IMG/VR virus record: IMGVR_UViG_3300022939_001455
Location: 1-41,147 of that record
Reading direction: 5' to 3' (one strand)
DNA: 41,147 nucleotides
Source of the DNA: a virus
The notes beneath the pieces were generated by a model, which was given only the letters and a program-made list of their open reading frames with translations, had not been told where the DNA came from and ran no database searches. The first letter of the stretch is position 1. Every line of letters begins with the position of its first letter. Positions 1 through 41,147 of the stretch are shown here, piece after piece. Position numbers and translations under genes: made by a program.

Positions 1-1
1 C

Positions 2-694
2 GATGCTAATATGATGGATACTTCTCTTGATGATTTAAAAATTATGCCAAGAGATGTATATGAAAAACGAATTAATCGTATTAAAGATAAAACAACTGGT
101 AAACTTGTTGTAAAAGAATATCCAACTGGTTCTGCTCATGCTGGACATTTCCGACATCTATTAAATGAATTAAAGATGAAACGTGGATTTACTCCAGACG
201 TTATCTTTATTGATTATTTAAATATATGTGCTTCATCTCGAGTTAAAGGCGCGGCTCAAGCAAACTCTTATACACTTGTAAAATCAATTGCAGAAGAAAT
301 TCGTGGTCTTGCAATGGAGTTTAATTGCGCTATTGTAACATCTTCTCAATATAATAGAGATGCTTATGGAAACTCTGATGTAGATCTTACAAATACTTCA
401 GAATCTATGGGTATTACTCATACCGCGGATTGTATACTTGGTATTATATCATCTGAAGATCTTGATAATCTTGGCCAAATTATGTTTAAACAATTGAAAA
501 ATCGTTGGAATGATTTGAACTATTATCGTAGATTTGTAGTTGGTATTGATAGATCTAAAATGCAAATATATGATCTCGAAGATAATGCACAACAAAATAT
601 TCAAAATGATAATCCAACTGCTAATACAACACCAAATGGACCAGCTTTTGGACAATCTAAGAAAACATTATTCTCAGCAGGCGGCATTGTATAA
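2..694 (+). CDS. 41: Replicative DNA helicase, T4 gp41-like (C-terminal part)
   Basis: This is the C-terminal part of a DnaB/gp41-type hexameric helicase that unwinds the phage replication fork and pairs with the gp61 primase (encoded at 16275). The frame is open to the left edge, so the N-terminus lies outside the window; the first internal ATG is at 11. The RecA-like core is recognisable from the Walker B stretch VIFIDYLN and the following SQYNR segment, which resembles the DnaB motif H3/H4 region. A Gln/Asn/Pro-rich tail of about 40 residues ends the protein. T4 gp41 is 475 aa; about 231 codons are seen here. Identification is by family resemblance from memory. Confidence 0.88.
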   Translation, partial: DANMMDTSLDDLKIMPRDVYEKRINRIKDKTTGKLVVKEYPTGSAHAGHFRHLLNELKMKRGFTPDVIFIDYLNICASSRVKGAAQANSYTLVKSIAEEIRGLAMEFNCAIVTSSQYNRDAYGNSDVDLTNTSESMGITHTADCILGIISSEDLDNLGQIMFKQLKNRWNDLNYYRRFVVGIDRSKMQIYDLEDNAQQNIQNDNPTANTTPNGPAFGQSKKTLFSAGGIV

Positions 695-697
695 ATA
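690..697 (+). promoter_or_regulatory. T4-type late promoter box TATAAATA
   Basis: An exact match to the T4 late-promoter -10 element (recognised by gp55-loaded RNA polymerase in T4). It overlaps the helicase stop codon and lies 24 bp before the ATG at 722. The same box precedes 7170, 11792 and 15363. In such AT-rich DNA chance matches occur, so the support comes from the shared placement in front of head-type genes. Confidence 0.6.
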
Positions 698-721
698 TAC
701 CTAAACAGTAAAGGTATAACA

Positions 722-1543
722 ATGAAGGGTTTTAAAAAATATATCAATGAAACAGTTGGCGTGGGCGGTCTTGCGTATGAAGCAAAAGTACGTAAGTCTG
801 TAATTCAAACTTTAAAAAACAGAGCGTTTTCAAAAGATAAACGTATTACTCTTAAACCAGACAATGCTGGTGGATTTGCTTCTAATGTAGTAGATATGTA
901 CCTTACTTTAGATGGTAAAGATGTTCCTGTAGAAATTAAAATGGATAAAGATGCTCAAATGGGCGGACCATCTGTTAAGATTAATAAAGGAAAACCATAC
1001 GGACTTTCAAAAGCAGGTGAAGATCTTGAAGATGATGTACAAGAAATGATTATCAATGCTGTTAAGTCAAAAGAAAGACCTATCAGAAATTATATCAAGC
1101 AAATGAAAACGCTAGAGCCAATTGAGCTACATAAGCAAGCTGGCGTATACGAAGTTCCATTCAAAACAACAAAAGAAGCTTGGGCAATATTACAGAAAAA
1201 AGGTTTACTCAAACCTATCAATACTATAGTTAAATATAATACTAAATTTATTCATGATTGGTATGCAAGAAAAAAATGTTATTATATTCAAATTGGTAAA
1301 TTGGGTATGTTCTATTTACAAAAAAATCCATTAGGTTTAAAAATTCCACAACTTAAAGCAGATATAGAAATTTATGTTCGCTTGACTCGTTCTGGTTCTG
1401 GCGGAACTAAAGCATATCCAACACAAAGATCATCTCAAATCAGAGCAATTGCTAGTCTAAAAGTAAAAGGTGGTAAATCTCCATTATCTTTAGATAATCC
1501 AAAAGATGTAGAAGAAATATTTAATCAAATGATGAGCAAGTAA
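722..1543 (+). CDS. PD-(D/E)xK nuclease-like protein with capsid-targeting-like N-terminus
   Basis: A 273-aa protein not recognised as a named family. Residues E20, D58 and E71-I-K73, within beta-strand-like surroundings, fit the helix-E, D, ExK pattern of PD-(D/E)xK nucleases, so a DNA-cutting or DNA-binding role is possible. The N-terminus (MKGFKKYINE) resembles the short capsid-targeting sequences of T4 internal head proteins, and I8-N-E10 fits the I/L-x-E site of the T4 prohead protease gp21. A TATAAATA box lies just upstream, which fits late expression. The next gene at 1545 carries a similar nuclease-like signature. The fold and the packaging are both inferred from short motifs only. 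Confidence 0.5.
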   Translation: MKGFKKYINETVGVGGLAYEAKVRKSVIQTLKNRAFSKDKRITLKPDNAGGFASNVVDMYLTLDGKDVPVEIKMDKDAQMGGPSVKINKGKPYGLSKAGEDLEDDVQEMIINAVKSKERPIRNYIKQMKTLEPIELHKQAGVYEVPFKTTKEAWAILQKKGLLKPINTIVKYNTKFIHDWYARKKCYYIQIGKLGMFYLQKNPLGLKIPQLKADIEIYVRLTRSGSGGTKAYPTQRSSQIRAIASLKVKGGKSPLSLDNPKDVEEIFNQMMSK

Positions 1544-1544
1544 A

Positions 1545-2552
1545 ATGGCAACATTTACTGCTATGAATTTTCCTCGCGAAGGCAATGAAGATTTTAATAG
1601 AGCAGGATATAGAACAGTATATGCTCCGTCATCAAATGCAAATACTTTTAAATATGCAAAAGGATTTCCATTAGCACAAGATACATATTTGTATACTGAT
1701 GATGGTCAGCCTATAAGAAAACTAAATAAAGGTTCTCATGTTCATTTCTTATATCCTTCTAGATTAGTTCATAATTTAGATATAGGTATTTCTAGAAGAG
1801 GTACATATAGCGCCATTTCTACTAAAAGTCATAAAGGTAGAGTAGAAGGATATATTTTAATTAGTCATGTAATTAAACCAGCCGGCGGAGCACAAAATAG
1901 AGTTGCTTCGGGTTCAGCCTCACAAAAAGCTGTTGCTGATGCAGTACAAAATATAGCATTCAAACATGATTATGATTATAAATTTATTTCTATGGCTAGG
2001 CCGGGATCTAATGCGCCAGATTTAATATGTGAAGTCGATGGCCACAAAACTCAGTTTGAAATTAAAGGCGCCGGAAGTGATAATGCACCTATTACATTTT
2101 TTGATAAATCGGTAAGTAGGATTAGAAAAACTCCAAAAATTATAGATGATATATCAAAATTATTTGCTACTCATAATAAACTTAAATTAGTAAAAAAAGA
2201 TTTTGTTAGTGTTATTGATTATTTTAGAGCAGAAAATAACGAGTTTGGGTTTCCTGGAGATGATGGAGCTCCAAAGTCCGGTAAAATACCACCATTTTTT
2301 ACAACAACAAGTAGACCATTATTATTAAAATTACATAAGTTAATATTACGTCATTTTGCTGAAGGTGGAGATAACTACTTTGTAATAAATAATAGAAGTA
2401 ATAATACTTTTAAATTTTATTATACTGAATACGGGCAAAATATTTTGCATTTAAAAGATCTTCCAGAGTTTAGTTCTTTTTCATTAGCAACATATGGTGG
2501 AGCTTCTAGTGGATCTATGCGCGCAGGTTTAAAAATAAAATTAAGAGATTAA
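1545..2552 (+). CDS. PD-(D/E)xK nuclease-like protein
   Basis: A 335-aa protein starting one base after the preceding stop codon, so translation is probably coupled. The middle holds a clear PD-(D/E)xK-type core: P158-D159, then E172-I-K174 after a short turn, as in Holliday-junction resolvases and restriction-type nucleases. Residues about 55-110 are beta-rich and end in GYILISHVIKP, which could be a small SH3-like barrel. It lacks the capsid-targeting-like N-terminus seen in the genes on either side. Function is inferred; a DNA-processing nuclease is the best guess. The C-terminal 150 residues carry no motif I recognise. Confidence 0.5.
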   Translation: MATFTAMNFPREGNEDFNRAGYRTVYAPSSNANTFKYAKGFPLAQDTYLYTDDGQPIRKLNKGSHVHFLYPSRLVHNLDIGISRRGTYSAISTKSHKGRVEGYILISHVIKPAGGAQNRVASGSASQKAVADAVQNIAFKHDYDYKFISMARPGSNAPDLICEVDGHKTQFEIKGAGSDNAPITFFDKSVSRIRKTPKIIDDISKLFATHNKLKLVKKDFVSVIDYFRAENNEFGFPGDDGAPKSGKIPPFFTTTSRPLLLKLHKLILRHFAEGGDNYFVINNRSNNTFKFYYTEYGQNILHLKDLPEFSSFSLATYGGASSGSMRAGLKIKLRD

Positions 2553-2594
2553 AAACGTTGTACTTTTTAATAAAAATAGGTTATAATATAACTA

Positions 2595-3827
2595 ATGGTT
2601 AGAACATTTAAACAACATTTAACAGAAGATAAAAATGTACATATGGAACACCTCGAAGATTCTATACTGAATCTTGGTGTTGATGGTACACGCTCTGCAA
2701 TTAATTTTTTGCGCAGTGTAAGAGATATGTTGGCAGGTAATGCTAAATCTGGTGTAAATGTAACAGTTAAATGGGATGGTGCTCCTGCAGTATTTGCTGG
2801 AACAGATCCTGAAGATGGTAAATTCTTTGTTGCGAAGAAATCAATTTTTAATAAAGTACCAAAAGTATATAAAACAAATGCTGATATAGATGCAGATACT
2901 GATGGTGATTTAAATGCTAAATTAAAACTTGCTTTAGCCGAGCTACCTAAACTCGGTATTAAAGGAGTTGTACAAGGTGATTTTTTATATGATAAAAAAG
3001 ATATTAAAACGGTTAACATTATGGGAGTCCCGCATATTACTTTCCATCCTAATACGATTGTTTACGCGGTACCTAAAGATAGTGACCTCGCGAAAGAAAT
3101 CCTCGGATCCAAGATCGGAGTGGTATGGCACACAACATACACAGGAAACTCAATTAAAGAACTGTCTGCTTCTTTTGGAAAAGAGATTGCAAGCGGTCTC
3201 AAAAAAACGAAAGGAGTCTGGTCAGTAGATGCTGTCTATAAAGATGTTTCTGGTAATGCTACAATGACTGGAAAAGAAACTGCTTTTGTTACTAAAAAGC
3301 TTTCAGAAGCTGGTATGTTATTTAGAAAAATTAAAAAAGAAACATTTAATGGTATTTCAGATAATCCTGATACATTAATGAGAGTTAAAACTTTTATTAA
3401 TACAAAAATTAGAGAAGGCCAACGAATTGGAAATACGAGAATATTTGTTAAGCAATTACAGGACTATATAAATAATGTATATCAAAAAGATGCAGACAAA
3501 AAGAAAACAGAGAAGGGTAAGGCAAGTTCGTTTGCAAAACGTGATGCAACTTTGGAGTATTTCAAAAAAACACCCGCATCTCAGATAACAATGATGTTTG
3601 ATTTGTATAATTTAATTATAGATATTAAACATATAATTATTAGTAAATTAGATAAAGCAAAGAGAATAGGAACGTTCTTAAGAACAGATAATGGTTATGA
3701 AGTAACAGAACAAGAAGGTTTTGTTGCAATCGATCACATGGGTAAAAACGCAGTTAAACTTGTTGATCGTCTTGGATTTAGTAGAGCTAATTTCTCAGAC
3801 AAATATATTAAAGGTTGGCAAAAATAA
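2595..3827 (+). CDS. Ligase-fold covalent nucleotidyltransferase (putative RNA/DNA ligase-like)
   Basis: A 410-aa protein with the spaced motifs of the ATP-dependent ligase/capping-enzyme superfamily: motif I K59-W-D-G62 (the lysine that would carry AMP), a motif III-like V-Q-G-D-F at about 126-130, motif IV-like E373-G-F-V, and motif V-like K387-L-V-D-R. A 100-200 residue insertion separates III and IV. The N-terminus (MVRTFKQHLTED) resembles T4 capsid-targeting peptides, with L9-T-E11 as a gp21-type cleavage site. This protein group is usually called unknown in marine phages. It could seal RNA or DNA or adenylylate another target. The ATG has no good Shine-Dalgarno. The stop abuts the next ATG. 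Confidence 0.6.
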   Translation: MVRTFKQHLTEDKNVHMEHLEDSILNLGVDGTRSAINFLRSVRDMLAGNAKSGVNVTVKWDGAPAVFAGTDPEDGKFFVAKKSIFNKVPKVYKTNADIDADTDGDLNAKLKLALAELPKLGIKGVVQGDFLYDKKDIKTVNIMGVPHITFHPNTIVYAVPKDSDLAKEILGSKIGVVWHTTYTGNSIKELSASFGKEIASGLKKTKGVWSVDAVYKDVSGNATMTGKETAFVTKKLSEAGMLFRKIKKETFNGISDNPDTLMRVKTFINTKIREGQRIGNTRIFVKQLQDYINNVYQKDADKKKTEKGKASSFAKRDATLEYFKKTPASQITMMFDLYNLIIDIKHIIISKLDKAKRIGTFLRTDNGYEVTEQEGFVAIDHMGKNAVKLVDRLGFSRANFSDKYIKGWQK

Positions 3828-4565
3828 ATGGCTCAATATTATCCAAGTGAAGATTTACATCTAAATATAGCAAGAGGACTTGTTAAAGGTACTTCATTTA
3901 TCCACAAGTTTGGTGCCGTTCCTGCTTTAAGTATTAATGTAACGGGGTCGGTTTGGGATATTAATGATACATTGTATCCTTGGGCAGCATTAGATACTCC
4001 TGCTGTTGTGAACGTTAAAAGAAATAACATAGCAGACGAAGGTCATACAGTTACAGTTCAAGGCTTGGATTCTGATTATAATTTTCAAGAGGAAGAAATT
4101 GTAATTTCAGGTACTGACACTCTTAGTACTAAACTATTCCGTAGAGTAAATCGCGCATTTTGTACTGCAGGTGGTGAAACAAATACTGGCAATATTGATA
4201 TTGAAGCAGGCGCAGCTGGCGGAACAATTGTTGCTCGTATTACTGCAGGTAAAGGTCAAACACTAATGGCTGTTTATACTGTTCCTGCAGGAAGTACGGC
4301 ATATATTACACAAGGGGTTTCTTCAGTTCAAGGTGGCGGGCAAGCAACAGGTGATATGATGATTCGCCAATTTGGTCAAGATACTTTCCGTGTTGGGCAT
4401 AGTTTTGAAGTAACTTCAGATGGTGGAGCTTATTTCTATCCATTCAGTGTCCCTGTAGCAGTATCTGAAAAATCTGATATTGATGTTAGAGCAAAAGCTG
4501 CTGGTAATAATTCTCGTGTTACTTCAGCATTCGATATAATTTTAATTAAAAATGGACTTGGCTAA
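3828..4565 (+). CDS. Putative virion structural protein
   Basis: A 245-aa, Gly/Thr/Ala/Val-rich, beta-strand-rich protein with no transmembrane or catalytic motif. The start codon follows the preceding stop directly. Composition (few Lys/Cys, many short alternating hydrophobic strands, repeated GGT/AGG turns) is typical of phage tail or decoration proteins. I recall similar proteins annotated as structural in marine T4-like phages, but cannot name the component. It sits between the ligase-like gene and the surface-modification cassette, so an attachment structure that becomes modified is conceivable, though that is speculation. Confidence 0.45.
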   Translation: MAQYYPSEDLHLNIARGLVKGTSFIHKFGAVPALSINVTGSVWDINDTLYPWAALDTPAVVNVKRNNIADEGHTVTVQGLDSDYNFQEEEIVISGTDTLSTKLFRRVNRAFCTAGGETNTGNIDIEAGAAGGTIVARITAGKGQTLMAVYTVPAGSTAYITQGVSSVQGGGQATGDMMIRQFGQDTFRVGHSFEVTSDGGAYFYPFSVPVAVSEKSDIDVRAKAAGNNSRVTSAFDIILIKNGLG

Positions 4566-4607
4566 ACTCAATAAATAAAAAATATATTTTGTAAATGGAG
4601 AAATATT

Positions 4608-5168
4608 ATGGGTATAATTCGTGACCGTGGTAATGATGGTGGCAATATTTGGAGATGGGACACTCTCATCAGATTCATTAAAGAAAACAATTATAAAACA
4701 GGCGCTGAACTTGGAGTGCACGATGGTGTAAGCTTCAAAAATATGGTAAAACGTTGTCCTGAATGTAATTTAGTTGGTGTTGATTTATATGAATCACAAC
4801 CAGAAAATAATGGTCCAGAAAAATGGACACCAGGCGAAAATGGACATGCTTGGGATCATAAACGTTATTACACAGATTTATTAAACTTTTGTCATAATCA
4901 TGATAACGCTGTTATTATTAAAGATTATACAACAAATGTCGCAGAACAATATCCAGACGGCCATTTCGATTTTGTATTTATTGATGCTGATCATGGATAT
5001 GAAGGTTGCTTAAGAGATATTAAAGCTTGGCACCCTAAAGTCCGTGAAGGCGGTAGAGTTATTGGTCATGATATTCACTTTCCTACAGTACAAAAAGCTG
5101 TTACAGAATTTTACGGAGAAAACTCTTGGAACACCGAAGATGATTTCATTTGGTGGATTCAAAAATAA
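4608..5168 (+). CDS. Class I SAM-dependent methyltransferase
   Basis: A 186-aa protein with a class I methyltransferase core: motif I around residues 26-31 (AELGVHDG, binding S-adenosylmethionine), an acidic end of beta-2 (GVDLYE), then a DFVFIDADHGYEG segment and a REGGRVIGHD strand. This pattern matches the Methyltransf_24 group, which often acts on sugars or small molecules. A GGAG Shine-Dalgarno precedes the ATG. Its stop overlaps the next start by one base, and it opens a four-gene cassette with two glycosyltransferases and a sulfotransferase, so a glycan substrate is likely. The exact substrate cannot be told. Confidence 0.75.
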   Translation: MGIIRDRGNDGGNIWRWDTLIRFIKENNYKTGAELGVHDGVSFKNMVKRCPECNLVGVDLYESQPENNGPEKWTPGENGHAWDHKRYYTDLLNFCHNHDNAVIIKDYTTNVAEQYPDGHFDFVFIDADHGYEGCLRDIKAWHPKVREGGRVIGHDIHFPTVQKAVTEFYGENSWNTEDDFIWWIQK

Positions 5169-5812
5169 TGATTGAAAAGAAACTTTCACAAATTTGGATT
5201 GGTCCAAAGCCTGCTCCATTAAAATGGATGTATACTTGGAGAGATAAACATCCAGGCTGGGAGTATTCTATTTTTACTGATGAAATGTTAAAATCTCGTA
5301 AGTGGCATAATCAACATTTAATAGAACATTATTATAATACTGCAAAATGGCCTGGCGTTTCCGATTTAATTCGTTATGAATTATTGTATGAACGGGGTGG
5401 ATTTTGGCCTGAAGCAGATATGGAATGTTTAAATGACACTACAGAATTATTTGTAGCACCTGACGATCATGCATATACATGTTATGAAAATGAAAAAGGT
5501 AGAGAAAACTTTGTACAACCAATTATGGCTGCTAATCCAGAAAATCAATTTGTTAAACATATAATTGATACACTTCATAAATTAAAACCACAAGATCTTA
5601 AAGAACCTTGGATGTCAACAGGGAATGCATTTCTTGCAAATCATGTTGTTAATTGGAAAGATAAATTAACTATATGGCCTTCACATTGGTTCATCCCTTT
5701 ATTTTATATTGGTGGAGCAAAGCGCTATGACGGACCTGATAAAGTGTATGCAGACCACAAATGGGGGTCCACAGGCCATGCAAATAGTGTATCATATGAT
5801 AGAGGAATATAA
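5168..5812 (+). CDS. Glycosyltransferase, GT32-like (DXD sugar transferase)
   Basis: A 214-aa protein resembling the short GT32/Gly_transf_sug group: IPKxIHQIW-type opening (here LSQIWIGPKP, residues 6-15), WEYSIFTDE, then SDLIRYELLYERGGFW at 65-80 followed by E82-A-D84, a variant of the usual metal-binding DXD. It would transfer a sugar from a nucleotide donor in the cytoplasm. I chose the ATG at 5168 because it overlaps the previous stop (TAATG) and starts where family members start; the TTG at 5150 would add six residues inside the previous gene. The Asp-to-Glu change in the DXD may alter metal use. Confidence 0.72.
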   Translation: MIEKKLSQIWIGPKPAPLKWMYTWRDKHPGWEYSIFTDEMLKSRKWHNQHLIEHYYNTAKWPGVSDLIRYELLYERGGFWPEADMECLNDTTELFVAPDDHAYTCYENEKGRENFVQPIMAANPENQFVKHIIDTLHKLKPQDLKEPWMSTGNAFLANHVVNWKDKLTIWPSHWFIPLFYIGGAKRYDGPDKVYADHKWGSTGHANSVSYDRGI

Positions 5813-6471
5813 TGTATATATCACACAAATATAAATTAATATTTTTAAGAACACCTAAAACAGCAAGTAGTAGTTTATCAGAATTTTTTATTAAAAATAT
5901 TCCTGATGATTACGCGATTTATACTCCAGTAGAAGATTCTAATATTCCTGGAACGTTAAATCCAGATATTATTAATAAGTATAAAATTAATTTTAAATAT
6001 TATCATTTTACATTAGAAGATTTAGTTAATAATGAAATTATAACAGAAGAACAAGCAAAAACATATAAATCATTTGCTGTTATAAGAGATCCAGTTGATA
6101 GACAAAAAAGCTTTTATTATTTCTATAAAAACTGGAAAGGTAGGCATTCACCTGCATCATTAGATGAATATAAAGCCTGGACTTCAAATGGTTCATTTAT
6201 TGGAGAACCAAACTCTGCTATTAAACAAACAGATATTCTTTCTATAAACGAAGAAATTATTGGTAATTATTGGTTATATGAAAACATAAATGATGAATTA
6301 AATAATCTTATGAATGAATTACATTTGCCTGTTAAGTATCCATTAACTAATCATAAAAATGGTTATAGAAAAAATAGAGATAATGAAATTGTATTTGATG
6401 ATCAGTCTATGAGTGATTTAAGAAATGCATTTACTAAAGACTTTGAAATATATGAAAGCTTACATTCTTAA
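5812..6471 (+). CDS. Sulfotransferase family protein
   Basis: A 219-aa PAPS-dependent sulfotransferase-like protein. Residues 13-21 (RTPKTASSS) match the 5'-phosphosulfate-binding loop (PKTGSTS type), and IRDPVDR near residues 91-97 matches the 3'-phosphate-binding motif. It would move a sulfate group from PAPS to a sugar or another hydroxyl. The start overlaps the previous stop by one base and the end overlaps the next gene by 20 bases, so the four-gene cassette is translationally coupled. Sulfotransferases are found in some marine phages. Acceptor unknown; a host or virion glycan is the reasonable guess given its neighbours. Confidence 0.75.
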   Translation: MYISHKYKLIFLRTPKTASSSLSEFFIKNIPDDYAIYTPVEDSNIPGTLNPDIINKYKINFKYYHFTLEDLVNNEIITEEQAKTYKSFAVIRDPVDRQKSFYYFYKNWKGRHSPASLDEYKAWTSNGSFIGEPNSAIKQTDILSINEEIIGNYWLYENINDELNNLMNELHLPVKYPLTNHKNGYRKNRDNEIVFDDQSMSDLRNAFTKDFEIYESLHS

Positions 6472-7135
6472 AATTGATACACCTATTTCAAATGAGTATG
6501 CTAAAACATGTGCAGACTCTTGTGATAAAGTAGGATTAAACTGGGAATATTTTAATGGATACCAAAATATGACCGGTGCTGCAGCATGGGGATTAACAGG
6601 TATTAAAACTCAATTTAATGAAGCTTATCGTTATATAGAAAATCCAAATGCTGCTCAAAAAGCAAATGCTTGTAGTGCTGGACATGCCGCAATATGGAAA
6701 AAAATTGCAGAAGGTCCAGATGATATTGGTATTGTATTAGAACATGATGCAATAATGCTTCAACCAATAACTATTCCTATTCCTGAAAATATGATTGTAA
6801 CTCTTGGTTATAAAATGCCAGATATAGAAAGATATGATCATGTTGCAGCAGGCCTTCCTACTGAAATTATTCCTATTCGTGGTCATGAAGGTGCGCATGC
6901 ATATGCAATGACTAAAAATACTGCGCAGTTTCTTGTAAACGAAATAGAAGCAAGAGGTGTTATGAGTGCAGTTGATAATGCTTATTTTATTATGGGACAA
7001 AGAAGTACTAGAGTTCCATTAGGAATAATGTCACCTACGCCTGCAATTGGTTGGTTAAGAGAATCAACAATCTGGGGTGGATCAGCATATAGAAACTATA
7101 ATTTTATACCTTCCTTTCAGGAAAATTATAAATAA
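6452..7135 (+). CDS. Glycosyltransferase, GT25-like
   Basis: A 227-aa protein resembling the GT25 (LPS biosynthesis) family: MKAYILKID opening, ACSAGHAAIWKKI at about 73-85 (family version ACxxSHxxxWKKI), V-L-E97-H-D99-A in place of the DXD-type LEDDA, and GAHAYAMTKNTAQFLV, which matches the family's GTxAYxISxxxAxxLL. I prefer the ATG at 6452 over 6425 because family members begin with this strand and the earlier ATG lies deeper inside the sulfotransferase. A TATAAATA box overlaps its stop and belongs to the next gene. It closes the glycan-modifying cassette. Confidence 0.68.
   Translation: MKAYILKIDTPISNEYAKTCADSCDKVGLNWEYFNGYQNMTGAAAWGLTGIKTQFNEAYRYIENPNAAQKANACSAGHAAIWKKIAEGPDDIGIVLEHDAIMLQPITIPIPENMIVTLGYKMPDIERYDHVAAGLPTEIIPIRGHEGAHAYAMTKNTAQFLVNEIEARGVMSAVDNAYFIMGQRSTRVPLGIMSPTPAIGWLRESTIWGGSAYRNYNFIPSFQENYK
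7127..7134 (+). promoter_or_regulatory. T4-type late promoter box TATAAATA
   Basis: Exact T4-late -10 consensus at the end of the GT25-like gene, 35 bp before the ATG at 7170. Placement is like the boxes before 722, 11792 and 15363, all putative head genes. Confidence 0.6.
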
Positions 7136-7169
7136 CAGTAACTAACAATAATTATTTTAGGATTTTATC

Positions 7170-10100
7170 ATGGCAGACAAGCCAAAAAAGGGTAAAAAGA
7201 GTTTTAAGTCTTTTAACCCAAAGAACATTATTGACGTAAAACCAACACTTGATGAAGCTGTAAAGAAAACGGCTGTAATTAGTTTTGGTAGAATGAATCC
7301 AATTACTATTGGTCATGAAAAGTTAGTAGGAAAAGTTACTACAGAAGCTAGAATGAGAAAAGGAACTCCTATGATTTTCTTAACTCATTCAGAAGATGCT
7401 AAGAAAAATCCTTTATCATATAATGATAAAATTAAATTTGCTCAAAAAGCATTTGGTAAAATTGTAGTAAAATCTCCAGCAAGAACAATTATCGAAGTTA
7501 CTAAATATTTAACTGGTAAATATAGTAATCTAGTAATGGTTGTTGGTTCTGACAGAATTAAAGAATTTGAATCTCTATTAAACAAATATAATAATAAAGA
7601 GTTTAAATTCGACAATATAGAAGTAGTATCATCTGGCGATAGAGATCCAGATGCAGAAGGCGTAACTGGCATGTCAGGTACTAAGATGAGAGAATTGGCA
7701 TCTAAAAACGACATTACTGCATTTACTAAAGGCCTTCCTAATAGATTAAAACCCAATGCTAAACAAGTATTATTAGCAGTAAGAAAAGGTATGAATATGT
7801 CAGAAGAAAATATAGTAGAAGAGCAAGAATTAGACGAAGCTTTAAGTAGAATGGCTCGTCGTAAACGTTCAATCGCTGCAAGGAGAGCACGTTTTAGAAT
7901 GAAGCGTGGTAGAGAAAGAGCGAAAAAGAGAGTTGCTTCTTTAGATGTACTTAAAAGACGTGCTCGTAAAGCTGCTATTAAATTTTTTAAGAAAAGATTT
8001 ACTAAAGGTAGAAATTATAATACAATGTCTGCTGGAGAAAAAGAAATCATTGATAAGAGAGTAGAAAAGATTAGTAAAAAACGTTTAGACCAAATCGCTC
8101 GTAAACTTCTTCCGAAGATTAAGAGAAAAGAATTAGATAGACGTAAAGCTATGATGGCACGCCAAACTAAAAATGAAGAAGTACATTTAGAAGAAGCTTC
8201 AAAAGCTGATACTAGAGTTCGTAAGCGCCCACACATGATGATGGATTCAAAAGGAGCTGTTAAATTTGATGGACGTTTTAAAATTTATAAGAAAAAAACA
8301 GTTAATGAATCAGTTGAAGATGAAGTAGTAGATTTAATGGAATCTACAGAAGCTTTTGCCAATTCAGTATCACCAGAGCAAATTGATGAGTTATCAAAAG
8401 AAAAATTAGCGGGATATGAAAAGAAAGCTAGAACTTCTGCCATAGTTAATGCTCTTAAGTTTGGTAAAAAAGCTCATGATAAGTATAAGAAAAGAGAAGC
8501 TGGTTTAAAGAAAGCATCAAAGAAAACTGGTACTCAATATTCAAATGCTTGGAGGCATGAATCTAATGCTAGTGGCGAAAAAAATCTAGAATTAGATAGA
8601 GAAAGAGCTGCAAAAGCAAAATTAAAGCCTAATGATCGTGCTAAAATAGATGCGATCAAATCTATGATGAAACACGCAAATGAAGAAACACAAATTGATG
8701 AATTATCAAATGATCTTTTACAAAGATATGATGATGCTAAAGAGAAAAAACATAGACAACCTGATGGTTCAACGAAATATAAAAGTGTACATCAATCATT
8801 GAAACGTACTGTTGGTGGTATTCGTTCTTTAAAAAGACAAGCAGGTTTTAAAGCACCTACTAATAAAGTTTCAAGAGCAGATCACTTTGCTGCATACGGT
8901 AAAGATGGACATAAAGTTGTAGCAAAACATAATAAAAAAGTAGCAAGAGAATCAGTTGAATATGATTTAAACGAAGATGCAAAAGTTATTGCTCACTTAG
9001 TTAAAAAAGGTTTAAATCCTAAAGATGCTGCAGCTTCTACAAAGAAACATTTACCTTATGTTAAAAAAGCATACGGTAACCTTTCACCTGCTCAAGCTGC
9101 CGCAAAAGTCAGTATGGCAAGAGCAAATGAAGAAAAACAAATCGACGAATTATCAAAAGATACATTAAAATCATATCGAAAAAAAGCTGATAAATCAGCA
9201 GTTGATAGTTTAACAAGTAATGATCCTAAGCAAAAATTAAAATACGGGAAAAGATTAACTGGTATGGGTAGAGCAACTAAAAGATTGAATAAAGAAGAAA
9301 AACAAATTGATGAATTATCAAAAGATACTCTTATGAAATACTCTGATGCTGCTTCTAAAGATCTTATGAAAGCAGTACATGGTGATAAAACTTCTAACAT
9401 CTATAAAGTTAATAAAACCTCAAAATCTGGTAAACCATTAACAGTCCAAGGTATTAGACGTAGACAAAACAAAAAATTTGATAGAAGAACATCACAATCA
9501 GGTGATGCATATCGAAAAGCACAAGCAATGGAAAGTGTCGAGCAAATTGATGAATTATCAAAAGATACACTTGGTAGTTATATTGGAAAAGCAACTGATG
9601 ATAAAAAAGCTTGGAAAGATACTAGAAAAGCTTTTGCAAAAAAAGGTTATAAAGATCATGGATTTGAAAACTCAAAAATAGCAAAAAGAAATACGGGTAT
9701 TAAGAAAGCAGCATCAAGATTGACTAAAGAAGATACACAATTTGATGAATCAATACATCACGATATAGATCATTCAGATCCAGATTTTAAACGTCTATTG
9801 AAAAAACACAATGTTACTCATAGTGTAGTTAAGAGAGGTCCACAATCTGGTGATAGTATTAAATTACATGGTGATAAAAAGAATGTTCAACATGTTTCAA
9901 AGGTATTAAGAAACCCAGAACAGCATCAAAATGAAGCATGGTCTCCATTAAGTAAAGGCACTCAAGATCATATTGCTGATGTTCAACAAAAGAGAGCAAA
10001 TGATCTTAAGAAATTAAGAGATGCAAAAAGAGCTAAGAATCCTACTTTCATGGATAAGTTTAAAAAAGGATTTAAGAAAGAAGATACAGAACAATTAGAT

Positions 10101-10625
10101 GAATTAAATCCTTCAACATTAGGAAGATATAGTCGTGCAGCTGCAAGAGATGTGGGTATTACTAGTGATCATAAAAGAATTAAAAAGCGTCTAAAAGGTA
10201 TCGATAATGCTACTCATAAGCTTGCTATGAAAGCAATTAGAGGTGGCGTAAGAGAATCGAAAGTACCTTTTGATCCTCCATATAAAAAGGTTAAAAGCGG
10301 TACTACTATAGATAAATCAGGTGCTAAACATACTCCAATGTCTAAAGCTCGTCATTTAGCTCAAATGGCTATTAAACAAGCAATGGATAAAAAGCAGAAA
10401 AAAGAAGATGTAAACGAAGCTACTTGGAGTGTTGATGTTGCGGGCATGCCTAAATTTTATGTCGATGGTAAATCACAAGGTGATGTCAAAAAAGAACTAC
10501 GCAAATTAATCAAATCCGATAAAATTAAAGAAATTATAGTTAAAAGAGTTCAGCCGATCGAGGTTAGAAAAGATTTTAGACAAAGATCTCAAGATCCATC
10601 TGGTAAAGCAGAAACAGAAGAATGA
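7170..10625 (+). CDS. Nucleotidyltransferase fused to a repeat-rich putative internal-head polyprotein
   Basis: A 1151-aa, very Lys/Arg-rich protein. Residues about 34-200 form a cytidylyltransferase/NMNAT-like domain: G40-R-M-N-P, then T46-I-G-H49 (the T/HxGH signature) and SGTKMRELA as the ISSTxxR-type motif. The remaining 950 residues are basic, low-complexity segments separated by acidic stretches with Q-I-D-E-L-S (near residues 404, 508, 658, 712, 792) and variants (Q-L-D-E-L near 975, L-D-E near 219, Q-F-D-E near 857, L-E-E before 350). Each fits I/L-x-E, the cleavage rule of T4 prohead protease gp21. I infer a late, packaged polyprotein that delivers a nucleotidyltransferase plus basic peptides. 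An alternative is a scaffold-type core protein. Substrate unknown; NAD or nucleotide metabolism is plausible. Confidence 0.6.
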   Translation: MADKPKKGKKSFKSFNPKNIIDVKPTLDEAVKKTAVISFGRMNPITIGHEKLVGKVTTEARMRKGTPMIFLTHSEDAKKNPLSYNDKIKFAQKAFGKIVVKSPARTIIEVTKYLTGKYSNLVMVVGSDRIKEFESLLNKYNNKEFKFDNIEVVSSGDRDPDAEGVTGMSGTKMRELASKNDITAFTKGLPNRLKPNAKQVLLAVRKGMNMSEENIVEEQELDEALSRMARRKRSIAARRARFRMKRGRERAKKRVASLDVLKRRARKAAIKFFKKRFTKGRNYNTMSAGEKEIIDKRVEKISKKRLDQIARKLLPKIKRKELDRRKAMMARQTKNEEVHLEEASKADTRVRKRPHMMMDSKGAVKFDGRFKIYKKKTVNESVEDEVVDLMESTEAFANSVSPEQIDELSKEKLAGYEKKARTSAIVNALKFGKKAHDKYKKREAGLKKASKKTGTQYSNAWRHESNASGEKNLELDRERAAKAKLKPNDRAKIDAIKSMMKHANEETQIDELSNDLLQRYDDAKEKKHRQPDGSTKYKSVHQSLKRTVGGIRSLKRQAGFKAPTNKVSRADHFAAYGKDGHKVVAKHNKKVARESVEYDLNEDAKVIAHLVKKGLNPKDAAASTKKHLPYVKKAYGNLSPAQAAAKVSMARANEEKQIDELSKDTLKSYRKKADKSAVDSLTSNDPKQKLKYGKRLTGMGRATKRLNKEEKQIDELSKDTLMKYSDAASKDLMKAVHGDKTSNIYKVNKTSKSGKPLTVQGIRRRQNKKFDRRTSQSGDAYRKAQAMESVEQIDELSKDTLGSYIGKATDDKKAWKDTRKAFAKKGYKDHGFENSKIAKRNTGIKKAASRLTKEDTQFDESIHHDIDHSDPDFKRLLKKHNVTHSVVKRGPQSGDSIKLHGDKKNVQHVSKVLRNPEQHQNEAWSPLSKGTQDHIADVQQKRANDLKKLRDAKRAKNPTFMDKFKKGFKKEDTEQLDELNPSTLGRYSRAAARDVGITSDHKRIKKRLKGIDNATHKLAMKAIRGGVRESKVPFDPPYKKVKSGTTIDKSGAKHTPMSKARHLAQMAIKQAMDKKQKKEDVNEATWSVDVAGMPKFYVDGKSQGDVKKELRKLIKSDKIKEIIVKRVQPIEVRKDFRQRSQDPSGKAETEE
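8370..10150 (+). repeat. Diverged tandem protein modules with QIDELS boundaries
   Basis: Within the 7170 gene, the nucleotide words coding E/Q-Q-I-D-E-L-S-K recur near 8376, 8686, 9133, 9298, 9541 and, diverged, 10086. They are spaced about 160-450 bp apart, each followed by D-T-L-x-x-Y-like codons and then a Lys-rich region. The units are not identical, so they look like old duplications under selection rather than recent slippage. A further unit (VELDEISQETLKSY) occurs in the 11792 gene near 12958. Confidence 0.75.
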
Positions 10626-11755
10626 TTTCTTTTAAAAAACACCACGGCGAAACCTTAGAGGAAGGTGTTAACGATCCTGCTATTTTTAAAGTAGTCTTTA
10701 CGGCGGGAGGTCCAGGTAGTGGTAAGTCATTTACTGCTCATATGGCTGGTCTTGTTCCATTAGGTTTTAAAGTAATTAATATTGATCCAGCATTTGAAAA
10801 AATGATGAAAGATGCCGGTTTAGATACTTCTAAACCAAACGAAGTTTTTTCAGATAAAGGTCAACAAATCCGTAAACTTGCAAATAATGTTGTAGGTACT
10901 CAAAAGAAACTTGCTTTAGAAGGCCGTCTTGGTCTTTTAATCGATGGTACTGGTAAAGATTATAATAAAATTAAAAGTCAAGTAGTAGCATTTAGAAGAA
11001 TGGGTTATGAATGCGCTATGATCTTTGTTAATACTGATCTTGAAACAGCAATCAATAGAGATATAGAACGAGGTAAAGGACCTGGTGGCCGTACACTTGG
11101 AAAACCAATGGTAAGTAAAATGTGGAAAGATGTGCAAAAGAACATCGGTAAATTCCAAAACTTATTTAAAGGCCAAATGTATATTGTTGATAATAATGAA
11201 GGAACAGATATTAGACAAGCCACATTACCAGTATATAGAAAGATTTCTGCTTGGGCTAAAAAAGAACCTCGCATGCCACAAGCAAAAGCTTGGATTACTG
11301 CAGCAAGAATGAAAAAAGAAGAGCATGGAGCAGGTGATAGAGGGACAGACGAATTAGTAAGTAATTTTAAAGCAGATACTCCAGGTGAAAACGGTAAAAA
11401 AGTAAAAATTACTAAACCTTCTACAAATGACGAATTATTACAAGAAGGTATTGCAAAAGACTTGCTCAAAGATATTGCAAAGATTGCAATAGGTAAAAAA
11501 CGTTTCCATGATTTAAAACGCATGGTTAATAAAGACAAATATAAATTTGCTGTTACTCAATATAGAAAAATGAAAAAAGATGTTAGAAGTTCTGGTGGAC
11601 CAGAAAAATGGATTAATAAACATGGATTGGGTAGAGGTGCAAGATTAATGCCAGGTATGTTAGATAATTATTTAAAAAATACTGCAGCAGATTTAGCAGG
11701 CATTACTCCAAAAGAGTTCAATGCGGTTTTAAATAGAAACACAAGATATAAGTAA
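10622..11755 (+). CDS. P-loop kinase (zeta-toxin-like) with capsid-targeting-like N-terminus
   Basis: A 377-aa protein with Walker A G29-G-P-G-S-G-K35-S near the N-terminus, an INIDPA strand that resembles the substrate-side Asp of zeta-toxin/UDP-GlcNAc kinases, and a FVNTDLETAINRD segment with lid arginines (RDIERGKGPGGR). It would phosphorylate a small molecule or nucleotide using ATP. The last 150 residues are basic and have no known domain. The N-terminus (MISFKKHHGETLEE) resembles T4 capsid-targeting peptides, with L12-E-E14 as a gp21-type site. The start overlaps the 7170 stop by four bases (ATGA), so it is co-translated with that head-type polyprotein. Packaging is inferred. Confidence 0.65.
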   Translation: MISFKKHHGETLEEGVNDPAIFKVVFTAGGPGSGKSFTAHMAGLVPLGFKVINIDPAFEKMMKDAGLDTSKPNEVFSDKGQQIRKLANNVVGTQKKLALEGRLGLLIDGTGKDYNKIKSQVVAFRRMGYECAMIFVNTDLETAINRDIERGKGPGGRTLGKPMVSKMWKDVQKNIGKFQNLFKGQMYIVDNNEGTDIRQATLPVYRKISAWAKKEPRMPQAKAWITAARMKKEEHGAGDRGTDELVSNFKADTPGENGKKVKITKPSTNDELLQEGIAKDLLKDIAKIAIGKKRFHDLKRMVNKDKYKFAVTQYRKMKKDVRSSGGPEKWINKHGLGRGARLMPGMLDNYLKNTAADLAGITPKEFNAVLNRNTRYK

Positions 11756-11763
11756 TATAAATA
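11756..11763 (+). promoter_or_regulatory. T4-type late promoter box TATAAATA
   Basis: Exact T4-late -10 consensus in the 36-bp gap after the kinase stop, 28 bp before the ATG at 11792. It is intergenic, unlike some of the other copies, which strengthens it. Confidence 0.65.
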
Positions 11764-11791
11764 TATCAAAACAATATTCAAAGGGTTAAAA

Positions 11792-13630
11792 ATGAAATCA
11801 TTTAACAGTTTTAAAGAAGCTATGGATCCGGTTAATAAAGCGGCTCTTAAAAAGAAACATAAAGAGCGTAAAGACCAAGATATTAATAATGACGGTAAAG
11901 TTAACGATACTGACAAATATTTACATAACCGCCGTCAAGCAGTAACACAACAAATAGGTGAAAAATTAAAAGCTTCTGATGATATGGGTAAGTGGATTGA
12001 TGATTTCCAAGACTCTGATGCACCTCAATTTAAAGGTAAGTCCAAAGAAAAGAAACGCCAAATGGCTATTGCAGCTAAGCTAGATGCAGAAAAAAATGAA
12101 AGTTATAAGTCATATGCTCAACAAAAAGCAGTATGGGCATCTCGTAAAGATGGTGGTAAAGGACATCCTGATAATAAAAAGAAAAATGAATCAAACGTTG
12201 AAGAAGCTAAGAAAATGAAAGGCGAAGATCCTTGTTGGGATAGTCATGAAATGGTGGGCATGAAAGATAAGAATGGTAAGAAAGTTCCGAACTGTGTACC
12301 AAAAAATGAATCAGCAGAAAACAGAGTTGACGTAATTAGAGCAGTAGCTCAAAAAATTGCTATGGAAAAAGAAGCAAAAAGAAAAGCGGCTGAGAAAAAA
12401 GCAGAAGCTGATGCTAAAAAAGCAATGGCTAATGAATCAAAAGATCCAAATAGATATGATGATGGTCCAGGTGTAGATCCAAATAGATATGATGATGGTC
12501 CAGGCGTAACACCTAAAAAGAAAAAGACTATAAAAGAACTATCAAATAAAACACAGAGCGAAGGATATACAGGTGGTCCTCATGATGCTGATTGGGTTAA
12601 TAAATCTGAAAAGTTAGAAAGAGCTAGAAATAGAGCTAAGAGAATGGGTGATCATAAAAAACACGCAGAACTAGATGCTCAAATTAAACAACACTATAAG
12701 CGCGGACCTGGTGTGCGTGAAGCAGTAGATCCACAGGATAAAGGTGAGTATGATGATGAGGGTGGTATGGCACAAACTCAAATCAATAAAATCATGGATG
12801 CTGCAAAAGAATTAAAAGGTATAATCGGTAAAGACGATAATCTACCTGAGTGGGTGCAATCTAAAATGACTAAAGCATCTGACTACATTGATGGTGTTCG
12901 TGATTATCTTAAAAACAAATCAGACACTAACGAAGCAACTATGCCTTATACTGAAGAAGTAGAGCTCGATGAGATTTCACAAGAAACTTTGAAGTCATAT
13001 AAGAAGAAAGCAACATCAGATGCTGTTACTAATATGATTGGCGGTCAAGGTTCTGTTAAGAGACTAGACAAGAGAATCAAAGGCATGAAAATGGCTGATA
13101 AAAGATTAAATAAAGAAGATTATAAAGAAATATTTTTAAATTATATTTCTGAAAATACTCTTACTTTAGAAGATCTTAATAACTTTAATGATGAGCAACT
13201 TGATGAAATGATTGGTCAAGCAATGAAAAGCGCTGGCCGTATGACTGCAGATAAAAGAGCAGATGCCGCTGAGAAAAAAGCTAAGTCATTACAAAATCAA
13301 GTAAAAGATGTTGCAAGATTAAAAAAAGCTAGAAATGCTCAAACAAAAGCTAGATTAGCATTGAGAAATGCAAGACGTAATGTTGCATCAGCTAGAGCAG
13401 CAATTAGAACTGAAAGTAGTTGTGGAAGTAAAAAGAAGCACATGAAAGAGGCAGGACCGAATCCTACAGGTGGCGCAACTAATGCTACATCTGGTTCTAA
13501 ATCAACCACAAATACTACAAAGCCTAGTACTGCTAAAAAAGGAACAGTTTTAAGAAAAAGCTATTCTAAAAAAGATCTATCGACTCCAGCGAAAACTGCT
13601 ACGCCGATTGATTTAACTGTACAATTTTAA
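11792..13630 (+). CDS. Modular, EF-hand-like, putative internal-head polyprotein
   Basis: A 612-aa Lys/Ala/Asp-rich protein. It opens with MKSFNSFKEA, like T4 capsid-targeting peptides. D30-x-N-x-D34-G-x-V-x-x-x-D41 is a good EF-hand/dockerin calcium loop. Further parts are a Cys-containing DPCW..VPNC segment near 147-170, a tandem 11-residue repeat near 218-239, a module at about 317-375 (EYDDEGGMA to YLKN), a QIDELS-like module (V-E-L-D-E-I-S, about 390) shared with the 7170 protein, and a Ser/Thr/Lys-rich tail. I recall similar modules scattered through marine T4-like phage proteins annotated as hypothetical or prohead-like. It has its own late-type box. A head-packaged, protease-processed protein is inferred. 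Confidence 0.5.
   Translation: MKSFNSFKEAMDPVNKAALKKKHKERKDQDINNDGKVNDTDKYLHNRRQAVTQQIGEKLKASDDMGKWIDDFQDSDAPQFKGKSKEKKRQMAIAAKLDAEKNESYKSYAQQKAVWASRKDGGKGHPDNKKKNESNVEEAKKMKGEDPCWDSHEMVGMKDKNGKKVPNCVPKNESAENRVDVIRAVAQKIAMEKEAKRKAAEKKAEADAKKAMANESKDPNRYDDGPGVDPNRYDDGPGVTPKKKKTIKELSNKTQSEGYTGGPHDADWVNKSEKLERARNRAKRMGDHKKHAELDAQIKQHYKRGPGVREAVDPQDKGEYDDEGGMAQTQINKIMDAAKELKGIIGKDDNLPEWVQSKMTKASDYIDGVRDYLKNKSDTNEATMPYTEEVELDEISQETLKSYKKKATSDAVTNMIGGQGSVKRLDKRIKGMKMADKRLNKEDYKEIFLNYISENTLTLEDLNNFNDEQLDEMIGQAMKSAGRMTADKRADAAEKKAKSLQNQVKDVARLKKARNAQTKARLALRNARRNVASARAAIRTESSCGSKKKHMKEAGPNPTGGATNATSGSKSTTNTTKPSTAKKGTVLRKSYSKKDLSTPAKTATPIDLTVQF
12443..12508 (+). repeat. 33-bp direct tandem repeat, two copies
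   Basis: Two adjacent in-frame 33-bp units (12443-12475 and 12476-12508) differ at one base (GTGTA versus GCGTA near the end). Each encodes the 11 residues DPNRYDDGPGV. The near-identity means a recent duplication inside the 11792 gene. Confidence 0.95.
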
Positions 13631-13674
13631 TTATTAAATAAATAATAATAGTCATTAAATAAAAGGAGAAGGAA

Positions 13675-13992
13675 ATGGCACTTTGGGGAAAAACGGATTC
13701 AGCAGATGATGCACCTAAGTATTTAAGCACTGACGCTAATAATCCAAACAAATCTAACGACAGAGATAATGCTATTTTTGTAGATACAACAGAAGCAGGT
13801 GTTGCTAGTAACCGTGCTAAAGGTATTAAGACTCCAGGTTGGAATTTGTATAACACATATACAACCGAGTCTGGTAATACTCGTCATATTGTTGAGCCAT
13901 TAGTAGCAATGAAAGTTTCTTCTGGCGATGCTGGTGACGCTGGTGTTACGGGTAATACAGCTGTTGAAGATACAATTGTAGCTGATAGTTAA
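13675..13992 (+). CDS. Small conserved protein, possible virion component
   Basis: A 105-aa protein opening MALWGKTDSADD, with a strong AAGGAG Shine-Dalgarno just upstream. The composition is acidic with Gly/Thr/Asn-rich beta-like segments. A NLYNTYTTESGNTRHIVEPLV stretch precedes a GDAGDAG tail. No catalytic motif or membrane segment is visible. Proteins with this opening are, from memory, widespread in marine T4-like phages near head and neck genes, without known function. The position after the putative head polyproteins and before a gp67-like gene suggests a late structural gene. Confidence 0.5.
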   Translation: MALWGKTDSADDAPKYLSTDANNPNKSNDRDNAIFVDTTEAGVASNRAKGIKTPGWNLYNTYTTESGNTRHIVEPLVAMKVSSGDAGDAGVTGNTAVEDTIVADS

Positions 13993-14010
13993 ACTTAAGC
14001 TTTTATTATT

Positions 14011-14385
14011 ATGATATTGACAGAATCAACCTTTCTGTTATTTGCATCGAAACATTATGATAATCCTCATTGCTCTGATATAGCAGAGTTTGAAGAGGAT
14101 TTAAAAAGGTTTCAGTATTTACGCAAATTATTTGGAAGATATAGACAAGATAATGATTTAAAAGAAAGGTTAATTCTTAATCATTTGATTATTATATACA
14201 ATGTATTTGGAAATGCAGCAACAAATATGCTGTTTATGCGATTGCATGAATATCATACGTATTTAAAACCGTTTGTTGTTTATTTAAATCGTATGCCGGA
14301 TTATGTTATCTACGAAGATAAAAAAATTAGTAGAAATGATATAATGTCAGATGCTCATATATCAATAACGCTTAGGAAACTTTAA
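14011..14385 (+). CDS. Conserved marine T4-like phage protein of unknown function
   Basis: A 124-aa, mostly helical protein with a central ERLILNHLIIIYNVFGNAA stretch that is hydrophobic but interrupted by polar residues, so more likely a buried helix than a membrane span. I recognise it only as a type of protein found repeatedly in marine T4-like genomes next to the following gene. The stop overlaps the next ATG by one base, so the two are probably made together and may form a complex. No motif allows a functional call. Confidence 0.5.
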   Translation: MILTESTFLLFASKHYDNPHCSDIAEFEEDLKRFQYLRKLFGRYRQDNDLKERLILNHLIIIYNVFGNAATNMLFMRLHEYHTYLKPFVVYLNRMPDYVIYEDKKISRNDIMSDAHISITLRKL

Positions 14386-14969
14386 TGGTAGTAGATTTAT
14401 TTTTAGTTTATCAATTTATACGACGTTTAGCTACGCCATTTGAAAAATGGGATGCGTATAAAGAAGGTATCATAGATAAAAATGGTAAAGTTCTTATTAA
14501 AAGAAAAAACTTTACTAAAGGGTCTCAAAATAAAGCTTGGGGAATCTTTGATATTATGATTGCTAATCTTAAAAAACTTCTGGGTAAAATACCAGGAGGT
14601 AAATCTCGTTTAGCTTCTTATGCAGCAGCATTATTTTTAATTAAAGAATATAAGCATTTTTCTGATGAAGATAGTTTATTAACAGAAGATTTTAGTGAAG
14701 AAGACATTAAAAAATCTTTAACTAAATTTATTGAAGAATATTCGTATTATCTAGGCCTTGCTGAAGAGCATAATCCCAAAAAGAAAGTTGAAGTTAAACC
14801 AGAATTAGAAGAAGAGCCAACTAATAATGTTGGTGGTGGTGAAATTGCTGGCATGGATGGAACTCATATGTCAAAAGCAGCACAAAAACGATGGACTTCT
14901 AAAAACAAAAGTAAAAAGAAAAGTCTATCAGACATGCTAAAAAGAGTTGACAATACTCAATTAGTGTGA
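14385..14969 (+). CDS. Conserved phage protein of unknown function
   Basis: A 194-aa protein starting on the last base of the previous stop. The N-terminal 30 residues (VVDLFLVYQFIRRLATPFEKWDAY) are hydrophobic to amphipathic; a KLLGKIPGGKSRLASYAAALFLI region follows. The middle is acidic (LLTEDFSEEDIKKS), and the tail has KSKKKSLSDMLKR. L-L-T-E is another I/L-x-E site. No recognised domain. Its placement among prohead-type genes suggests a late, perhaps core or internal, protein, but this is weak. Confidence 0.45.
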   Translation: MVVDLFLVYQFIRRLATPFEKWDAYKEGIIDKNGKVLIKRKNFTKGSQNKAWGIFDIMIANLKKLLGKIPGGKSRLASYAAALFLIKEYKHFSDEDSLLTEDFSEEDIKKSLTKFIEEYSYYLGLAEEHNPKKKVEVKPELEEEPTNNVGGGEIAGMDGTHMSKAAQKRWTSKNKSKKKSLSDMLKRVDNTQLV

Positions 14970-14986
14970 TATAATAGGAGTAAAAA

Positions 14987-15316
14987 ATGGCAAAAGGTAA
15001 ATTAAAAAAGAAATTAGGTTCAAAATTAAAAGAAGTTGCAGATGATATTAAAAGTGTTAAGGTTCCTAAAACATCTGGAGCAAAAACTGCTACTAAGAAA
15101 AAAGCAGCACCTAAAGCCGCACCTAAAATTAAAACCAGAGTAATGAAAAGAAATGATTCTGGTACAGATGTAGATAAAATGCAAAAAATCCTTGGAATTG
15201 ATGAAGATGGATTTGGTTTTGCTACACAAGTTGCAGTACAACATTTTCAAAGAGAAAATGGTTTGAAAGTAACAGGTATTGTAGATGAAGAAACCCAAGC
15301 TAAGATGTTTGGATAA
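14987..15316 (+). CDS. Peptidoglycan-binding domain protein (PG_binding_1) with Lys-rich N-terminus
   Basis: A 109-aa protein with two parts. Residues 1-50 are Lys/Ala/Pro-rich and disordered-looking. Residues 51-109 are a PG_binding_1 domain: a repeat-like MQKILGIDEDGFGFATQVAV core, followed by FQRENGLKVTGIVDEETQ, the family's hallmark. It should bind cell-wall peptidoglycan but has no lytic domain, so on its own it would be a targeting or virion-anchored protein. GGAG precedes the ATG. Neighbours are prohead-type genes, so late expression is likely. The basic N-terminus could bind DNA or the capsid interior. Confidence 0.75.
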   Translation: MAKGKLKKKLGSKLKEVADDIKSVKVPKTSGAKTATKKKAAPKAAPKIKTRVMKRNDSGTDVDKMQKILGIDEDGFGFATQVAVQHFQRENGLKVTGIVDEETQAKMFG

Positions 15317-15317
15317 T

Positions 15318-15325
15318 TATAAATA
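15318..15325 (+). promoter_or_regulatory. T4-type late promoter box TATAAATA
   Basis: Exact T4-late -10 consensus starting two bases after the PG-binding gene, 37 bp before the ATG at 15363. Same placement as the other late-type boxes. Confidence 0.6.
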
Positions 15326-15362
15326 AATACACAATATATTAATTTTAATAAGGAGACCAACC

Positions 15363-15635
15363 ATGTCTTTAGAGAAAATTGTAGCGGAAGCGATGGCAGG
15401 CCGCCCACTAGAAATGAAAGAAGCTTTCGAGGAAGCTATCGAAGAGCGCATTCAAGCAGCATTAGAAGCTAAAGTAGCTGAAATGCAAGCAGGAGATGCT
15501 GAAGAAGAAGTCACAGAAGATGCTGACGTTGAAGATTCAGAAGCGACTGAAGATCTAGACGAAGCAAAAGATTGTGATGACGACGAAGACGAAGATGATG
15601 AAGACGAGGACGAAGACGAAGACGAAGATAAGTAA
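15363..15635 (+). CDS. 67: Prohead core protein, gp67-like
   Basis: A 90-aa extremely acidic protein. The N-terminus (VAEAMAGRPLEMKEAFEEAI) is helical, and the last 35 residues are almost only Asp and Glu. This matches the size and layout of T4 gp67 (about 80 aa), a small acidic component of the prohead scaffold that gp21 degrades on maturation. A late-type box and AAGGAG precede it. In T4 gene 67 is followed by 68, 21, 22 and 23, but here none of these follows. The acidic tail alone is not specific, so another acidic scaffold or DNA-mimic protein remains possible. Confidence 0.55.
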   Translation: MSLEKIVAEAMAGRPLEMKEAFEEAIEERIQAALEAKVAEMQAGDAEEEVTEDADVEDSEATEDLDEAKDCDDDEDEDDEDEDEDEDEDK

Positions 15636-15659
15636 TCGTCCCTTCACTCTATAGAATTT

Positions 15660-15682
15660 CTGGCTATAAAAATTATGGCCAG
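15660..15682 (+). other. Strong hairpin after the gp67-like gene
   Basis: CTGGCTATAA, loop AAA, TTATGGCCAG: a 10-bp stem with one G-T pair. No T run follows directly (GTTCTACTTAAT), so it is not a classic intrinsic terminator. It could protect a transcript 3' end or act as a processing site in the 101-bp gap. Confidence 0.6.
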
Positions 15683-15736
15683 GTTCTACTTAATATTATG
15701 ACATTCTTCTCCTATTATTAAATAAAAGGATTATAA

Positions 15737-16213
15737 ATGTCAGATAAAGATACTGAATTAGCATTAATTCAAAAAGACTTAAAAGCCGTCAAAACATTAT
15801 TTGGTAGAGTAGAAAAAGGCATGCAAAACCTGGCCGATTTATCTACAACCGTTGCAGTTTTAACCGAGCAAGTTAAAAATGCTACTGAGAGAATGGATGA
15901 GATGGATGAAAGACAACAATCTCATATTGAAAGAGATGAGCAAAGAGCTCATGATATTAACGAGCGGTTAGAAGAATATCGCAAATCATCAAGAGAAGAT
16001 CATCAAATTCTTGCAGACTCTAGCCGTCAAGATAGAATTTTAAGAAATCAAGAAATAATGTCTGAACTTTCTAAAATGAACGGCCAATTAGATTCGCGCA
16101 TTGGTAAAATAGAAAGCCGAGTATCTGAATTAGAAAATTGGAAATGGTGGATAATGGGTATTGGTCTTGGTGTTGTTTGGCTAGTTACTCATAGTATGGA
16201 AATATTCAAATAA
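15737..16213 (+). CDS. Coiled-coil protein with C-terminal membrane anchor
   Basis: A 158-aa protein. Residues about 8-130 are a long charged coiled coil with heptad-like spacing (many Glu, Arg, Gln). The end holds one transmembrane helix (WWIMGIGLGVVWLVTHSM) preceded by ENWKW. This layout resembles XhlA-like lysis-associated proteins and other phage tail-anchored coiled coils. Possible roles are a lysis accessory protein or a membrane-contact factor. No holin or spanin is otherwise seen in the window. A sigma70-like promoter follows its stop, so it ends a transcription unit. Confidence 0.5.
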   Translation: MSDKDTELALIQKDLKAVKTLFGRVEKGMQNLADLSTTVAVLTEQVKNATERMDEMDERQQSHIERDEQRAHDINERLEEYRKSSREDHQILADSSRQDRILRNQEIMSELSKMNGQLDSRIGKIESRVSELENWKWWIMGIGLGVVWLVTHSMEIFK

Positions 16214-16216
16214 TAG

Positions 16217-16245
16217 TTGACATTTTCTAGTAATTAGATTATAAT
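16217..16245 (+). promoter_or_regulatory. Sigma70-like promoter upstream of primase
   Basis: TTGACA at 16217-16222, 17-bp spacer, TATAAT at 16240-16245, both perfect consensus. A start site near 16252 gives a leader of about 23 bases to the primase ATG at 16275. Likely read by host RNA polymerase early in infection and driving primase, thyX and the nrd genes. Confidence 0.85.
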
Positions 16246-16274
16246 ATTTAAATAATGTACAAAGTGGAAAAGCA

Positions 16275-17291
16275 ATGATTGATTTTGTTGATGTTCAGTA
16301 TGCTCAAATGCTGTCTGGTAGACTTGAGCAATTCAAAATAAAACACACAAATCCTTATAAAATCAATTTCAGATGTCCTGTATGTGGTGATTCAAAAAAG
16401 TCACGCACTAAGGCTCGTGGTTGGCTTTTAGAAAGAGATAATAAGTTTACATATTATTGTCATAATTGCGGTGCAAGCCAAGGGTTTAATTTCTTCTTAA
16501 AAAGTTTAGATCCTTTACTTTATAATGATTATATTGCAGAAAAGTTTGTTAATAATGCGAATAACAAAACAGAAGCTGCAAATACTGATATAGAGCAATT
16601 TAAAACAAAAGCACCTACCTTCAAAGCAAATCCTCTTAAAACATTAAAAAAAGTTAGTCAATTATCTTTTGACCATCCAGTAAAAAAATACGTAGTAAAA
16701 AGAAAAATACCGTCTAATCAACATTATCGAATGTTTTTTGCTCCAAAGTTTAAGACATGGATTAATTCAATTATACCAGATAAATTTGATAATTTAGATA
16801 AAGATGAGGCAAGACTTGTAATACCTTTTGTTGATAAAGAAAATAATGTATACGGTGTTTCTGCACGAGGATTTAATCCAAAAGGAATACGATACATTAC
16901 TATTATGTTTGATGAAAGACAAAAAATTTTTGGATTAGATAAAGTTGATTTTAATAAGAAATATTACATAGTTGAAGGTGCTCTTGATAGTATGTTTCTT
17001 TCTAATGCTATTTCAATGAATGGAGCAGAAGGTACAACTACTGATATTAAACATCTCGAGAACGCAGTCTTCGTATTTGATGCGGAACCAAGAAATAAAG
17101 AGATACATAAAAGAATGGAAAAAGTTATTAAGAATGGCCACAAGATATGCATCTGGCCCAACGACGTCCCCGCCAAGGACATAAATGATATGTACTTAAA
17201 TGGCGTTCAAGATGTTGAAAAACTTATTAATGACAATACATATACAGGACTTCAGGCTGAATTAAAATTCGCTGAATGGAAAAGAACATAG
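16275..17291 (+). CDS. 61: DNA primase, T4 gp61-like
   Basis: A 338-aa primase that makes RNA primers for lagging-strand synthesis with the gp41 helicase (encoded at 2). A zinc ribbon is formed by C34-P-V-C37 and C62-H-N-C65. The Toprim-type catalytic core follows: VEGALDSMF (the conserved Glu), then VFVFDAEPRN (Asp) and a C-terminal PAKDINDMY. Length fits T4 gp61 (342 aa). It is first in an operon behind a perfect sigma70-like promoter. The stretch 17050-17180 is markedly richer in G and C than its surroundings. Confidence 0.92.
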   Translation: MIDFVDVQYAQMLSGRLEQFKIKHTNPYKINFRCPVCGDSKKSRTKARGWLLERDNKFTYYCHNCGASQGFNFFLKSLDPLLYNDYIAEKFVNNANNKTEAANTDIEQFKTKAPTFKANPLKTLKKVSQLSFDHPVKKYVVKRKIPSNQHYRMFFAPKFKTWINSIIPDKFDNLDKDEARLVIPFVDKENNVYGVSARGFNPKGIRYITIMFDERQKIFGLDKVDFNKKYYIVEGALDSMFLSNAISMNGAEGTTTDIKHLENAVFVFDAEPRNKEIHKRMEKVIKNGHKICIWPNDVPAKDINDMYLNGVQDVEKLINDNTYTGLQAELKFAEWKRT

Positions 17292-17300
17292 GAGAAAAAA

Positions 17301-17996
17301 TTGAAAGTAAGACTTATATCATATTCACAACCAACGCCTGACGAATTTATTGGGCTTGAAACACCAGAAGATCTCATTGCTTATGCTGCAAGAGTTTCAA
17401 ATCCATCTAATCAACTTAATTCGGAAACAGCATCAAAACTTTTAAGTTATCTTATTAAACATAAACATTGGTCTCCATTTGAAATGGCTTCAGCTTGTAT
17501 AGAAGTAGAGACTACACGAGATATTGCAAGACAATTATTGCGCCATAGATCTTTTTCTTTCCAAGAGTTTAGTCAACGATATGCAAATCCTCAAGATATG
17601 GATGAGTCATTCGTTATTCGTGAAGCAAGAATGCAAGATGAGAAGAATCGACAAAACAGTATAGAAGTTCCTGAAGGAACAAAAGATGAAAATGGTCATG
17701 ACTTGGCAATAACATGGCAACAACATCAAGAAAATGTAATTGCTTACACAAAATCAGTCTATGACTGGGCAATTAATAATGGAATTGCTAAAGAACAGGC
17801 AAGAGCAGTACTTCCAGAAGGAAATACCGTTAGTAAATTATATGTTAATGGTACTATTCGTTCTTGGATTCATTATGTTGAGCTTCGTTCATCTAATGGT
17901 ACACAAAAAGAACATATGGAACTAGCGCGTGAAATTGGTAAAGCAATTACAAAAATATATCCTACAATTGATGATTTTGTAGAATATGATGTATAA
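17301..17996 (+). CDS. thyX: FAD-dependent thymidylate synthase ThyX
   Basis: A 231-aa ThyX, which makes dTMP from dUMP using FAD, NADPH and methylene-tetrahydrofolate. The signature R81-H-R-S-F-S-F-Q-E-F-S-Q-R-Y94 fits the family motif RHRxxSxxExSxRY. It starts with TTG, supported by AGGAG six bases upstream. It lies nine bases after the primase and before nrdA, making a dNTP-supply operon. Phages that use ThyX instead of T4-type ThyA (Td) are common in marine habitats. Confidence 0.93.
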   Translation: MKVRLISYSQPTPDEFIGLETPEDLIAYAARVSNPSNQLNSETASKLLSYLIKHKHWSPFEMASACIEVETTRDIARQLLRHRSFSFQEFSQRYANPQDMDESFVIREARMQDEKNRQNSIEVPEGTKDENGHDLAITWQQHQENVIAYTKSVYDWAINNGIAKEQARAVLPEGNTVSKLYVNGTIRSWIHYVELRSSNGTQKEHMELAREIGKAITKIYPTIDDFVEYDV

Positions 17997-17999
17997 ATA
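17992..17999 (+). promoter_or_regulatory. Possible late promoter box TATAAATA before nrdA
   Basis: Exact consensus overlapping the thyX stop codon, 43 bp before nrdA. Nucleotide-synthesis genes are normally early or middle, so this may be a chance match caused by a stop codon in AT-rich DNA. Confidence 0.25.
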
Positions 18000-18042
18000 T
18001 TCTTACCAATGATTATATTATTTGAAAAAGGGAAGTATAGGT

Positions 18043-20334
18043 ATGATTCAAGTTACTAAACGTGACGGGCGAAAAGAAGAGCTCGACGTTGAGAAACTAC
18101 ATAAAGTAGTATTTTATGCTTGTGATGGTATCACAGGTGTTAGTCCAAGTGAAGTGGAAATCAATAGTCAAATCCAATTCTTTGAGGGCATGAAAACTTC
18201 TGAAATTCAGGAGACCCTCGTTAAAGCAGCAGCAGATTTGATATCAGAAGATACACCAAATTATCAATTTGTCGGTGGTCGATTAATTAATTATAACTTA
18301 CGTAAAGAAGTATATGGTTCTTTTAAGCCTTGTACTATCAAAGAACTTGTTGAAAAAAATATTGAAAGAGGTTTTTACGATCCTGAATTAATTACCTATT
18401 ATTCCGATTTTGAATGGGCTAAATTAGAACATTATATTAAACACGACAGAGACGAAAACTTGACTTATGTTGCAATGGAACAATTGCGAGGTAAGTATTT
18501 AGTTCAAAACAGAGTAACTGGCGAAATTTTTGAAACACCACAAATGTGTTATATGCTTATCGCTGCTACTCTATTCCATAATTATCCAGAAGAGGAACGT
18601 TTACAATACGTTAAAGATTACTATGATGCTATTAGTCTTCACGATATCTCTTTACCTACTCCTGTTATGGCAGGTGTTAGAACACCGATGCGCCAATTCT
18701 CAAGTTGTGTTCTTATTGAAAGTGACGATAGTCTCGACAGTATTAATGCTACTTCAAGTAGTATTGTCAAATATGTAAGTCAAAAAGCTGGTATTGGTAT
18801 TGGTGGTGGTAAAATCCGTGCCATAGGTTCACCTATTCGTAAAGGTGATGCTTATCATACTGGTATTATACCTTTTTATAAAATGTTTCAGGCAGCCACG
18901 AAATCGTGCTCACAAGGTGGTGTTAGAGGTGGTGCTGCTACAATCTATTATCCTATTTGGCATTATGAAGTAGAAGATCTTCTTGTATTAAAAAATAATA
19001 AAGGTACTGAAGACAATCGTGTGCGTCATATGGATTATGGAGTACAATTTAATAAACTCTTTTATGAACGACTGATTGAAGGTAAAAAGATTACATTATT
19101 TTCTCCATCAGATGTTCCTGGATTATATGATGCATTTTATTCTGATCAAGATAAATTCCGTGAATTGTATGAAACAGCAGAACGTAATACTCATATTCGC
19201 AGAAAGCGTGTTAAAGCAATTGAATTGTTTTCTACATTTATGGAAGAGCGTAAAAATACCGGACGTATATATTTGCAAAACGTAGATAATGCAAATGAAC
19301 ACGGAAGTTTTTTACCAGAAGTTGCTCCAATTCGCCAATCAAATTTATGTGCAGAAATTGATTTACCAACAAAACCATTAAATAGTGCTAATGATGCATC
19401 AGGCGAAATCTCTTTATGTACTTTATCAGCAATCAACTGGGGTAATATTAAACATCCCGAAGATTTTGAAAAAGCATGTTGTTTAGCAGTACGTGGTCTT
19501 GATGCTCTATTAAGTTATCAAAATTATCCAGTAATTGCTGCTCAAATGTCCACAGAAAAACGTAGACCTATTGGAGTAGGGATTATTAACTTTGCCTATT
19601 GGTTAGCCAAGCAAGGATTAAACTATCAGGATATTGATTCTGAAGGCCTACAGATAGTAGATGAATGGGCAGAAGCTTGGTCATATTATCTTATTAAAGC
19701 TTCGGCAGATCTGGCAGAAGAGCAAGGAGCTATTCCTGGATTAATGCAAACTAAATATGGACATGGTATTACTCCAAATATGACATATAAAAAAGATTTA
19801 GATGAATTGATTCCGCATAAAGAACGTATGCCTTGGAAACAATTACGTAAACAATTAAAGAAAACTGGTATTCGTAATTCTACACTAATGGCTCTTATGC
19901 CTGCAGAAACGTCTGCTCAAATTGCTAATGCAACAAACGGTATTGAACCACCACGTTCTCTTATTTCTGTTAAACAATCTAAACATGGCGTTCTTAAGCA
20001 AGTTGTTCCAGAGTATAGACATCTAAAAAATAAATATGATTTATTATGGGATCAAAAGTCACCTGAAGGATATATTAAAATTATGGCAGTATTGCAAAAG
20101 TATATCGATCAAGGTATTAGTGTTAATACAAGTTATAATCCTACTTACTTTGAAGACGAAAAGATTCCAATGAGTATATTATTACAGCATTTACTTATGT
20201 TTTATAAGTATGGTGGTAAGCAATTATATTATTTTAATACATATGATGGTCAAGGTGAAATTGATACTGATCAATTAACAGATCTTCCAGCTGGGGAAGA
20301 AGATGATTCACACTGCGATAGTTGTACAATTTAA
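18043..20334 (+). CDS. nrdA: Class Ia ribonucleotide reductase, alpha subunit NrdA
   Basis: A 763-aa large subunit that reduces ribonucleotides to deoxyribonucleotides with NrdB. An N-terminal ATP-cone begins at VTKRDGRKEELDVEKL. The active site includes FSSCVL and N-L-C436-A-E, the thiyl-radical motif. The extreme C-terminus H-C-D-S-C-T-I holds the CxxC that is re-reduced by glutaredoxin (gene at 21468). I chose the ATG at 18043, with GGAAG upstream, over the TTG at 18022 that would add seven residues. Length agrees with E. coli NrdA (761 aa). Confidence 0.96.
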   Translation: MIQVTKRDGRKEELDVEKLHKVVFYACDGITGVSPSEVEINSQIQFFEGMKTSEIQETLVKAAADLISEDTPNYQFVGGRLINYNLRKEVYGSFKPCTIKELVEKNIERGFYDPELITYYSDFEWAKLEHYIKHDRDENLTYVAMEQLRGKYLVQNRVTGEIFETPQMCYMLIAATLFHNYPEEERLQYVKDYYDAISLHDISLPTPVMAGVRTPMRQFSSCVLIESDDSLDSINATSSSIVKYVSQKAGIGIGGGKIRAIGSPIRKGDAYHTGIIPFYKMFQAATKSCSQGGVRGGAATIYYPIWHYEVEDLLVLKNNKGTEDNRVRHMDYGVQFNKLFYERLIEGKKITLFSPSDVPGLYDAFYSDQDKFRELYETAERNTHIRRKRVKAIELFSTFMEERKNTGRIYLQNVDNANEHGSFLPEVAPIRQSNLCAEIDLPTKPLNSANDASGEISLCTLSAINWGNIKHPEDFEKACCLAVRGLDALLSYQNYPVIAAQMSTEKRRPIGVGIINFAYWLAKQGLNYQDIDSEGLQIVDEWAEAWSYYLIKASADLAEEQGAIPGLMQTKYGHGITPNMTYKKDLDELIPHKERMPWKQLRKQLKKTGIRNSTLMALMPAETSAQIANATNGIEPPRSLISVKQSKHGVLKQVVPEYRHLKNKYDLLWDQKSPEGYIKIMAVLQKYIDQGISVNTSYNPTYFEDEKIPMSILLQHLLMFYKYGGKQLYYFNTYDGQGEIDTDQLTDLPAGEEDDSHCDSCTI

Positions 20335-20343
20335 GGAAATTTA

Positions 20344-21471
20344 ATGAGTGTTTTTAATGTTAATAACAGAGCAGATCATACATCTGTAGCATCATTCTTG
20401 GACCCATCAGGAGGACCAACTTTACAACGTTACGATACACTAAGATATAAACAGTTTGATGGTCTTACTGATAAGCAATTAGGTTTCTTTTGGAGACCAG
20501 AAGAAGTTGATATTTACAATGACGCTAAAGATTTCAAATCATTAACTCCGTTTGAACAACATATTTTTACATCAAATCTTAAAAGACAAATATTATTAGA
20601 TAGTGTACAAGGTAGAGCTCCGGCAGAAGCATTTGGCTCTATTGTTTCGTTACCAGAACTTGAAAACTGGATTATTACTTGGACATTCTCTGAAACAATT
20701 CATTCAAGATCATATACTCATATTATTCGTAATATCTATTCTAATCCATCAAAAGTATTTGATGAAATGCTAGATATACAAGAAATCGCAAATTGTGCTA
20801 ATGATATTTCTAAGCATTATGATGAACTTATTGAAATGTCTCAGTGGTATAATTTACTTGGTGAAGGTAAACATAACGTCAATAATCATGTTATAAAAAT
20901 AGATAAGTATGAATTAAAAAAGAAATTATGGCTAACACTTATGAGTGTAAATATTCTCGAAGGTGTTCGCTTTTATGTTTCATTTGCATGTTCTTGGGCA
21001 TTTGCAGAATTGAAAAAGATGGAAGGTAATGCAAAAATTATTAAATTAATTGCAAGAGATGAAAATCTCCATCTTGCTTCTACTCAAGCAATGCTTAAGT
21101 TACTTCAAAAAGAAGATAAAGACTTTGAAAAGATTGCAAAAGAAACTAATAAAGAATGTATTCAAATGTTTGTTGATGCAGTCGATCAAGAAAAAAGATG
21201 GGCTGAATATCTATTTAAAGATGGATCAATGATTGGTTTGAATGCAGAACTTCTTGGCCAATATATTGAATATATTGCTACACGTCGAATGACTAATATC
21301 AAATTAGATTCTCCATATAGCCAGAAGAATAACCCATTACCTTGGACTCAAAAGTGGATTTCAGGCGGTGAAGTACAAGTTGCTCCACAAGAAACTGAAA
21401 TTACTTCTTATATTCAAGGTGGTACTAAACAAGACGTTTCAACAGATACATTTAAAGGATTTTCATTATGA
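20344..21471 (+). CDS. nrdB: Class Ia ribonucleotide reductase, beta subunit NrdB
   Basis: A 375-aa di-iron radical subunit, partner of NrdA nine bases upstream. The radical tyrosine is Y124 in HSRSYTHIIRN, identical in context to Y122 of E. coli NrdB. Iron ligands are seen in FSETIHSR and in RDENLHLAST. The C-terminal tail (TFKGFSL) resembles the peptide that docks onto NrdA. It overlaps the glutaredoxin start by four bases (ATGA). Confidence 0.96.
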   Translation: MSVFNVNNRADHTSVASFLDPSGGPTLQRYDTLRYKQFDGLTDKQLGFFWRPEEVDIYNDAKDFKSLTPFEQHIFTSNLKRQILLDSVQGRAPAEAFGSIVSLPELENWIITWTFSETIHSRSYTHIIRNIYSNPSKVFDEMLDIQEIANCANDISKHYDELIEMSQWYNLLGEGKHNVNNHVIKIDKYELKKKLWLTLMSVNILEGVRFYVSFACSWAFAELKKMEGNAKIIKLIARDENLHLASTQAMLKLLQKEDKDFEKIAKETNKECIQMFVDAVDQEKRWAEYLFKDGSMIGLNAELLGQYIEYIATRRMTNIKLDSPYSQKNNPLPWTQKWISGGEVQVAPQETEITSYIQGGTKQDVSTDTFKGFSL

Positions 21472-21686
21472 TAGAAATTTACGGTAGAGATAGTTGTCCA
21501 TTTTGTGTTCAAGCAAAAAATTTATGTGAAGCAAAAGGACTTGATTATACATATAAACAAATGGATGTAGATTATACTAAATCTGAATTATTGGAAAAAT
21601 TTCCAGGCGCAAAAACAGTTCCACAAATTATGATGGACGGTGAGGCAATTGGTGGGTTTACTGATCTAAGAGACAAATTAAGTTAA
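21468..21686 (+). CDS. Glutaredoxin
   Basis: A 72-aa glutaredoxin with the active site C10-P-F-C13, the cis-proline segment KTVPQIM and the GGFTDL glutathione-binding region. It reduces the C-terminal CxxC of NrdA after each turnover; phage T4 does this with NrdC. Its ATGA overlap with nrdB gives coupled translation, and the three-gene NrdA-NrdB-glutaredoxin order supports the role. The short length is normal for phage glutaredoxins. Confidence 0.93.
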   Translation: MIEIYGRDSCPFCVQAKNLCEAKGLDYTYKQMDVDYTKSELLEKFPGAKTVPQIMMDGEAIGGFTDLRDKLS

Positions 21687-21747
21687 TAAATAAATGAATC
21701 AACTTGAGAATGCTTTTTTCTCTAGATTGAGAAAGAAAGGAACAGTT

Positions 21748-22167
21748 ATGGAAAAAATTAAAAAAGCCATTTGGTTTACACTTGGAATTATTTTATTGGG
21801 AGTTGCATATCTTGGTGTAATATTACCAGGCTTGCCTTGGAGTACTCCTGCTTTAGGAGCAGCATTTTGTTTTGCGAAGTCTAGCAAAAAATTTCATGAT
21901 TTCATTTTAAATCATCCAAAGTTTGGTCCGTTTATTAAAAACTGGTCTAAGCATAGAGTATATCCAACCTATGCAAAATTTTTTATGGTTACAGTAATGC
22001 TTTCATCTTTAGGTATTACTTACTATACTACTGGAAATGAAAAAGCAGTATTCTGGATGTTTATGTTATTCTCAGCAATTGTTGTTTGGGCATCTCGTTA
22101 TCCTGGATCTCAAGCAGAAGCAGAAAGAAGAATTAAAGCCGGAGAAAAAATAGGCTGGTTAAAATAG
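21748..22167 (+). CDS. DUF454 (YbaN-like) inner-membrane protein
   Basis: A 139-aa membrane protein of the DUF454/YbaN family. Visible hallmarks are a first membrane helix (about 8-28) ending in LPGLPWSTPALGAAFCFAKSS, then the short FHDFILNHPKFGPFIKNW segment, and two more helices at about 78-95 and 100-115. Function of the family is unknown. I chose the ATG at 21748 with AAAGG upstream rather than 21694, which lacks a Shine-Dalgarno. Its presence in a phage dNTP operon is unusual and it may be acquired from bacteria. Confidence 0.8.
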   Translation: MEKIKKAIWFTLGIILLGVAYLGVILPGLPWSTPALGAAFCFAKSSKKFHDFILNHPKFGPFIKNWSKHRVYPTYAKFFMVTVMLSSLGITYYTTGNEKAVFWMFMLFSAIVVWASRYPGSQAEAERRIKAGEKIGWLK

Positions 22168-22209
22168 ATAAATAAAAATATATACAATGTTATTGATGAA
22201 GGAGATATA

Positions 22210-23238
22210 ATGTCAAAAAGGGTTCTTATTACGGGCGGCGCAGGATTTATTGCTCACCACGCCATCAACGAAATTTTACGCAGAACAGATTGGGAAGTTG
22301 TATCACTAGATCGTTTAGATTACAGTGGCAATCTTAACCGTCTACATGATATACTAAATGATCTACCAGCAGATCAAAAGAAAAGAGTAAAAATCGTTTA
22401 TCATGATCTTAAAGCCGAACTTAATCCTATGATTGTAGCAGACATTGGACGCATTGATTATGTTGTTCATATGGCTGCTGGTTCACACGTAGATCGTTCT
22501 ATTACTTTCCCAGAAGAATTTGTAATGGATAATGTCGTTGGTACTTGTAATATTTTAAATTATGGTCGTCATCTTGATAGTCTAGAAAAGTTTATTTACT
22601 TTAGTACAGATGAAGTATTTGGCCCTGCTCCTAATGGTATTAAATATGATGAATATGCTCGTTATAATTCAACCAATCCATATAGTGCTACTAAAGCAGG
22701 AGCTGAAGAATTAGCAGTTGCTTTTGAAAATACTTATAAAATGCCTATGATTATTAGTCATACAATGAACGTATTTGGTGAGCGTCAACATCCTGAAAAG
22801 TTTATTCCAATGTGTATTAAACGTGCTCGCGATGGTGAGGTAGTTACTATTCATAGTGATCCATCTAAAACTGTTGCAGGCTCTCGTCATTATATTCATG
22901 CTGCTGATGTTGCAGATGCAATGATGGTACTTTTAGAGAATGATGTACATCAACCAATTAATGATAACTCTGGAATTAGAGCTCAAAAATATAATATTGT
23001 AGGTGGCGAAGAATTAAGTAATCTTGATCTTGCAAAAATTATTGCGGAGGCGCAAGGTAAAGAACTCAAGTATGAAATGGTAGATTTTCATTCAGCACGT
23101 CCTGGACATGACTTACGTTATGCAATGAGTGGTGATCGTATGAAAGATTTATTTGGTTGGGAACCAGTTCCAGTAAGAGATAGAATTGCAGAGGTAGTTG
23201 AGTGGACACTTAAAAATGACCGCTGGTTAAAAGCATAG
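22210..23238 (+). CDS. NAD-dependent sugar-nucleotide epimerase/dehydratase, RmlB-like
   Basis: A 342-aa extended short-chain dehydrogenase. The Rossmann glycine motif is G9-G-A-G-F-I14; STDEVFG is at 132-138; the catalytic Y158-S-A-T-K162 pair follows. The STDEVFG segment and length are those of dTDP-glucose 4,6-dehydratase, but a related 4,6-dehydratase or epimerase on another nucleotide sugar cannot be excluded. It would prepare an activated deoxysugar for the phage's glycosyltransferases. A GGAG site precedes the ATG; it opens the glycan gene block. Confidence 0.85.
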   Translation: MSKRVLITGGAGFIAHHAINEILRRTDWEVVSLDRLDYSGNLNRLHDILNDLPADQKKRVKIVYHDLKAELNPMIVADIGRIDYVVHMAAGSHVDRSITFPEEFVMDNVVGTCNILNYGRHLDSLEKFIYFSTDEVFGPAPNGIKYDEYARYNSTNPYSATKAGAEELAVAFENTYKMPMIISHTMNVFGERQHPEKFIPMCIKRARDGEVVTIHSDPSKTVAGSRHYIHAADVADAMMVLLENDVHQPINDNSGIRAQKYNIVGGEELSNLDLAKIIAEAQGKELKYEMVDFHSARPGHDLRYAMSGDRMKDLFGWEPVPVRDRIAEVVEWTLKNDRWLKA

Positions 23239-23246
23239 GAGAAATA

Positions 23247-23825
23247 ATGAATTTTTCAGACGTAATAGAACAAGAATATCAACAAGTATTAAATACACCT
23301 GGTGATATTAATGAACACTTAGAACTATTATATGAATTAGCTTGTGAATGCGATCATGTAACTGAATTTGGTAGTCGCTTTGGCGATAGCACAAAAGCCT
23401 TTTTAAGAGCTCCTTGTAAATTAAGAGCATATGATTTAGAAATGCATCCACCTTTACAAAATTTATTTAATTTGGCTGAGCTAGATGGTAAAGATGTTAA
23501 GTATAGAAGAGGAAATACTTTAACACTTCTTATTGAACCAACTGATATGATTTTTATTGATACTTGGCATTCAAAAGAACAATTACAAAAAGAATTAAAA
23601 TTACACGGTAATACACCTAAAAAATATTTAGCATTTCACGATACTCATACTTATGGAGTAAGAGATGAAGATAAAGAATGGTGGAAAAATCCGGATCGTA
23701 AAGCAATTAAAGGACAGGGACTACTTCCTGCAGTAATTGAATTTGTAATTGCAAATCCTCATTGGAAATTTAAAACTCATAGAACAAATAATAATGGACT
23801 TACAGTATTGGAGAGAGTAGAATAA
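23247..23825 (+). CDS. Class I methyltransferase-like protein
   Basis: A 192-aa protein with a Rossmann-type SAM pocket: HVTEFGSRFGDST at about 35-48 (motif I), a short acidic strand (RAYDLEM), DMIFIDTWHS and YLAFHDTHTYG, resembling Methyltransf_24 and cephalosporin-hydroxylase-like (CmcI) proteins, which share TxHxxxQLxxELxL-type sequence. It lies between the RmlB-like gene and the GT17 fusion, with a start overlapping neither. A sugar or glycan O-methylation is the natural guess, but hydroxylase-like members exist as well. Confidence 0.65.
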   Translation: MNFSDVIEQEYQQVLNTPGDINEHLELLYELACECDHVTEFGSRFGDSTKAFLRAPCKLRAYDLEMHPPLQNLFNLAELDGKDVKYRRGNTLTLLIEPTDMIFIDTWHSKEQLQKELKLHGNTPKKYLAFHDTHTYGVRDEDKEWWKNPDRKAIKGQGLLPAVIEFVIANPHWKFKTHRTNNNGLTVLERVE

Positions 23826-25382
23826 ATGGCGATTGTAGATTGTTTTCCATTTTTTGCACCTTACGGTGAAGAGCTTCTTTATTTACGTGTTAACTTATTA
23901 AAAGATCATGTAGATAAATTTATTATTGTTGAATCAAATAAAACTCATAGTGGTAAACCAGTAGAAAGAAAGTTTATGGAAATTGCTCGTAAGCTTGGAC
24001 TTCCTATTGAAAAGATTCATTATGTAGAGCATGATATTCCCGAAACAAAAGACTTACAAATTTTAGAAATTGATAAAAGAAATGCGGGAGTAAATGCAAA
24101 TAATACTGAATCATTATATGCTCGTGTAAGAGAACGCTTACAAAAAGATGCTGTAATGATGGCAATGCAAGATTTCCAACCTGATGATGTATTCATTTAT
24201 GGAGATGCTGATGAGATTATTAATCCACAACATATTAAATGGGTAGCAGGATTAGCAAAAAACAATCCAGGAATTCTTGTAAAAATTCCATTAGTATATT
24301 TGCAAGGCCGCGCAGATTTAAGAATCCATCATAGAAATGGTGCTCCTGTTGTTTGGTGGAAAGCAATGTTTTTTGCAACTAAGCAAAAAATTATGGAAAA
24401 TAAAATTAGTAATATGAGATGTGGAAACGTTTCTATGCCAGTACAACATCCAAGACATAATGGAGAAGTAATACAAGATATGGGTTGGCACTTTGCTTGG
24501 ATGGGAAATAAAGATCAAAGACAAACTAAAGCAGATTCATTTGCTCATGCATATGACAGCTTTAAATGGATGGATACAGGCGAAGGCTATTCTGATTATA
24601 AAAAGTTTGTAGATACAACTGCACCTATTGAAGGTAATGTTGCTCCGGATGGAAACAAAGATCATGTATTAAAAAGATATCCGCATTCGTCATTACCAAA
24701 ATTAATATTTGAAAAGCAATGGATTAAAGATTTCTTATTACCTGAAGTTAAATTAGATGAGCCATTTGCATTTAATGATTGTCATTGTTATTGGTGTCAA
24801 AAACTAGAGTTTCCTTTAATGTATCAATTAGATAAAGAAGGTAAACAGACTTGGTTTGAAATTCCAAGAAGTTGTTCTGTAACAATGAAAGAAAGTTTTC
24901 CAGATCGTCAACAGGTATTGCGCAGTACAAAGCTATATAAAGACCTTGCTAAAAGAAGCAAGCCAATTGTTGTATGGACAGATCCAGTTGATAGATTTAT
25001 TTCTTTAATTAATGTATTTGTTGTTCCTAAACAAAGATACTGGGATTATGGAGATAATCTTTTTCAATCGTTCGATGTAAAATTAGAAGATTGTACTAAG
25101 CAAGAAAAAATAGATTATTTCTTTGCAAATATGAATAAAATTAATTCTTTTCATCAAGTACATCACTTTCATCCACAGTGTAGATTTGTTGATACAGATA
25201 ATTTTAAAGAATTTACAATCATTAAAAGAGAAAATTTAAATAAAGAATTAAATATTGATTTGCATTATAATGCTACTGAAAAAGAAATCACCAAAGAAGA
25301 TTTAACTAAAGAGCAGATAGAATTTATTAAACGAGCATACGCTAGCGATTACGAGTTTATTAAAAAATATGGCAAAGAATGA
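23826..25382 (+). CDS. GT17-like glycosyltransferase fused to sulfotransferase-like domain
   Basis: A 518-aa two-domain protein. Residues 1 to about 290 match GT17 (beta-1,4-mannosyl-glycoprotein GlcNAc-transferase family): VDCFPFF opening, LLKDHVDKFIIVESNKTHSG, and YGDADEI as the likely metal site. From about residue 310 the protein changes: E-I-P-R-S-C-S-V-T-M-K at about 345-355 resembles the PAPS 5'-phosphosulfate loop and W-T-D-P-V-D-R-F near 384 the 3'-phosphate motif of sulfotransferases. It could add a sugar and sulfate it. The stop overlaps the next gene by 14 bases. The GT17 call is firm, the second domain moderately so. Confidence 0.75.
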   Translation: MAIVDCFPFFAPYGEELLYLRVNLLKDHVDKFIIVESNKTHSGKPVERKFMEIARKLGLPIEKIHYVEHDIPETKDLQILEIDKRNAGVNANNTESLYARVRERLQKDAVMMAMQDFQPDDVFIYGDADEIINPQHIKWVAGLAKNNPGILVKIPLVYLQGRADLRIHHRNGAPVVWWKAMFFATKQKIMENKISNMRCGNVSMPVQHPRHNGEVIQDMGWHFAWMGNKDQRQTKADSFAHAYDSFKWMDTGEGYSDYKKFVDTTAPIEGNVAPDGNKDHVLKRYPHSSLPKLIFEKQWIKDFLLPEVKLDEPFAFNDCHCYWCQKLEFPLMYQLDKEGKQTWFEIPRSCSVTMKESFPDRQQVLRSTKLYKDLAKRSKPIVVWTDPVDRFISLINVFVVPKQRYWDYGDNLFQSFDVKLEDCTKQEKIDYFFANMNKINSFHQVHHFHPQCRFVDTDNFKEFTIIKRENLNKELNIDLHYNATEKEITKEDLTKEQIEFIKRAYASDYEFIKKYGKE

Positions 25383-25599
25383 TCCAAACAAAAAAGTAAT
25401 TCAAGGTCTTGAATTAGAATTAAATCAAACAAAAGCATCAACTTCTAATATGCGCAAAGAAATAGATAAAATCAGAAATAAAAATATGATTTTACGTGAT
25501 ATATTAATTGCACTTGTAGAAGATGAAACTTATTGGTCAGATAAAGCAAAAAATGATGGTACTATTTCTCGAATTAAAAATATGTTAGAAAATAGTTGA
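25369..25599 (+). CDS. Small coiled-coil protein, unknown function
   Basis: A 76-aa protein starting inside the end of the GT17 fusion gene. It is Lys/Asn/Glu-rich with a helical, heptad-like middle (LELELNQTKASTSNMRKEID) and a IRDILIALVEDETYWSD-like patch. No domain is recognised. Its stop codon lies within the TTGACA of the promoter for the following gene, so it closes this transcription unit. Confidence 0.55.
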   Translation: MAKNDPNKKVIQGLELELNQTKASTSNMRKEIDKIRNKNMILRDILIALVEDETYWSDKAKNDGTISRIKNMLENS

Positions 25600-25624
25600 C
25601 ATTTTCTGAAAACTGTGTTATAAT
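25596..25624 (+). promoter_or_regulatory. Sigma70-like promoter upstream of phosphoesterase
   Basis: TTGACA at 25596-25601, 17-bp spacer, TATAAT at 25619-25624. Predicted leader of about 20 bases to the ATG at 25652. The spacer is similar to those at 31386 and 36963. Confidence 0.85.
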
Positions 25625-25651
25625 TAATATTATTAAAATTACTTTTAGAAA

Positions 25652-26179
25652 ATGGCAGACATCTGGCTTATAAGTGATACTCACTTTAATCATGAAAAAA
25701 TTTTAGAATTTACCAGACATGATACTGGTGATCTTGTGCGTGGACATCTCTGGCAAGATGTAGAATCAATGAACGAAGAACTTATTGATAATTGGAATAG
25801 TGTTGTTAAACCAAACGATTTAATATACCATCTTGGTGATTTTATGCTGGGTGAAAATAAAGAAGAGTGGCTAGCAAATAATATGCATAGACTTAATGGT
25901 AAGAAACATCTCATATTAGGTAACCATGATAATCCTAAATTTCTTGCTCCATATTTTAAATCAATACAATTATGGAAGATGTTTGATGAAGCAATTCTAA
26001 CTCATTTGCCTATGCATCCATCTACTTTACAAGAAAAGAACAGATGGAAAGATGGTATTAGTGGTCTTAATATTCATGGCCATATCCATAGTAATCCGTG
26101 TCCAAAAGGACCATATAGATGTGTAAGTGTAGAAGCAATTAATTTTACACCAGTAAATTATGAACTGGTTAAAGCATAG
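25652..26179 (+). CDS. Calcineurin-like metallophosphoesterase
   Basis: A 175-aa metallophosphoesterase. All metal-binding motifs are present: D9-T-H11, G62-D63-F, G90-N-H-D93, H118 and G143-H-I-H146. Phages carry such small enzymes for cleaving cyclic or nucleotide phosphodiesters or phosphates, but the substrate cannot be told from sequence. It is first behind a strong sigma70-like promoter, so it is probably expressed early. Its end overlaps a 57-aa gene in another frame. Confidence 0.85.
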   Translation: MADIWLISDTHFNHEKILEFTRHDTGDLVRGHLWQDVESMNEELIDNWNSVVKPNDLIYHLGDFMLGENKEEWLANNMHRLNGKKHLILGNHDNPKFLAPYFKSIQLWKMFDEAILTHLPMHPSTLQEKNRWKDGISGLNIHGHIHSNPCPKGPYRCVSVEAINFTPVNYELVKA

Positions 26180-26333
26180 CGGAATTTGGATTAACTTCGC
26201 ACTAAATCCTTTTCACTGGTCGTTTAGGTTTAACACTATAGTACCAGATGAATTAAGTCCATTTGGATGGAGAATTGATATTCAATTTTTATTTTTAAAT
26301 ATAAGAATTGTTTTAGATAATGGTGATTGGTAA
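26160..26333 (+). CDS. Small Trp/Phe-rich protein, unknown function
   Basis: A 57-aa gene, overlapping the phosphoesterase by 20 bases. The start ATG (MNWLKHSGIWINFALNPFHW) is followed by an aromatic-rich, beta-like sequence and ends FLNIRIVLDNGDW. Seven or so Trp/Phe per 30 residues and a coherent hydrophobic pattern argue for a real gene, and it fills an otherwise unexplained 150-bp stretch. I recall similar short proteins in marine T4-like phages. No function can be assigned. Confidence 0.6.
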   Translation: MNWLKHSGIWINFALNPFHWSFRFNTIVPDELSPFGWRIDIQFLFLNIRIVLDNGDW

Positions 26334-26339
26334 AAACAG

Positions 26340-26368
26340 TTGACAAATGAAAAAACCTATGATATTAT
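26340..26368 (+). promoter_or_regulatory. Sigma70-like promoter upstream of the UGDH region
   Basis: TTGACA at 26340-26345, 17-bp spacer, TATTAT at 26363-26368. It is weaker than the others: the -10 has one mismatch, the spacer lacks the shared pattern, and the leader to the next well-supported start (26480) would be about 105 bases. Confidence 0.55.
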
Positions 26369-26490
26369 ATTATAATAATCGTAAAGATTTTAAAGAAGCT
26401 ATGAAGTGCTTTTTACAAAATGATTACGAAATATTAATTGATATAGATGAATTAAAAATTAATGTATTAGGAGATATTAATGTCCAGTGA
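26347..26490 (+). CDS. Doubtful 47-aa open reading frame in leader
   Basis: An open frame from ATG 26347 to TGA 26490, overlapping the next gene by 11 bases. Translated it looks protein-like (ILYYNNRKDFKEAMKCFLQN, then YEILIDIDELKINVLGD). No Shine-Dalgarno is visible, and the start lies upstream of the predicted start site of the promoter at 26340. A later in-frame ATG at 26401, after AAAGAAG, could be the true start (29 aa). It may be a small gene expressed by read-through, or only leader sequence. Confidence 0.35.
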   Translation: MKKPMILYYNNRKDFKEAMKCFLQNDYEILIDIDELKINVLGDINVQ

Positions 26491-26827
26491 AAAATATGTT
26501 GTAGTAACAGCAACTTCTACTCATCGTATGCGTTACGTTGTTCCTGTAAGTGAATTGCAAAAGCTAAATACAAATACTATAATTGATGATGATAAAGCAA
26601 TTGAGTGGGCTCAAGATTCTGTTGTATGTGAAGATGTAGCAGAATTTTCTCAACATTATATGGGTGAACATATTGTAGATACTGAAATTGTTGATGAGCA
26701 GCAAATATTAAATTTGTGGGATCGTGATAATGATTACATGGCAAATTTAACTACAGAAGAAAAGCTCAAAAGGATTCACGATTGGAAAGACCCTTATAAG
26801 CAAAAGCAAACAGGAACAATTTTATAA
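26480..26827 (+). CDS. Conserved phage protein of unknown function
   Basis: A 115-aa acidic protein with AGGAG before the ATG. The first 35 residues look like beta-strands (KYVVVTATSTHRMRYVVPVSEL); the rest is helical and acidic, ending in EKLKRIHDWKDPYKQ. No known domain. Its stop overlaps the ATG of the UDP-sugar dehydrogenase gene by one base, so the two are translationally coupled, but its sequence gives no hint of a sugar-related role. Confidence 0.5.
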   Translation: MSSEKYVVVTATSTHRMRYVVPVSELQKLNTNTIIDDDKAIEWAQDSVVCEDVAEFSQHYMGEHIVDTEIVDEQQILNLWDRDNDYMANLTTEEKLKRIHDWKDPYKQKQTGTIL

Positions 26828-27594
26828 TGAATATTTCTATTTTTGGTTATGGATTTGTAGGTAAAGCGCATGCTCTTGCCTTAGAAGGTAATTCAATCAA
26901 AACTCATGTATACGATCCTGCATTAGGATTTGATCAATTACACGACAATCCAGACGCTGCAATCATTGCAGTTTCTACTCCCCAAAAAGAAGATGGTTCA
27001 TGCGATATGTACAATGTATATAACGCCCTTTCACTTATTCCTGAAGATGTTCGTGTTCTTATTAAAAGTACTATTTCGCTTGAAGGTTGGAGAACAATAA
27101 AAAATGAATATCCAAATCGAGCAATTACATTTTCACCAGAGTATTTAAGAGCAGCTTATGCTTTAGAAGATTTTAAAAACCAAGATCTTGTTTATATTGG
27201 TGATGGTGATACTTATTTTTGGGAAGATTTAATTTCAGATGCTTTAAATATACAAGTAGTATCAGTATATGGTGCAGAAGAATTAATTTTATCTAAGTAT
27301 TTCATAAATAGTTTTCTTGCTACAAAGGTTTCATTCTTTAATCAAATATATGATTTATGCAAAACAGCAGAAATTGATCCAGACGTAGTTTGTACATTAG
27401 TAGCAGAAGATAAAAGAATTGGTGATAGTCATAGTTATGTTACAGAAGAGCGAGGCTTTGGCGGACATTGTTTCCCTAAAGATACATCAGCAATTGCTTT
27501 CACAGGACAAAACTTCAATTCGCCATTAACTATAATTGAATCAGCAATAAAATATAATAATGAGTTAAAAAATGAAAGTAGGAATAACATTTAG
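26827..27594 (+). CDS. Short UDP-glucose/GDP-mannose dehydrogenase-like protein
   Basis: A 255-aa NAD-dependent nucleotide-sugar 6-dehydrogenase relative. G7-Y-G-F-V-G-K13 is the Rossmann loop, VSTPQKEDGSCD the conserved loop, FSPEYLR the SPE motif, and F-G-G-H-C215-F-P-K-D the catalytic cysteine. Typical members have 390-450 residues; this one ends soon after the cysteine and lacks the C-terminal nucleotide-sugar-binding domain, so either a partner supplies it or the substrate differs. The end overlaps the cytidylyltransferase by 23 bases. It would oxidise an activated sugar to a uronic acid. Confidence 0.8.
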   Translation: MNISIFGYGFVGKAHALALEGNSIKTHVYDPALGFDQLHDNPDAAIIAVSTPQKEDGSCDMYNVYNALSLIPEDVRVLIKSTISLEGWRTIKNEYPNRAITFSPEYLRAAYALEDFKNQDLVYIGDGDTYFWEDLISDALNIQVVSVYGAEELILSKYFINSFLATKVSFFNQIYDLCKTAEIDPDVVCTLVAEDKRIGDSHSYVTEERGFGGHCFPKDTSAIAFTGQNFNSPLTIIESAIKYNNELKNESRNNI

Positions 27595-27991
27595 TACGTT
27601 TGATTTGTTACATGCTGGTCATGTACAAATGCTACGTGAAGCAAAAGATCAATGTGATTATCTAATTTGTGGTTTGCAAATGGATCCAAGTTTAGATCGT
27701 CCAGAAAAAAATTCTCCAGTACAAACTGTAGTTGAAAGATATACTCAACTTAATGCAGTTCAATATGTAGATGAAATTATCCCATATAATTCTGAAAAAG
27801 ATGTCGAAGATATATTGACAATGTATGATATCCATGTTAGAATATTAGGAGAGGAGTATAAAGAGCTGGATTTTACCGGTAAGGATATTTGCAAAAAACG
27901 CGGTATCCAATTATACTTTAATAAAAGAGATCATAGATTTAGTTCAAGTGATTTAAGAAAAAGAGTCAAGGAGAGAGAAGATGGTAGATGA
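27572..27991 (+). CDS. Cytidylyltransferase (glycerol-3-phosphate/TagD-like)
   Basis: A 139-aa cytidylyltransferase fold enzyme: GITFSTFDLLHAGH with H14-A-G-H17, LICGLQMDPS, and a C-terminal RFSSSDLRKRV as the nucleotide-binding ISSTxLR-type motif. The size fits TagD-type CTP:glycerol-3-phosphate cytidylyltransferase (about 130 aa), which supplies CDP-glycerol, but ethanolamine- or other phospho-alcohol-specific enzymes are equally close. The 23-base overlap with the dehydrogenase gene suggests joint action in making an activated glycan or polyol. Confidence 0.82.
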   Translation: MKVGITFSTFDLLHAGHVQMLREAKDQCDYLICGLQMDPSLDRPEKNSPVQTVVERYTQLNAVQYVDEIIPYNSEKDVEDILTMYDIHVRILGEEYKELDFTGKDICKKRGIQLYFNKRDHRFSSSDLRKRVKEREDGR

Positions 27992-28160
27992 AAAAGATAG
28001 ATCAGATCAAGAAATGATTTTATTCATGCATGATATTGCTCGTACATTAGAAAAAGGACATACTGATTTTGGCAATAAATTAAGAGAATGCGCCGATCGT
28101 TTTAGTGAATTAGCGAATAAGGCTGCTACTCGTCGTCATTGGTGTAACGGACAGGAGTAA
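27981..28160 (+). CDS. Small helical protein, unknown function
   Basis: A 59-aa gene, overlapping the cytidylyltransferase by 11 bases, with AAGGAG about ten bases before its ATG. The product is acidic, then helical (ILFMHDIARTLEKG, KLRECADRFSELANKAATRRHW). It fills the gap up to 28160 with a coherent frame. No function can be suggested. Confidence 0.65.
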   Translation: MVDEKDRSDQEMILFMHDIARTLEKGHTDFGNKLRECADRFSELANKAATRRHWCNGQE

Positions 28161-28161
28161 T

Positions 28162-28371
28162 ATGTTTTGGTCATTATTTTTAATTACGAATATAGCAAAC
28201 AGTAATTTTGCAGAAGCCTCAAATATGGGAACCCTCGAAGACGTGAGATATACCCAAATTCAAAATTTTGAAAACAGGTATTCTTGTGAAAGTTATAAAG
28301 AACAATACTTAGGAGAAAAAAAGCTAAATATCTATAATGAAAGAGTTGCGTGCTTAAAAACAGATGAATAA
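28162..28371 (+). CDS. Small protein with weak signal-like N-terminus
   Basis: A 69-aa protein starting just after the previous stop, with AGGAG upstream. Its first residues (MFWSLFLITNIANSNFAEA) are hydrophobic and end in an Ala-x-Ala-like site, so export is possible though there is no basic start. The rest is polar with two cysteines (residues near 42 and 64) that could form a disulfide. Unknown family. It overlaps the radical-SAM gene by eight bases. Confidence 0.5.
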   Translation: MFWSLFLITNIANSNFAEASNMGTLEDVRYTQIQNFENRYSCESYKEQYLGEKKLNIYNERVACLKTDE

Positions 28372-28966
28372 AGAAATTATGATAGATGCAAGTAATCTAT
28401 GTAATATTAAATGCCACAAATGTGAAAGACAAGCTTATTTCAAAAACAAAGAAAAAATTCCTGGAGGAAATTTAACTATAGAACAATTTAAAAAAGTAAT
28501 TAGTTATTATAACGATATGGTTGGATTTTGTGGTCAAAGATCTGATCCAGTTTTAAATCCAAATTTACCAGAATTTTTAAAAATATTATACGAAAGAAAT
28601 ATTAAATCAGATGTTTATACTGCATCAGATTATAGAGATTTAGAATGGTATAAGAATTGTTTTAAAATAAATCCTGAAACAAAATGGACTTTTGGATTAG
28701 ACGGTTTACCTGAGCAAAGTCATTTATATCGTAGAAATCAAAATGGATTTAAGATGTGGGAGATTATGTGCGAAGCGTCTAAATATTTAAAACAAAAACC
28801 AGTATGGCAATATATAGTTTTTAGTTATAACGAAGATAATATAGAAGAAGCAAAGCAAATGGCAAAAGAAAATAATATAATATTCGAATTAAATATTTCT
28901 TCGAGATTTGATGTATATGATCCGTATTTGCCAAAGAATAAAATATATGCAAAAAATATATCCTAA
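28364..28966 (+). CDS. Radical SAM protein, N-terminal part (likely split by a frameshift)
   Basis: A 200-aa radical-SAM-type protein: C13-N-I-K-C17-H-K-C20 is the CxxxCxxC motif that holds the 4Fe-4S cluster and S-adenosylmethionine. TKWTFGLDGLPE and the later repeats fit the barrel. The frame ends at TAA 28964-28966, just after an A6 run (28951-28956). The next frame (28911-29264) continues with a cysteine-containing C-terminal domain. Removing one A from the run would join them into a single protein of about 300 aa. Whether this is a sequencing error, a true mutation or programmed slippage is not decidable here. Partner enzymes nearby point to a sugar-linked substrate. Confidence 0.75.
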   Translation: MNKEIMIDASNLCNIKCHKCERQAYFKNKEKIPGGNLTIEQFKKVISYYNDMVGFCGQRSDPVLNPNLPEFLKILYERNIKSDVYTASDYRDLEWYKNCFKINPETKWTFGLDGLPEQSHLYRRNQNGFKMWEIMCEASKYLKQKPVWQYIVFSYNEDNIEEAKQMAKENNIIFELNISSRFDVYDPYLPKNKIYAKNIS

Positions 28967-29264
28967 ATGTTTATCAGGAATGATAAGAAAAAGTTTAACG
29001 GCAGATGGATTTATAGTTCCTTGCTGCTGGGTTGATAATTATAAATGCAGAAAAGATAAAATATTTAAAGAATTTTTTAAAAAAGAAATGCATATTGATA
29101 ATTTTGAAAATATAGAAGATATAGAAAAATCTGAATTATGGAATAATTTTTATAATATGATAAAAAATAATAATAAAAACTTATGGCAATGTTTTGATCG
29201 TTGTCCAAAACCTGCAACAGTTTCAGGTGAAACAGAAATGAGAGATAGAATAAAATATGAATAA
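28911..29264 (+). CDS. Radical SAM protein, C-terminal SPASM-like part (second frame)
   Basis: This open frame holds KCLSGMIRKSLTADGFIVPCCWV and later WQCFDRCPKP, five or six cysteines in the layout of a SPASM-type auxiliary cluster domain. It overlaps the first part (28364-28966) and has no Shine-Dalgarno; ATG candidates are 28911 and 28947. I read it as the detached end of the radical SAM enzyme, in +1 frame relative to the first part. It overlaps the next gene by eight bases. Confidence 0.65.
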   Translation: MYMIRICQRIKYMQKIYPKCLSGMIRKSLTADGFIVPCCWVDNYKCRKDKIFKEFFKKEMHIDNFENIEDIEKSELWNNFYNMIKNNNKNLWQCFDRCPKPATVSGETEMRDRIKYE

Positions 29265-29961
29265 ATTTATATTTGATGTAGATGGTACTTTAACACCAAG
29301 TAGAGGAGTTATTAATAAAAAATTTAAATCTTGGTTTGATAAATTTGCTTCAAAGAATGATGTTTATCTTGTTACAGGTTCTGATAAATCAAAAACTGTA
29401 GAACAAATTAGTGAAGACACGTATAACTTATGTAAGCGTGTTTATAATTGTAATGGAAATGATACGTGGGAAGGTGATACTAATATTGAATATAATACTT
29501 GGATATTAGAAGATGATGAACATCAATGGTTAGCCAAACAATTAAATGATAGTAAGTTTCCATTAAGAACTGGTAACCACTTTGAACATAGACCAGGCAT
29601 GTTAAATTTTTCTATAGTAGGTCGTAATGCAGATCCAAGCGAGCGTCATAAATACGTTATGTGGGATACTGCAACAAAAGAAAGAGAACAAATTGCATAC
29701 AAATTTAATCAAGAGTTTCCTCATTTAGAAGCAAAAGTTGGTGGTGAAACTGGATTAGATATTGCTCCAAAAGGAGCAGATAAAAGTCAAATATTAAAAG
29801 ATTTTTCTGACGAAGATACTATTATTTTCTTTGGAGATAAAATGGAAGAGGGTGGAAATGATTTGCCTTTAGGTGAAGCTCTCGTAAATAATCAAAAAGG
29901 CAAAGCGTTACAAGTTATTGATTGGAAAGATACTTGGAAAAAGTTAAAGGAGATGTTATAA
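29257..29961 (+). CDS. HAD-family phosphomannomutase-like (eukaryotic-type PMM) protein
   Basis: A 234-aa HAD-superfamily enzyme. D7-V-D9-G-T-L-T is the catalytic loop. FEHRPGMLNFSIVGRNA corresponds to the FRNGMLNVSPIGR motif of eukaryotic phosphomannomutases (PMM1/2), and FFGDKMEEGGNDLP to their FFGDKTxxGGNDxE loop, so this is more specific than a generic HAD call. PMM interconverts mannose-6- and mannose-1-phosphate, on the way to GDP-mannose. A phosphatase on another sugar phosphate is possible. Its stop overlaps the peroxiredoxin start by one base. Confidence 0.75.
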   Translation: MNKFIFDVDGTLTPSRGVINKKFKSWFDKFASKNDVYLVTGSDKSKTVEQISEDTYNLCKRVYNCNGNDTWEGDTNIEYNTWILEDDEHQWLAKQLNDSKFPLRTGNHFEHRPGMLNFSIVGRNADPSERHKYVMWDTATKEREQIAYKFNQEFPHLEAKVGGETGLDIAPKGADKSQILKDFSDEDTIIFFGDKMEEGGNDLPLGEALVNNQKGKALQVIDWKDTWKKLKEML

Positions 29962-30482
29962 TGAATGTTCCAGAAATTACATTTATGTATAGAGTAGGAG
30001 ATGAACAGCCTATGGATGGTGGATGCCCAATCGGCGGTGAGTGGGTTCCAGTAAAATCAACTAATATGTTTGGTGGTAGGAGAGTATTAGTATTCTCATT
30101 ACCTGGCGCGTATACACCAACATGTTCAACTTATCAACTTCCTGGTTTTGAAGAAAACTATGAAAAGATTAAAGAAATGGGTATTGAAGAAATTTACGTA
30201 AGCTCTGTTAATGATAGCTTCGTAATGAATGCATGGGCAGATTATCTTGGAGTTAAAAATGTTAAAGTAATTCCTGATGGTAATGGTGAATTTGCTGATG
30301 CTTTAGGTATGCTTATCGATATGAGTGTTGTAGGATTTGGTAAGCGTTCTCGTCGTTTTGCTGTTGTAATTAACGACAACGAAGTCGAGAAAATGTTTGT
30401 TGAACCGCCGTCAACTAAAGAGAATGAAGATCCTTATGGTGAAACTTCTCCTGAAACAGTGATGGCTTATTTAGAGGGATAA
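29961..30482 (+). CDS. Peroxiredoxin (Prx5-like)
   Basis: A 173-aa thiol peroxidase. P48-G-A-Y-T-P-T-C55 carries the peroxidatic cysteine in the Prx5/AhpE-type loop; the PGAYTPTCS version is the Prx5 form. The downstream helix and VPDGNGEFADALGM fit the family. It would reduce hydroperoxides, perhaps protecting the iron-sulfur radical-SAM enzyme or the NrdB radical. I chose ATG 29961 (AAAGGAG upstream, overlapping the PMM stop) over an upstream alternative at 29922. No resolving cysteine is evident, so glutaredoxin or thioredoxin may recycle it. Confidence 0.88.
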   Translation: MNVPEITFMYRVGDEQPMDGGCPIGGEWVPVKSTNMFGGRRVLVFSLPGAYTPTCSTYQLPGFEENYEKIKEMGIEEIYVSSVNDSFVMNAWADYLGVKNVKVIPDGNGEFADALGMLIDMSVVGFGKRSRRFAVVINDNEVEKMFVEPPSTKENEDPYGETSPETVMAYLEG

Positions 30483-30483
30483 C

Positions 30484-30822
30484 ATGAGTAAAATTCATAA
30501 TATGAGATGGCATATTGGAGGAGAGATAGCCAAACAAGATGATCGTTATACTGTAAGAGATAATACTATTCTTAAAAATCTTGTATTGAGTTCTACCGAT
30601 CTATATCCAAATAAAAGCACATCCGGACATAAGCATGAAGGACAAGAAGAAGTCTATATGTTTATCGAAGGTTCCGGAACAATGGAACTAGATGATAAAA
30701 CTATTTTTGTTAAAAAAGGTGATACTGTTTTAATTGAAGATGGTGTGTTCCATAAAGTTCATGCTGGAGAACAGGGTTGCTATTTTGTTTGTGTATTTGA
30801 TGGAAGACGAGGTCATAAATGA
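30484..30822 (+). CDS. Cupin-domain protein
   Basis: A 112-aa single cupin. G48-H49-x-H51 with E55/E56, then G-S-G-T in the first motif, and a second motif with KKGDTVLIEDGVFHKV (H90) form the metal site. Small cupins act as sugar isomerases, epimerases, dioxygenases or regulators; this one resembles the cupin_2/mannose-6-phosphate-isomerase-like group. That fits its location next to a phosphomannomutase-like gene. The ATGA overlap with the next gene couples translation. Confidence 0.82.
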   Translation: MSKIHNMRWHIGGEIAKQDDRYTVRDNTILKNLVLSSTDLYPNKSTSGHKHEGQEEVYMFIEGSGTMELDDKTIFVKKGDTVLIEDGVFHKVHAGEQGCYFVCVFDGRRGHK

Positions 30823-31067
30823 TTAAAGAAAAATTTACTGCGTATGGCGAAAGTAAAATTTTAGATCAATTTGAAGAAATAGCCATGCAGTGGGCAATGG
30901 AACAAGTCTATAATCATTTTAATAAAAGCCATTTAGATCTTACTAAAGATGAGATTGAAGAAGTAAAAGCCGAAGGCGAATTATTATATGGGTATAATGA
31001 AACTTTAGGATTGATGATGCTTGAATTAGTAACAGAGTGGGAGGAAGCACAAGATGAAGAAGAGTGA
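30819..31067 (+). CDS. Small acidic protein, unknown function
   Basis: An 82-aa acidic, helical protein starting at the ATGA overlapping the cupin stop. It contains a central hydrophobic helix (LMMLELVTEWEEAQDEEE at the end) and no known motif. It is the first of a run of short overlapping genes that ends at the promoter at 31386. Function unknown. Confidence 0.55.
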   Translation: MIKEKFTAYGESKILDQFEEIAMQWAMEQVYNHFNKSHLDLTKDEIEEVKAEGELLYGYNETLGLMMLELVTEWEEAQDEEE

Positions 31068-31251
31068 CGGACCATTTAAAGATAAAATTGAAGCAGAAGA
31101 GTTGGGTATTTTAAAAGAAGTATATACAACTTATAGAGTTATTGATGGCTATCTTGAAAAGTCAACAGTAACTAGAGATCATAAAGTAATTGATAATGAT
31201 TATCATGATACTACAAAAGTAGAAAGATTAGTGGAGGTAAGTAATGGCTAA
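31054..31251 (+). CDS. Small conserved protein, unknown function
   Basis: A 65-aa protein overlapping the previous gene by 14 bases, with GGAGGAA before its ATG. It contains alternating charged and hydrophobic residues (GILKEVYTTYRVIDGYLEKSTVTRD) that look like a small beta-sheet domain. It overlaps the next gene by eight bases. No family recognised. Confidence 0.55.
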   Translation: MKKSDGPFKDKIEAEELGILKEVYTTYRVIDGYLEKSTVTRDHKVIDNDYHDTTKVERLVEVSNG

Positions 31252-31378
31252 AACAACATCAACAACTCTGAAAGCACACAGAATTAAAAAGAAAACATCT
31301 ATTGGAAAAAGCAATTTTTCCAGGCCCTCTAATAAAGGCCAAAAGCTTTCTTGGAAGAAATATAGAGGTCAAGGATAA
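31244..31378 (+). CDS. Small basic protein, 44 aa
   Basis: A 44-aa gene with GGAGG seven bases before the ATG and an eight-base overlap with its predecessor. The product is highly basic (about 12 Lys/Arg, no acidic residues) with a TSIGKS stretch and ends in KKYRGQG. Similar short basic proteins with this ending occur, as I recall, in marine T4-like phages. Nucleic-acid binding is plausible but unproven. Confidence 0.6.
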   Translation: MAKTTSTTLKAHRIKKKTSIGKSNFSRPSNKGQKLSWKKYRGQG

Positions 31379-31385
31379 AAAACAG

Positions 31386-31414
31386 TTGACATTTCCTTAA
31401 AACTGGTTTATAAT
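31386..31414 (+). promoter_or_regulatory. Sigma70-like promoter
   Basis: TTGACA at 31386-31391, 17-bp spacer, TATAAT at 31409-31414, both perfect. Leader of about 30 bases to the ATG at 31451, which has GAGGAG. The spacer shares the TTCTTAAAACTG pattern of other early-type promoters here. Confidence 0.88.
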
Positions 31415-31450
31415 TATAAATGAATAACTAAATAATGAGGAGTTTATATT

Positions 31451-31648
31451 ATGAGTAAAGAAATTTTACTAGAAGAGTTAGAAGCAGTTAAACACTGTAT
31501 TGAAATGACTAATGAAAAGATCGGTCACGATGCAACACGAGATAAGATTGTAGAAGTATTAAATAATCGAATCGCTGAATTGCAAAAATTTGTCGATGCA
31601 AAAATTGCATCAGAAGATTTAGTAAGTGAACCTTTCGAAGTAGCATAG
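31451..31648 (+). CDS. Small helical protein, unknown function
   Basis: A 65-aa protein directly behind a perfect sigma70-like promoter and a GAGGAG site, so probably abundant early. It is mainly one amphipathic helix (LLEELEAVKHCIEMTNEKIG, then ELQKFVDAKI) with a short acidic tail. No recognised domain. A small host-takeover protein would fit the promoter strength, though nothing in the sequence shows which target. Confidence 0.6.
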   Translation: MSKEILLEELEAVKHCIEMTNEKIGHDATRDKIVEVLNNRIAELQKFVDAKIASEDLVSEPFEVA

Positions 31649-31657
31649 GAGTATAAT

Positions 31658-31783
31658 ATGAAATTTGATACATTTACATCAGAAAAAGGTTATGGGCATG
31701 TTGCCTTTAACAGAGCAAAAGAAGGAACTATAAGAGCAGCAATCTTTTTTATCGCCGCAATTATTATTGTAGGAATTTTCTGA
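31658..31783 (+). CDS. Small single-span membrane protein, 41 aa
   Basis: A 41-aa gene with ATAGGAG before the ATG. The first 24 residues are polar; then AAIFFIAAIIIVGIF forms one clear membrane helix up to the C-terminus. The stop overlaps the next start by one base (TGATG). The orientation and function are unknown. Confidence 0.65.
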   Translation: MKFDTFTSEKGYGHVAFNRAKEGTIRAAIFFIAAIIIVGIF

Positions 31784-31986
31784 TGCCAATTAAAGGAAAA
31801 GTAGAAGGTCACAAAGGTGGACATTATATTGCCGGAGTTGGTACAGAAGAAGGTAATCATAAAAACAAGAAACGCTGGTTAAAAGGAAAGAAACGCCCGG
31901 ACTTAGACGCGCTAGAAGCAGGTGATCCTGACGGAAATGTTATTGATTGGTCTACTGGATTTTTAAGTAAGATTAATAAAGTATAG
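31783..31986 (+). CDS. Small basic protein, unknown function
   Basis: A 67-aa protein translated from the ATG in the TGATG overlap with the membrane protein gene. It is Gly/Lys-rich in the first half (MPIKGKVEGHKGGHYIAGVG, KKRWLKGKKRPD) and acidic then mixed in the second. No known family. Its TAG overlaps a GTG start of the next small gene. Confidence 0.5.
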   Translation: MPIKGKVEGHKGGHYIAGVGTEEGNHKNKKRWLKGKKRPDLDALEAGDPDGNVIDWSTGFLSKINKV

Positions 31987-32144
31987 TGTGGTTTAACCAT
32001 CAGCAAAATCTCGAAAAGAAAATGCGAGAGTTTTTAGAATACTATGACGGCGTAGTGCCAGATCCTGAGCACTACCCGTTGCAGTTTGCATTTTATGTAA
32101 AAATGTACAACCTTTACCTTGAAAGGAAGAGAGATGAAAGTTAA
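31986..32144 (+). CDS. Small protein, 52 aa, GTG start
   Basis: A 52-aa gene. GTG at 31986 overlaps the previous TAG by one base. The product (opening MWFNHQQNLEKKM, then FLEYYDGVVPDPEHYPLQFA, then FYVKMYNLYLERK) has the look of a conserved small phage protein that I recall from marine T4-like genomes. It overlaps the next gene by 11 bases. Function unknown. Confidence 0.6.
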   Translation: MWFNHQQNLEKKMREFLEYYDGVVPDPEHYPLQFAFYVKMYNLYLERKRDES

Positions 32145-32703
32145 TATTGGTCCATTTGTAGATGAAGGTGATCGAGTAATAGATGTTCATATCGATGAGT
32201 TTGATACTTGGAGCATGGATGATACTCTTTCTCATATTATCTTACCAATGCTCAAGCAATTAAAAGAAACAAAACATGGAGCACCTAACGTTGATAAAGA
32301 AGATGTTCCGTCTGAACTTAGACCAACTATTGGTGAAGAATTACGCTTTAAAGAGAAAGGTGAAACTGACGAAAACTATTTTAAACGTTGGGATTATGTA
32401 ATGGATCAAATGATTTTTTCATTTGAAAATAAATTAAATGAAACTGCTGACGAAGCATTTTTTAATTATGATGATAATGAAATGGCTACAGCATTTCACG
32501 AAATACAATGGAAAGGAGTTGGTCCTGCACAATTACTTTTATTCCCAGATGAAGATGGTAAAATGGAAGAGTACAATTCATATGAATGGTTACCTGCAAA
32601 TGAACCATCAAAATTTGACAAACAAGGATTTTTAGAGTATAATAATAAAATAGATAATGGTTTTAGATTATTTGGAAAATATTTTCAAAATTTGTGGGAT
32701 TAA
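32134..32703 (+). CDS. Conserved phage protein of unknown function
   Basis: A 189-aa acidic protein. I chose ATG 32134 with AGGAAG upstream over a TTG at 32119. The opening is beta-like (KVNIGPFVDEGDRVIDVHID), followed by helices with many Trp/Phe/Tyr; the middle has LRFKEKGETDENYFKRWDYVMDQM. No catalytic motif is evident. It is conserved in my recollection among marine T4-like phages, without known role. Confidence 0.55.
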   Translation: MKVNIGPFVDEGDRVIDVHIDEFDTWSMDDTLSHIILPMLKQLKETKHGAPNVDKEDVPSELRPTIGEELRFKEKGETDENYFKRWDYVMDQMIFSFENKLNETADEAFFNYDDNEMATAFHEIQWKGVGPAQLLLFPDEDGKMEEYNSYEWLPANEPSKFDKQGFLEYNNKIDNGFRLFGKYFQNLWD

Positions 32704-32706
32704 AAT

Positions 32707-33024
32707 ATGAGCACACCAGCTTGGAAAAAAAGACTTAATAAAGAAAAACAAATGAATGCTAAACTCAAACGTGATTATGAAAAAATGTTTGAGCCTAATA
32801 AAAATTATAAAAAAGAATTTAAACCACTTAAATGGAATCCACAAGTAAGAGAGACTCGTCATATTCCTAGTTTAGATTCTGGTAATGGTTTTGCTGCTCG
32901 TGCAGAGCCAAAAAAATATACTGGAGATCTTATTGTAGGAATTGCCACGATGCATAAATCAAATGCTGTTCCAGTTATGAAAGGTACATCACAAGCTGAA
33001 GATCTAGCACATATGCGAAGATAG
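32707..33024 (+). CDS. Conserved basic protein of unknown function
   Basis: A 105-aa strongly basic protein (many Lys in the first 60 residues), followed by RHIPSLDSGNGFAARAEPKK and a short hydrophobic GDLIVGIATMHKS stretch. The basic N-terminus suggests nucleic-acid contact. No domain recognised. It starts four bases after the previous stop. A TATAAATA box follows its stop. Confidence 0.5.
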   Translation: MSTPAWKKRLNKEKQMNAKLKRDYEKMFEPNKNYKKEFKPLKWNPQVRETRHIPSLDSGNGFAARAEPKKYTGDLIVGIATMHKSNAVPVMKGTSQAEDLAHMRR

Positions 33025-33026
33025 TT

Positions 33027-33034
33027 TATAAATA
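33027..33034 (+). promoter_or_regulatory. Possible late promoter box TATAAATA
   Basis: Exact late-type consensus three bases after a stop codon, 30 bp before the GIY-YIG-like gene at 33064. That gene is not clearly a late one, so a chance match is quite possible. Confidence 0.35.
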
Positions 33035-33063
33035 GTTCATACAGGAATAATTATGGACTTATT

Positions 33064-33489
33064 ATGTGGTTATATAATGGTGAGGAATTTACCTCTGAAA
33101 TGATTGGTGATTATGTCGGATTTGTTTATGTAATTACTGATCTTTCAAATAATAAAAAGTATGTTGGTAAAAAGACTTTAATATCTAAAAGAAAACTTAA
33201 ACCTCTTAAAGGAAAAAAGCGCAGAAGAACTAAGATAGTAGAGTCAGATTGGCAAACATATTATGGATCTTCTGATGAAGTAAAAAGTTTAGTTGAGGAA
33301 TTAGGAACTAATAATTTTCAAAGAGAAATATTACATCTATGTAAATCAAAAGGTGAAATGTCTTACTTAGAATTAAAAGAACAAATGGAACGTGAAGTGT
33401 TATTAAATGATGATTATTATAATGGAATTATCCAAGTTAAGATTCATAGATCACACGTACAAAGCTTAAAAAACGGAGCAAAAGCATGA
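33064..33489 (+). CDS. GIY-YIG-like endonuclease fold protein
   Basis: A 141-aa protein with F-V-Y-V-I (about 20-24) and K-Y-V-G-K (about 35-39) in the spacing of the GIY-YIG nuclease motifs; the following SKRKLKPLKGKKRRR is basic. In this form it is like phage homing endonucleases (Seg-type) or a small repair nuclease. The expected catalytic Glu and Arg could not be assigned with certainty. The end overlaps the P-loop kinase by four bases, unusual for a freestanding homing endonuclease. The Shine-Dalgarno is poor. Confidence 0.55.
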   Translation: MWLYNGEEFTSEMIGDYVGFVYVITDLSNNKKYVGKKTLISKRKLKPLKGKKRRRTKIVESDWQTYYGSSDEVKSLVEELGTNNFQREILHLCKSKGEMSYLELKEQMEREVLLNDDYYNGIIQVKIHRSHVQSLKNGAKA

Positions 33490-34100
33490 TAATTTTATTT
33501 AATGGTCCACCAGGATCAGGAAAGGATGTTGCTGCAGATTATTTTAAAGAGCACGGATTTAAACATCTTTCATTCAAATATCAACTTTTTAATGAAACAA
33601 TTAATCATTATGGAGTAGACCAAGAATGGTTTATGGAAGGTTATAATAACCGTGAGAAAAAAGAATTTAAATCATCGAAATTGGATAATCTATCTCGCCG
33701 TGAAGCGATGATACACGTATCTGAAAATCTAATCAAACCAGAAAAAGGATTAGATTATTTTGGTAAACTGGTTGCAGAAGAAATCGACCCAGAAAAAGAC
33801 TATGTTATTTCTGATGGTGGTTTCATCGAAGAGTTAGTACCAGTTTTAGAGAAATGTGGTGCAGAAAATTTTGTACTTGTACAACTTACTCGTGAAGGGT
33901 GCGACTTTTCAACAGATTCAAGACGCTACTTCCAAGGTAATCATATGGTAACTGAATATGTTCTTAATAAAAGAACTGATATTAATGAAGAGCATGTATT
34001 ACCAGAAAAGTTTGATGTAAGAATGTATAGAGTGCATAACAATTCTACAATTGAAAACTTCTATGAGACCATAGATATTATTCTTAATAAGGAGAAATAA
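33486..34100 (+). CDS. P-loop nucleotide kinase-like protein (gp1 dNMP-kinase type)
   Basis: A 204-aa protein with Walker A G7-P-P-G-S-G-K13-D at the N-terminus. The DGGFIEEL region and the short total length resemble phage deoxynucleoside-monophosphate kinases (T4 gp1-like) and small AAA-type kinases. It could phosphorylate dNMPs for the replication machinery, in line with nrd and thyX. Substrate is inferred, not shown. It starts at ATGA overlapping the GIY-YIG-like gene. Confidence 0.65.
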   Translation: MIILFNGPPGSGKDVAADYFKEHGFKHLSFKYQLFNETINHYGVDQEWFMEGYNNREKKEFKSSKLDNLSRREAMIHVSENLIKPEKGLDYFGKLVAEEIDPEKDYVISDGGFIEELVPVLEKCGAENFVLVQLTREGCDFSTDSRRYFQGNHMVTEYVLNKRTDINEEHVLPEKFDVRMYRVHNNSTIENFYETIDIILNKEK

Positions 34101-34103
34101 ACA

Positions 34104-34370
34104 ATGTTTTTAGAAAATATTGATCGTGATGATGTAATTGCAAGACTTAGATCTGGCAATGTAGAAATTGATTTCCAAAAAGTTAATGGTGAAAGACGTG
34201 TAATGACTTGTACTTTACAAGAAAGCGTTTTACCAGAAAATGCTGAAACTATGCAAGGTGCAGAATCAGTAGAAAAAGAAAAACCAAACACAGCTCTATC
34301 AGTGTGGGATGTAGATAATAATGGTTGGAGAGCTTTTAGATGGGATTCTATTTTTAGTATTTCGGAGTAA
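34104..34370 (+). CDS. Small SH3-like (DUF2693/WYL_2-type) protein
   Basis: An 88-aa protein. Residues 9-40 (DDVIARLRSGNVEIDFQKVNGERRVMTCTL) resemble the DUF2693/WYL_2 Sm-like barrel found in many T4-like phages, then an acidic linker and VWDVDNNGWRAFRWD, the usual W-containing end. AAGGAG precedes it. The family is thought to bind nucleic acid or protein partners but its role is unproven. Confidence 0.65.
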   Translation: MFLENIDRDDVIARLRSGNVEIDFQKVNGERRVMTCTLQESVLPENAETMQGAESVEKEKPNTALSVWDVDNNGWRAFRWDSIFSISE

Positions 34371-34372
34371 TT

Positions 34373-35350
34373 ATGAGTTGTATTCTTAAAGGTGAGGTTG
34401 TAGAAACCGAACTATCAAAAAATTCTAATGGTGGCACTGAGATGATGCGTAAGCGTCTAATTAATAGTGTTGACAAAGAATTACTTAAACCATTTGCAAT
34501 CCATTTTTCTAGACCAAGAGAAATTCCTGAAGATGTTATTAATATATTATACGCACATGATTTAGCAGAAGATCCAGAGAATAAAGTTTTGATTAATGGT
34601 GGTTGGAATAAATTCGATCATTTTGTTTTTGTAACAGCATGGCAAAGAGATCAATATATTCTAAGATTTGGTATTCCATATTCCAAGTGTTCTGTAATTC
34701 CTAATGCAATTGAAAAAAGGTATTCAGCAAAAATTGATGATAGAAAATTTGATACTATTCGTTTCATTTATCATACGACACCACATCGTGGTTTAGAATT
34801 GTTAGTTCCAGTTTTTGATGCATTAACAAAAGAATATGATAATATCCATCTAGATGTTTATTCTTCTTTTGGAATTTATGGTTGGGAAAATAGAGATGTA
34901 CCATATCAAGAGTTATTTAAAAAGATTGAAGAACATCCAAATATGACTTATCATGGATTTGAAAATAATGAAACAATATTAAAAGCATTAGATGATGCAC
35001 ATATTTTCTTATATCCTAATATTTGGAAAGAAACATCTTGTATTGCATTAATTGAAGCAATTCGTAGTGGATTAATTTGTATTCATCCTAATTATGGTGG
35101 ATTACCAGAAACTGCCGGTAATGCAACTATCATGTATGATCATACAGAAGATAATCAAGAACATGCTAATATTGCATATGCAATTGCTAAAGGTATTTTA
35201 GAAGAGCAGAAAAAAGATAATAATTTCATTAATCGCTTTACTACTTCTGATAGATTTGGTCTAGTTAATAATGATATTGGTTCATTTACAACTTTATGGA
35301 ATAAAACTTTGAGAGTGTTAGTTGATAAAAAAGGGTTGACATCTTCTTAA
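34373..35350 (+). CDS. Glycosyltransferase, GT4-like (group 1)
   Basis: A 325-aa GT-B glycosyltransferase. The N-terminal loop NGGTEMM and the C-terminal donor site ETSCIALIEAIRSGLICIHPNYGGLPE match group 1 transferases (E-x7-E motif near the end). It would move a sugar from a nucleotide donor. Unlike the other glycan genes it sits alone among replication and small genes, and the promoter of RNase H overlaps its last codons. An acceptor, possibly DNA base or tail glycan, is unknown. Confidence 0.82.
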   Translation: MSCILKGEVVETELSKNSNGGTEMMRKRLINSVDKELLKPFAIHFSRPREIPEDVINILYAHDLAEDPENKVLINGGWNKFDHFVFVTAWQRDQYILRFGIPYSKCSVIPNAIEKRYSAKIDDRKFDTIRFIYHTTPHRGLELLVPVFDALTKEYDNIHLDVYSSFGIYGWENRDVPYQELFKKIEEHPNMTYHGFENNETILKALDDAHIFLYPNIWKETSCIALIEAIRSGLICIHPNYGGLPETAGNATIMYDHTEDNQEHANIAYAIAKGILEEQKKDNNFINRFTTSDRFGLVNNDIGSFTTLWNKTLRVLVDKKGLTSS

Positions 35351-35364
35351 ATCTATTATATAAT
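35336..35364 (+). promoter_or_regulatory. Sigma70-like promoter upstream of RNase H
   Basis: TTGACA at 35336-35341 (inside the last codons of the GT4 gene), 17-bp spacer, TATAAT at 35359-35364. Leader of about 26 bases to the ATG at 35397. Confidence 0.82.
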
Positions 35365-35396
35365 AGTATTATAAAATAAAATATTGAGAATATATC

Positions 35397-36257
35397 ATGG
35401 CAATACTAGTAGATTATAATCAGGTAATCCTTGCTTCGCTATTTGCAAGCATTGGAAATCATTATGATATCGCTCCTGATGAAAATATTATTCGTCATAT
35501 GTTTCTAAATTCTTTACGTTTTAATCGTAAAAAGTTTCATGAAGAATATGGCGAGATTATCATTTGTGCTGACGGCAAAGATTCTTGGCGTAAAGAAGTA
35601 TATCCATATTATAAAGCAAATCGTCGTAAAAATAGAGATGAATCCGAAATGGATTGGTCTGCATTATTTGATGTAATGAATACAATTAGAGATGAGCTTA
35701 AAGAGTTCTTTCCTTATAAAGTTATTCATATAGATCATTGTGAAGCCGACGATATTATTGGTACAATTATCCATCAAGAAGGCACTGATCTTAATATTGG
35801 TGCTGAAAAATTCTTAATACTTTCTGGTGATAAGGATTATATCCAATTACAAAGTTATGCTAATGTAGATCAATATGATCCAATTCGTAAACGTTGGATT
35901 CGTAATGATAATCCAGATCAATATCTAAAAGAACATATTTTAAAAGGTGATACAGGTGACGGTGTTCCTAATGTTCTTTCTCCTGATAACTGTCTTGCTA
36001 TTGGTGAACGCCAAAAGCCTATGACACAAAAGCGATTACTTGCTCTAAATGAAGGACCAAGTAATATGGATGAAGAAACTCTTCGTCGTTATCATCGTAA
36101 TAAAATGATGATTGATCTAAAAGAAATACCAGATAAATATACAAATATAATTAAACAAGAATATAATAAAGATAAAGGAATTGGTAGGGAACATTTATTT
36201 AATTTCTTTATTAAAAAGAAACTTAAACATTTAGTAACCGATTTACAGGATTTTTAA
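35397..36257 (+). CDS. rnh: RNase H / 5'-3' exonuclease, T4 Rnh-like (FEN-type)
   Basis: A 286-aa FEN1-family nuclease that removes RNA primers from lagging strands in T4. Active-site acidic clusters are visible: VDYNQ, ADGKDSWRK, C-E-A-D-D-I-I-G, LSGDKDYIQLQ, then KGDTGDGVPN (the helix-hairpin-helix part). T4 Rnh has 305 aa. It follows its own promoter and is paired with a small conserved gene (36259). Confidence 0.9.
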   Translation: MAILVDYNQVILASLFASIGNHYDIAPDENIIRHMFLNSLRFNRKKFHEEYGEIIICADGKDSWRKEVYPYYKANRRKNRDESEMDWSALFDVMNTIRDELKEFFPYKVIHIDHCEADDIIGTIIHQEGTDLNIGAEKFLILSGDKDYIQLQSYANVDQYDPIRKRWIRNDNPDQYLKEHILKGDTGDGVPNVLSPDNCLAIGERQKPMTQKRLLALNEGPSNMDEETLRRYHRNKMMIDLKEIPDKYTNIIKQEYNKDKGIGREHLFNFFIKKKLKHLVTDLQDF

Positions 36258-36258
36258 T

Positions 36259-36687
36259 ATGGCAGTAAGAGCATCAATTGCAGAGATTGTCCAATGGGCA
36301 AGTGAAGCAAAAACAACAAAAGAAAAAATAGCAGTATTACATAAATGGGATAATCCTGCTTTACGAATGGTACTTAAATTTACTTATGATACTAAAACAA
36401 TTAATTTTTTAATCCCAGATACTCCTCCCCCGTGGAAGAAAAATCAATATGAAGATGAAGCAAAATCAATGCTATATGGCGAAGCTCGTCGATTAAAGAT
36501 TTTTGTGAAAGGTGGTGGTTATGACAATTTAGATCAAGTAAAACGTGAGCAGTTGTTTATTAGTTTATTAGAAGATGTAGATAATGATGATGCAGAATTA
36601 TTATGTAAAATGATAGCACAAAAACCTCTTAAAGGATTATCTAAAAAGGTAATTGAAGAGGCATTTCCAGAATTAATTGCAGCATAG
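36259..36687 (+). CDS. Conserved phage protein next to RNase H (DUF6433-like)
   Basis: A 142-aa helical protein with MAVRASIAEIVQWASEAK at the start, a FLIPDTPPPWKK segment, and a C-terminal DDDAELLCKMIAQKPLKGLSKK. I recall it as a standard neighbour of RNase H in marine T4-like phages (the name DUF6433 is from memory). It starts one base after the RNase H stop, so a shared replication-linked function is likely but unknown. Confidence 0.55.
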   Translation: MAVRASIAEIVQWASEAKTTKEKIAVLHKWDNPALRMVLKFTYDTKTINFLIPDTPPPWKKNQYEDEAKSMLYGEARRLKIFVKGGGYDNLDQVKREQLFISLLEDVDNDDAELLCKMIAQKPLKGLSKKVIEEAFPELIAA

Positions 36688-36696
36688 GTAATAAAC

Positions 36697-36879
36697 ATGG
36701 CCAAAGGCTTTAAAAATTTCCGCGATAGTTATGATCAGGATGAGTGGGGCGATAAAAGAGAGTTTGATAAGTCCCATCGCAACAAAGAAAAACGAATTGA
36801 AAAGCGCAGAAAAAACCAACGAAAAAAGTTTTCAGAGCGCTGGAATGACGAATTTCCTCCCCAAAAACGCAAAAAATAA
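36697..36879 (+). CDS. Small highly basic protein
   Basis: A 60-aa protein with about 24 Lys/Arg. It opens MAKGFKNFRDSYDQDEWGD and continues as a charged helix (KEKRIEKRRKNQRKKFSERW). Nucleic-acid binding is plausible. The preceding gene ends nine bases upstream. It is followed by a stretch of A and T runs and a promoter. An overlapping frame of 63 codons (36731-36922) is a shadow. Confidence 0.55.
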   Translation: MAKGFKNFRDSYDQDEWGDKREFDKSHRNKEKRIEKRRKNQRKKFSERWNDEFPPQKRKK

Positions 36880-36962
36880 TCACTTTTTTGAAAAAAAATT
36901 CACATTTTTTCTAAGCCATTGATTTTTATGGATTTTTTCTGCGCATTTTTTTCACAAAAAGG
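36880..36962 (+). other. A/T-tract-rich region upstream of a promoter
   Basis: Runs of five to eight A or T at 36884, 36891, 36905, 36923, 36933, 36946 and 36956 lie at roughly helical-turn intervals just upstream of the TTGACA at 36963. Such tracts bend DNA and can act as UP elements for RNA polymerase. No open frame or strong terminator is visible. Confidence 0.5.
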
Positions 36963-36991
36963 TTGACATCTTCTTGAAACTAGTGTATAAT
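36963..36991 (+). promoter_or_regulatory. Sigma70-like promoter upstream of the ArdC-like gene
   Basis: TTGACA at 36963-36968, 17-bp spacer, TATAAT at 36986-36991, leader of about 28 bases to the ATG at 37026, which has AAGGAG. With A/T tracts upstream it is the best-looking promoter of the window. Confidence 0.9.
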
Positions 36992-37025
36992 ATAACTATA
37001 TTAAATAATAAAGCAAGGAGAAAAA

Positions 37026-37295
37026 ATGAAAAATTATGTAACTGGTTATGAATATACGGGTCACAATGCTGCCATTCTTTCTGCTACAGGTGTTGATTCA
37101 GTAGTTACTTTTAGACAAGCTCTTTCTATTCCAGGTGTTTCTGGTAAAACTATGAAAGGTCTAAAAGCTATTGCTACTTTGGTTCGTTTTTCTAAAAAAG
37201 AAACTGTTGAAGATGAAAATGGCGTTGCTAAACCTAAGCCAATTTATTTTTCAGTGTTTGATGTTGCGGCTATCTTAGCTCGCAAAGCTGTTTAA
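37026..37295 (+). CDS. ArdC N-terminal-domain-like small protein
   Basis: An 89-aa protein that resembles the ssDNA-binding N-terminal domain of ArdC antirestriction proteins: VTGYEYTGHNA (for NPxTGxxYRGINA), TFRQALSIPGV, KGLKAIATLVRF (for KGEKGxxVVFW) and PIYFSVFDVAAI (for RxYxVFNVxQ). The ArdC protease part is absent. Behind the strongest promoter of the window, it may be an early antirestriction or ssDNA-binding factor. Similarity is from memory and partial. Confidence 0.5.
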   Translation: MKNYVTGYEYTGHNAAILSATGVDSVVTFRQALSIPGVSGKTMKGLKAIATLVRFSKKETVEDENGVAKPKPIYFSVFDVAAILARKAV

Positions 37296-37322
37296 TTTTA
37301 CTATTAACAAGGAGAATATAGT

Positions 37323-37688
37323 ATGAAAAAAGTGAATGCATTTAATAAAGTTGCTCTAGTTGAATTGCGTGAAGAACTTAATAAAGTATTTAAAAAGTTC
37401 GAAAGTAAAGGAATTAAATTAAACGTAGGGAATATGCGTTTTGATTCAGCGGAAGTTGATATTAAAGTAAAAGGTACTGTGATTGGTGCTAAAACACGTG
37501 GTAATGCTCTTGTAGAATCAATTGCTAAATCAAGAGGTTTTGCTCTTGAAAATGCTCGTGGTGATAAGTTAGTTGATTATAAAACACGTAGTCCAAAATA
37601 TCCATTCGTTTATGTTGATGGCGTAGATGGTAAGCGTTATAAGTGTACTGAAGATTCAGCTCGCTCTCGTTTTGGAGGTAATGCTTAA
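37323..37688 (+). CDS. Small conserved protein, unknown function
   Basis: A 121-aa protein with AAGGAG before its ATG. The N-terminal part is helical (KVALVELREELNKVFKKFES), then a beta-rich section (KLNVGNMRFDSAEVDIKVKG) and a basic C-terminus. The stop overlaps the next start by one base. I recall proteins of this type in several T4-like phages, without known function. Confidence 0.55.
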   Translation: MKKVNAFNKVALVELREELNKVFKKFESKGIKLNVGNMRFDSAEVDIKVKGTVIGAKTRGNALVESIAKSRGFALENARGDKLVDYKTRSPKYPFVYVDGVDGKRYKCTEDSARSRFGGNA

Positions 37689-38284
37689 TGGTTAAAGGTT
37701 TGTCAAATAAAGTAATTCTGACAGACGTAGATGGAGTACTCCTTGATTGGGAGTACTCTTTTAATGCTTGGATGAATAAGCACGGGTATGAAGTAGTACC
37801 TGGAAAAGAAAATGAATATAACGTAGGTAAAAAATACGGATTAAATAAGGTTGATAAAGAAAGGATCGTTCGTATCTTTAATGAATCTGCAACTATTCGT
37901 AAAATTCCACCTTTACGTGATGCTATTAAATATGTTAAGAAACTTCATGAAGAACATGGTTATGTATTTCGTGTAATTAGTTCTTTAAGTGATGATCAGT
38001 ATTCACAACACTTACGTACTAAAAACTTACGTGAAATGTTTGGAAGTACTGTTTTTGAAAGTTATGTTTATTTAGATACTGGTGCTGATAAAGATGAAGC
38101 GCTGGCTCAATACAAAGATACTGGTTGTTATTGGGTAGAAGATAAACCAGAAAATGCTGATTTAGGTTTAAAACTAGGATTAGAAAGTATTCTATTCCAA
38201 CACGATCATAACAAATCTTATGATGGATTAGCTCCAACTGTAAAAAATTGGAAACAGGTCTATGAGACGATCGTCGGAGTATAA
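37688..38284 (+). CDS. HAD-family phosphatase, 5'-nucleotidase-like
   Basis: A 198-aa HAD enzyme. D13-V-D15-G-V-L is the catalytic loop; VISSLSDDQ corresponds to the Thr/Ser motif, and WVEDKPENADLG to the acidic metal motif with a Lys before. The overall layout is like 5'(3')-deoxyribonucleotidases (NT5C). It could balance the nucleotide pools beside nrd and thyX. It ends the transcription unit, as a terminator follows at 38313. Confidence 0.75.
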   Translation: MVKGLSNKVILTDVDGVLLDWEYSFNAWMNKHGYEVVPGKENEYNVGKKYGLNKVDKERIVRIFNESATIRKIPPLRDAIKYVKKLHEEHGYVFRVISSLSDDQYSQHLRTKNLREMFGSTVFESYVYLDTGADKDEALAQYKDTGCYWVEDKPENADLGLKLGLESILFQHDHNKSYDGLAPTVKNWKQVYETIVGV

Positions 38285-38312
38285 ATAAACTTAAATATAG
38301 GTTAACTTAACT

Positions 38313-38337
38313 AGGTACCTATATGGTACCTTTTTTT
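38313..38337 (+). terminator. Intrinsic terminator
   Basis: Stem AGGTACC, loop TATAT, stem GGTACCT (38313-38331), directly followed by TTTTTT. A perfect seven-pair stem with a T tract, placed 28 bases after the HAD gene. Confidence 0.88.
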
Positions 38338-38353
38338 ATGCAGGAGGCTAAAT

Positions 38354-38590
38354 TTGCCAACTTATACATTTGAAAATATCGAAACAAAAGAACGTTTCGA
38401 AGAATCTATGCGAATCTCAGAGCTCGACGAGTTCAAAAAAAATAATCCAAATTTAAGACAAGTAATTGTTGGAGCACCATCAATTGGTGATCCTGCCCGT
38501 CTCGGTCTGGTGAAACCTGATGACGGTTTTCGTGATGTATTAAAAAATGTTAAACATCACCATAAAAAAGATAACATCAATACTTGGTAG
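38354..38590 (+). CDS. Small conserved protein, FmdB-like
   Basis: A 78-aa protein starting with TTG, supported by AGGAGG seven bases upstream. MPTYTFENIETKERFEESM resembles the opening of FmdB-type proteins, but the zinc-ribbon cysteines are absent. The second half has VGAPSIGDPARLGLVKPDDGF, a recurrent phage-protein pattern in my recollection. It precedes phoH. Function unknown. Confidence 0.6.
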   Translation: MPTYTFENIETKERFEESMRISELDEFKKNNPNLRQVIVGAPSIGDPARLGLVKPDDGFRDVLKNVKHHHKKDNINTW

Positions 38591-38618
38591 GGAGGTTATC
38601 TGACACAAAGGAGGTTTC

Positions 38619-39368
38619 ATGGGAAAACAGCGACGATTATCAAGATCTGAAAAGCGCAGACAAGATAGAGATATGGAGCATATGGTAGGCATTCTAAATA
38701 CTAAGTTTGGAATGAGACATATTCAACCATTAACGCCAACTCAATCTAGTATGTTCGATTCATATAATCAAGGTAATAATATCGCAGCCATTGGAACAGC
38801 AGGCACAGGTAAAACAATGAGTGCAATGTATTTAGCACTCAACGATGTAATGCAAAAAGGAGGATATAACAGAGTCATCGTAATAAGATCTGCGGTTCAG
38901 ACGCGCGAACAGGGTTTCATGCCCGGCTCACTCACACAAAAACAAGCAGTTTTTGAAACACCATATACTGATATCGTTAATGATCTCTTTGGGAGGGGAG
39001 ATGCATATCAGATCTTAAAACAAAAAGGTATGATACAATTTATGACTTCCTCATTTGTACGAGGCTTGACTTTTGATAATGCTATTATCATTGTAGACGA
39101 ATGTCAATCAATGACCTATCACGAATTAGACACTATCATTACACGTGTAGGTGAATCATCTAAGATTATTTTCTGTGGTGATACAAGGCAAGACGATCTT
39201 AAAACATCTAAAAATAAAGCAGATGTTTCTGGTCTTTACGATTTTATGAGTGTATTAAGAAAGGTAAAATCTTTTGCAATACATCATTTTGGTATTCCAG
39301 ATATTGTAAGGTCGGGTTTAGTAAAAGAATATATAATTGCAAAAGAGCGATTATTAGAAGTAGCTTAA
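38619..39368 (+). CDS. phoH: PhoH-like ATPase
   Basis: A 249-aa P-loop ATPase of the PhoH family. Walker A G59-T-A-G-T-G-K65-T and Walker B I-I-I-V-D160-E-C-Q are clear, followed by the FCGDTRQDD sensor. PhoH is frequent in marine phages; its role is unsettled (RNA-linked ATPase/helicase or phosphate-stress response). A strong AAAGGAGG Shine-Dalgarno precedes the ATG. Two terminators, at 38313 and 39382, flank the small-protein/PhoH unit. The stretch 38870-38960 has above-average G and C. Confidence 0.93.
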   Translation: MGKQRRLSRSEKRRQDRDMEHMVGILNTKFGMRHIQPLTPTQSSMFDSYNQGNNIAAIGTAGTGKTMSAMYLALNDVMQKGGYNRVIVIRSAVQTREQGFMPGSLTQKQAVFETPYTDIVNDLFGRGDAYQILKQKGMIQFMTSSFVRGLTFDNAIIIVDECQSMTYHELDTIITRVGESSKIIFCGDTRQDDLKTSKNKADVSGLYDFMSVLRKVKSFAIHHFGIPDIVRSGLVKEYIIAKERLLEVA

Positions 39369-39381
39369 TAAAGGAGAACTT

Positions 39382-39409
39382 AAGAGTGCCCTTCGGGGCA
39401 TTCTTATTT
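39382..39409 (+). terminator. Intrinsic terminator with UUCG loop
   Basis: AAGAGTGCCC, loop TTCG, GGGCATTCTT (39382-39405): a ten-base stem with one G-T pair and the very stable UUCG tetraloop, followed by ATTTAATT. It lies 14 bases after phoH and before the PAAR gene. The T run is short but mixed with the stem end. Confidence 0.85.
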
Positions 39410-39417
39410 AATTACAT

Positions 39418-39714
39418 ATGCAAAGTTTAGTAAGAGTAGGAAGAGATAGACATATAGGACATGCTAGTCCTACACCAAATCCATTTCATGCAACAATTTA
39501 TTTAAATCCAAATCAAGGTAAAGTAACAGTTGAAAGAGCTTGGGCTGTTGTTGTGGGTGGTTCAACAGCTTGTGGAGATCCAGCAATTACAGGATCTGCT
39601 AAAGTTACAGTCCAAAATATACCAGTTCATAGAGTAGGTGATTTAACTGGTGGTCACGGATCGTGGGTTCCAAATGCAGCTGCAACAGGTTCATTATACG
39701 TAAGAGCAGGATAA
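39418..39714 (+). CDS. PAAR-repeat tail-spike tip protein, gp5.4-like
   Basis: A 98-aa protein rich in Gly, His and Pro. R-V-G-R-D-R-H-I-G-H (about 6-15), VTVQNIPVHRVGDLTGGHG and the Gly-Ala-Ala-Thr-Gly tail match PAAR proteins that cap the membrane-piercing spike; T4 gp5.4 is about 97 aa. The histidines would hold a metal ion at the tip. It is the first gene of the tail group at the window end. Confidence 0.85.
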   Translation: MQSLVRVGRDRHIGHASPTPNPFHATIYLNPNQGKVTVERAWAVVVGGSTACGDPAITGSAKVTVQNIPVHRVGDLTGGHGSWVPNAAATGSLYVRAG

Positions 39715-39715
39715 T

Positions 39716-40087
39716 ATGGCTAATCCGAATTATGCTTCTTTACTTGCGCAAATTGCTGCCGAAACAGATCCAGTAATAAAACAGCAATTAATTGAACTTT
39801 GTTATGTTTTCGAACAAGAACTCACTAGAGAAGAAAAAGAACTTTTTGAATATTGCGAATTCGATTATGTAGAAGATAATCCCGGATATGAAGAAGGAAC
39901 AGGAGATCCTTTATATGTTCTTGCTGGATATGTAGCTGATGGTTATATAAATAATATATCAAGTAATACTTCACTTTATGTATTATCTGGCTATATGACA
40001 GATGGATATGTTGCAACGCAAGTAAGTGGAGATAATTTTATATCATATGTTGGAACATACTTTAATGATAACGGGGATAGAACTTAA
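39716..40087 (+). CDS. Small tail-region protein, unknown, with internal repeat
   Basis: A 123-aa acidic protein. Two copies of a Y-V-L-x-G-Y-x-x-D-G-Y unit (about residues 64-75 and 84-95) suggest a small repeat fold. It starts one base after the PAAR gene stop and its stop overlaps the fibre start by one base. The placement between the spike tip and a fibre suggests a baseplate or fibre-attachment role; the sequence shows no known domain. Confidence 0.55.
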   Translation: MANPNYASLLAQIAAETDPVIKQQLIELCYVFEQELTREEKELFEYCEFDYVEDNPGYEEGTGDPLYVLAGYVADGYINNISSNTSLYVLSGYMTDGYVATQVSGDNFISYVGTYFNDNGDRT

Positions 40088-41147
40088 TGGCAATTACTAA
40101 AAGAAGTGATAAAGGATCAGCGCTAACTTATACGGAGATGGACGATAACTTTGATGCTATCGCTCCACGCACAAGTGCTAATGGTTCTATTCAAATTCCA
40201 GCAGGTACAACAGGAGAAAGAGATAGTTCTCCTCAAGTCGGTTATTTAAGATATAACACTTCAACATCAAGCTTCGAAGGTTATATTAACGGTTCTTGGT
40301 CAGGAGTTGGTTCTGGCGGAGGAGCAGCAGGAGCACAAGGTGTTCAAGGTATTATAGGTTTACAAGGTACCGATGGAGCAGCAGGATTAAATGGCTCTAA
40401 CGGTATTCAGGGTGTACAAGGACCAGCTGGTGGTGGTGTTGGTGGTGGCGCTCAAGGTGTACAAGGACCTCAAGGTGTAGAAGGTTCTGGAGGAGATCCA
40501 GGTATTCAAGGTCTTATAGGTAATCAAGGTACACAAGGATTAACAGGAGCTGGTGGAACCGGACCACAAGGTGTTCAAGGTTTTGATGGAACTGGCTCAC
40601 AAGGTGCACAAGGTACTGACGGTGGTTCTGGTTTACAAGGTATTCAAGGTCCTGCCGGATCAGGCGGTGTTGGTGGTGGCTCTCAAGGTATTCAAGGACC
40701 ACAAGGTTTACAAGGTGGTGAAGGTCCTGAAGGTCCTGCTGGTGACAGTATTCAAGGTACACAAGGTACTGATGGAACTGGTGGTCAAGGTACACAGGGT
40801 ATTCAAGGTGGTCCAGGATTTGGAGCTCCAGGTCCTCAAGGTATTCAAGGTACTGAAGCACAAGGTATTCAAGGTATTCAAGGTGATTTAGGACCTGCTG
40901 GTTTTGGTGCTCAAGGTCATCAAGGTGTACAAGGTAATATAGGTCCAGGCGGAACCGGACCACAGGGTGTTCAAGGATTTACTGGACAGGGTGTACAAGG
41001 TAATATAGGTCCAAATGGTCCTGATGGCCCACAAGGTATTCAAGGTATTCAAGGCCCAGAGGCACAAGGTATTCAAGGTAATATTGGTCCATCCGGTGTT
41101 GGTGTTCAAGGTATTCAAGGTACAAGCATACAAGGAATTAAAGGTTT
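40087..41147 (+). CDS. Collagen-like tail fibre protein (partial)
   Basis: An open frame from ATG 40087 runs off the window (353 codons seen). Residues 1-75 (AITKRSDKGSALTYTEMDDN, then YLRYNTSTSSFEGYING) are the typical start of phage fibre proteins; from about residue 80 the protein is a long Gly-x-y repeat, mostly GxQGVQG, GIQGPQG and GPAG units, a collagen-like triple-helix arm of at least 270 residues. It should form a trimeric fibre that contacts the host. The C-terminal receptor-binding part is outside the window. Confidence 0.9.
   Translation, partial: MAITKRSDKGSALTYTEMDDNFDAIAPRTSANGSIQIPAGTTGERDSSPQVGYLRYNTSTSSFEGYINGSWSGVGSGGGAAGAQGVQGIIGLQGTDGAAGLNGSNGIQGVQGPAGGGVGGGAQGVQGPQGVEGSGGDPGIQGLIGNQGTQGLTGAGGTGPQGVQGFDGTGSQGAQGTDGGSGLQGIQGPAGSGGVGGGSQGIQGPQGLQGGEGPEGPAGDSIQGTQGTDGTGGQGTQGIQGGPGFGAPGPQGIQGTEAQGIQGIQGDLGPAGFGAQGHQGVQGNIGPGGTGPQGVQGFTGQGVQGNIGPNGPDGPQGIQGIQGPEAQGIQGNIGPSGVGVQGIQGTSIQGIKG

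Follow-up and report, generated by a model that had tools for sequence, protein, structure and literature searches.

In phage T4, the internal proteins (IPs) IPI–IPIII and the packaged enzyme Alt, which are encoded by late genes and have unrelated bodies, carry a propeptide of 10–19 residues with aromatic residues at positions 4 and 7 and an I/L-x-E site at positions 8–10, which is served by the gp21-type protease. In this capsid-targeting sequence (CTS), residues 4 and 7 function in targeting and residues 8 and 10 in cleavage (PMC9026906). The proteins described below resemble the T4 proteins in these respects; however, the T4 IPs are small and basic and their genes lie elsewhere, whereas those of our locus are mostly large putative enzymes of nucleotides or nucleic acids, with coding regions located between genes 41 and 61, and include fused polyproteins with internal tags. 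The ejection proteins of the giant phages SPN3US and phiKZ have other cleavage motifs and longer propeptides, and we know of no short CTS of this type among them. They offer a second likeness in that, according to published accounts, many of them enter the head together with the genome and are processed by a prohead protease.

NMNAT-like enzymes, kinases, and SAM lyase have been found in cyanophage virions by several groups, and how, or whether, they are packaged was left unexplained. The "regulatory" virion proteins of S-CREM2, S-SM1, S-SZBM1, S-SCSM1, and S-CRM01 include an NMNAT-like protein and kinases with the same tag as that of our locus; their authors proposed no mechanism of packaging and were doubtful that it was genuine. 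In the open-access literature, the capsid-targeting term was not found applied to cyanophages or pelagiphages, except for one T4 review with a single mention of cyanophage. A tag readable from the sequence would explain the packaging and make it possible to predict which enzymes are injected by phages that rank among the most abundant in the ocean, and hundreds of hypothetical genes (e.g., DUF6267) would become testable early-infection factors. We consider it quite likely that the region described here is an island of late-expressed cargo with T4-type capsid-targeting propeptides, the products being head enzymes that are freed by the protease and leave with the DNA.

Gene layout and late promoters

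The window, that is, the whole stretch of DNA analyzed (IMG/VR record IMGVR_UViG_3300022939_001455, positions 1 to 41,147), is a 41-kb fragment of a marine T4-like phage, in which 58 genes were scored; genes are called by their start positions. The proposed cargo region is flanked by the genes for the helicase (gene 41) and the primase (gene 61) (Table 1). Six of the 9 exact plus-strand sites of the T4-type late promoter TATAAATA fall 15–60 nt 5′ of a gene start, in zones that make up ~6% of the window. Genes 2595 and 10622 lie downstream in operons of promoter-led genes. The promoter matches suggest late expression of 722, 2595, 7170, 10622, and 11792. The untagged neighbor of 722 in the same operon is nuclease-like by eye only, and a Pfam search of its product gave no family above the cut-off. 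The acidic tail of the product of gene 15363 suggested a gp67-like protein, which no family confirmed.

Table 1. Positions of the promoters, putative propeptides, and genes of the proposed cargo region in the window
Feature	Position	Strand	Basis or comment
T4-type late promoter TATAAATA	690..697	+	exact match; 32 nt upstream of gene 722
CTS-like propeptide MKGFKKYINE	722..751	+	strict T4 spacing; predicted cut after E10
Tagged protein, candidate PD-(D/E)xK-like nuclease, 273 aa	722..1543	+	D58, E71-x-K73; phrog_26930 E 7e-7
Untagged neighbor	1545..2552	+	PD...EIKG motif
CTS-like propeptide MVRTFKQHLTE	2595..2627	+	strict spacing; predicted cut after E11
DUF6267, ligase-like covalent nucleotidyltransferase (putative), 410 aa	2595..3827	+	Pfam PF19782 E 4e-112
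Late promoter TATAAATA	7127..7134	+	exact match; upstream of 7170
NMNAT/cytidylyltransferase-like domain and basic modules with repeated QIDE/LS sites (slash, site), 1151 aa	7170..10625	+	phrog_3041, phrog_395 cytidyltransferase
Shifted CTS-like propeptide MISFKKHHGETLEE	10622..10663	+	F4, H7 kept; predicted cut LEE/G
P-loop kinase, Zeta-toxin/polynucleotide-kinase-like, 377 aa	10622..11755	+	Pfam Zeta_toxin E 1.6e-9, AAA_33 E 4e-8
Late promoter TATAAATA	11756..11763	+	exact match; upstream of 11792
Basic protein, targeting half only (MKSFNSFKEA)	11792..13630	+	sequence
Late promoter TATAAATA	15318..15325	+	upstream of acidic 90-aa gene at 15363

A T4-spaced motif at the N-termini

The T4 CTS (MKTYQEFIAE) and the N-termini of 722 and 2595 have the same spacing, i.e., an aromatic residue, 2 residues, an aromatic residue or His, I/L, 1 residue, and E (F4, Y7, and INE ending at residue 10 in 722; F5, H8, and LTE ending at residue 11 in 2595). 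With the T4 spacing fixed in advance, the strict pattern ^M.{1,4}[FYW]..[FYWH][ILMV].E matched only these 2 of the 58 window genes, where shuffled N-termini would give 0.054 (P about 0.001). When the pattern was reduced to its targeting half, it was found in 8 of the 58 genes, including 722, 2595, 10622, and 11792, versus 2.5 expected (P about 0.0025); the other 4 are probably noise, and the half-motif alone is therefore weak evidence. The N-termini of the 4 named proteins read exactly as quoted in the preliminary description, and 3 of them have an I/L-x-E site as it stated (INE, LTE, and, in 10622, LEE), 11792 being the exception. Its treatment of the 4 as one set holds in part: 722 and 2595 are full matches and 10622 is a shifted one, whereas 11792 has neither a nearby cleavage site nor a recognizable enzyme.

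Enrichment at N-termini, proposed in the preliminary description as a check, was found in 84 loci (the window, 80 IMG/VR contigs, and 3 cultured-phage stretches, with non-redundant gene starts), where the strict motif occurred at 102 of 1158 gene starts, compared with 0.9 after shuffling (maximum 4) and 0.6 at internal positions. A scan of 10 genomes gave the motif on 27 of 2304 genes (about 1.8 shuffled); T4 IPII and IPIII were recovered in the blind scan, and pelagiphage HTVC008M had no strict match. A UvsW-like helicase in C48C1 is a false positive of the strict motif, and T4 61.4 is probably another. Our claims rest on the strict pattern because relaxed motifs have a much higher background.

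Prohead protease and virion proteomes

A gp21-type (S77) protease is encoded in T4 and in each of the 9 relatives with a complete or near-complete genome; its gene is not within the 41-kb fragment. The major capsid proteins of the relatives have L-x-E where the T4 protein has its site. The next residue is mostly A or T, and the tags have sites of this kind.

In S-CREM2, the strict motif picks 3 of 215 genes (SAM lyase, kinase, and cytidylyltransferase), which are its 3 "regulatory" virion proteins; the authors noted that CsCl-purified virions may hold abundant non-virion protein. The virion-detected NMNAT-like proteins of S-SZBM1 (MRFRQFIIE) and S-SCSM1 (MKSFLQFLKE, examined last as a check) are tagged, as are the virion-detected NMNAT-like protein of S-SM1 (MKKFSAFLNE) and kinase of S-CRM01 (MISFDQFLSE). 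One of the 3 strict matches of S-SZBM1 was detected in virions, 2 small proteins being missing, and the untagged DUF6267 protein next to the tagged cytidylyltransferase is absent from the S-SZBM1 proteome table. For S-CREM2 (3/3) and S-SZBM1 (1/3), a small sample, the combined Fisher P for tag versus virion detection is about 0.01, uncorrected for relatedness.

The interpretation in the preliminary description is partly supported. Strong support exists for its central proposal, T4-like capsid-targeting propeptides on otherwise unrelated late proteins, from the enrichment, the conservation among orthologs, the S77 protease and capsid-protein sites of relatives, and above all the virion proteomes containing tagged enzymes. 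From the sequences and the published cyanophage proteomes, packaging of the tagged proteins by a T4-type CTS is well supported. For the window phage, we infer that (i) the aromatic/basic N-terminal stretch binds the protein to the scaffold core of the prohead; (ii) after loading, the gp21-type protease would cut after the E of I/L-x-E; and (iii) the enzyme, once released within the head by this cut, could leave with the DNA at infection. The cargo would comprise the nuclease-like 722 and ligase-like 2595 proteins, probably the 10622 kinase and the NMNAT-like 7170 polyprotein, and possibly 11792. By analogy with the T4 IPs and Alt, injection would accompany that of the genome, and these phages probably carry an enzyme kit into the cell with their DNA.

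The tag could instead be a scaffold-docking signal of prohead core or assembly factors, or mark proteins chopped by the protease, none of them delivered as working enzymes. In T4, cleavage at sites of this kind also occurs in the core proteins gp22 and gp67, and the 7170 product contains 15 [IL]xE sites, 5 of them QIDELS repeats, versus 7.8 in shuffled sequences. But the 722 protein has a single such site, at the tag; the tagged bodies include SAM lyase, NMNAT-like, ATP-grasp, HAD phosphatase, and kinase domains; and large tagged enzymes have been detected in mature virions. We regard this alternative as unlikely.

Domains of the tagged proteins

Of the domains assigned in the preliminary description, the kinase (10622) stands, the ligase-like one (2595) is a DUF6267 protein with ligase-type motifs, and the nuclease fold of 722 is unconfirmed, its structure model (pLDDT 40.5) being too poor for fold testing. 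The D58...E71-x-K73 set is invariant in the 722 family, in keeping with a candidate PD-(D/E)xK-like nuclease.

The 2595 protein has the ordered motif set of the covalent nucleotidyltransferase (ligase/capping) superfamily, that is, motif I (K59-W-D61-G62), a motif III-like Q127-G128-D129, motif IV (E374-G375-x-V377), and the motif V lysine K388; K59, D61, G62, Q127, G128, D129, E374, G375, and K388 are invariant in 36 DUF6267 sequences. In its model (pLDDT 86.6), a helical stretch (residues 226–353) lies between motifs III and IV, and residues 1–15 have low confidence, as would be predicted for a disordered tail. A PDB sequence search gave nothing meaningful; the top PDB matches of the structure search were mostly DNA/RNA ligases and capping enzymes, with E values of 0.15 or worse and TM about 0.2.

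The 7170 product is a candidate polyprotein; a PDB sequence search found nothing, and homologs have been reported in virions of T4-like cyanophages. A reading of QIDELS as a cleavable repeat across loci was too thin to generalize (15 units). The 10622 protein also matches phrog_505 polynucleotide kinase (E 1e-7), and a PDB sequence search gave weak adenylate-kinase matches only. Its LEE ends at residue 14, shifted by 4 residues, and is conserved as LxE/G (slash, predicted cut) just before the kinase domain in HTVC008M (ILKE/G), in L073 (ELQE/G), and inside a fused polyprotein in L008 (GFKEHLELEE/G). The 11792 protein (F4 and F7) is basic and of low complexity, with no I/L-x-E before residue 57 and no confident domain in the Pfam search.

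Conservation and reach of the tag

A by-product of translation initiation, or of a preference for AT-rich codons next to the start codon, with no protein signal, would fit the AAA/TTT-type codons that follow ATG in many tags. However, shuffling of the same residues gave about 100-fold fewer matches; codons vary freely at the conserved positions (TTT/TTC, GAA/GAG, and 6 Leu codons) while E10 is retained; and some polyproteins contain a full or near-full tag internally, which in L008 precedes the fused kinase and in L037 and L038 is located at residue 490. This origin is highly improbable. The F, aromatic/His, I/L, and E positions are preserved across varied codons, in rows chosen by the motif; the per-position synonymous counts are therefore partly circular, and a DUF6267 alignment unconditioned on the motif was used in their place. 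Among its 36 sequences, 25 carry the strict tag, 7 a relaxed one, and 2 a tag with one inserted residue, and the 2 untagged sequences are from cyanophages. DUF6267 occurs in 464 phage records, many cyanophage copies lacking the tag.

Equally improbable is a relic of one ancestral protein without a present role, since, although DUF6267 (44) and cytidylyltransferase (31) hold most matches, the tagged proteins, with further genomes added, form 36 body clusters without mutual BLAST similarity, the 722 family (6 members otherwise 19–37% identical to 722) has few invariant residues but these include F4 and E10, and cyanophage DUF6267 proteins have no tag where the adjoining cytidylyltransferase retains it.

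We lean, by a modest degree, toward a wider role of the capsid-targeting tag, in which Kyanoviridae and related marine phages would load dozens of unrelated enzymes by means of one portable 10-residue tag that serves as a general address, and some of the enzymes would be produced as internally tagged polyproteins for the prohead protease to split; the head would then be a programmable delivery vehicle for counter-defense and takeover enzymes, and the tag alone would predict virion cargo from sequence. In tags of relatives, the second aromatic site is His in 10 of 105. The window differs from the cyanophages with proteomes in its cargo set, which includes a tagged DUF6267 and a nuclease-like protein. 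Under a portable tag, the enzymes would be DNA/RNA ligase- and nuclease-like, NAD-synthesis-like, kinases, SAM lyase, and ATP-grasp.

Tagged N-termini in the helicase–primase interval

In T4 internal protein IPIII, residues 4 and 7 serve targeting and residues 8 and 10 cutting, and the gp21 protease cleaves after L/I-x-E (PMC9026906). A strict pattern for the capsid-targeting sequence (CTS; MKTYQEFIAE in T4), ^M.{1,4}[FYW]..[FYWH][ILMV].E, was taken from the T4 literature and set prior to any scan. The four CTS-like N-termini and three I/L-x-E sites of the preliminary description are present as quoted. The pattern is matched by genes 722 (MKGFKKYINE) and 2595 (MVRTFKQHLTE), named by start coordinate, against 0.05 matches expected in the window by N-terminus shuffling (P ~0.001). 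The N-terminus of 10622, MISFKKHHGETLEE, has the targeting half (aromatic residue near 4, aromatic or His near 7) and an L-x-E/G site (slash, known or predicted cut). Its relatives from pelagiphage HTVC008M (ILKE/G) and locus L073 (ELQE/G) likewise have such a site ahead of the kinase domain. 11792 (MKSFNSFKEA) has the targeting half only, with no close I/L-x-E site. The proposed shared tag stands, by the CTS sequence definition, for 722 and 2595 and probably for 10622, but 11792 lacks a nearby cleavage site.

Exact matches to T4-type late promoters lie upstream of 722, 7170, 11792, and 15363. The helicase–primase interval also houses DUF6267 (the family of 2595) and cytidylyltransferase genes in Melnitz, DLP6, HTVC008M, S-PM2, and S-SZBM1. 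Relatives of the MALWG-type protein occupy the equivalent position in Melnitz, HTVC008M, S-SM1, and S-PM2, one being annotated as a virion structural protein.

Locations of the flanking genes and other features (window coordinates unless a locus is named)
Feature	Location	Observation
DnaB-like helicase	11-694	One flank of tagged-gene cluster
Inserted methyltransferase and sulfotransferase genes	4608-7135	Within cargo cluster; glycosyltransferase-like genes by eye
NMNAT-like protein	7170-10625	Five QIDE/LS repeats and one QLDE/LN, basic module after each
MALWG-type protein	13675-13992	Matches PHROG 'head protein' phrog_613
Primase	16275-17291	Other flank of tagged-gene cluster
S-CREM2 gp160	L086:28343-29236	Virion-detected
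S-CREM2 gp12	L087:7704-10313, minus strand	Annotated Cas9-like, in virions; FASFMAE/AA
S-CRM01 shorter protein	L094:9415-9966	N-terminus resembles gp12; LDSFIKE/AA
709-aa gene between portal and prohead protease	L133 (IMG/VR G002 31513-33642)	N-terminus MKTFSRILSE, relaxed tag
T4 gp61.1	L185:1467-1631 (T4 18966-19130, minus strand)	54-aa hypothetical protein, full CTS match

Enrichment among relatives

An N-terminal enrichment search covered 80 IMG/VR loci retrieved by a four-sequence DUF6267 alignment, the window, and three cultured-phage stretches. The strict tag was in excess: it is on 102 of 1158 non-redundant gene starts, where shuffling the N-termini gives 0.9 and sampling internal positions at random gives 0.6. 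DUF6267 is over-represented here because it was used to fetch the loci; a fairer test is the whole-genome scan, which found the pattern in 27 of 2304 genes from ten genomes (~1.8 expected) and, in T4, finds IPII and IPIII. With the tag removed, BLAST sorts the tagged proteins from every set into 36 clusters, whose bodies include, besides DUF6267 and NMNAT-like proteins, RimK-like ATP-grasp, HAD phosphatases, 5'-nucleotidase-like, AAA protein, and SAM lyase. In an alignment of 36 DUF6267 proteins blind to the motif, 25 tags are strict, 7 relaxed, and 2 have one extra residue; the 2 tagless proteins are both from cyanophages. Members of the 722 family all retain F4 and E10, though their bodies share just 19–37% identity with 722.

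Agreement with published virion proteomes

A published analysis of cyanophage S-CREM2 virions lists, besides structural proteins, a "regulatory" SAM hydrolase, APH-like kinase, and cytidylyltransferase, whose packaging was left in doubt (PMC10665884). The strict pattern picks exactly these three of 215 S-CREM2 genes (MKDFDSFLEE, MKRFDAFLTE, and MKNFSSFLTE). NMNAT-like proteins were detected in virions of S-SM1 (PMC3037559; MKKFSAFLNE), S-SZBM1 (PMC9146016; MRFRQFIIE), and S-SCSM1 (PMC9602691; MKSFLQFLKE), and the S-CRM01 kinase (MISFDQFLSE) is cited as virion-associated in PMC10665884. The DUF6267 protein adjoining the S-SZBM1 NMNAT-like enzyme is untagged (N-terminus MAKNTHLEHLE) and absent from the proteome table. 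The tag–virion association is real (Fisher P ~0.01) but numerically modest, because two small tagged S-SZBM1 proteins were likewise undetected.

The marine-phage tag probably acts like the T4 CTS, a kind of system already known from T4; packaging of tagged proteins is likely, and their injection would follow the T4 manner. We found no description in the open-access literature of a wide enzyme-loading tag in marine phages or of its match to virion proteomes.

Residues 23–45 of gp160 (GATGFTGAAAPEGPVAGYDPLMG) copy the major capsid protein arm right after the capsid cleavage site (GADGFTGAAAPGGPNAGFDPVM). The tag-like stretches of gp12 and the S-CRM01 protein follow a similar 18–19-residue leader.

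Cleavage sites and internal tags

An S77 prohead protease was found in T4 and in 9 of 9 complete or near-complete relatives, and none in two shorter contigs. The T4 gp23 site, FLTE/A, has same-position counterparts in the capsid proteins of ten relatives: LLTE/A (S-CREM2), FLTE/A (G004), ILTE/A (S-SZBM1), FLSE/A (Melnitz), LLGE/A (DLP6), FLTE/T (C48C1), ILTE/T (S-SM1), LLME/T (G002), FLAE/A (S-CRM01), and FLGE/I (HTVC008M). Judged by sequence, the tag ends are of the same type as these sites. The relaxed tag of L133 sits at the head-gene locus itself.

Locus L008 encodes a fusion with the kinase C-terminal to the cytidylyltransferase; GFKEHLELEE/GVNDPAIFK, the counterpart of the N-terminus of 10622, stands before the kinase. 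L037/L038 have SFKDFMSE/V at residue 490. Internal tags speak for a peptide signal rather than an effect tied to the start codon, and suggest that the product is freed from a precursor. Because two full internal cores are no more than chance (0.67 expected), the argument rests on the L008 alignment. The 7170-10625 product could be a polyprotein cleaved into basic peptides within the head.

Enzyme domains

The kinase assignment of 10622 was borne out (Zeta-toxin/PNK-like), and 722 is a candidate nuclease by motif only. For 2595, described as ligase-like, the invariant DUF6267 motifs are those of ligase-type nucleotidyltransferases, but the top structural matches of its model (pLDDT 86.6), mostly ligases and capping enzymes, are not significant. 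The first 15 residues are of low confidence and probably disordered. DUF6267 and the cytidylyltransferase probably act together, because they are fused in S-PM2; NAD- or nucleic-acid-end metabolism would be the likeliest theme.

T4 gene 61.1 (MKTFKEFIKE) lies, like the window cluster, in the 61–41 interval, and its product might be a further internal protein of T4 that has gone unnoticed.

Follow-up and report, generated by a model that had tools for sequence, protein, structure and literature searches.

What is encoded at positions 2595-3827 of this viral DNA, and could its product enter the host cell together with the phage genome? The window analysed here, i.e. the whole stretch of 41,147 nucleotides, is a 41-kb virus fragment whose replication genes (DnaB/gp41, primase, NrdA/B and thymidylate synthase) are T4-like. 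An initial annotation had described the gene product as an unrecognised ligase-superfamily protein with a targeting-like start.

An uncharacterised family, DUF6267

The protein was matched to Pfam PF19782, DUF6267, with an E-value of 4e-112 and 375.7 bits (cut-off 27) over profile positions 1-373 of 376, and its PHROG is phrog_455; T4-GC71 is the cyanophage cluster name equated with both. The description as unrecognised was thus half right: the family is catalogued under these two entries, and neither has a function. No literature naming DUF6267 was found among papers accessible outside subscription. The family is known solely as a DUF, the tag system discussed below being already known from T4. 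Relatives were detected by tblastn in 468 phage records, the majority from T4-like cyanophages and the remainder from pelagiphage, methylophage, Vibrio and Stenotrophomonas phages and one Xanthomonas jumbo phage. In cyanophages the gene has a cytidyltransferase among its neighbours, as in the window; the Syn1-type cyanophage members are without an N-terminal tag, whereas the window copy is tagged. In phage P-TIM68 (L085:5001-5885) the annotated start of the DUF6267 gene is at MDGAPAV, with consequent loss of the motif I lysine; as the tblastn match starts upstream of it, this start has probably been called too late. The gene and the motifs considered below are as follows (n = 63 aligned sequences).

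2595..3827, + strand: DUF6267 protein, predicted ligase-fold nucleotidyltransferase, 410 aa, ATG start (Pfam, motifs and model)
2595..2627, + strand: capsid-targeting-like propeptide MVRTFKQHLTE, residues 1-11, in the IPIII register, presumably cleaved after E11
2769..2780, + strand: motif I, K59-W-D-G; K59, D61 and G62 invariant
2973..2984, + strand: motif III, QGDF (127-130); Q127 and D129 invariant
3714..3725, + strand: motif IV, E374-G-F-V; E374 and G375 invariant
3756..3770, + strand: motif V, K388-L-V-D-R; K388 and R392 invariant

Conserved nucleotidyltransferase motifs

Motifs I, III, IV and V are present in the order originally claimed, the positions given there as 373 and 387 being one too low for E374 and K388. 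Conservation was evaluated in an alignment of 63 sequences from three subclades, in which the relatives share 29-74% identity with the window protein. In all 63 the residues K59, D61, G62, P64, K82, Q127, D129, H179, T180, Y182, E374, G375, K388 and R392 are retained, a set that covers the catalytic positions of superfamily motifs I, IV and V, and an N-terminal signature of H16, H19 and E21 is likewise invariant. In the family as a whole the motifs take the forms QGD, EG[FY]V and K-x-[VI]-x-R, in ligase order. Judged from this invariance, the motifs are beyond chance. Motif III reads GE in classical ligases whereas DUF6267 carries QGD, a variant with D for E; this and the R that ends motif V were counted against the ligase reading.

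Predicted fold

The AlphaFold2 model of the window protein, computed from the 63-row alignment (model 1), had a pLDDT of 85 and a pTM of 0.82, with residues 1-15 disordered; for a relative of 304 aa, in which the helical insert is shorter, the AlphaFold model (model 2) reached 92 and 0.87, respectively. VIA-align, employed as a second look at the candidates from Foldseek, returned ligase-superfamily enzymes in all 50 listed entries for both models, with RNA ligases on top. The best match was a Naegleria RNA ligase in either case, 6vt1 for model 1 (Z 8.2, 185 residues, 3.8 A) and 6vt0 for model 2 (Z 8.6, 180 residues, 4.1 A), a Z of 8 not being decisive alone, as values in that range are frequently obtained for models that have no clear match. 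These were followed by T4 Rnl1 (Z 7.2 and 8.1), Trl1 (7.5) and Rnl2 (7.6 and 7.3), with DNA ligases after. Foldseek against the PDB gave weak E-values of 0.2 for model 1 and 0.008 for model 2 (best match T4 Rnl2, 2hvr), and ligases occupied most top ranks. The case for the ligase superfamily is built on the consistency of the matches in two models in combination with motifs that are invariant and correctly ordered. On these predicted models, DUF6267 very probably has the ligase-superfamily fold, and the proposed assignment to the covalent nucleotidyltransferases is supported by models and motifs alike.

Profile searches, put forward as a check together with structure prediction, matched no ligase family. 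Pfam, NCBIfam and PDB searches with DUF6267 (phmmer and profile) returned none, and a profile-profile comparison with T4 Rnl2 relatives by hhalign was negative (probability 0.2-0.3%); because of the latter result, membership is claimed at the superfamily level only. Matches to YehD (E 0.8) and to WEF-hand, RXLR and other weak Pfam entries were rejected as chance, and the PADLOC defence-system models gave no credible match.

As a further departure from classical ligases, the C-terminal architecture is reduced in model 1. Eighteen residues remain after R392 and the model ends in one helix, so that neither the OB domain of the DNA ligase or capping enzyme type nor a helical domain as in Rnl2 follows motif V. 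Helices are instead inserted, over ~125 residues, between the HT-Y block and motif IV; in model 2 this insert is shorter.

A capsid-targeting-like N-terminus

T4 internal proteins are loaded via an N-terminal capsid-targeting sequence (CTS) of 10-19 residues; in the CTS of IPIII, targeting involves residues 4 and 7, and processing residues 8 and 10 (PMC9026906). X04567 annotates the IPIII propeptide as MKTYQEFIAE, with A as the next residue. The window protein starts with MVRTFKQHLTE, followed by DKN, i.e. in the IPIII register shifted by one residue. This copy is atypical in having H at the equivalent of IPIII position 7, where most tags have F or Y, and D after the cleavage site. Among 84 window-type relatives, 80 carry the tag, with a propeptide ending in (I/L)xE.

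A first, looser tag pattern gave doubtful matches elsewhere, and a tighter pattern with shuffled, family and cyanophage controls was therefore adopted. It was applied to 886 ORFs, comprising every ORF in 80 window-type loci, in the window and in the DUF6267 block of the related phage C48C1; 157 of them carried the tag, where shuffled proteins predicted 0.8, and the tagged ORFs were distributed over more than 10 unrelated sequence clusters. The tag glutamate is residue 10 in 114 of the 157, as in IPIII; the first aromatic residue is F in 130, the second is Y or F in 153, and I or L comes next in 150. Tags were found in 13/14 HAD proteins, 5/5 and 2/5 members of two PD-(D/E)xK-like families and 12/16 phrog_2496-type proteins, and in none of the control families (gp41, 0/48; UvsX, 0/32; glycosyltransferases, 0/19). 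As the loci were collected via similarity to DUF6267, the 80 DUF6267 copies are related rather than independent observations; the other tagged families are independent.

In Syn1-type cyanophage loci the tag occurred on 1 of 648 ORFs, with 1.1 expected, and packaging via the tag is therefore not universal among these relatives. The S-H38-type loci showed it on 8 of 725 ORFs, six of which belong to one cytidyltransferase family adjoining DUF6267 (identified in L188). In these loci (L188:3943-5136, L189-L192 and L198) DUF6267 itself is untagged and the cytidyltransferase directly downstream carries the tag (MKNFKQFVTE, followed by A). Across the complete genome sequence of C48C1, searched with the looser pattern, six matches fell in the DUF6267 block (0.3 expected) and a single doubtful internal one outside it (1.6 expected). 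Among the products of C48C1 are a head maturation protease, a scaffold and a major capsid protein in which an LTE site lies ~57 residues in. The annotated start of its cytidyltransferase gene (L081:13625-15034), at 13691, misses the tag; translation from the upstream start at 13625 gives MIKNFSQYLLEEEREVYFTFGRMNP, a full capsid-targeting-like start.

The targeting-like start noted at the outset is a T4-type tag common to the window-type relatives and to several neighbours of the gene and controlled against background, and on this sequence evidence it is highly likely that DUF6267 is head-targeted. No report of such tags on enzymes of marine T4-like phages was found in literature open without subscription.

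Late promoter-like sites

The octamer TATAAATA, the T4 late promoter core, occurs in the window at 690, 3467, 7127, 11756, 15318, 17992, 33027, 38280 and 39946, with 9 sites on the + and 0 on the - strand. Two of these are of direct relevance for the genes discussed here:

690..697, + strand: TATAAATA, late promoter-like, 32 nt before the gene at 722 and heading the 722-4565 run
7127..7134, + strand: TATAAATA, late promoter-like, before the cytidyltransferase gene

The total equals chance (9 against 9.2 expected), whereas strand bias and placement exceed it: 7 of the 9 sites precede a gene start by 15-75 nt, a placement for which permuted 8-mers gave a mean of 1.5. Across the 80 loci the element was found upstream of 35/146 tagged ORFs (1.85 expected from permuted 8-mers) and of 59/551 other ORFs (7.2 expected). 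Late expression of this kind fits packaging.

Neighbouring genes

Several genes around DUF6267 encode enzyme-like proteins, many of them with tags or tag-like starts, and head and structural proteins are also among the window neighbours.

722..1543, + strand: putative PD-(D/E)xK nuclease, phrog_26930, tagged (MKGFKKYINE, followed by T), with a D58...E71-x-K73 core
1545..2552, + strand: second putative PD-(D/E)xK protein, PDLIC-x9-FEIK, untagged; a relative in L031 is tagged
3828..4565, + strand: phrog_8198 protein, no function assigned, next gene of the 722-4565 run
7170..10625, + strand: cytidyltransferase with a long repeat-rich tail, phrog_3041 (E 2e-60) and phrog_455; LDE followed by A before the domain
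10622..11755, + strand: P-loop kinase (Zeta/AAA_33/PNK-like), tag-like start MISFKKHHGETLEE followed by G; PF06414 (E 1.6e-9), PF13671 (4e-8), phrog_505 (1.4e-7)
11792..13630, + strand: 612-aa protein, no function assigned, tag-like start MKSFNSFKE followed by A; TATAAATA at 11756

In the first of these proteins, residues G51, D58, E71 and K73 are invariant among tagged relatives of 22-26% identity, corresponding to the PD-(D/E)xK pattern, and the relatives of the P-loop kinase have an F..LxEG start in common. In other loci a tagged HAD protein with DxDxT, TAR and DD motifs lies directly upstream of DUF6267, often overlapping its start by 4 nt; it matched phrog_415, 'polynucleotide kinase' (E 1e-10), and only weakly T4 PseT (probability 15%). 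Sequence searches of the PDB with the HAD and nuclease alignments gave no convincing relative, a Holliday junction resolvase at E 0.24 being only suggestive, and the roles of both are for this reason based on motif patterns and PHROG/Pfam matches.

The cytidyltransferase is homologous to Syn1_161, T4-GC190 (35%, E 9e-24), a cluster that mass spectrometry identified in purified virions of cyanophage S-SM1 (PMC3037559). The tail of this 1151-aa protein has about six QIDELSxxTLxxY-like repeats ([IL]DEL); every repeat contains (I/L)DE, resembling a prohead-protease site, and from its sequence the protein is possibly a multi-cleaved head polyprotein.

Further observations concern the surrounding organisation. 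Tagged families without known domain occupy the position directly upstream of DUF6267 in L008:4075-5004, L027:1913-3202, L019:2823-4061 and L069:3961-4992; this slot varies while DUF6267 is constant, resembling a swap-in effector position. At 5150-7135 of the window a sugar-binding-region glycosyltransferase, a sulfotransferase and a family 25 glycosyltransferase follow in a row, all untagged and probably serving surface glycan modification. The gene at 15363-15635 encodes a charged 90-aa protein with the start MSLEKIVAEAMAGRPLEMKEAFEEA and TATAAATA at 15318, and its product looks like a small prohead core protein.

Proposed function and alternative explanations

Computation yielded the fold prediction, the motif invariance, the tag with its occurrence on neighbouring proteins, and the late-promoter setting. 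On that basis we infer, with moderate confidence, that DUF6267 is a head-packaged, injected ligase-fold nucleotidyltransferase acting together with end-processing enzymes. The protein would be synthesised late in this marine T4-like phage clade, drawn into the prohead by its cleavable N-terminal capsid-targeting sequence and trimmed after (I/L)xE by a gp21-type protease, whereupon the trimmed form would be packed with the DNA and then injected. It is likely to be catalytically active as a nucleotidyltransferase, with adenylylation presumably at the motif I lysine; a Lys59-AMP intermediate would most likely form, and nucleic-acid ends would be sealed, RNA (e.g. cleaved tRNA) being a somewhat likelier substrate than DNA. 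The partners delivered with it would be the HAD phosphatase, the P-loop kinase, the PD-(D/E)xK nuclease-like proteins and the cytidyltransferase. Given phosphatase, kinase and nuclease-like co-cargo, the function requiring the fewest assumptions would be end healing and sealing of RNA, such as tRNA cut by host defence, or of DNA. Cooperation of RNA ligases with kinases and HAD phosphatases in end healing and sealing is known from phages (PMC7824862), and myoviruses commonly inject enzymes (PMC9503650). As to substrate and biological role, which like packaging, cleavage, injection and adenylylation we infer, an end-sealing ligase is slightly favoured over other nucleotidyl transfer.

Such other transfer is the principal alternative. 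A head-packaged enzyme of the same superfamily might place AMP or GMP on a host protein, a tRNA or an RNA 5' end in a capping- or AMPylation-like takeover, as T4 Alt takes over the host by ADP-ribose transfer. The same tag and fold evidence would apply, and the lack of the OB or helical domain with which known ligases end and the D for E in motif III are in line with it, as are the family-specific invariant H16, H19, E21, H179 and T180, which suggest a special substrate. However, the best structural matches are RNA ligases and not capping enzymes, and phosphatase, kinase and nuclease partners suit end repair better, so this reading appears rather unlikely.

A ligase made in the infected cell and left unpackaged, its conserved N-terminus being incidental, would agree with the Syn1-type cyanophage homologs, which keep the enzyme core without the tag. 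It is nevertheless improbable in view of the tag on more than 10 unrelated neighbour families (157/886 against 0.8), in the IPIII register and with none on replication genes, the late promoters, and the presence of the partner T4-GC190 in virions (PMC3037559). That DUF6267 is a catalytically dead structural or scaffold head protein retaining an old ligase fold, as its divergent motif III, missing C-terminal domain and nearby head and structural proteins might hint, is very improbable with K59, D61, G62, E374, G375 and K388 invariant in 63 sequences down to 29% identity.

Significance

The ligase fold and motifs of DUF6267 together with a T4-type head tag, which is found also on enzyme-like neighbours, lead to the broader proposal that marine T4-like phages may inject a nucleic-acid processing kit. 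In its full form, namely that a modular set of DUF6267, HAD phosphatase, P-loop kinase, PD-(D/E)xK nuclease-like protein and cytidyltransferase is injected under one cleavable tag and acts on host nucleic acid or ends before phage gene expression, the proposal stands about even in our estimate. The combination of an enzyme of ligase fold with partners that share its capsid tag was not found for marine phages in the literature searched, and if head-delivered, DUF6267 would to our knowledge be the first ligase-fold enzyme delivered that way. A testable function is thereby offered for a DUF present in hundreds of phage records, and the tag accounts for its grouping with several unrelated proteins of unassigned function. 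With the tag consensus, candidate injected proteins can be read from sequence in many uncultured marine phages, and the old question of which non-DNA cargo T4-like phages inject becomes directly testable.

Comparison with known systems

NgrRnl from Naegleria, T4 Rnl1, T4 Rnl2 and the ligase domain of fungal Trl1 have the same predicted core and the motif order I, III, IV, V. DUF6267 differs from these ATP-dependent RNA ligases in its QGD motif, in the helices placed between the HT-Y block and motif IV, and in having no domain after motif V. The N-terminus of T4 Rnl2 carries no such tag, and we know of no packaging of the T4 RNA ligases or PseT in the head. In tRNA repair by T4 Pnkp (PseT) and Rnl1, the same healing and sealing logic of phosphatase, kinase and ligase is found; here the putative roles fall on separate proteins, and delivery with the DNA is proposed instead of synthesis in the cell. 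The closest parallel for delivery is provided by T4 IPI-III and Alt, CTS-delivered and gp21-processed, the propeptide register of IPIII, the cleavable (I/L)xE site and late expression signals being shared and a prohead protease being present in the related phage C48C1. Compared with the T4 internal proteins, the cargo would be a predicted ligase-fold enzyme accompanied by proteins resembling nucleases, phosphatases, kinases and cytidyltransferases.

What the first reader, a model, noticed from the sequence alone, without database searches (positions are those of the whole stretch)
11792..13630. Second modular polyprotein with calcium loop, a Cys-rich segment and a shared QIDELS-like module
This neighbour reuses the V-E-L-D-E-I-S module of the 7170 protein, adds an EF-hand/dockerin-like loop (D30 to D41), a DPCW..VPNC segment and a conserved EYDDEGGMA-type module. 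The mosaic suggests cassettes shuffled between proteins. A near-identical 33-bp tandem duplication shows recent growth.
Basis: partly seen in the sequence, partly recalled or inferred. Interest (0 to 1): 0.7.

Follow-up and report, generated by a model that had tools for sequence, protein, structure and literature searches.

The report
Phage head-cargo protein of shuffled cassettes
This gene encodes a protein built of short cassettes that are freely reshuffled among related ocean phages and mostly start just after a cutting site for the phage's head protease; relatives are found in purified virus particles, so it is probably cargo packed into the phage head, cut into pieces there and perhaps injected into the host.

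Summary
ORF 11792-13630 (612 aa) is a real mosaic. It shares a ~55-aa (Q/E)-L/I-D-E-L/I-S module with the 7170 protein and carries an EF-hand-type loop (D30-D41), a C-x19-C module, an EYDDEGGMA module and a 33-bp tandem duplication. 'Cys-rich' is overstated (3 Cys); 'dockerin' is not supported.

Across related loci the modules occur in different orders: C-x19-C before/after KWIDDF 8:8, before/after GGMA 6:9. What moves appears to be 'protease site + module'. KWIDDF modules from 30 distinct contexts are preceded by E in 29, with I/L/V at P3 in 25 of those. A kinase domain starts directly after [ILV]xE|G in 13 of 14 contexts, both N-terminal and internal. T4 prohead protease gp21 cuts after (L/I)xE. 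Neighbouring genes begin with leaders like T4's capsid-targeting sequence. The syntenic block, C-x19-C proteins and the NMNAT-like cytidylyltransferase were detected by mass spectrometry in virions of cyanophages.

Best explanation: a head-packaged internal polyprotein of a T4-type (Kyanoviridae-like) phage, cut at module boundaries by its gp21-type protease. Virion location is well supported in relatives; cleavage is inferred; functions of the pieces are unknown. New variant of a known kind (T4 internal proteins).

The parts
11792..13630 (+). ORF of 612 aa, modular cargo polyprotein
   Evidence: homologous modules
11792..11818 (+). leader MKSFNSFKE|A, like a T4 capsid-targeting sequence (F4, F7), but P3 is F and E is at position 9
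   Evidence: T4 rule from PMC9026906
11879..11914 (+). EF-hand-type loop D30-D41
   Evidence: 16/18 copies keep the consensus
11954..11962 (+). predicted protease site IGE57|K58 in front of the KWIDDF module
11963..12097 (+). KWIDDF module, aa 58-102
   Evidence: 107 hits, 30 distinct contexts
12197..12205 (+). predicted protease site VEE138|A139 in front of the C-x19-C module
12206..12307 (+). C-x19-C (DPCW..VPNC) module, aa 139-172; same module in MS-detected virion proteins of three cyanophages
12442..12508 (+). 33-bp tandem duplication, encodes DPNRYDDGPGV twice
12713..12721 (+). predicted protease site VRE310|A311 in front of the EYDDEGGMA module
12740..12922 (+). EYDDEGGMA module, aa 317-377; in other phages a stand-alone 75-106-aa protein with leader MKNFKQFLE|A or similar
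12965..12973 (+). predicted protease site LDE394|I395
12974..13117 (+). IDELS module, aa 395-442, shared with the 7170 protein
13199..13207 (+). predicted protease site LDE472|M473
7170..10625 (+). neighbour: NMNAT-like domain behind TLDE|A, then several IDELS modules
10622..11755 (+). neighbour: P-loop kinase domain (Zeta_toxin/AAA_33 match) directly behind MISFKKHHGETLEE|G
2595..3827 (+). neighbour: DUF6267 protein with leader MVRTFKQHLTE|D
722..1543 (+). neighbour with the full T4-type leader pattern MKGFKKYINE|T

Best explanation
The gene encodes a head-packaged internal ('cargo') polyprotein of a T4-type marine phage related to Kyanoviridae. It is recruited into the prohead core, helped by an N-terminal leader like T4's capsid-targeting sequence. 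The phage's gp21-type prohead protease then cuts it after (I/L/V)xE sites that sit at module boundaries. The basic, mostly helical pieces stay in the head with the DNA and may be ejected into the host. Because a site and the module behind it form one unit, recombination can add, drop or reorder modules without breaking processing. Shown here: module shuffling, coupling of site and module, and published virion detection of homologous proteins and of the syntenic block in relatives. Inferred: packaging of this protein, actual cleavage, ejection. Unknown: what the released pieces do.
For: Virion location of relatives: in S-SCSM1, 7 of 9 genes (89-93, 95, 97) in the matching place before primase/nrdA are labelled virion protein (hypergeometric p=3e-10 outside the two structural clusters; mass spectrometry in PMC9602691). 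The C-x19-C module is in MS-detected proteins of three phages: S-SCSM1_29, S-CREM2_160, S-SZBM1_139; the EF module is in S-SCSM1_92. The NMNAT-like protein was detected in all three, with leaders MKSFLQFLKE|A, MKNFSSFLTE|A and MRFRQFIIE|A. Site-module coupling: KWIDDF has E at P1 in 29/30 contexts and ILV at P3 in 25/29 (background 22%, p=4e-13; P2, P4, P5 only 3-4/29). Kinase domain: [ILV]xE|G in 13/14 contexts, some N-terminal, some internal. C-x19-C: hxE[AEGNDS] upstream in 22/43 against 0.48 in shuffles. [IL]xE within 20 aa upstream: DUF6267 22/22 (shuffles 6.2), NMNAT 27/39 (6.6). gp21 cuts after L/I-x-E (PMC9026906); three relatives encode Peptidase_S77 proteases, and their capsid proteins carry LSE|A, LTE|A or LAE|A near the N-terminus. 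[IL]xE is 1.66-fold enriched in module proteins (z=14); [IL]E, [IL]xxE and [IL]xxxE are not. Leader pattern in 20/99 module proteins against 9/610 S-SCSM1 ORFs (p=5e-12).
Against: No cleavage was observed. In this protein alone [IL]xE is not significantly enriched (6 against 3.2 expected, z=1.7), and its leader lacks L/I at P3. Several boundaries read KNE|S or TNE|A, outside the T4 consensus. [IL]xE is also mildly enriched in control proteins of the window (1.34-fold, z=3.1). The window is a 41-kb fragment without head genes, so its own protease is unseen. S-CREM2's authors note that such proteins might co-purify with virions. The E at P1 of KWIDDF lay inside the search profile, so only the P3 count is fully independent. 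In S-SCSM1 the DUF6267 protein (gene 257) was not labelled a virion protein.
Confidence: 0.75

Rival explanations
1. Packaged but not cut internally: the (I/L/V)xE motifs are repeated docking signals for the core or capsid, and at most the N-terminal leader is removed. The protein stays whole and acts as a flexible basic filler or scaffold.
For: Sequence on both sides of QIDE-LS is conserved within the 7170 repeats, as expected for a helical repeat. Motif count in this protein alone is not significant. Protein is basic (pI 9.5, +32) and its model is low-confidence helical (mean pLDDT 58).
Against: P2, P4 and P5 upstream of KWIDDF are not conserved while P1 and P3 are, which looks like a protease subsite pattern. 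The same site appears as the end of an N-terminal leader in one phage and internally in another (KWIDDF, kinase, C-x19-C).
Confidence: 0.17
2. Intracellular protein made late in infection that only co-purifies with virions; modules are host-takeover domains not packaged in the head.
For: S-CREM2's authors state this possibility for virion-associated enzymes.
Against: The block was detected in three independent proteomes; 7 of 9 block genes in S-SCSM1 against 2 of 210 other genes outside the structural clusters; leaders match T4 capsid-targeting sequences.
Confidence: 0.08
3. Calcium-dependent adhesion or scaffolding protein of the virion surface (dockerin/EF-hand reading).
For: EF-hand-type loop conserved in 16/18 module copies.
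Against: Dockerin below Pfam cut-off and one loop only; the loop module is one of several interchangeable cassettes and many related proteins lack it.
Confidence: 0.04

Closest known systems
T4 internal proteins IPI/IPII/IPIII and Alt with capsid-targeting sequences, processed by gp21
   Same: Short N-terminal leader whose residues 4 and 7 matter for targeting and 8 and 10 for cutting after (L/I)xE; packaging in the core; variable proteins behind a shared leader (PMC9026906).
   Different: T4 internal proteins have terminal propeptides only. Here one ORF strings several cassettes with predicted sites between them, and cassettes are shared among proteins and phages.
T4 core proteins gp22, gp67, gp68, cut at several sites by gp21
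   Same: Multiple predicted internal gp21-type sites in one protein.
   Different: Those are core/scaffold proteins whose fragments mostly leave the head (PMC9026906). Here the segments are a variable, shuffled mosaic, and related proteins include enzyme domains.
Ejected, proteolysed head proteins of giant phages such as SPN3US
   Same: Many packaged proteins, some cut by a prohead protease (PMC10052503 abstract).
   Different: Another phage group; no sequence comparison was made here.
Cyanophage virion-associated NMNAT/cytidylyltransferase (S-SCSM1, S-CREM2, S-SZBM1)
   Same: Homologous enzyme domain, same syntenic block, found in virions.
   Different: Published as single virion-associated enzymes; the cassette and protease-site organisation was not found in the papers searched.

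Membership tests
T4-type capsid-targeted internal protein | N-terminal leader with aromatics at 4 and 7 followed by (L/I)xE | tested here: inconclusive
   MKSFNSFKE|A has F4 and F7, but P3 is F and E is at 9. Neighbour 722 has the full pattern.
T4-type capsid-targeted internal protein | present inside the mature virion | not testable with these tools
   No virion of this virus; relatives with the same modules were MS-detected in three phages.
T4-type capsid-targeted internal protein | cut by gp21 after (L/I)xE | not testable with these tools
   Sites are predicted only; module boundaries coincide with them in relatives.
T4-type capsid-targeted internal protein | phage encodes a Peptidase_S77 prohead protease | tested here: inconclusive
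   Window is a fragment without head genes; Melnitz, S-SCSM1 and S-CREM2 have it (PF03420, E 2.9e-31 or better).
Dockerin type I | Pfam PF00404 above gathering score | tested here: not met
   13.9 bits against a cut-off of 22.9.
EF-hand-type calcium loop | D-x-[DNS]-x-[DNS]-G-x5-[DNE] conserved in homologues | tested here: met
   16 of 18 non-redundant copies; calcium binding itself not tested.

The most novel reading that the evidence does not exclude
Marine T4-like phages use a plug-in delivery system: a protease site plus a domain is a transferable cassette; cassettes are strung into precursor polyproteins, packed into the head and cut there into many separate proteins (NMNAT, kinase, EF-hand, C-x19-C, KWIDDF and others) that are injected together with the DNA.
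Probability: 0.5. Interest if true: 0.78.

Novelty: new variant of a known kind. Interest (0 to 1): 0.63.

Why it matters
Hundreds of phage records carry relatives of the neighbouring 7170 protein (533), mostly cyanophages, and many of the associated genes are annotated only as hypothetical proteins. If they are head cargo released by the prohead protease, a leader or an (I/L/V)xE site in front of a domain becomes a readable address label: one could list, from sequence, which proteins such phages pack and possibly inject at the start of infection. It also extends T4's one-leader-one-protein model to a polyprotein with exchangeable cassettes, and gives a direct proteomic test (new N-termini at predicted positions).

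Tried and rejected
Dockerin membership: below the Pfam cut-off. Fixed module order: rejected. IDELS-region scan of viral contigs found only a contig matching at 100%, so this module's boundaries rest on few contexts (8). Motif enrichment in the 11792 protein alone: not significant, so the argument rests on boundaries across relatives. AlphaFold of the whole protein: mean pLDDT 58, pTM 0.21; no fold search was made because the model is not reliable. A shared 'post-cleavage arm' motif of the capsid protein in cargo proteins: a pattern search gave few instances (10); left as a lead. Strict T4 leader pattern: only 4 of 99 module proteins match, so the leader claim uses a relaxed pattern with a control. 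Literature: no paper on cassette polyproteins found with the terms used; most subscription papers are not held.

Full report
WHAT IS THERE. The window is a 41,147-base fragment of a virus record with the gene order of a T4-type marine phage: DnaB-like helicase, a block of mostly unknown genes, primase, nrdA, nrdB. The ORF at 11792-13630 encodes 612 aa. The ~55-aa module around VELDEIS is homologous to several copies in the 7170 protein (best E=5e-9). The 33-bp tandem duplication is real.

MODULES ARE SHUFFLED. A tblastn search of phage records hits different pieces of the protein in different genes, never more than 12% of it in one place. Scans of viral contigs gave further loci. With profiles for five modules (EF, KWIDDF, C-x19-C, GGMA, IDELS) and three enzyme or family domains (NMNAT, kinase, DUF6267), 234 non-redundant proteins show many architectures. 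C-x19-C and KWIDDF occur in both orders 8:8, C-x19-C and GGMA 6:9, GGMA and KWIDDF 5:3. The homologues of window gene 14385 in L005 and L009 carry KWIDDF (and in L005 a C-x19-C module) between conserved flanks.

EACH MODULE TENDS TO COME WITH A SITE. In front of KWIDDF, in 30 contexts deduplicated at 50% identity of the upstream 18 residues, P1 is E in 29 and P3 is I/L/V in 25 of 29. Background for I/L/V two residues before any E in the same proteins is 22% (p=4e-13), and P2, P4 and P5 show no preference (3-4 of 29). The E was the first residue of the profile, so the P3 count is the independent result. The kinase domain of gene 10622 starts directly after [ILV]xE|G in 13 of 14 contexts; in some it follows an N-terminal leader (as in this window, TLEE|G), in others it is fused behind an NMNAT domain. 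The C-x19-C module has a hydrophobic-x-E[AEGNDS] in 22 of 43 contexts (0.48 in shuffles). In other phages the GGMA module is a stand-alone protein of 75-106 aa starting MKNFKQFLE|A, MKNFKTFIE|S or MKKFKSFLE|A.

THE SITE AND LEADER RESEMBLE T4 HEAD PROCESSING. The T4 prohead protease gp21 cuts after L/I-x-E, and the 10-residue capsid-targeting sequence of IPIII uses residues 4 and 7 for targeting and 8 and 10 for processing (PMC9026906). DUF6267 proteins (window gene 2595) have [IL]xE in all 22 distinct leaders, NMNAT proteins in 27 of 39 (shuffles 6.2 and 6.6). Window gene 722 starts MKGFKKYINE|T. The 11792 protein itself starts MKSFNSFKE|A: F4 and F7 are present, L/I at P3 is not. Three relatives encode a Peptidase_S77 protease, and their major capsid proteins carry LSE|A, LTE|A and LAE|A near the N-terminus; that these are the mature capsid ends is inferred from T4, not measured.

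RELATIVES ARE VIRION PROTEINS. In S-SCSM1, whose virion proteins were identified by mass spectrometry (PMC9602691), 7 of 9 genes of the corresponding block are labelled virion protein (p=3e-10 for genes outside the structural clusters). In S-CREM2, genes 154 (NMNAT), 155, 156 and 160 were detected (PMC10665884). In S-SZBM1, genes 136, 139 and 140 (NMNAT) of the same block were detected (PMC9146016). The C-x19-C module is present in S-SCSM1_29, S-CREM2_160 and S-SZBM1_139, the EF module in S-SCSM1_92, all detected. Homologues of window genes 3828, 7170 and 13675 are virion proteins as well. S-CREM2's authors caution that co-purification cannot be excluded.

MECHANISM. Most likely the precursor enters the prohead core, is cut at module boundaries, and the pieces remain with the DNA and may be ejected. 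Steps shown: shuffling, site-module coupling, virion detection of relatives. Steps inferred: packaging of this protein, cutting, ejection. In the 11792 protein the predicted sites are IGE57, VEE138, VRE310, LDE394 and LDE472; several other boundaries read KNE|S or TNE|A and would be cut only if this phage's protease is less strict than gp21. Motif density in this protein alone is not significant.

COMPARISON AND NOVELTY. The nearest known kind is the T4 internal protein with a capsid-targeting sequence. The difference is the polyprotein layout with exchangeable cassettes and predicted internal sites. Searches of the held literature found no description of this, but the library is incomplete. 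I rate it a new variant of a known kind.

Noticed in passing
L086:14482-15852 and 24343-25236; L085:13122-13307: The stretch just behind the predicted capsid-protein cleavage site in S-CREM2 (LLTE|APTQAVGADGFTGAAAPGGPNAGFDPVM) recurs in S-CREM2_160 (AGATGFTGAAAPEGPVAGYDPLM) and in S-SCSM1_97, a virion protein (AVGAGGFTGSSAAEGPTAGYDPLM). It might be a capsid-docking or protease-recognition module.
   Followed up: partly
L087:4705-7314: S-CREM2 gp12, a Cas9-like nuclease listed among the virion proteins, has a leader-like segment RFASFMAE|A near its N-terminus; compatible with head packaging.
   Followed up: no
window 4608-7135: Four small genes, one a glycosyltransferase-25-like protein (PF01755) and others methyltransferase- or transferase-like by eye, sit inside the cargo block, between gene 3828 and the NMNAT gene.
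   Followed up: no
L005:3755-4750 and L009:9791-10663: Homologues of window gene 14385 carry a KWIDDF module (and in L005 a C-x19-C module) between conserved flanks, behind FLSE|K or NLIE|K: a clear example of cassette gain or loss.
   Followed up: partly
L179:42662-44215 and L086:24343-25236: A further shared cassette, ACYHKVK(S/A)RY(S/D)VWPSAYASGALVKCRK, occurs in virion proteins S-SCSM1_29 and S-CREM2_160; in the latter directly behind ISE|G.
   Followed up: no
window 15363-15635: Small protein (90 aa) with a very acidic C-terminal Asp/Glu run, no family match.
   Followed up: no
window 40748-40884: Collagen-like tandem repeats (GIQGTQ-type) inside the tail-fibre-like ORF at the window's end.
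   Followed up: no
L002:935-967: In contig L002 only one of the two 33-bp copies matches the pattern exactly although the protein repeat is intact, so the duplication carries silent variation among near-identical viruses.
   Followed up: partly

Follow-up and report, generated by a model that had tools for sequence, protein, structure and literature searches.

A viral protein that joins a family 17 glycosyltransferase domain to a predicted sulfotransferase-fold domain, a candidate glycan-tailoring enzyme

Can one viral polypeptide both add a sugar to a glycan and sulfate the product? The question is raised by an open reading frame in a virus record of 41,147 bases, all of which was analysed and is called the window here. 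An earlier note, made from the DNA letters, had read this frame as a glycosyltransferase of family 17 (GT17) fused to a sulfotransferase-like domain (ST), and had quoted two motifs from its C-terminal part. The frame lies exactly at 23826-25382 on the plus strand and encodes 518 residues, and both motifs are found within it (IPRSCSVTMK at residues 346-355 and WTDPVDRF at residues 384-391), with core residues conserved in its relatives. The protein and its two parts are as follows.

23826..25382, plus strand: two-domain protein, GT17 followed by sulfotransferase, 518 amino acids (Pfam, relatives, structure model)
23826..24743, plus strand: GT17 domain, residues 1-306 (PF04724; unfused relatives stop at this point)
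24753..25379, plus strand: sulfotransferase-fold domain, residues 310-518 (AlphaFold2, VIA-align, hhalign, unfused relatives of 199-251 amino acids)

The N-terminal assignment made in the earlier note holds at the level of the family profile, as PF04724 matches residues 16-138 (E-value 3.3e-8; 33.4 bits, cut-off 26), the match being partial (profile positions 86-191 of 348). The domain carries the acidic motif D127-A-D129-E130, whose DxDE columns are invariant in 10 of 10 aligned sequences; by analogy with GT-A enzymes, DxD would be the metal- or donor-binding motif. The window protein resembles Glycosyltransferase family 17, the MGAT3 family, in passing the Pfam cut-off and in conserving DxDE, but it is viral, covers the profile partially and has an extra C-terminal sulfotransferase domain. 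Judged by its family, the N-terminal domain would be expected to perform glycosyl transfer. NCBIfam gave no match anywhere in the 518-residue protein, and in PHROGs the whole protein reached an E-value of 0.14 at best and its C-terminal part 0.0057. A search of a phage collection returned two weak relatives, on the GT17 side only (28% and 25% identity), and zero relatives of the C-terminal part at E<=1.

The nature of the C-terminal domain was approached through its predicted structure. An AlphaFold2 model of this domain, built from 45 aligned relatives, has a mean pLDDT of 92.7 and a pTM of 0.88 (a single-sequence model of the whole protein, with a pLDDT of 32.1, was discarded). In VIA-align comparisons, for which the rows were pre-picked by Foldseek, all 50 matches listed are sulfotransferases, Teg12 and StaL among them. 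The best among the matches listed is NDST1 (Z 7.3, rmsd 4.0 over 156 residues), followed by HS 2-OST (Z 7.1) and 3-OST (Z 7.1), with cytosolic SULTs near 5; the three leaders are glycan-sulfating enzymes. Taken alone, a Z of 7.3 is middling, in a range that the tool calls common, and for the modelled domain the single superfamily found across the listed rows is the stronger sign. A Foldseek search of the PDB likewise places sulfotransferases at the top, with a best E-value of only 0.066 and none below 0.001, and in the BFVD viral library 15 of the best 20 rows are named sulfotransferase, the top one being from phage P-SSM7 (E 2.7e-5). The earlier note had made its reading depend on a sulfotransferase fold in this part of the chain, and on model confidence, VIA-align rows and BFVD rows alike the predicted domain has that fold.

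In Pfam, no sulfotransferase match was obtained for the window's C-terminal domain, even at an E-value of 10. Among 28 domain sequences in a first Pfam scan (E<=10), 11 matched Sulfotransfer_2 (best 7.3e-5) and 7 matched an unrelated DUF (best 0.01). Sulfotransfer_2 (PF03567) was matched by 9 of the 45 relatives at E<=0.01 (best 4.6e-5), and when 10 relatives were scored singly three matched it, with 16.5, 17.4 and 20.7 bits, all below the cut-off of 22. By hhalign, comparison with 17 bacterial and phage Sulfotransfer_2 proteins (set A5) gave a probability of 89.6-92.6 and a score of 45.9-48.8, against controls in which 200 column shuffles peaked at 21.4, the reversed alignment scored 12.3 and comparisons with the glycosyltransferase domain 14.6-14.7. 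The A5 result stands alongside a non-significant one (probability 1.7) for A6, a narrower set made up of four bacterial sequences. Set A5 was drawn from 26 fetched PF03567 loci that were examined (20 regions plus L152, L232, L233, L234, L237 and L244), with the omission of 4 loci without an ORF having the motif pattern and of the 5 close relatives L232, L233, L234, L237 and L244, the only ones examined of a 30-locus fetch; it includes, as L152, the window's own protein at 5812. Because the motifs served as the selection filter, motif counts in A5 are biased towards them. Sequence searches of the PDB with the whole fusion protein and with the ST profile (A1) returned no sulfotransferase, the rows being chance-like.

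The earlier note had proposed looking for the fusion in other phages, and in IMG/VR it proves widespread. A scan with the whole fusion protein found 68 loci, and over two scans 58 full-length rows (contig duplicates and the window included) correspond to 40 distinct two-domain proteins. The fused proteins are represented by 24 members below 95% mutual identity and, exact copies aside, share about 60-70% identity with the window protein. Each half also has unfused relatives. Those with GT17 only (L055-L058; 319-320 amino acids) end where the second half would start, and those with the ST domain only (L135, L137-L142 and L144-L146; 199-251 amino acids) start at the border or about 40 residues earlier; because unfused relatives of both kinds end or begin there, the domain border is placed near residues 306-315. 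Fourteen viral records with an unfused half were searched over their full length, and 2 of them (169,742 and 72,114 bases) have both halves as separate genes; in G010 and G011 the GT17 and ST genes are about 41 kb apart. In 13 close pairs, which share sequences and are not independent, dN/dS is 0.017-0.066 for the GT17 half and 0.020-0.115 for the ST half, values that indicate strong purifying selection on both. A tree of 50 distinct ST domains (44 labelled fused, among them L048, L053 and L077, which are cut by contig ends, and 6 alone) was obtained by a quick search and drawn with a midpoint root, its true root not being fixed. A branch (SH-aLRT 98) separates four of the unfused domains from the rest, and the other two lie among the 44 fused ones; the minimum number of changes for the fused and unfused states is two, and L135 and L137 are on long branches. 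A single fusion, with later loss of GT17 in L135 and L137, would fit this tree without being proved by it.

GT17 itself appears to be joined to a range of partners in phages. A scan with divergent GT17 domains, of which the best 80 of 297 relatives were taken, yielded 79 loci and 67 distinct GT17 ORFs, and the ST profile matched none of the ORFs of those 79 loci. By pattern labels, 13 of the 67 GT17 ORFs from these best 80 of 297 are GT17 alone, and the remainder carry TPR-like, DUF6445-like, methyltransferase, repeated GT17 or other extras; apart from the methyltransferase of the window type, these labels are short pattern matches. With profile E-values of 8.8e-51 to 1.1e-82, at least six distinct GT17 ORFs carry a domain of the same family as the window methyltransferase that neighbours the fusion, and the two that were compared are 49% and 55% identical to that neighbour. 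Such GT17-methyltransferase fusions are found at L342 1273-2757, L344 2998-4467 and L353 2992-4476, and in three proteins from an earlier scan Pfam shows GT17-DUF6445 at L064 4992-6470, GT17-Methyltransf_24-DUF6445 at L063 2818-4950 and GT2/GT7C-GT17 at L062. Like the window protein, those of L342, L344, L353, L064 and L062 join this GT17 module to another domain, but that partner is not a sulfotransferase. The methyltransferase that is fused in some loci and adjacent in others is the best evidence that methylation may act on the GT17 product, and by analogy sulfation would likewise act on it. This bears on the possibility that both domains are active on different substrates, the fusion serving merely to co-regulate two glycan genes with separate sites of action. 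The ST domains that stand alone (6 of the 50 distinct ones) and the distant genes of G010 and G011 speak for such an arrangement, but the fusion has been maintained across the 40 distinct sequences and the joining of GT17 to other tailoring domains points to one product, so we regard separate substrates as unlikely.

Four stretches of the C-terminal domain stand out, two of which resemble elements of a PAPS-binding core.

24780..24797, plus strand: CxCxxC (Cys319, Cys321, Cys324) at the start of the ST domain, invariant in 45 of 45
24852..24890, plus strand: strand-loop-helix with the PAPS-loop-like WFEIPRSCSVTMK, residues 343-355 (model, conservation)
24975..25004, plus strand: strand-turn-helix with the 3'-phosphate-site-like WTDPVDRFIS, residues 384-393, containing PXXRXXS (model, conservation)
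25155..25178, plus strand: QVHHFHPQ, residues 444-451, which aligns with HxxPQ of bacterial Sulfotransfer_2 (hhalign, alignment)

In the available text of PMC11625862, the PAPS-binding core is described as a strand-loop-helix with a lysine, or an arginine in Stf0, together with a strand-turn-helix that has PXXRXXS in PF03567. In the model, the first element is formed by strand 33-36, a loop and helix 42-48, which carry PRSCSVT, and the second by strand 72-75, a turn and helix 78-90, which carry DPxxRFxS (domain numbering). PRS is conserved in 45 of 45 aligned ST-domain sequences, as is each of P387, R390 and S393 of PXXRXXS. Arg348, likewise present in all 45, takes the place of the usual PAPS-loop lysine (Lys in 17 of 17 A5 relatives), and the arginine that precedes DP in 17 of 17 of that motif-picked bacterial and phage set is here Thr (27), Ser (17) or Ala (1); an arginine before [DN]P is not named as defining for PF03567 in the available text of PMC11625862. 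The aligned domains have 40 invariant positions, and E345, E356, H446 and H447 are invariant candidates for a catalytic base, His or Glu. The likeness to PAPS-binding motifs pointed out in the earlier note is borne out by PXXRXXS and Arg348, yet the arginine before DP is replaced throughout. Set beside the Sulfotransfer_2 (PF03567) carbohydrate sulfotransferases and, by fold, heparan sulfate 2-OST, 3-OST and NDST1, the window domain has the same strand-loop-helix and strand-turn-helix PAPS core with PXXRXXS, an HxxPQ-like stretch and a similar C-terminal Y..D[YF]..F. It differs in scoring below the Pfam cut-off, in the change of the PAPS-loop Lys to Arg, in the replaced Arg before DP, in its invariant CxCxxC and in its fusion to GT17.

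These differences could mean that the domain has kept the fold and lost PAPS chemistry, and now binds glycans, plays a structural part or works with a different donor. Both arginine/lysine substitutions hold in all 45 sequences, and the invariant cysteines, which might bind zinc or form a disulfide, have no explanation in the usual mechanism. However, an arginine in the PAPS loop is present in Stf0, a working enzyme. The complete PXXRXXS and the many invariant positions resemble an active site more than a binding module, and dN/dS is low, and on balance a loss of chemistry seems to us quite unlikely. PAPS binding and sulfate transfer by the domain would be expected from the families to which it is related.

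The genes around the fusion, and a further sulfotransferase gene of the same virus, are listed next.

23247..23825, plus strand: SAM-methyltransferase-like gene directly upstream of the fusion (weak Pfam match below cut-off, PF04989, 20.2 bits)
22210..23238, plus strand: NAD-dependent sugar dehydratase/epimerase, dTDP-glucose 4,6-dehydratase-like (PF16363, 1.6e-48)
26827..27594, plus strand: UDP-glucose/GDP-mannose dehydrogenase-like gene, downstream (PF00984, 2.8e-22)
27572..27991, plus strand: cytidylyltransferase-like gene, downstream (PF01467, 1.4e-13)
29257..29961, plus strand: phosphomannomutase/HAD-like gene, downstream (PF03332, 1.2e-27)
5812..6471, plus strand: second, separate Sulfotransfer_2 gene (PF03567, 9.9e-10, 39.4 bits, cut-off 22)

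The ATG of the fusion at 23826 abuts the TAA stop of the methyltransferase gene (23823-23825) without a gap, and the dehydratase/epimerase gene scores 239 bits with TIGR01181, under that model's cut-off of 365. This arrangement is shared by the fused relatives. Of the distinct fused loci, 39 extend far enough upstream to be scored by script; in all 39 a dehydratase/epimerase lies within 1.5 kb before the fusion, and in 37 a methyltransferase immediately precedes it; of the two exceptions, L024 has none that was seen, and in L044 the methyltransferase is present and was missed, its ORF start having been placed too early. Six loci have enough DNA downstream, and there a cytidylyltransferase and a phosphomannomutase-like gene are each found in 6 of 6 and a UDP-glucose dehydrogenase-like gene in 5 of 6. 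The order dehydratase/epimerase, methyltransferase, fusion is seen in both the window and L134, GT17 alone sits in the fusion's place in L056-L057, and in L137 the ST domain alone comes after the dehydratase/epimerase. Several relatives keep a DUF454 gene ahead of the glycan operon, as the window does (21694-22167; PF04304, 5.5e-25).

The gene at 5812..6471 is the sole PF03567 match in the window. It scores well above the cut-off, and the presence of a sulfotransferase in this virus therefore does not hang on the fusion alone. Recent duplication of this gene did not give rise to the fused domain, because BLAST between the two gives only an E-value of 0.031 over 16 residues. This gene lies in a second glycan cassette (window 4608-7135) with Methyltransf_24, a DXD glycosyltransferase and GT25. 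Beyond it, window 7170-10625 encodes a protein of 1151 amino acids with no Pfam match. In PHROGs, its N-terminal third, beyond which some 800 residues follow, resembles cytidyltransferase families of phages (phrog_3041, E 2.2e-60). In L135 the stand-alone sulfotransferase shares its virus contig with an ORF (9265-10080) with an apparent resemblance to a KDO-8-phosphate synthase.

APS kinase (PF01583) was matched in 3 of 11 viral records at 30-33 bits, above Pfam's low cut-off and over about 80 residues. A phage supply of PAPS is not claimed, the scores of about 22-28 bits falling far below the NCBIfam apsK cut-off of 138.7 and a generic P-loop kinase being possible. Small P-loop kinases with weak APS-kinase similarity are encoded at L229 1306-1746, L230 1300-1749 and L231 1498-1920, in records that carry the fusion. 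A Rhodobacteraceae bin with three such contigs was rejected as evidence of the host, since those of its contigs whose names give very different coverages look like binned virus contigs.

The neighbourhood also bears on the target. Phages are known to glycosylate their own DNA, and this virus has nucleotide metabolism genes (RNR, thymidylate synthase), so the acceptor might be a phage component, modified DNA or a virion protein, in place of a surface glycan, an alternative that concerns the target and leaves the chemistry as it is. We find it very doubtful, since the neighbours are sugar-nucleotide genes, the nearest folds among the VIA-align matches listed are polysaccharide sulfotransferases, and none of the window proteins that were scanned was recognised as base-modifying. 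That a frameshift, chimera or mis-assembly joined two genes, which do occur separately elsewhere, can be dismissed as already refuted by the many samples that yielded full-length fusions (40 distinct sequences), the coherent synteny at fused loci and the low dN/dS over both halves.

Taken together, we consider the protein to be a modular glycan-tailoring enzyme that would add a sugar and sulfate the product, with a probability of roughly 0.66 for this reading, in which activity, acceptor and order of steps are all predicted. As a two-domain enzyme of a marine phage, it would act as follows. The GT17 domain, judged by its family, would move a sugar from a nucleotide sugar, one that the products of the dehydratase/epimerase, dehydrogenase and nucleotidyltransferase genes nearby probably make. 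The C-terminal domain, again as its relatives suggest, would then sulfate the same glycan or its carrier with host PAPS as donor, and the upstream methyltransferase probably O-methylates the glycan too. The likely target is a surface glycan, either host lipopolysaccharide or a glycan of the virion, the modification of which may block rival phages or change recognition.

Each domain is known by itself, and phage sulfotransferases are known as well; by titles and the starts of abstracts, no description of a phage GT17-sulfotransferase fusion was found in the open-licence PMC literature. The sulfotransferases of Prochlorococcus phage P-SSM7 (E3SP23) and Synechococcus phage S-T4 (A0A385EF11) match the window domain by fold in BFVD, and they lack room for a GT17 domain because they are 196 and 241 amino acids long. 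Three proteins of giant viruses, annotated as GT25 or as capsular polysaccharide synthesis (A0A5J6VIG4, A0A1V0SGR8 and A0A5J6VJR2), match the ST model with E-values of 6.7e-4, 0.42 and 0.56, and may, by their names and aligned lengths, also be chains of a glycosyltransferase and a sulfotransferase, but they have other glycosyltransferase families and belong to eukaryotic viruses.

According to the available text of PMC10580990, the function of phage sulfotransferases remains unclear. A sulfotransferase-fold domain chained to a glycosyltransferase within a sugar-nucleotide operon points to a glycan acceptor, and the fusion offers one gene to express and test. The GT17 domains fused elsewhere to a methyltransferase or a DUF6445-like domain suggest a general phage route to glycan diversification. 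More tentatively, and at somewhat less than even odds, these genes may form a modular decoration line, in which GT17 adds a sugar and exchangeable fused or adjacent modules (sulfotransferase, methyltransferase, DUF6445-like) modify the very sugar so added, the window enzyme giving rise to a sulfated, probably methylated surface glycan foreign to the uninfected host. If true, such a line would provide phage sulfotransferases with a concrete acceptor and a role.
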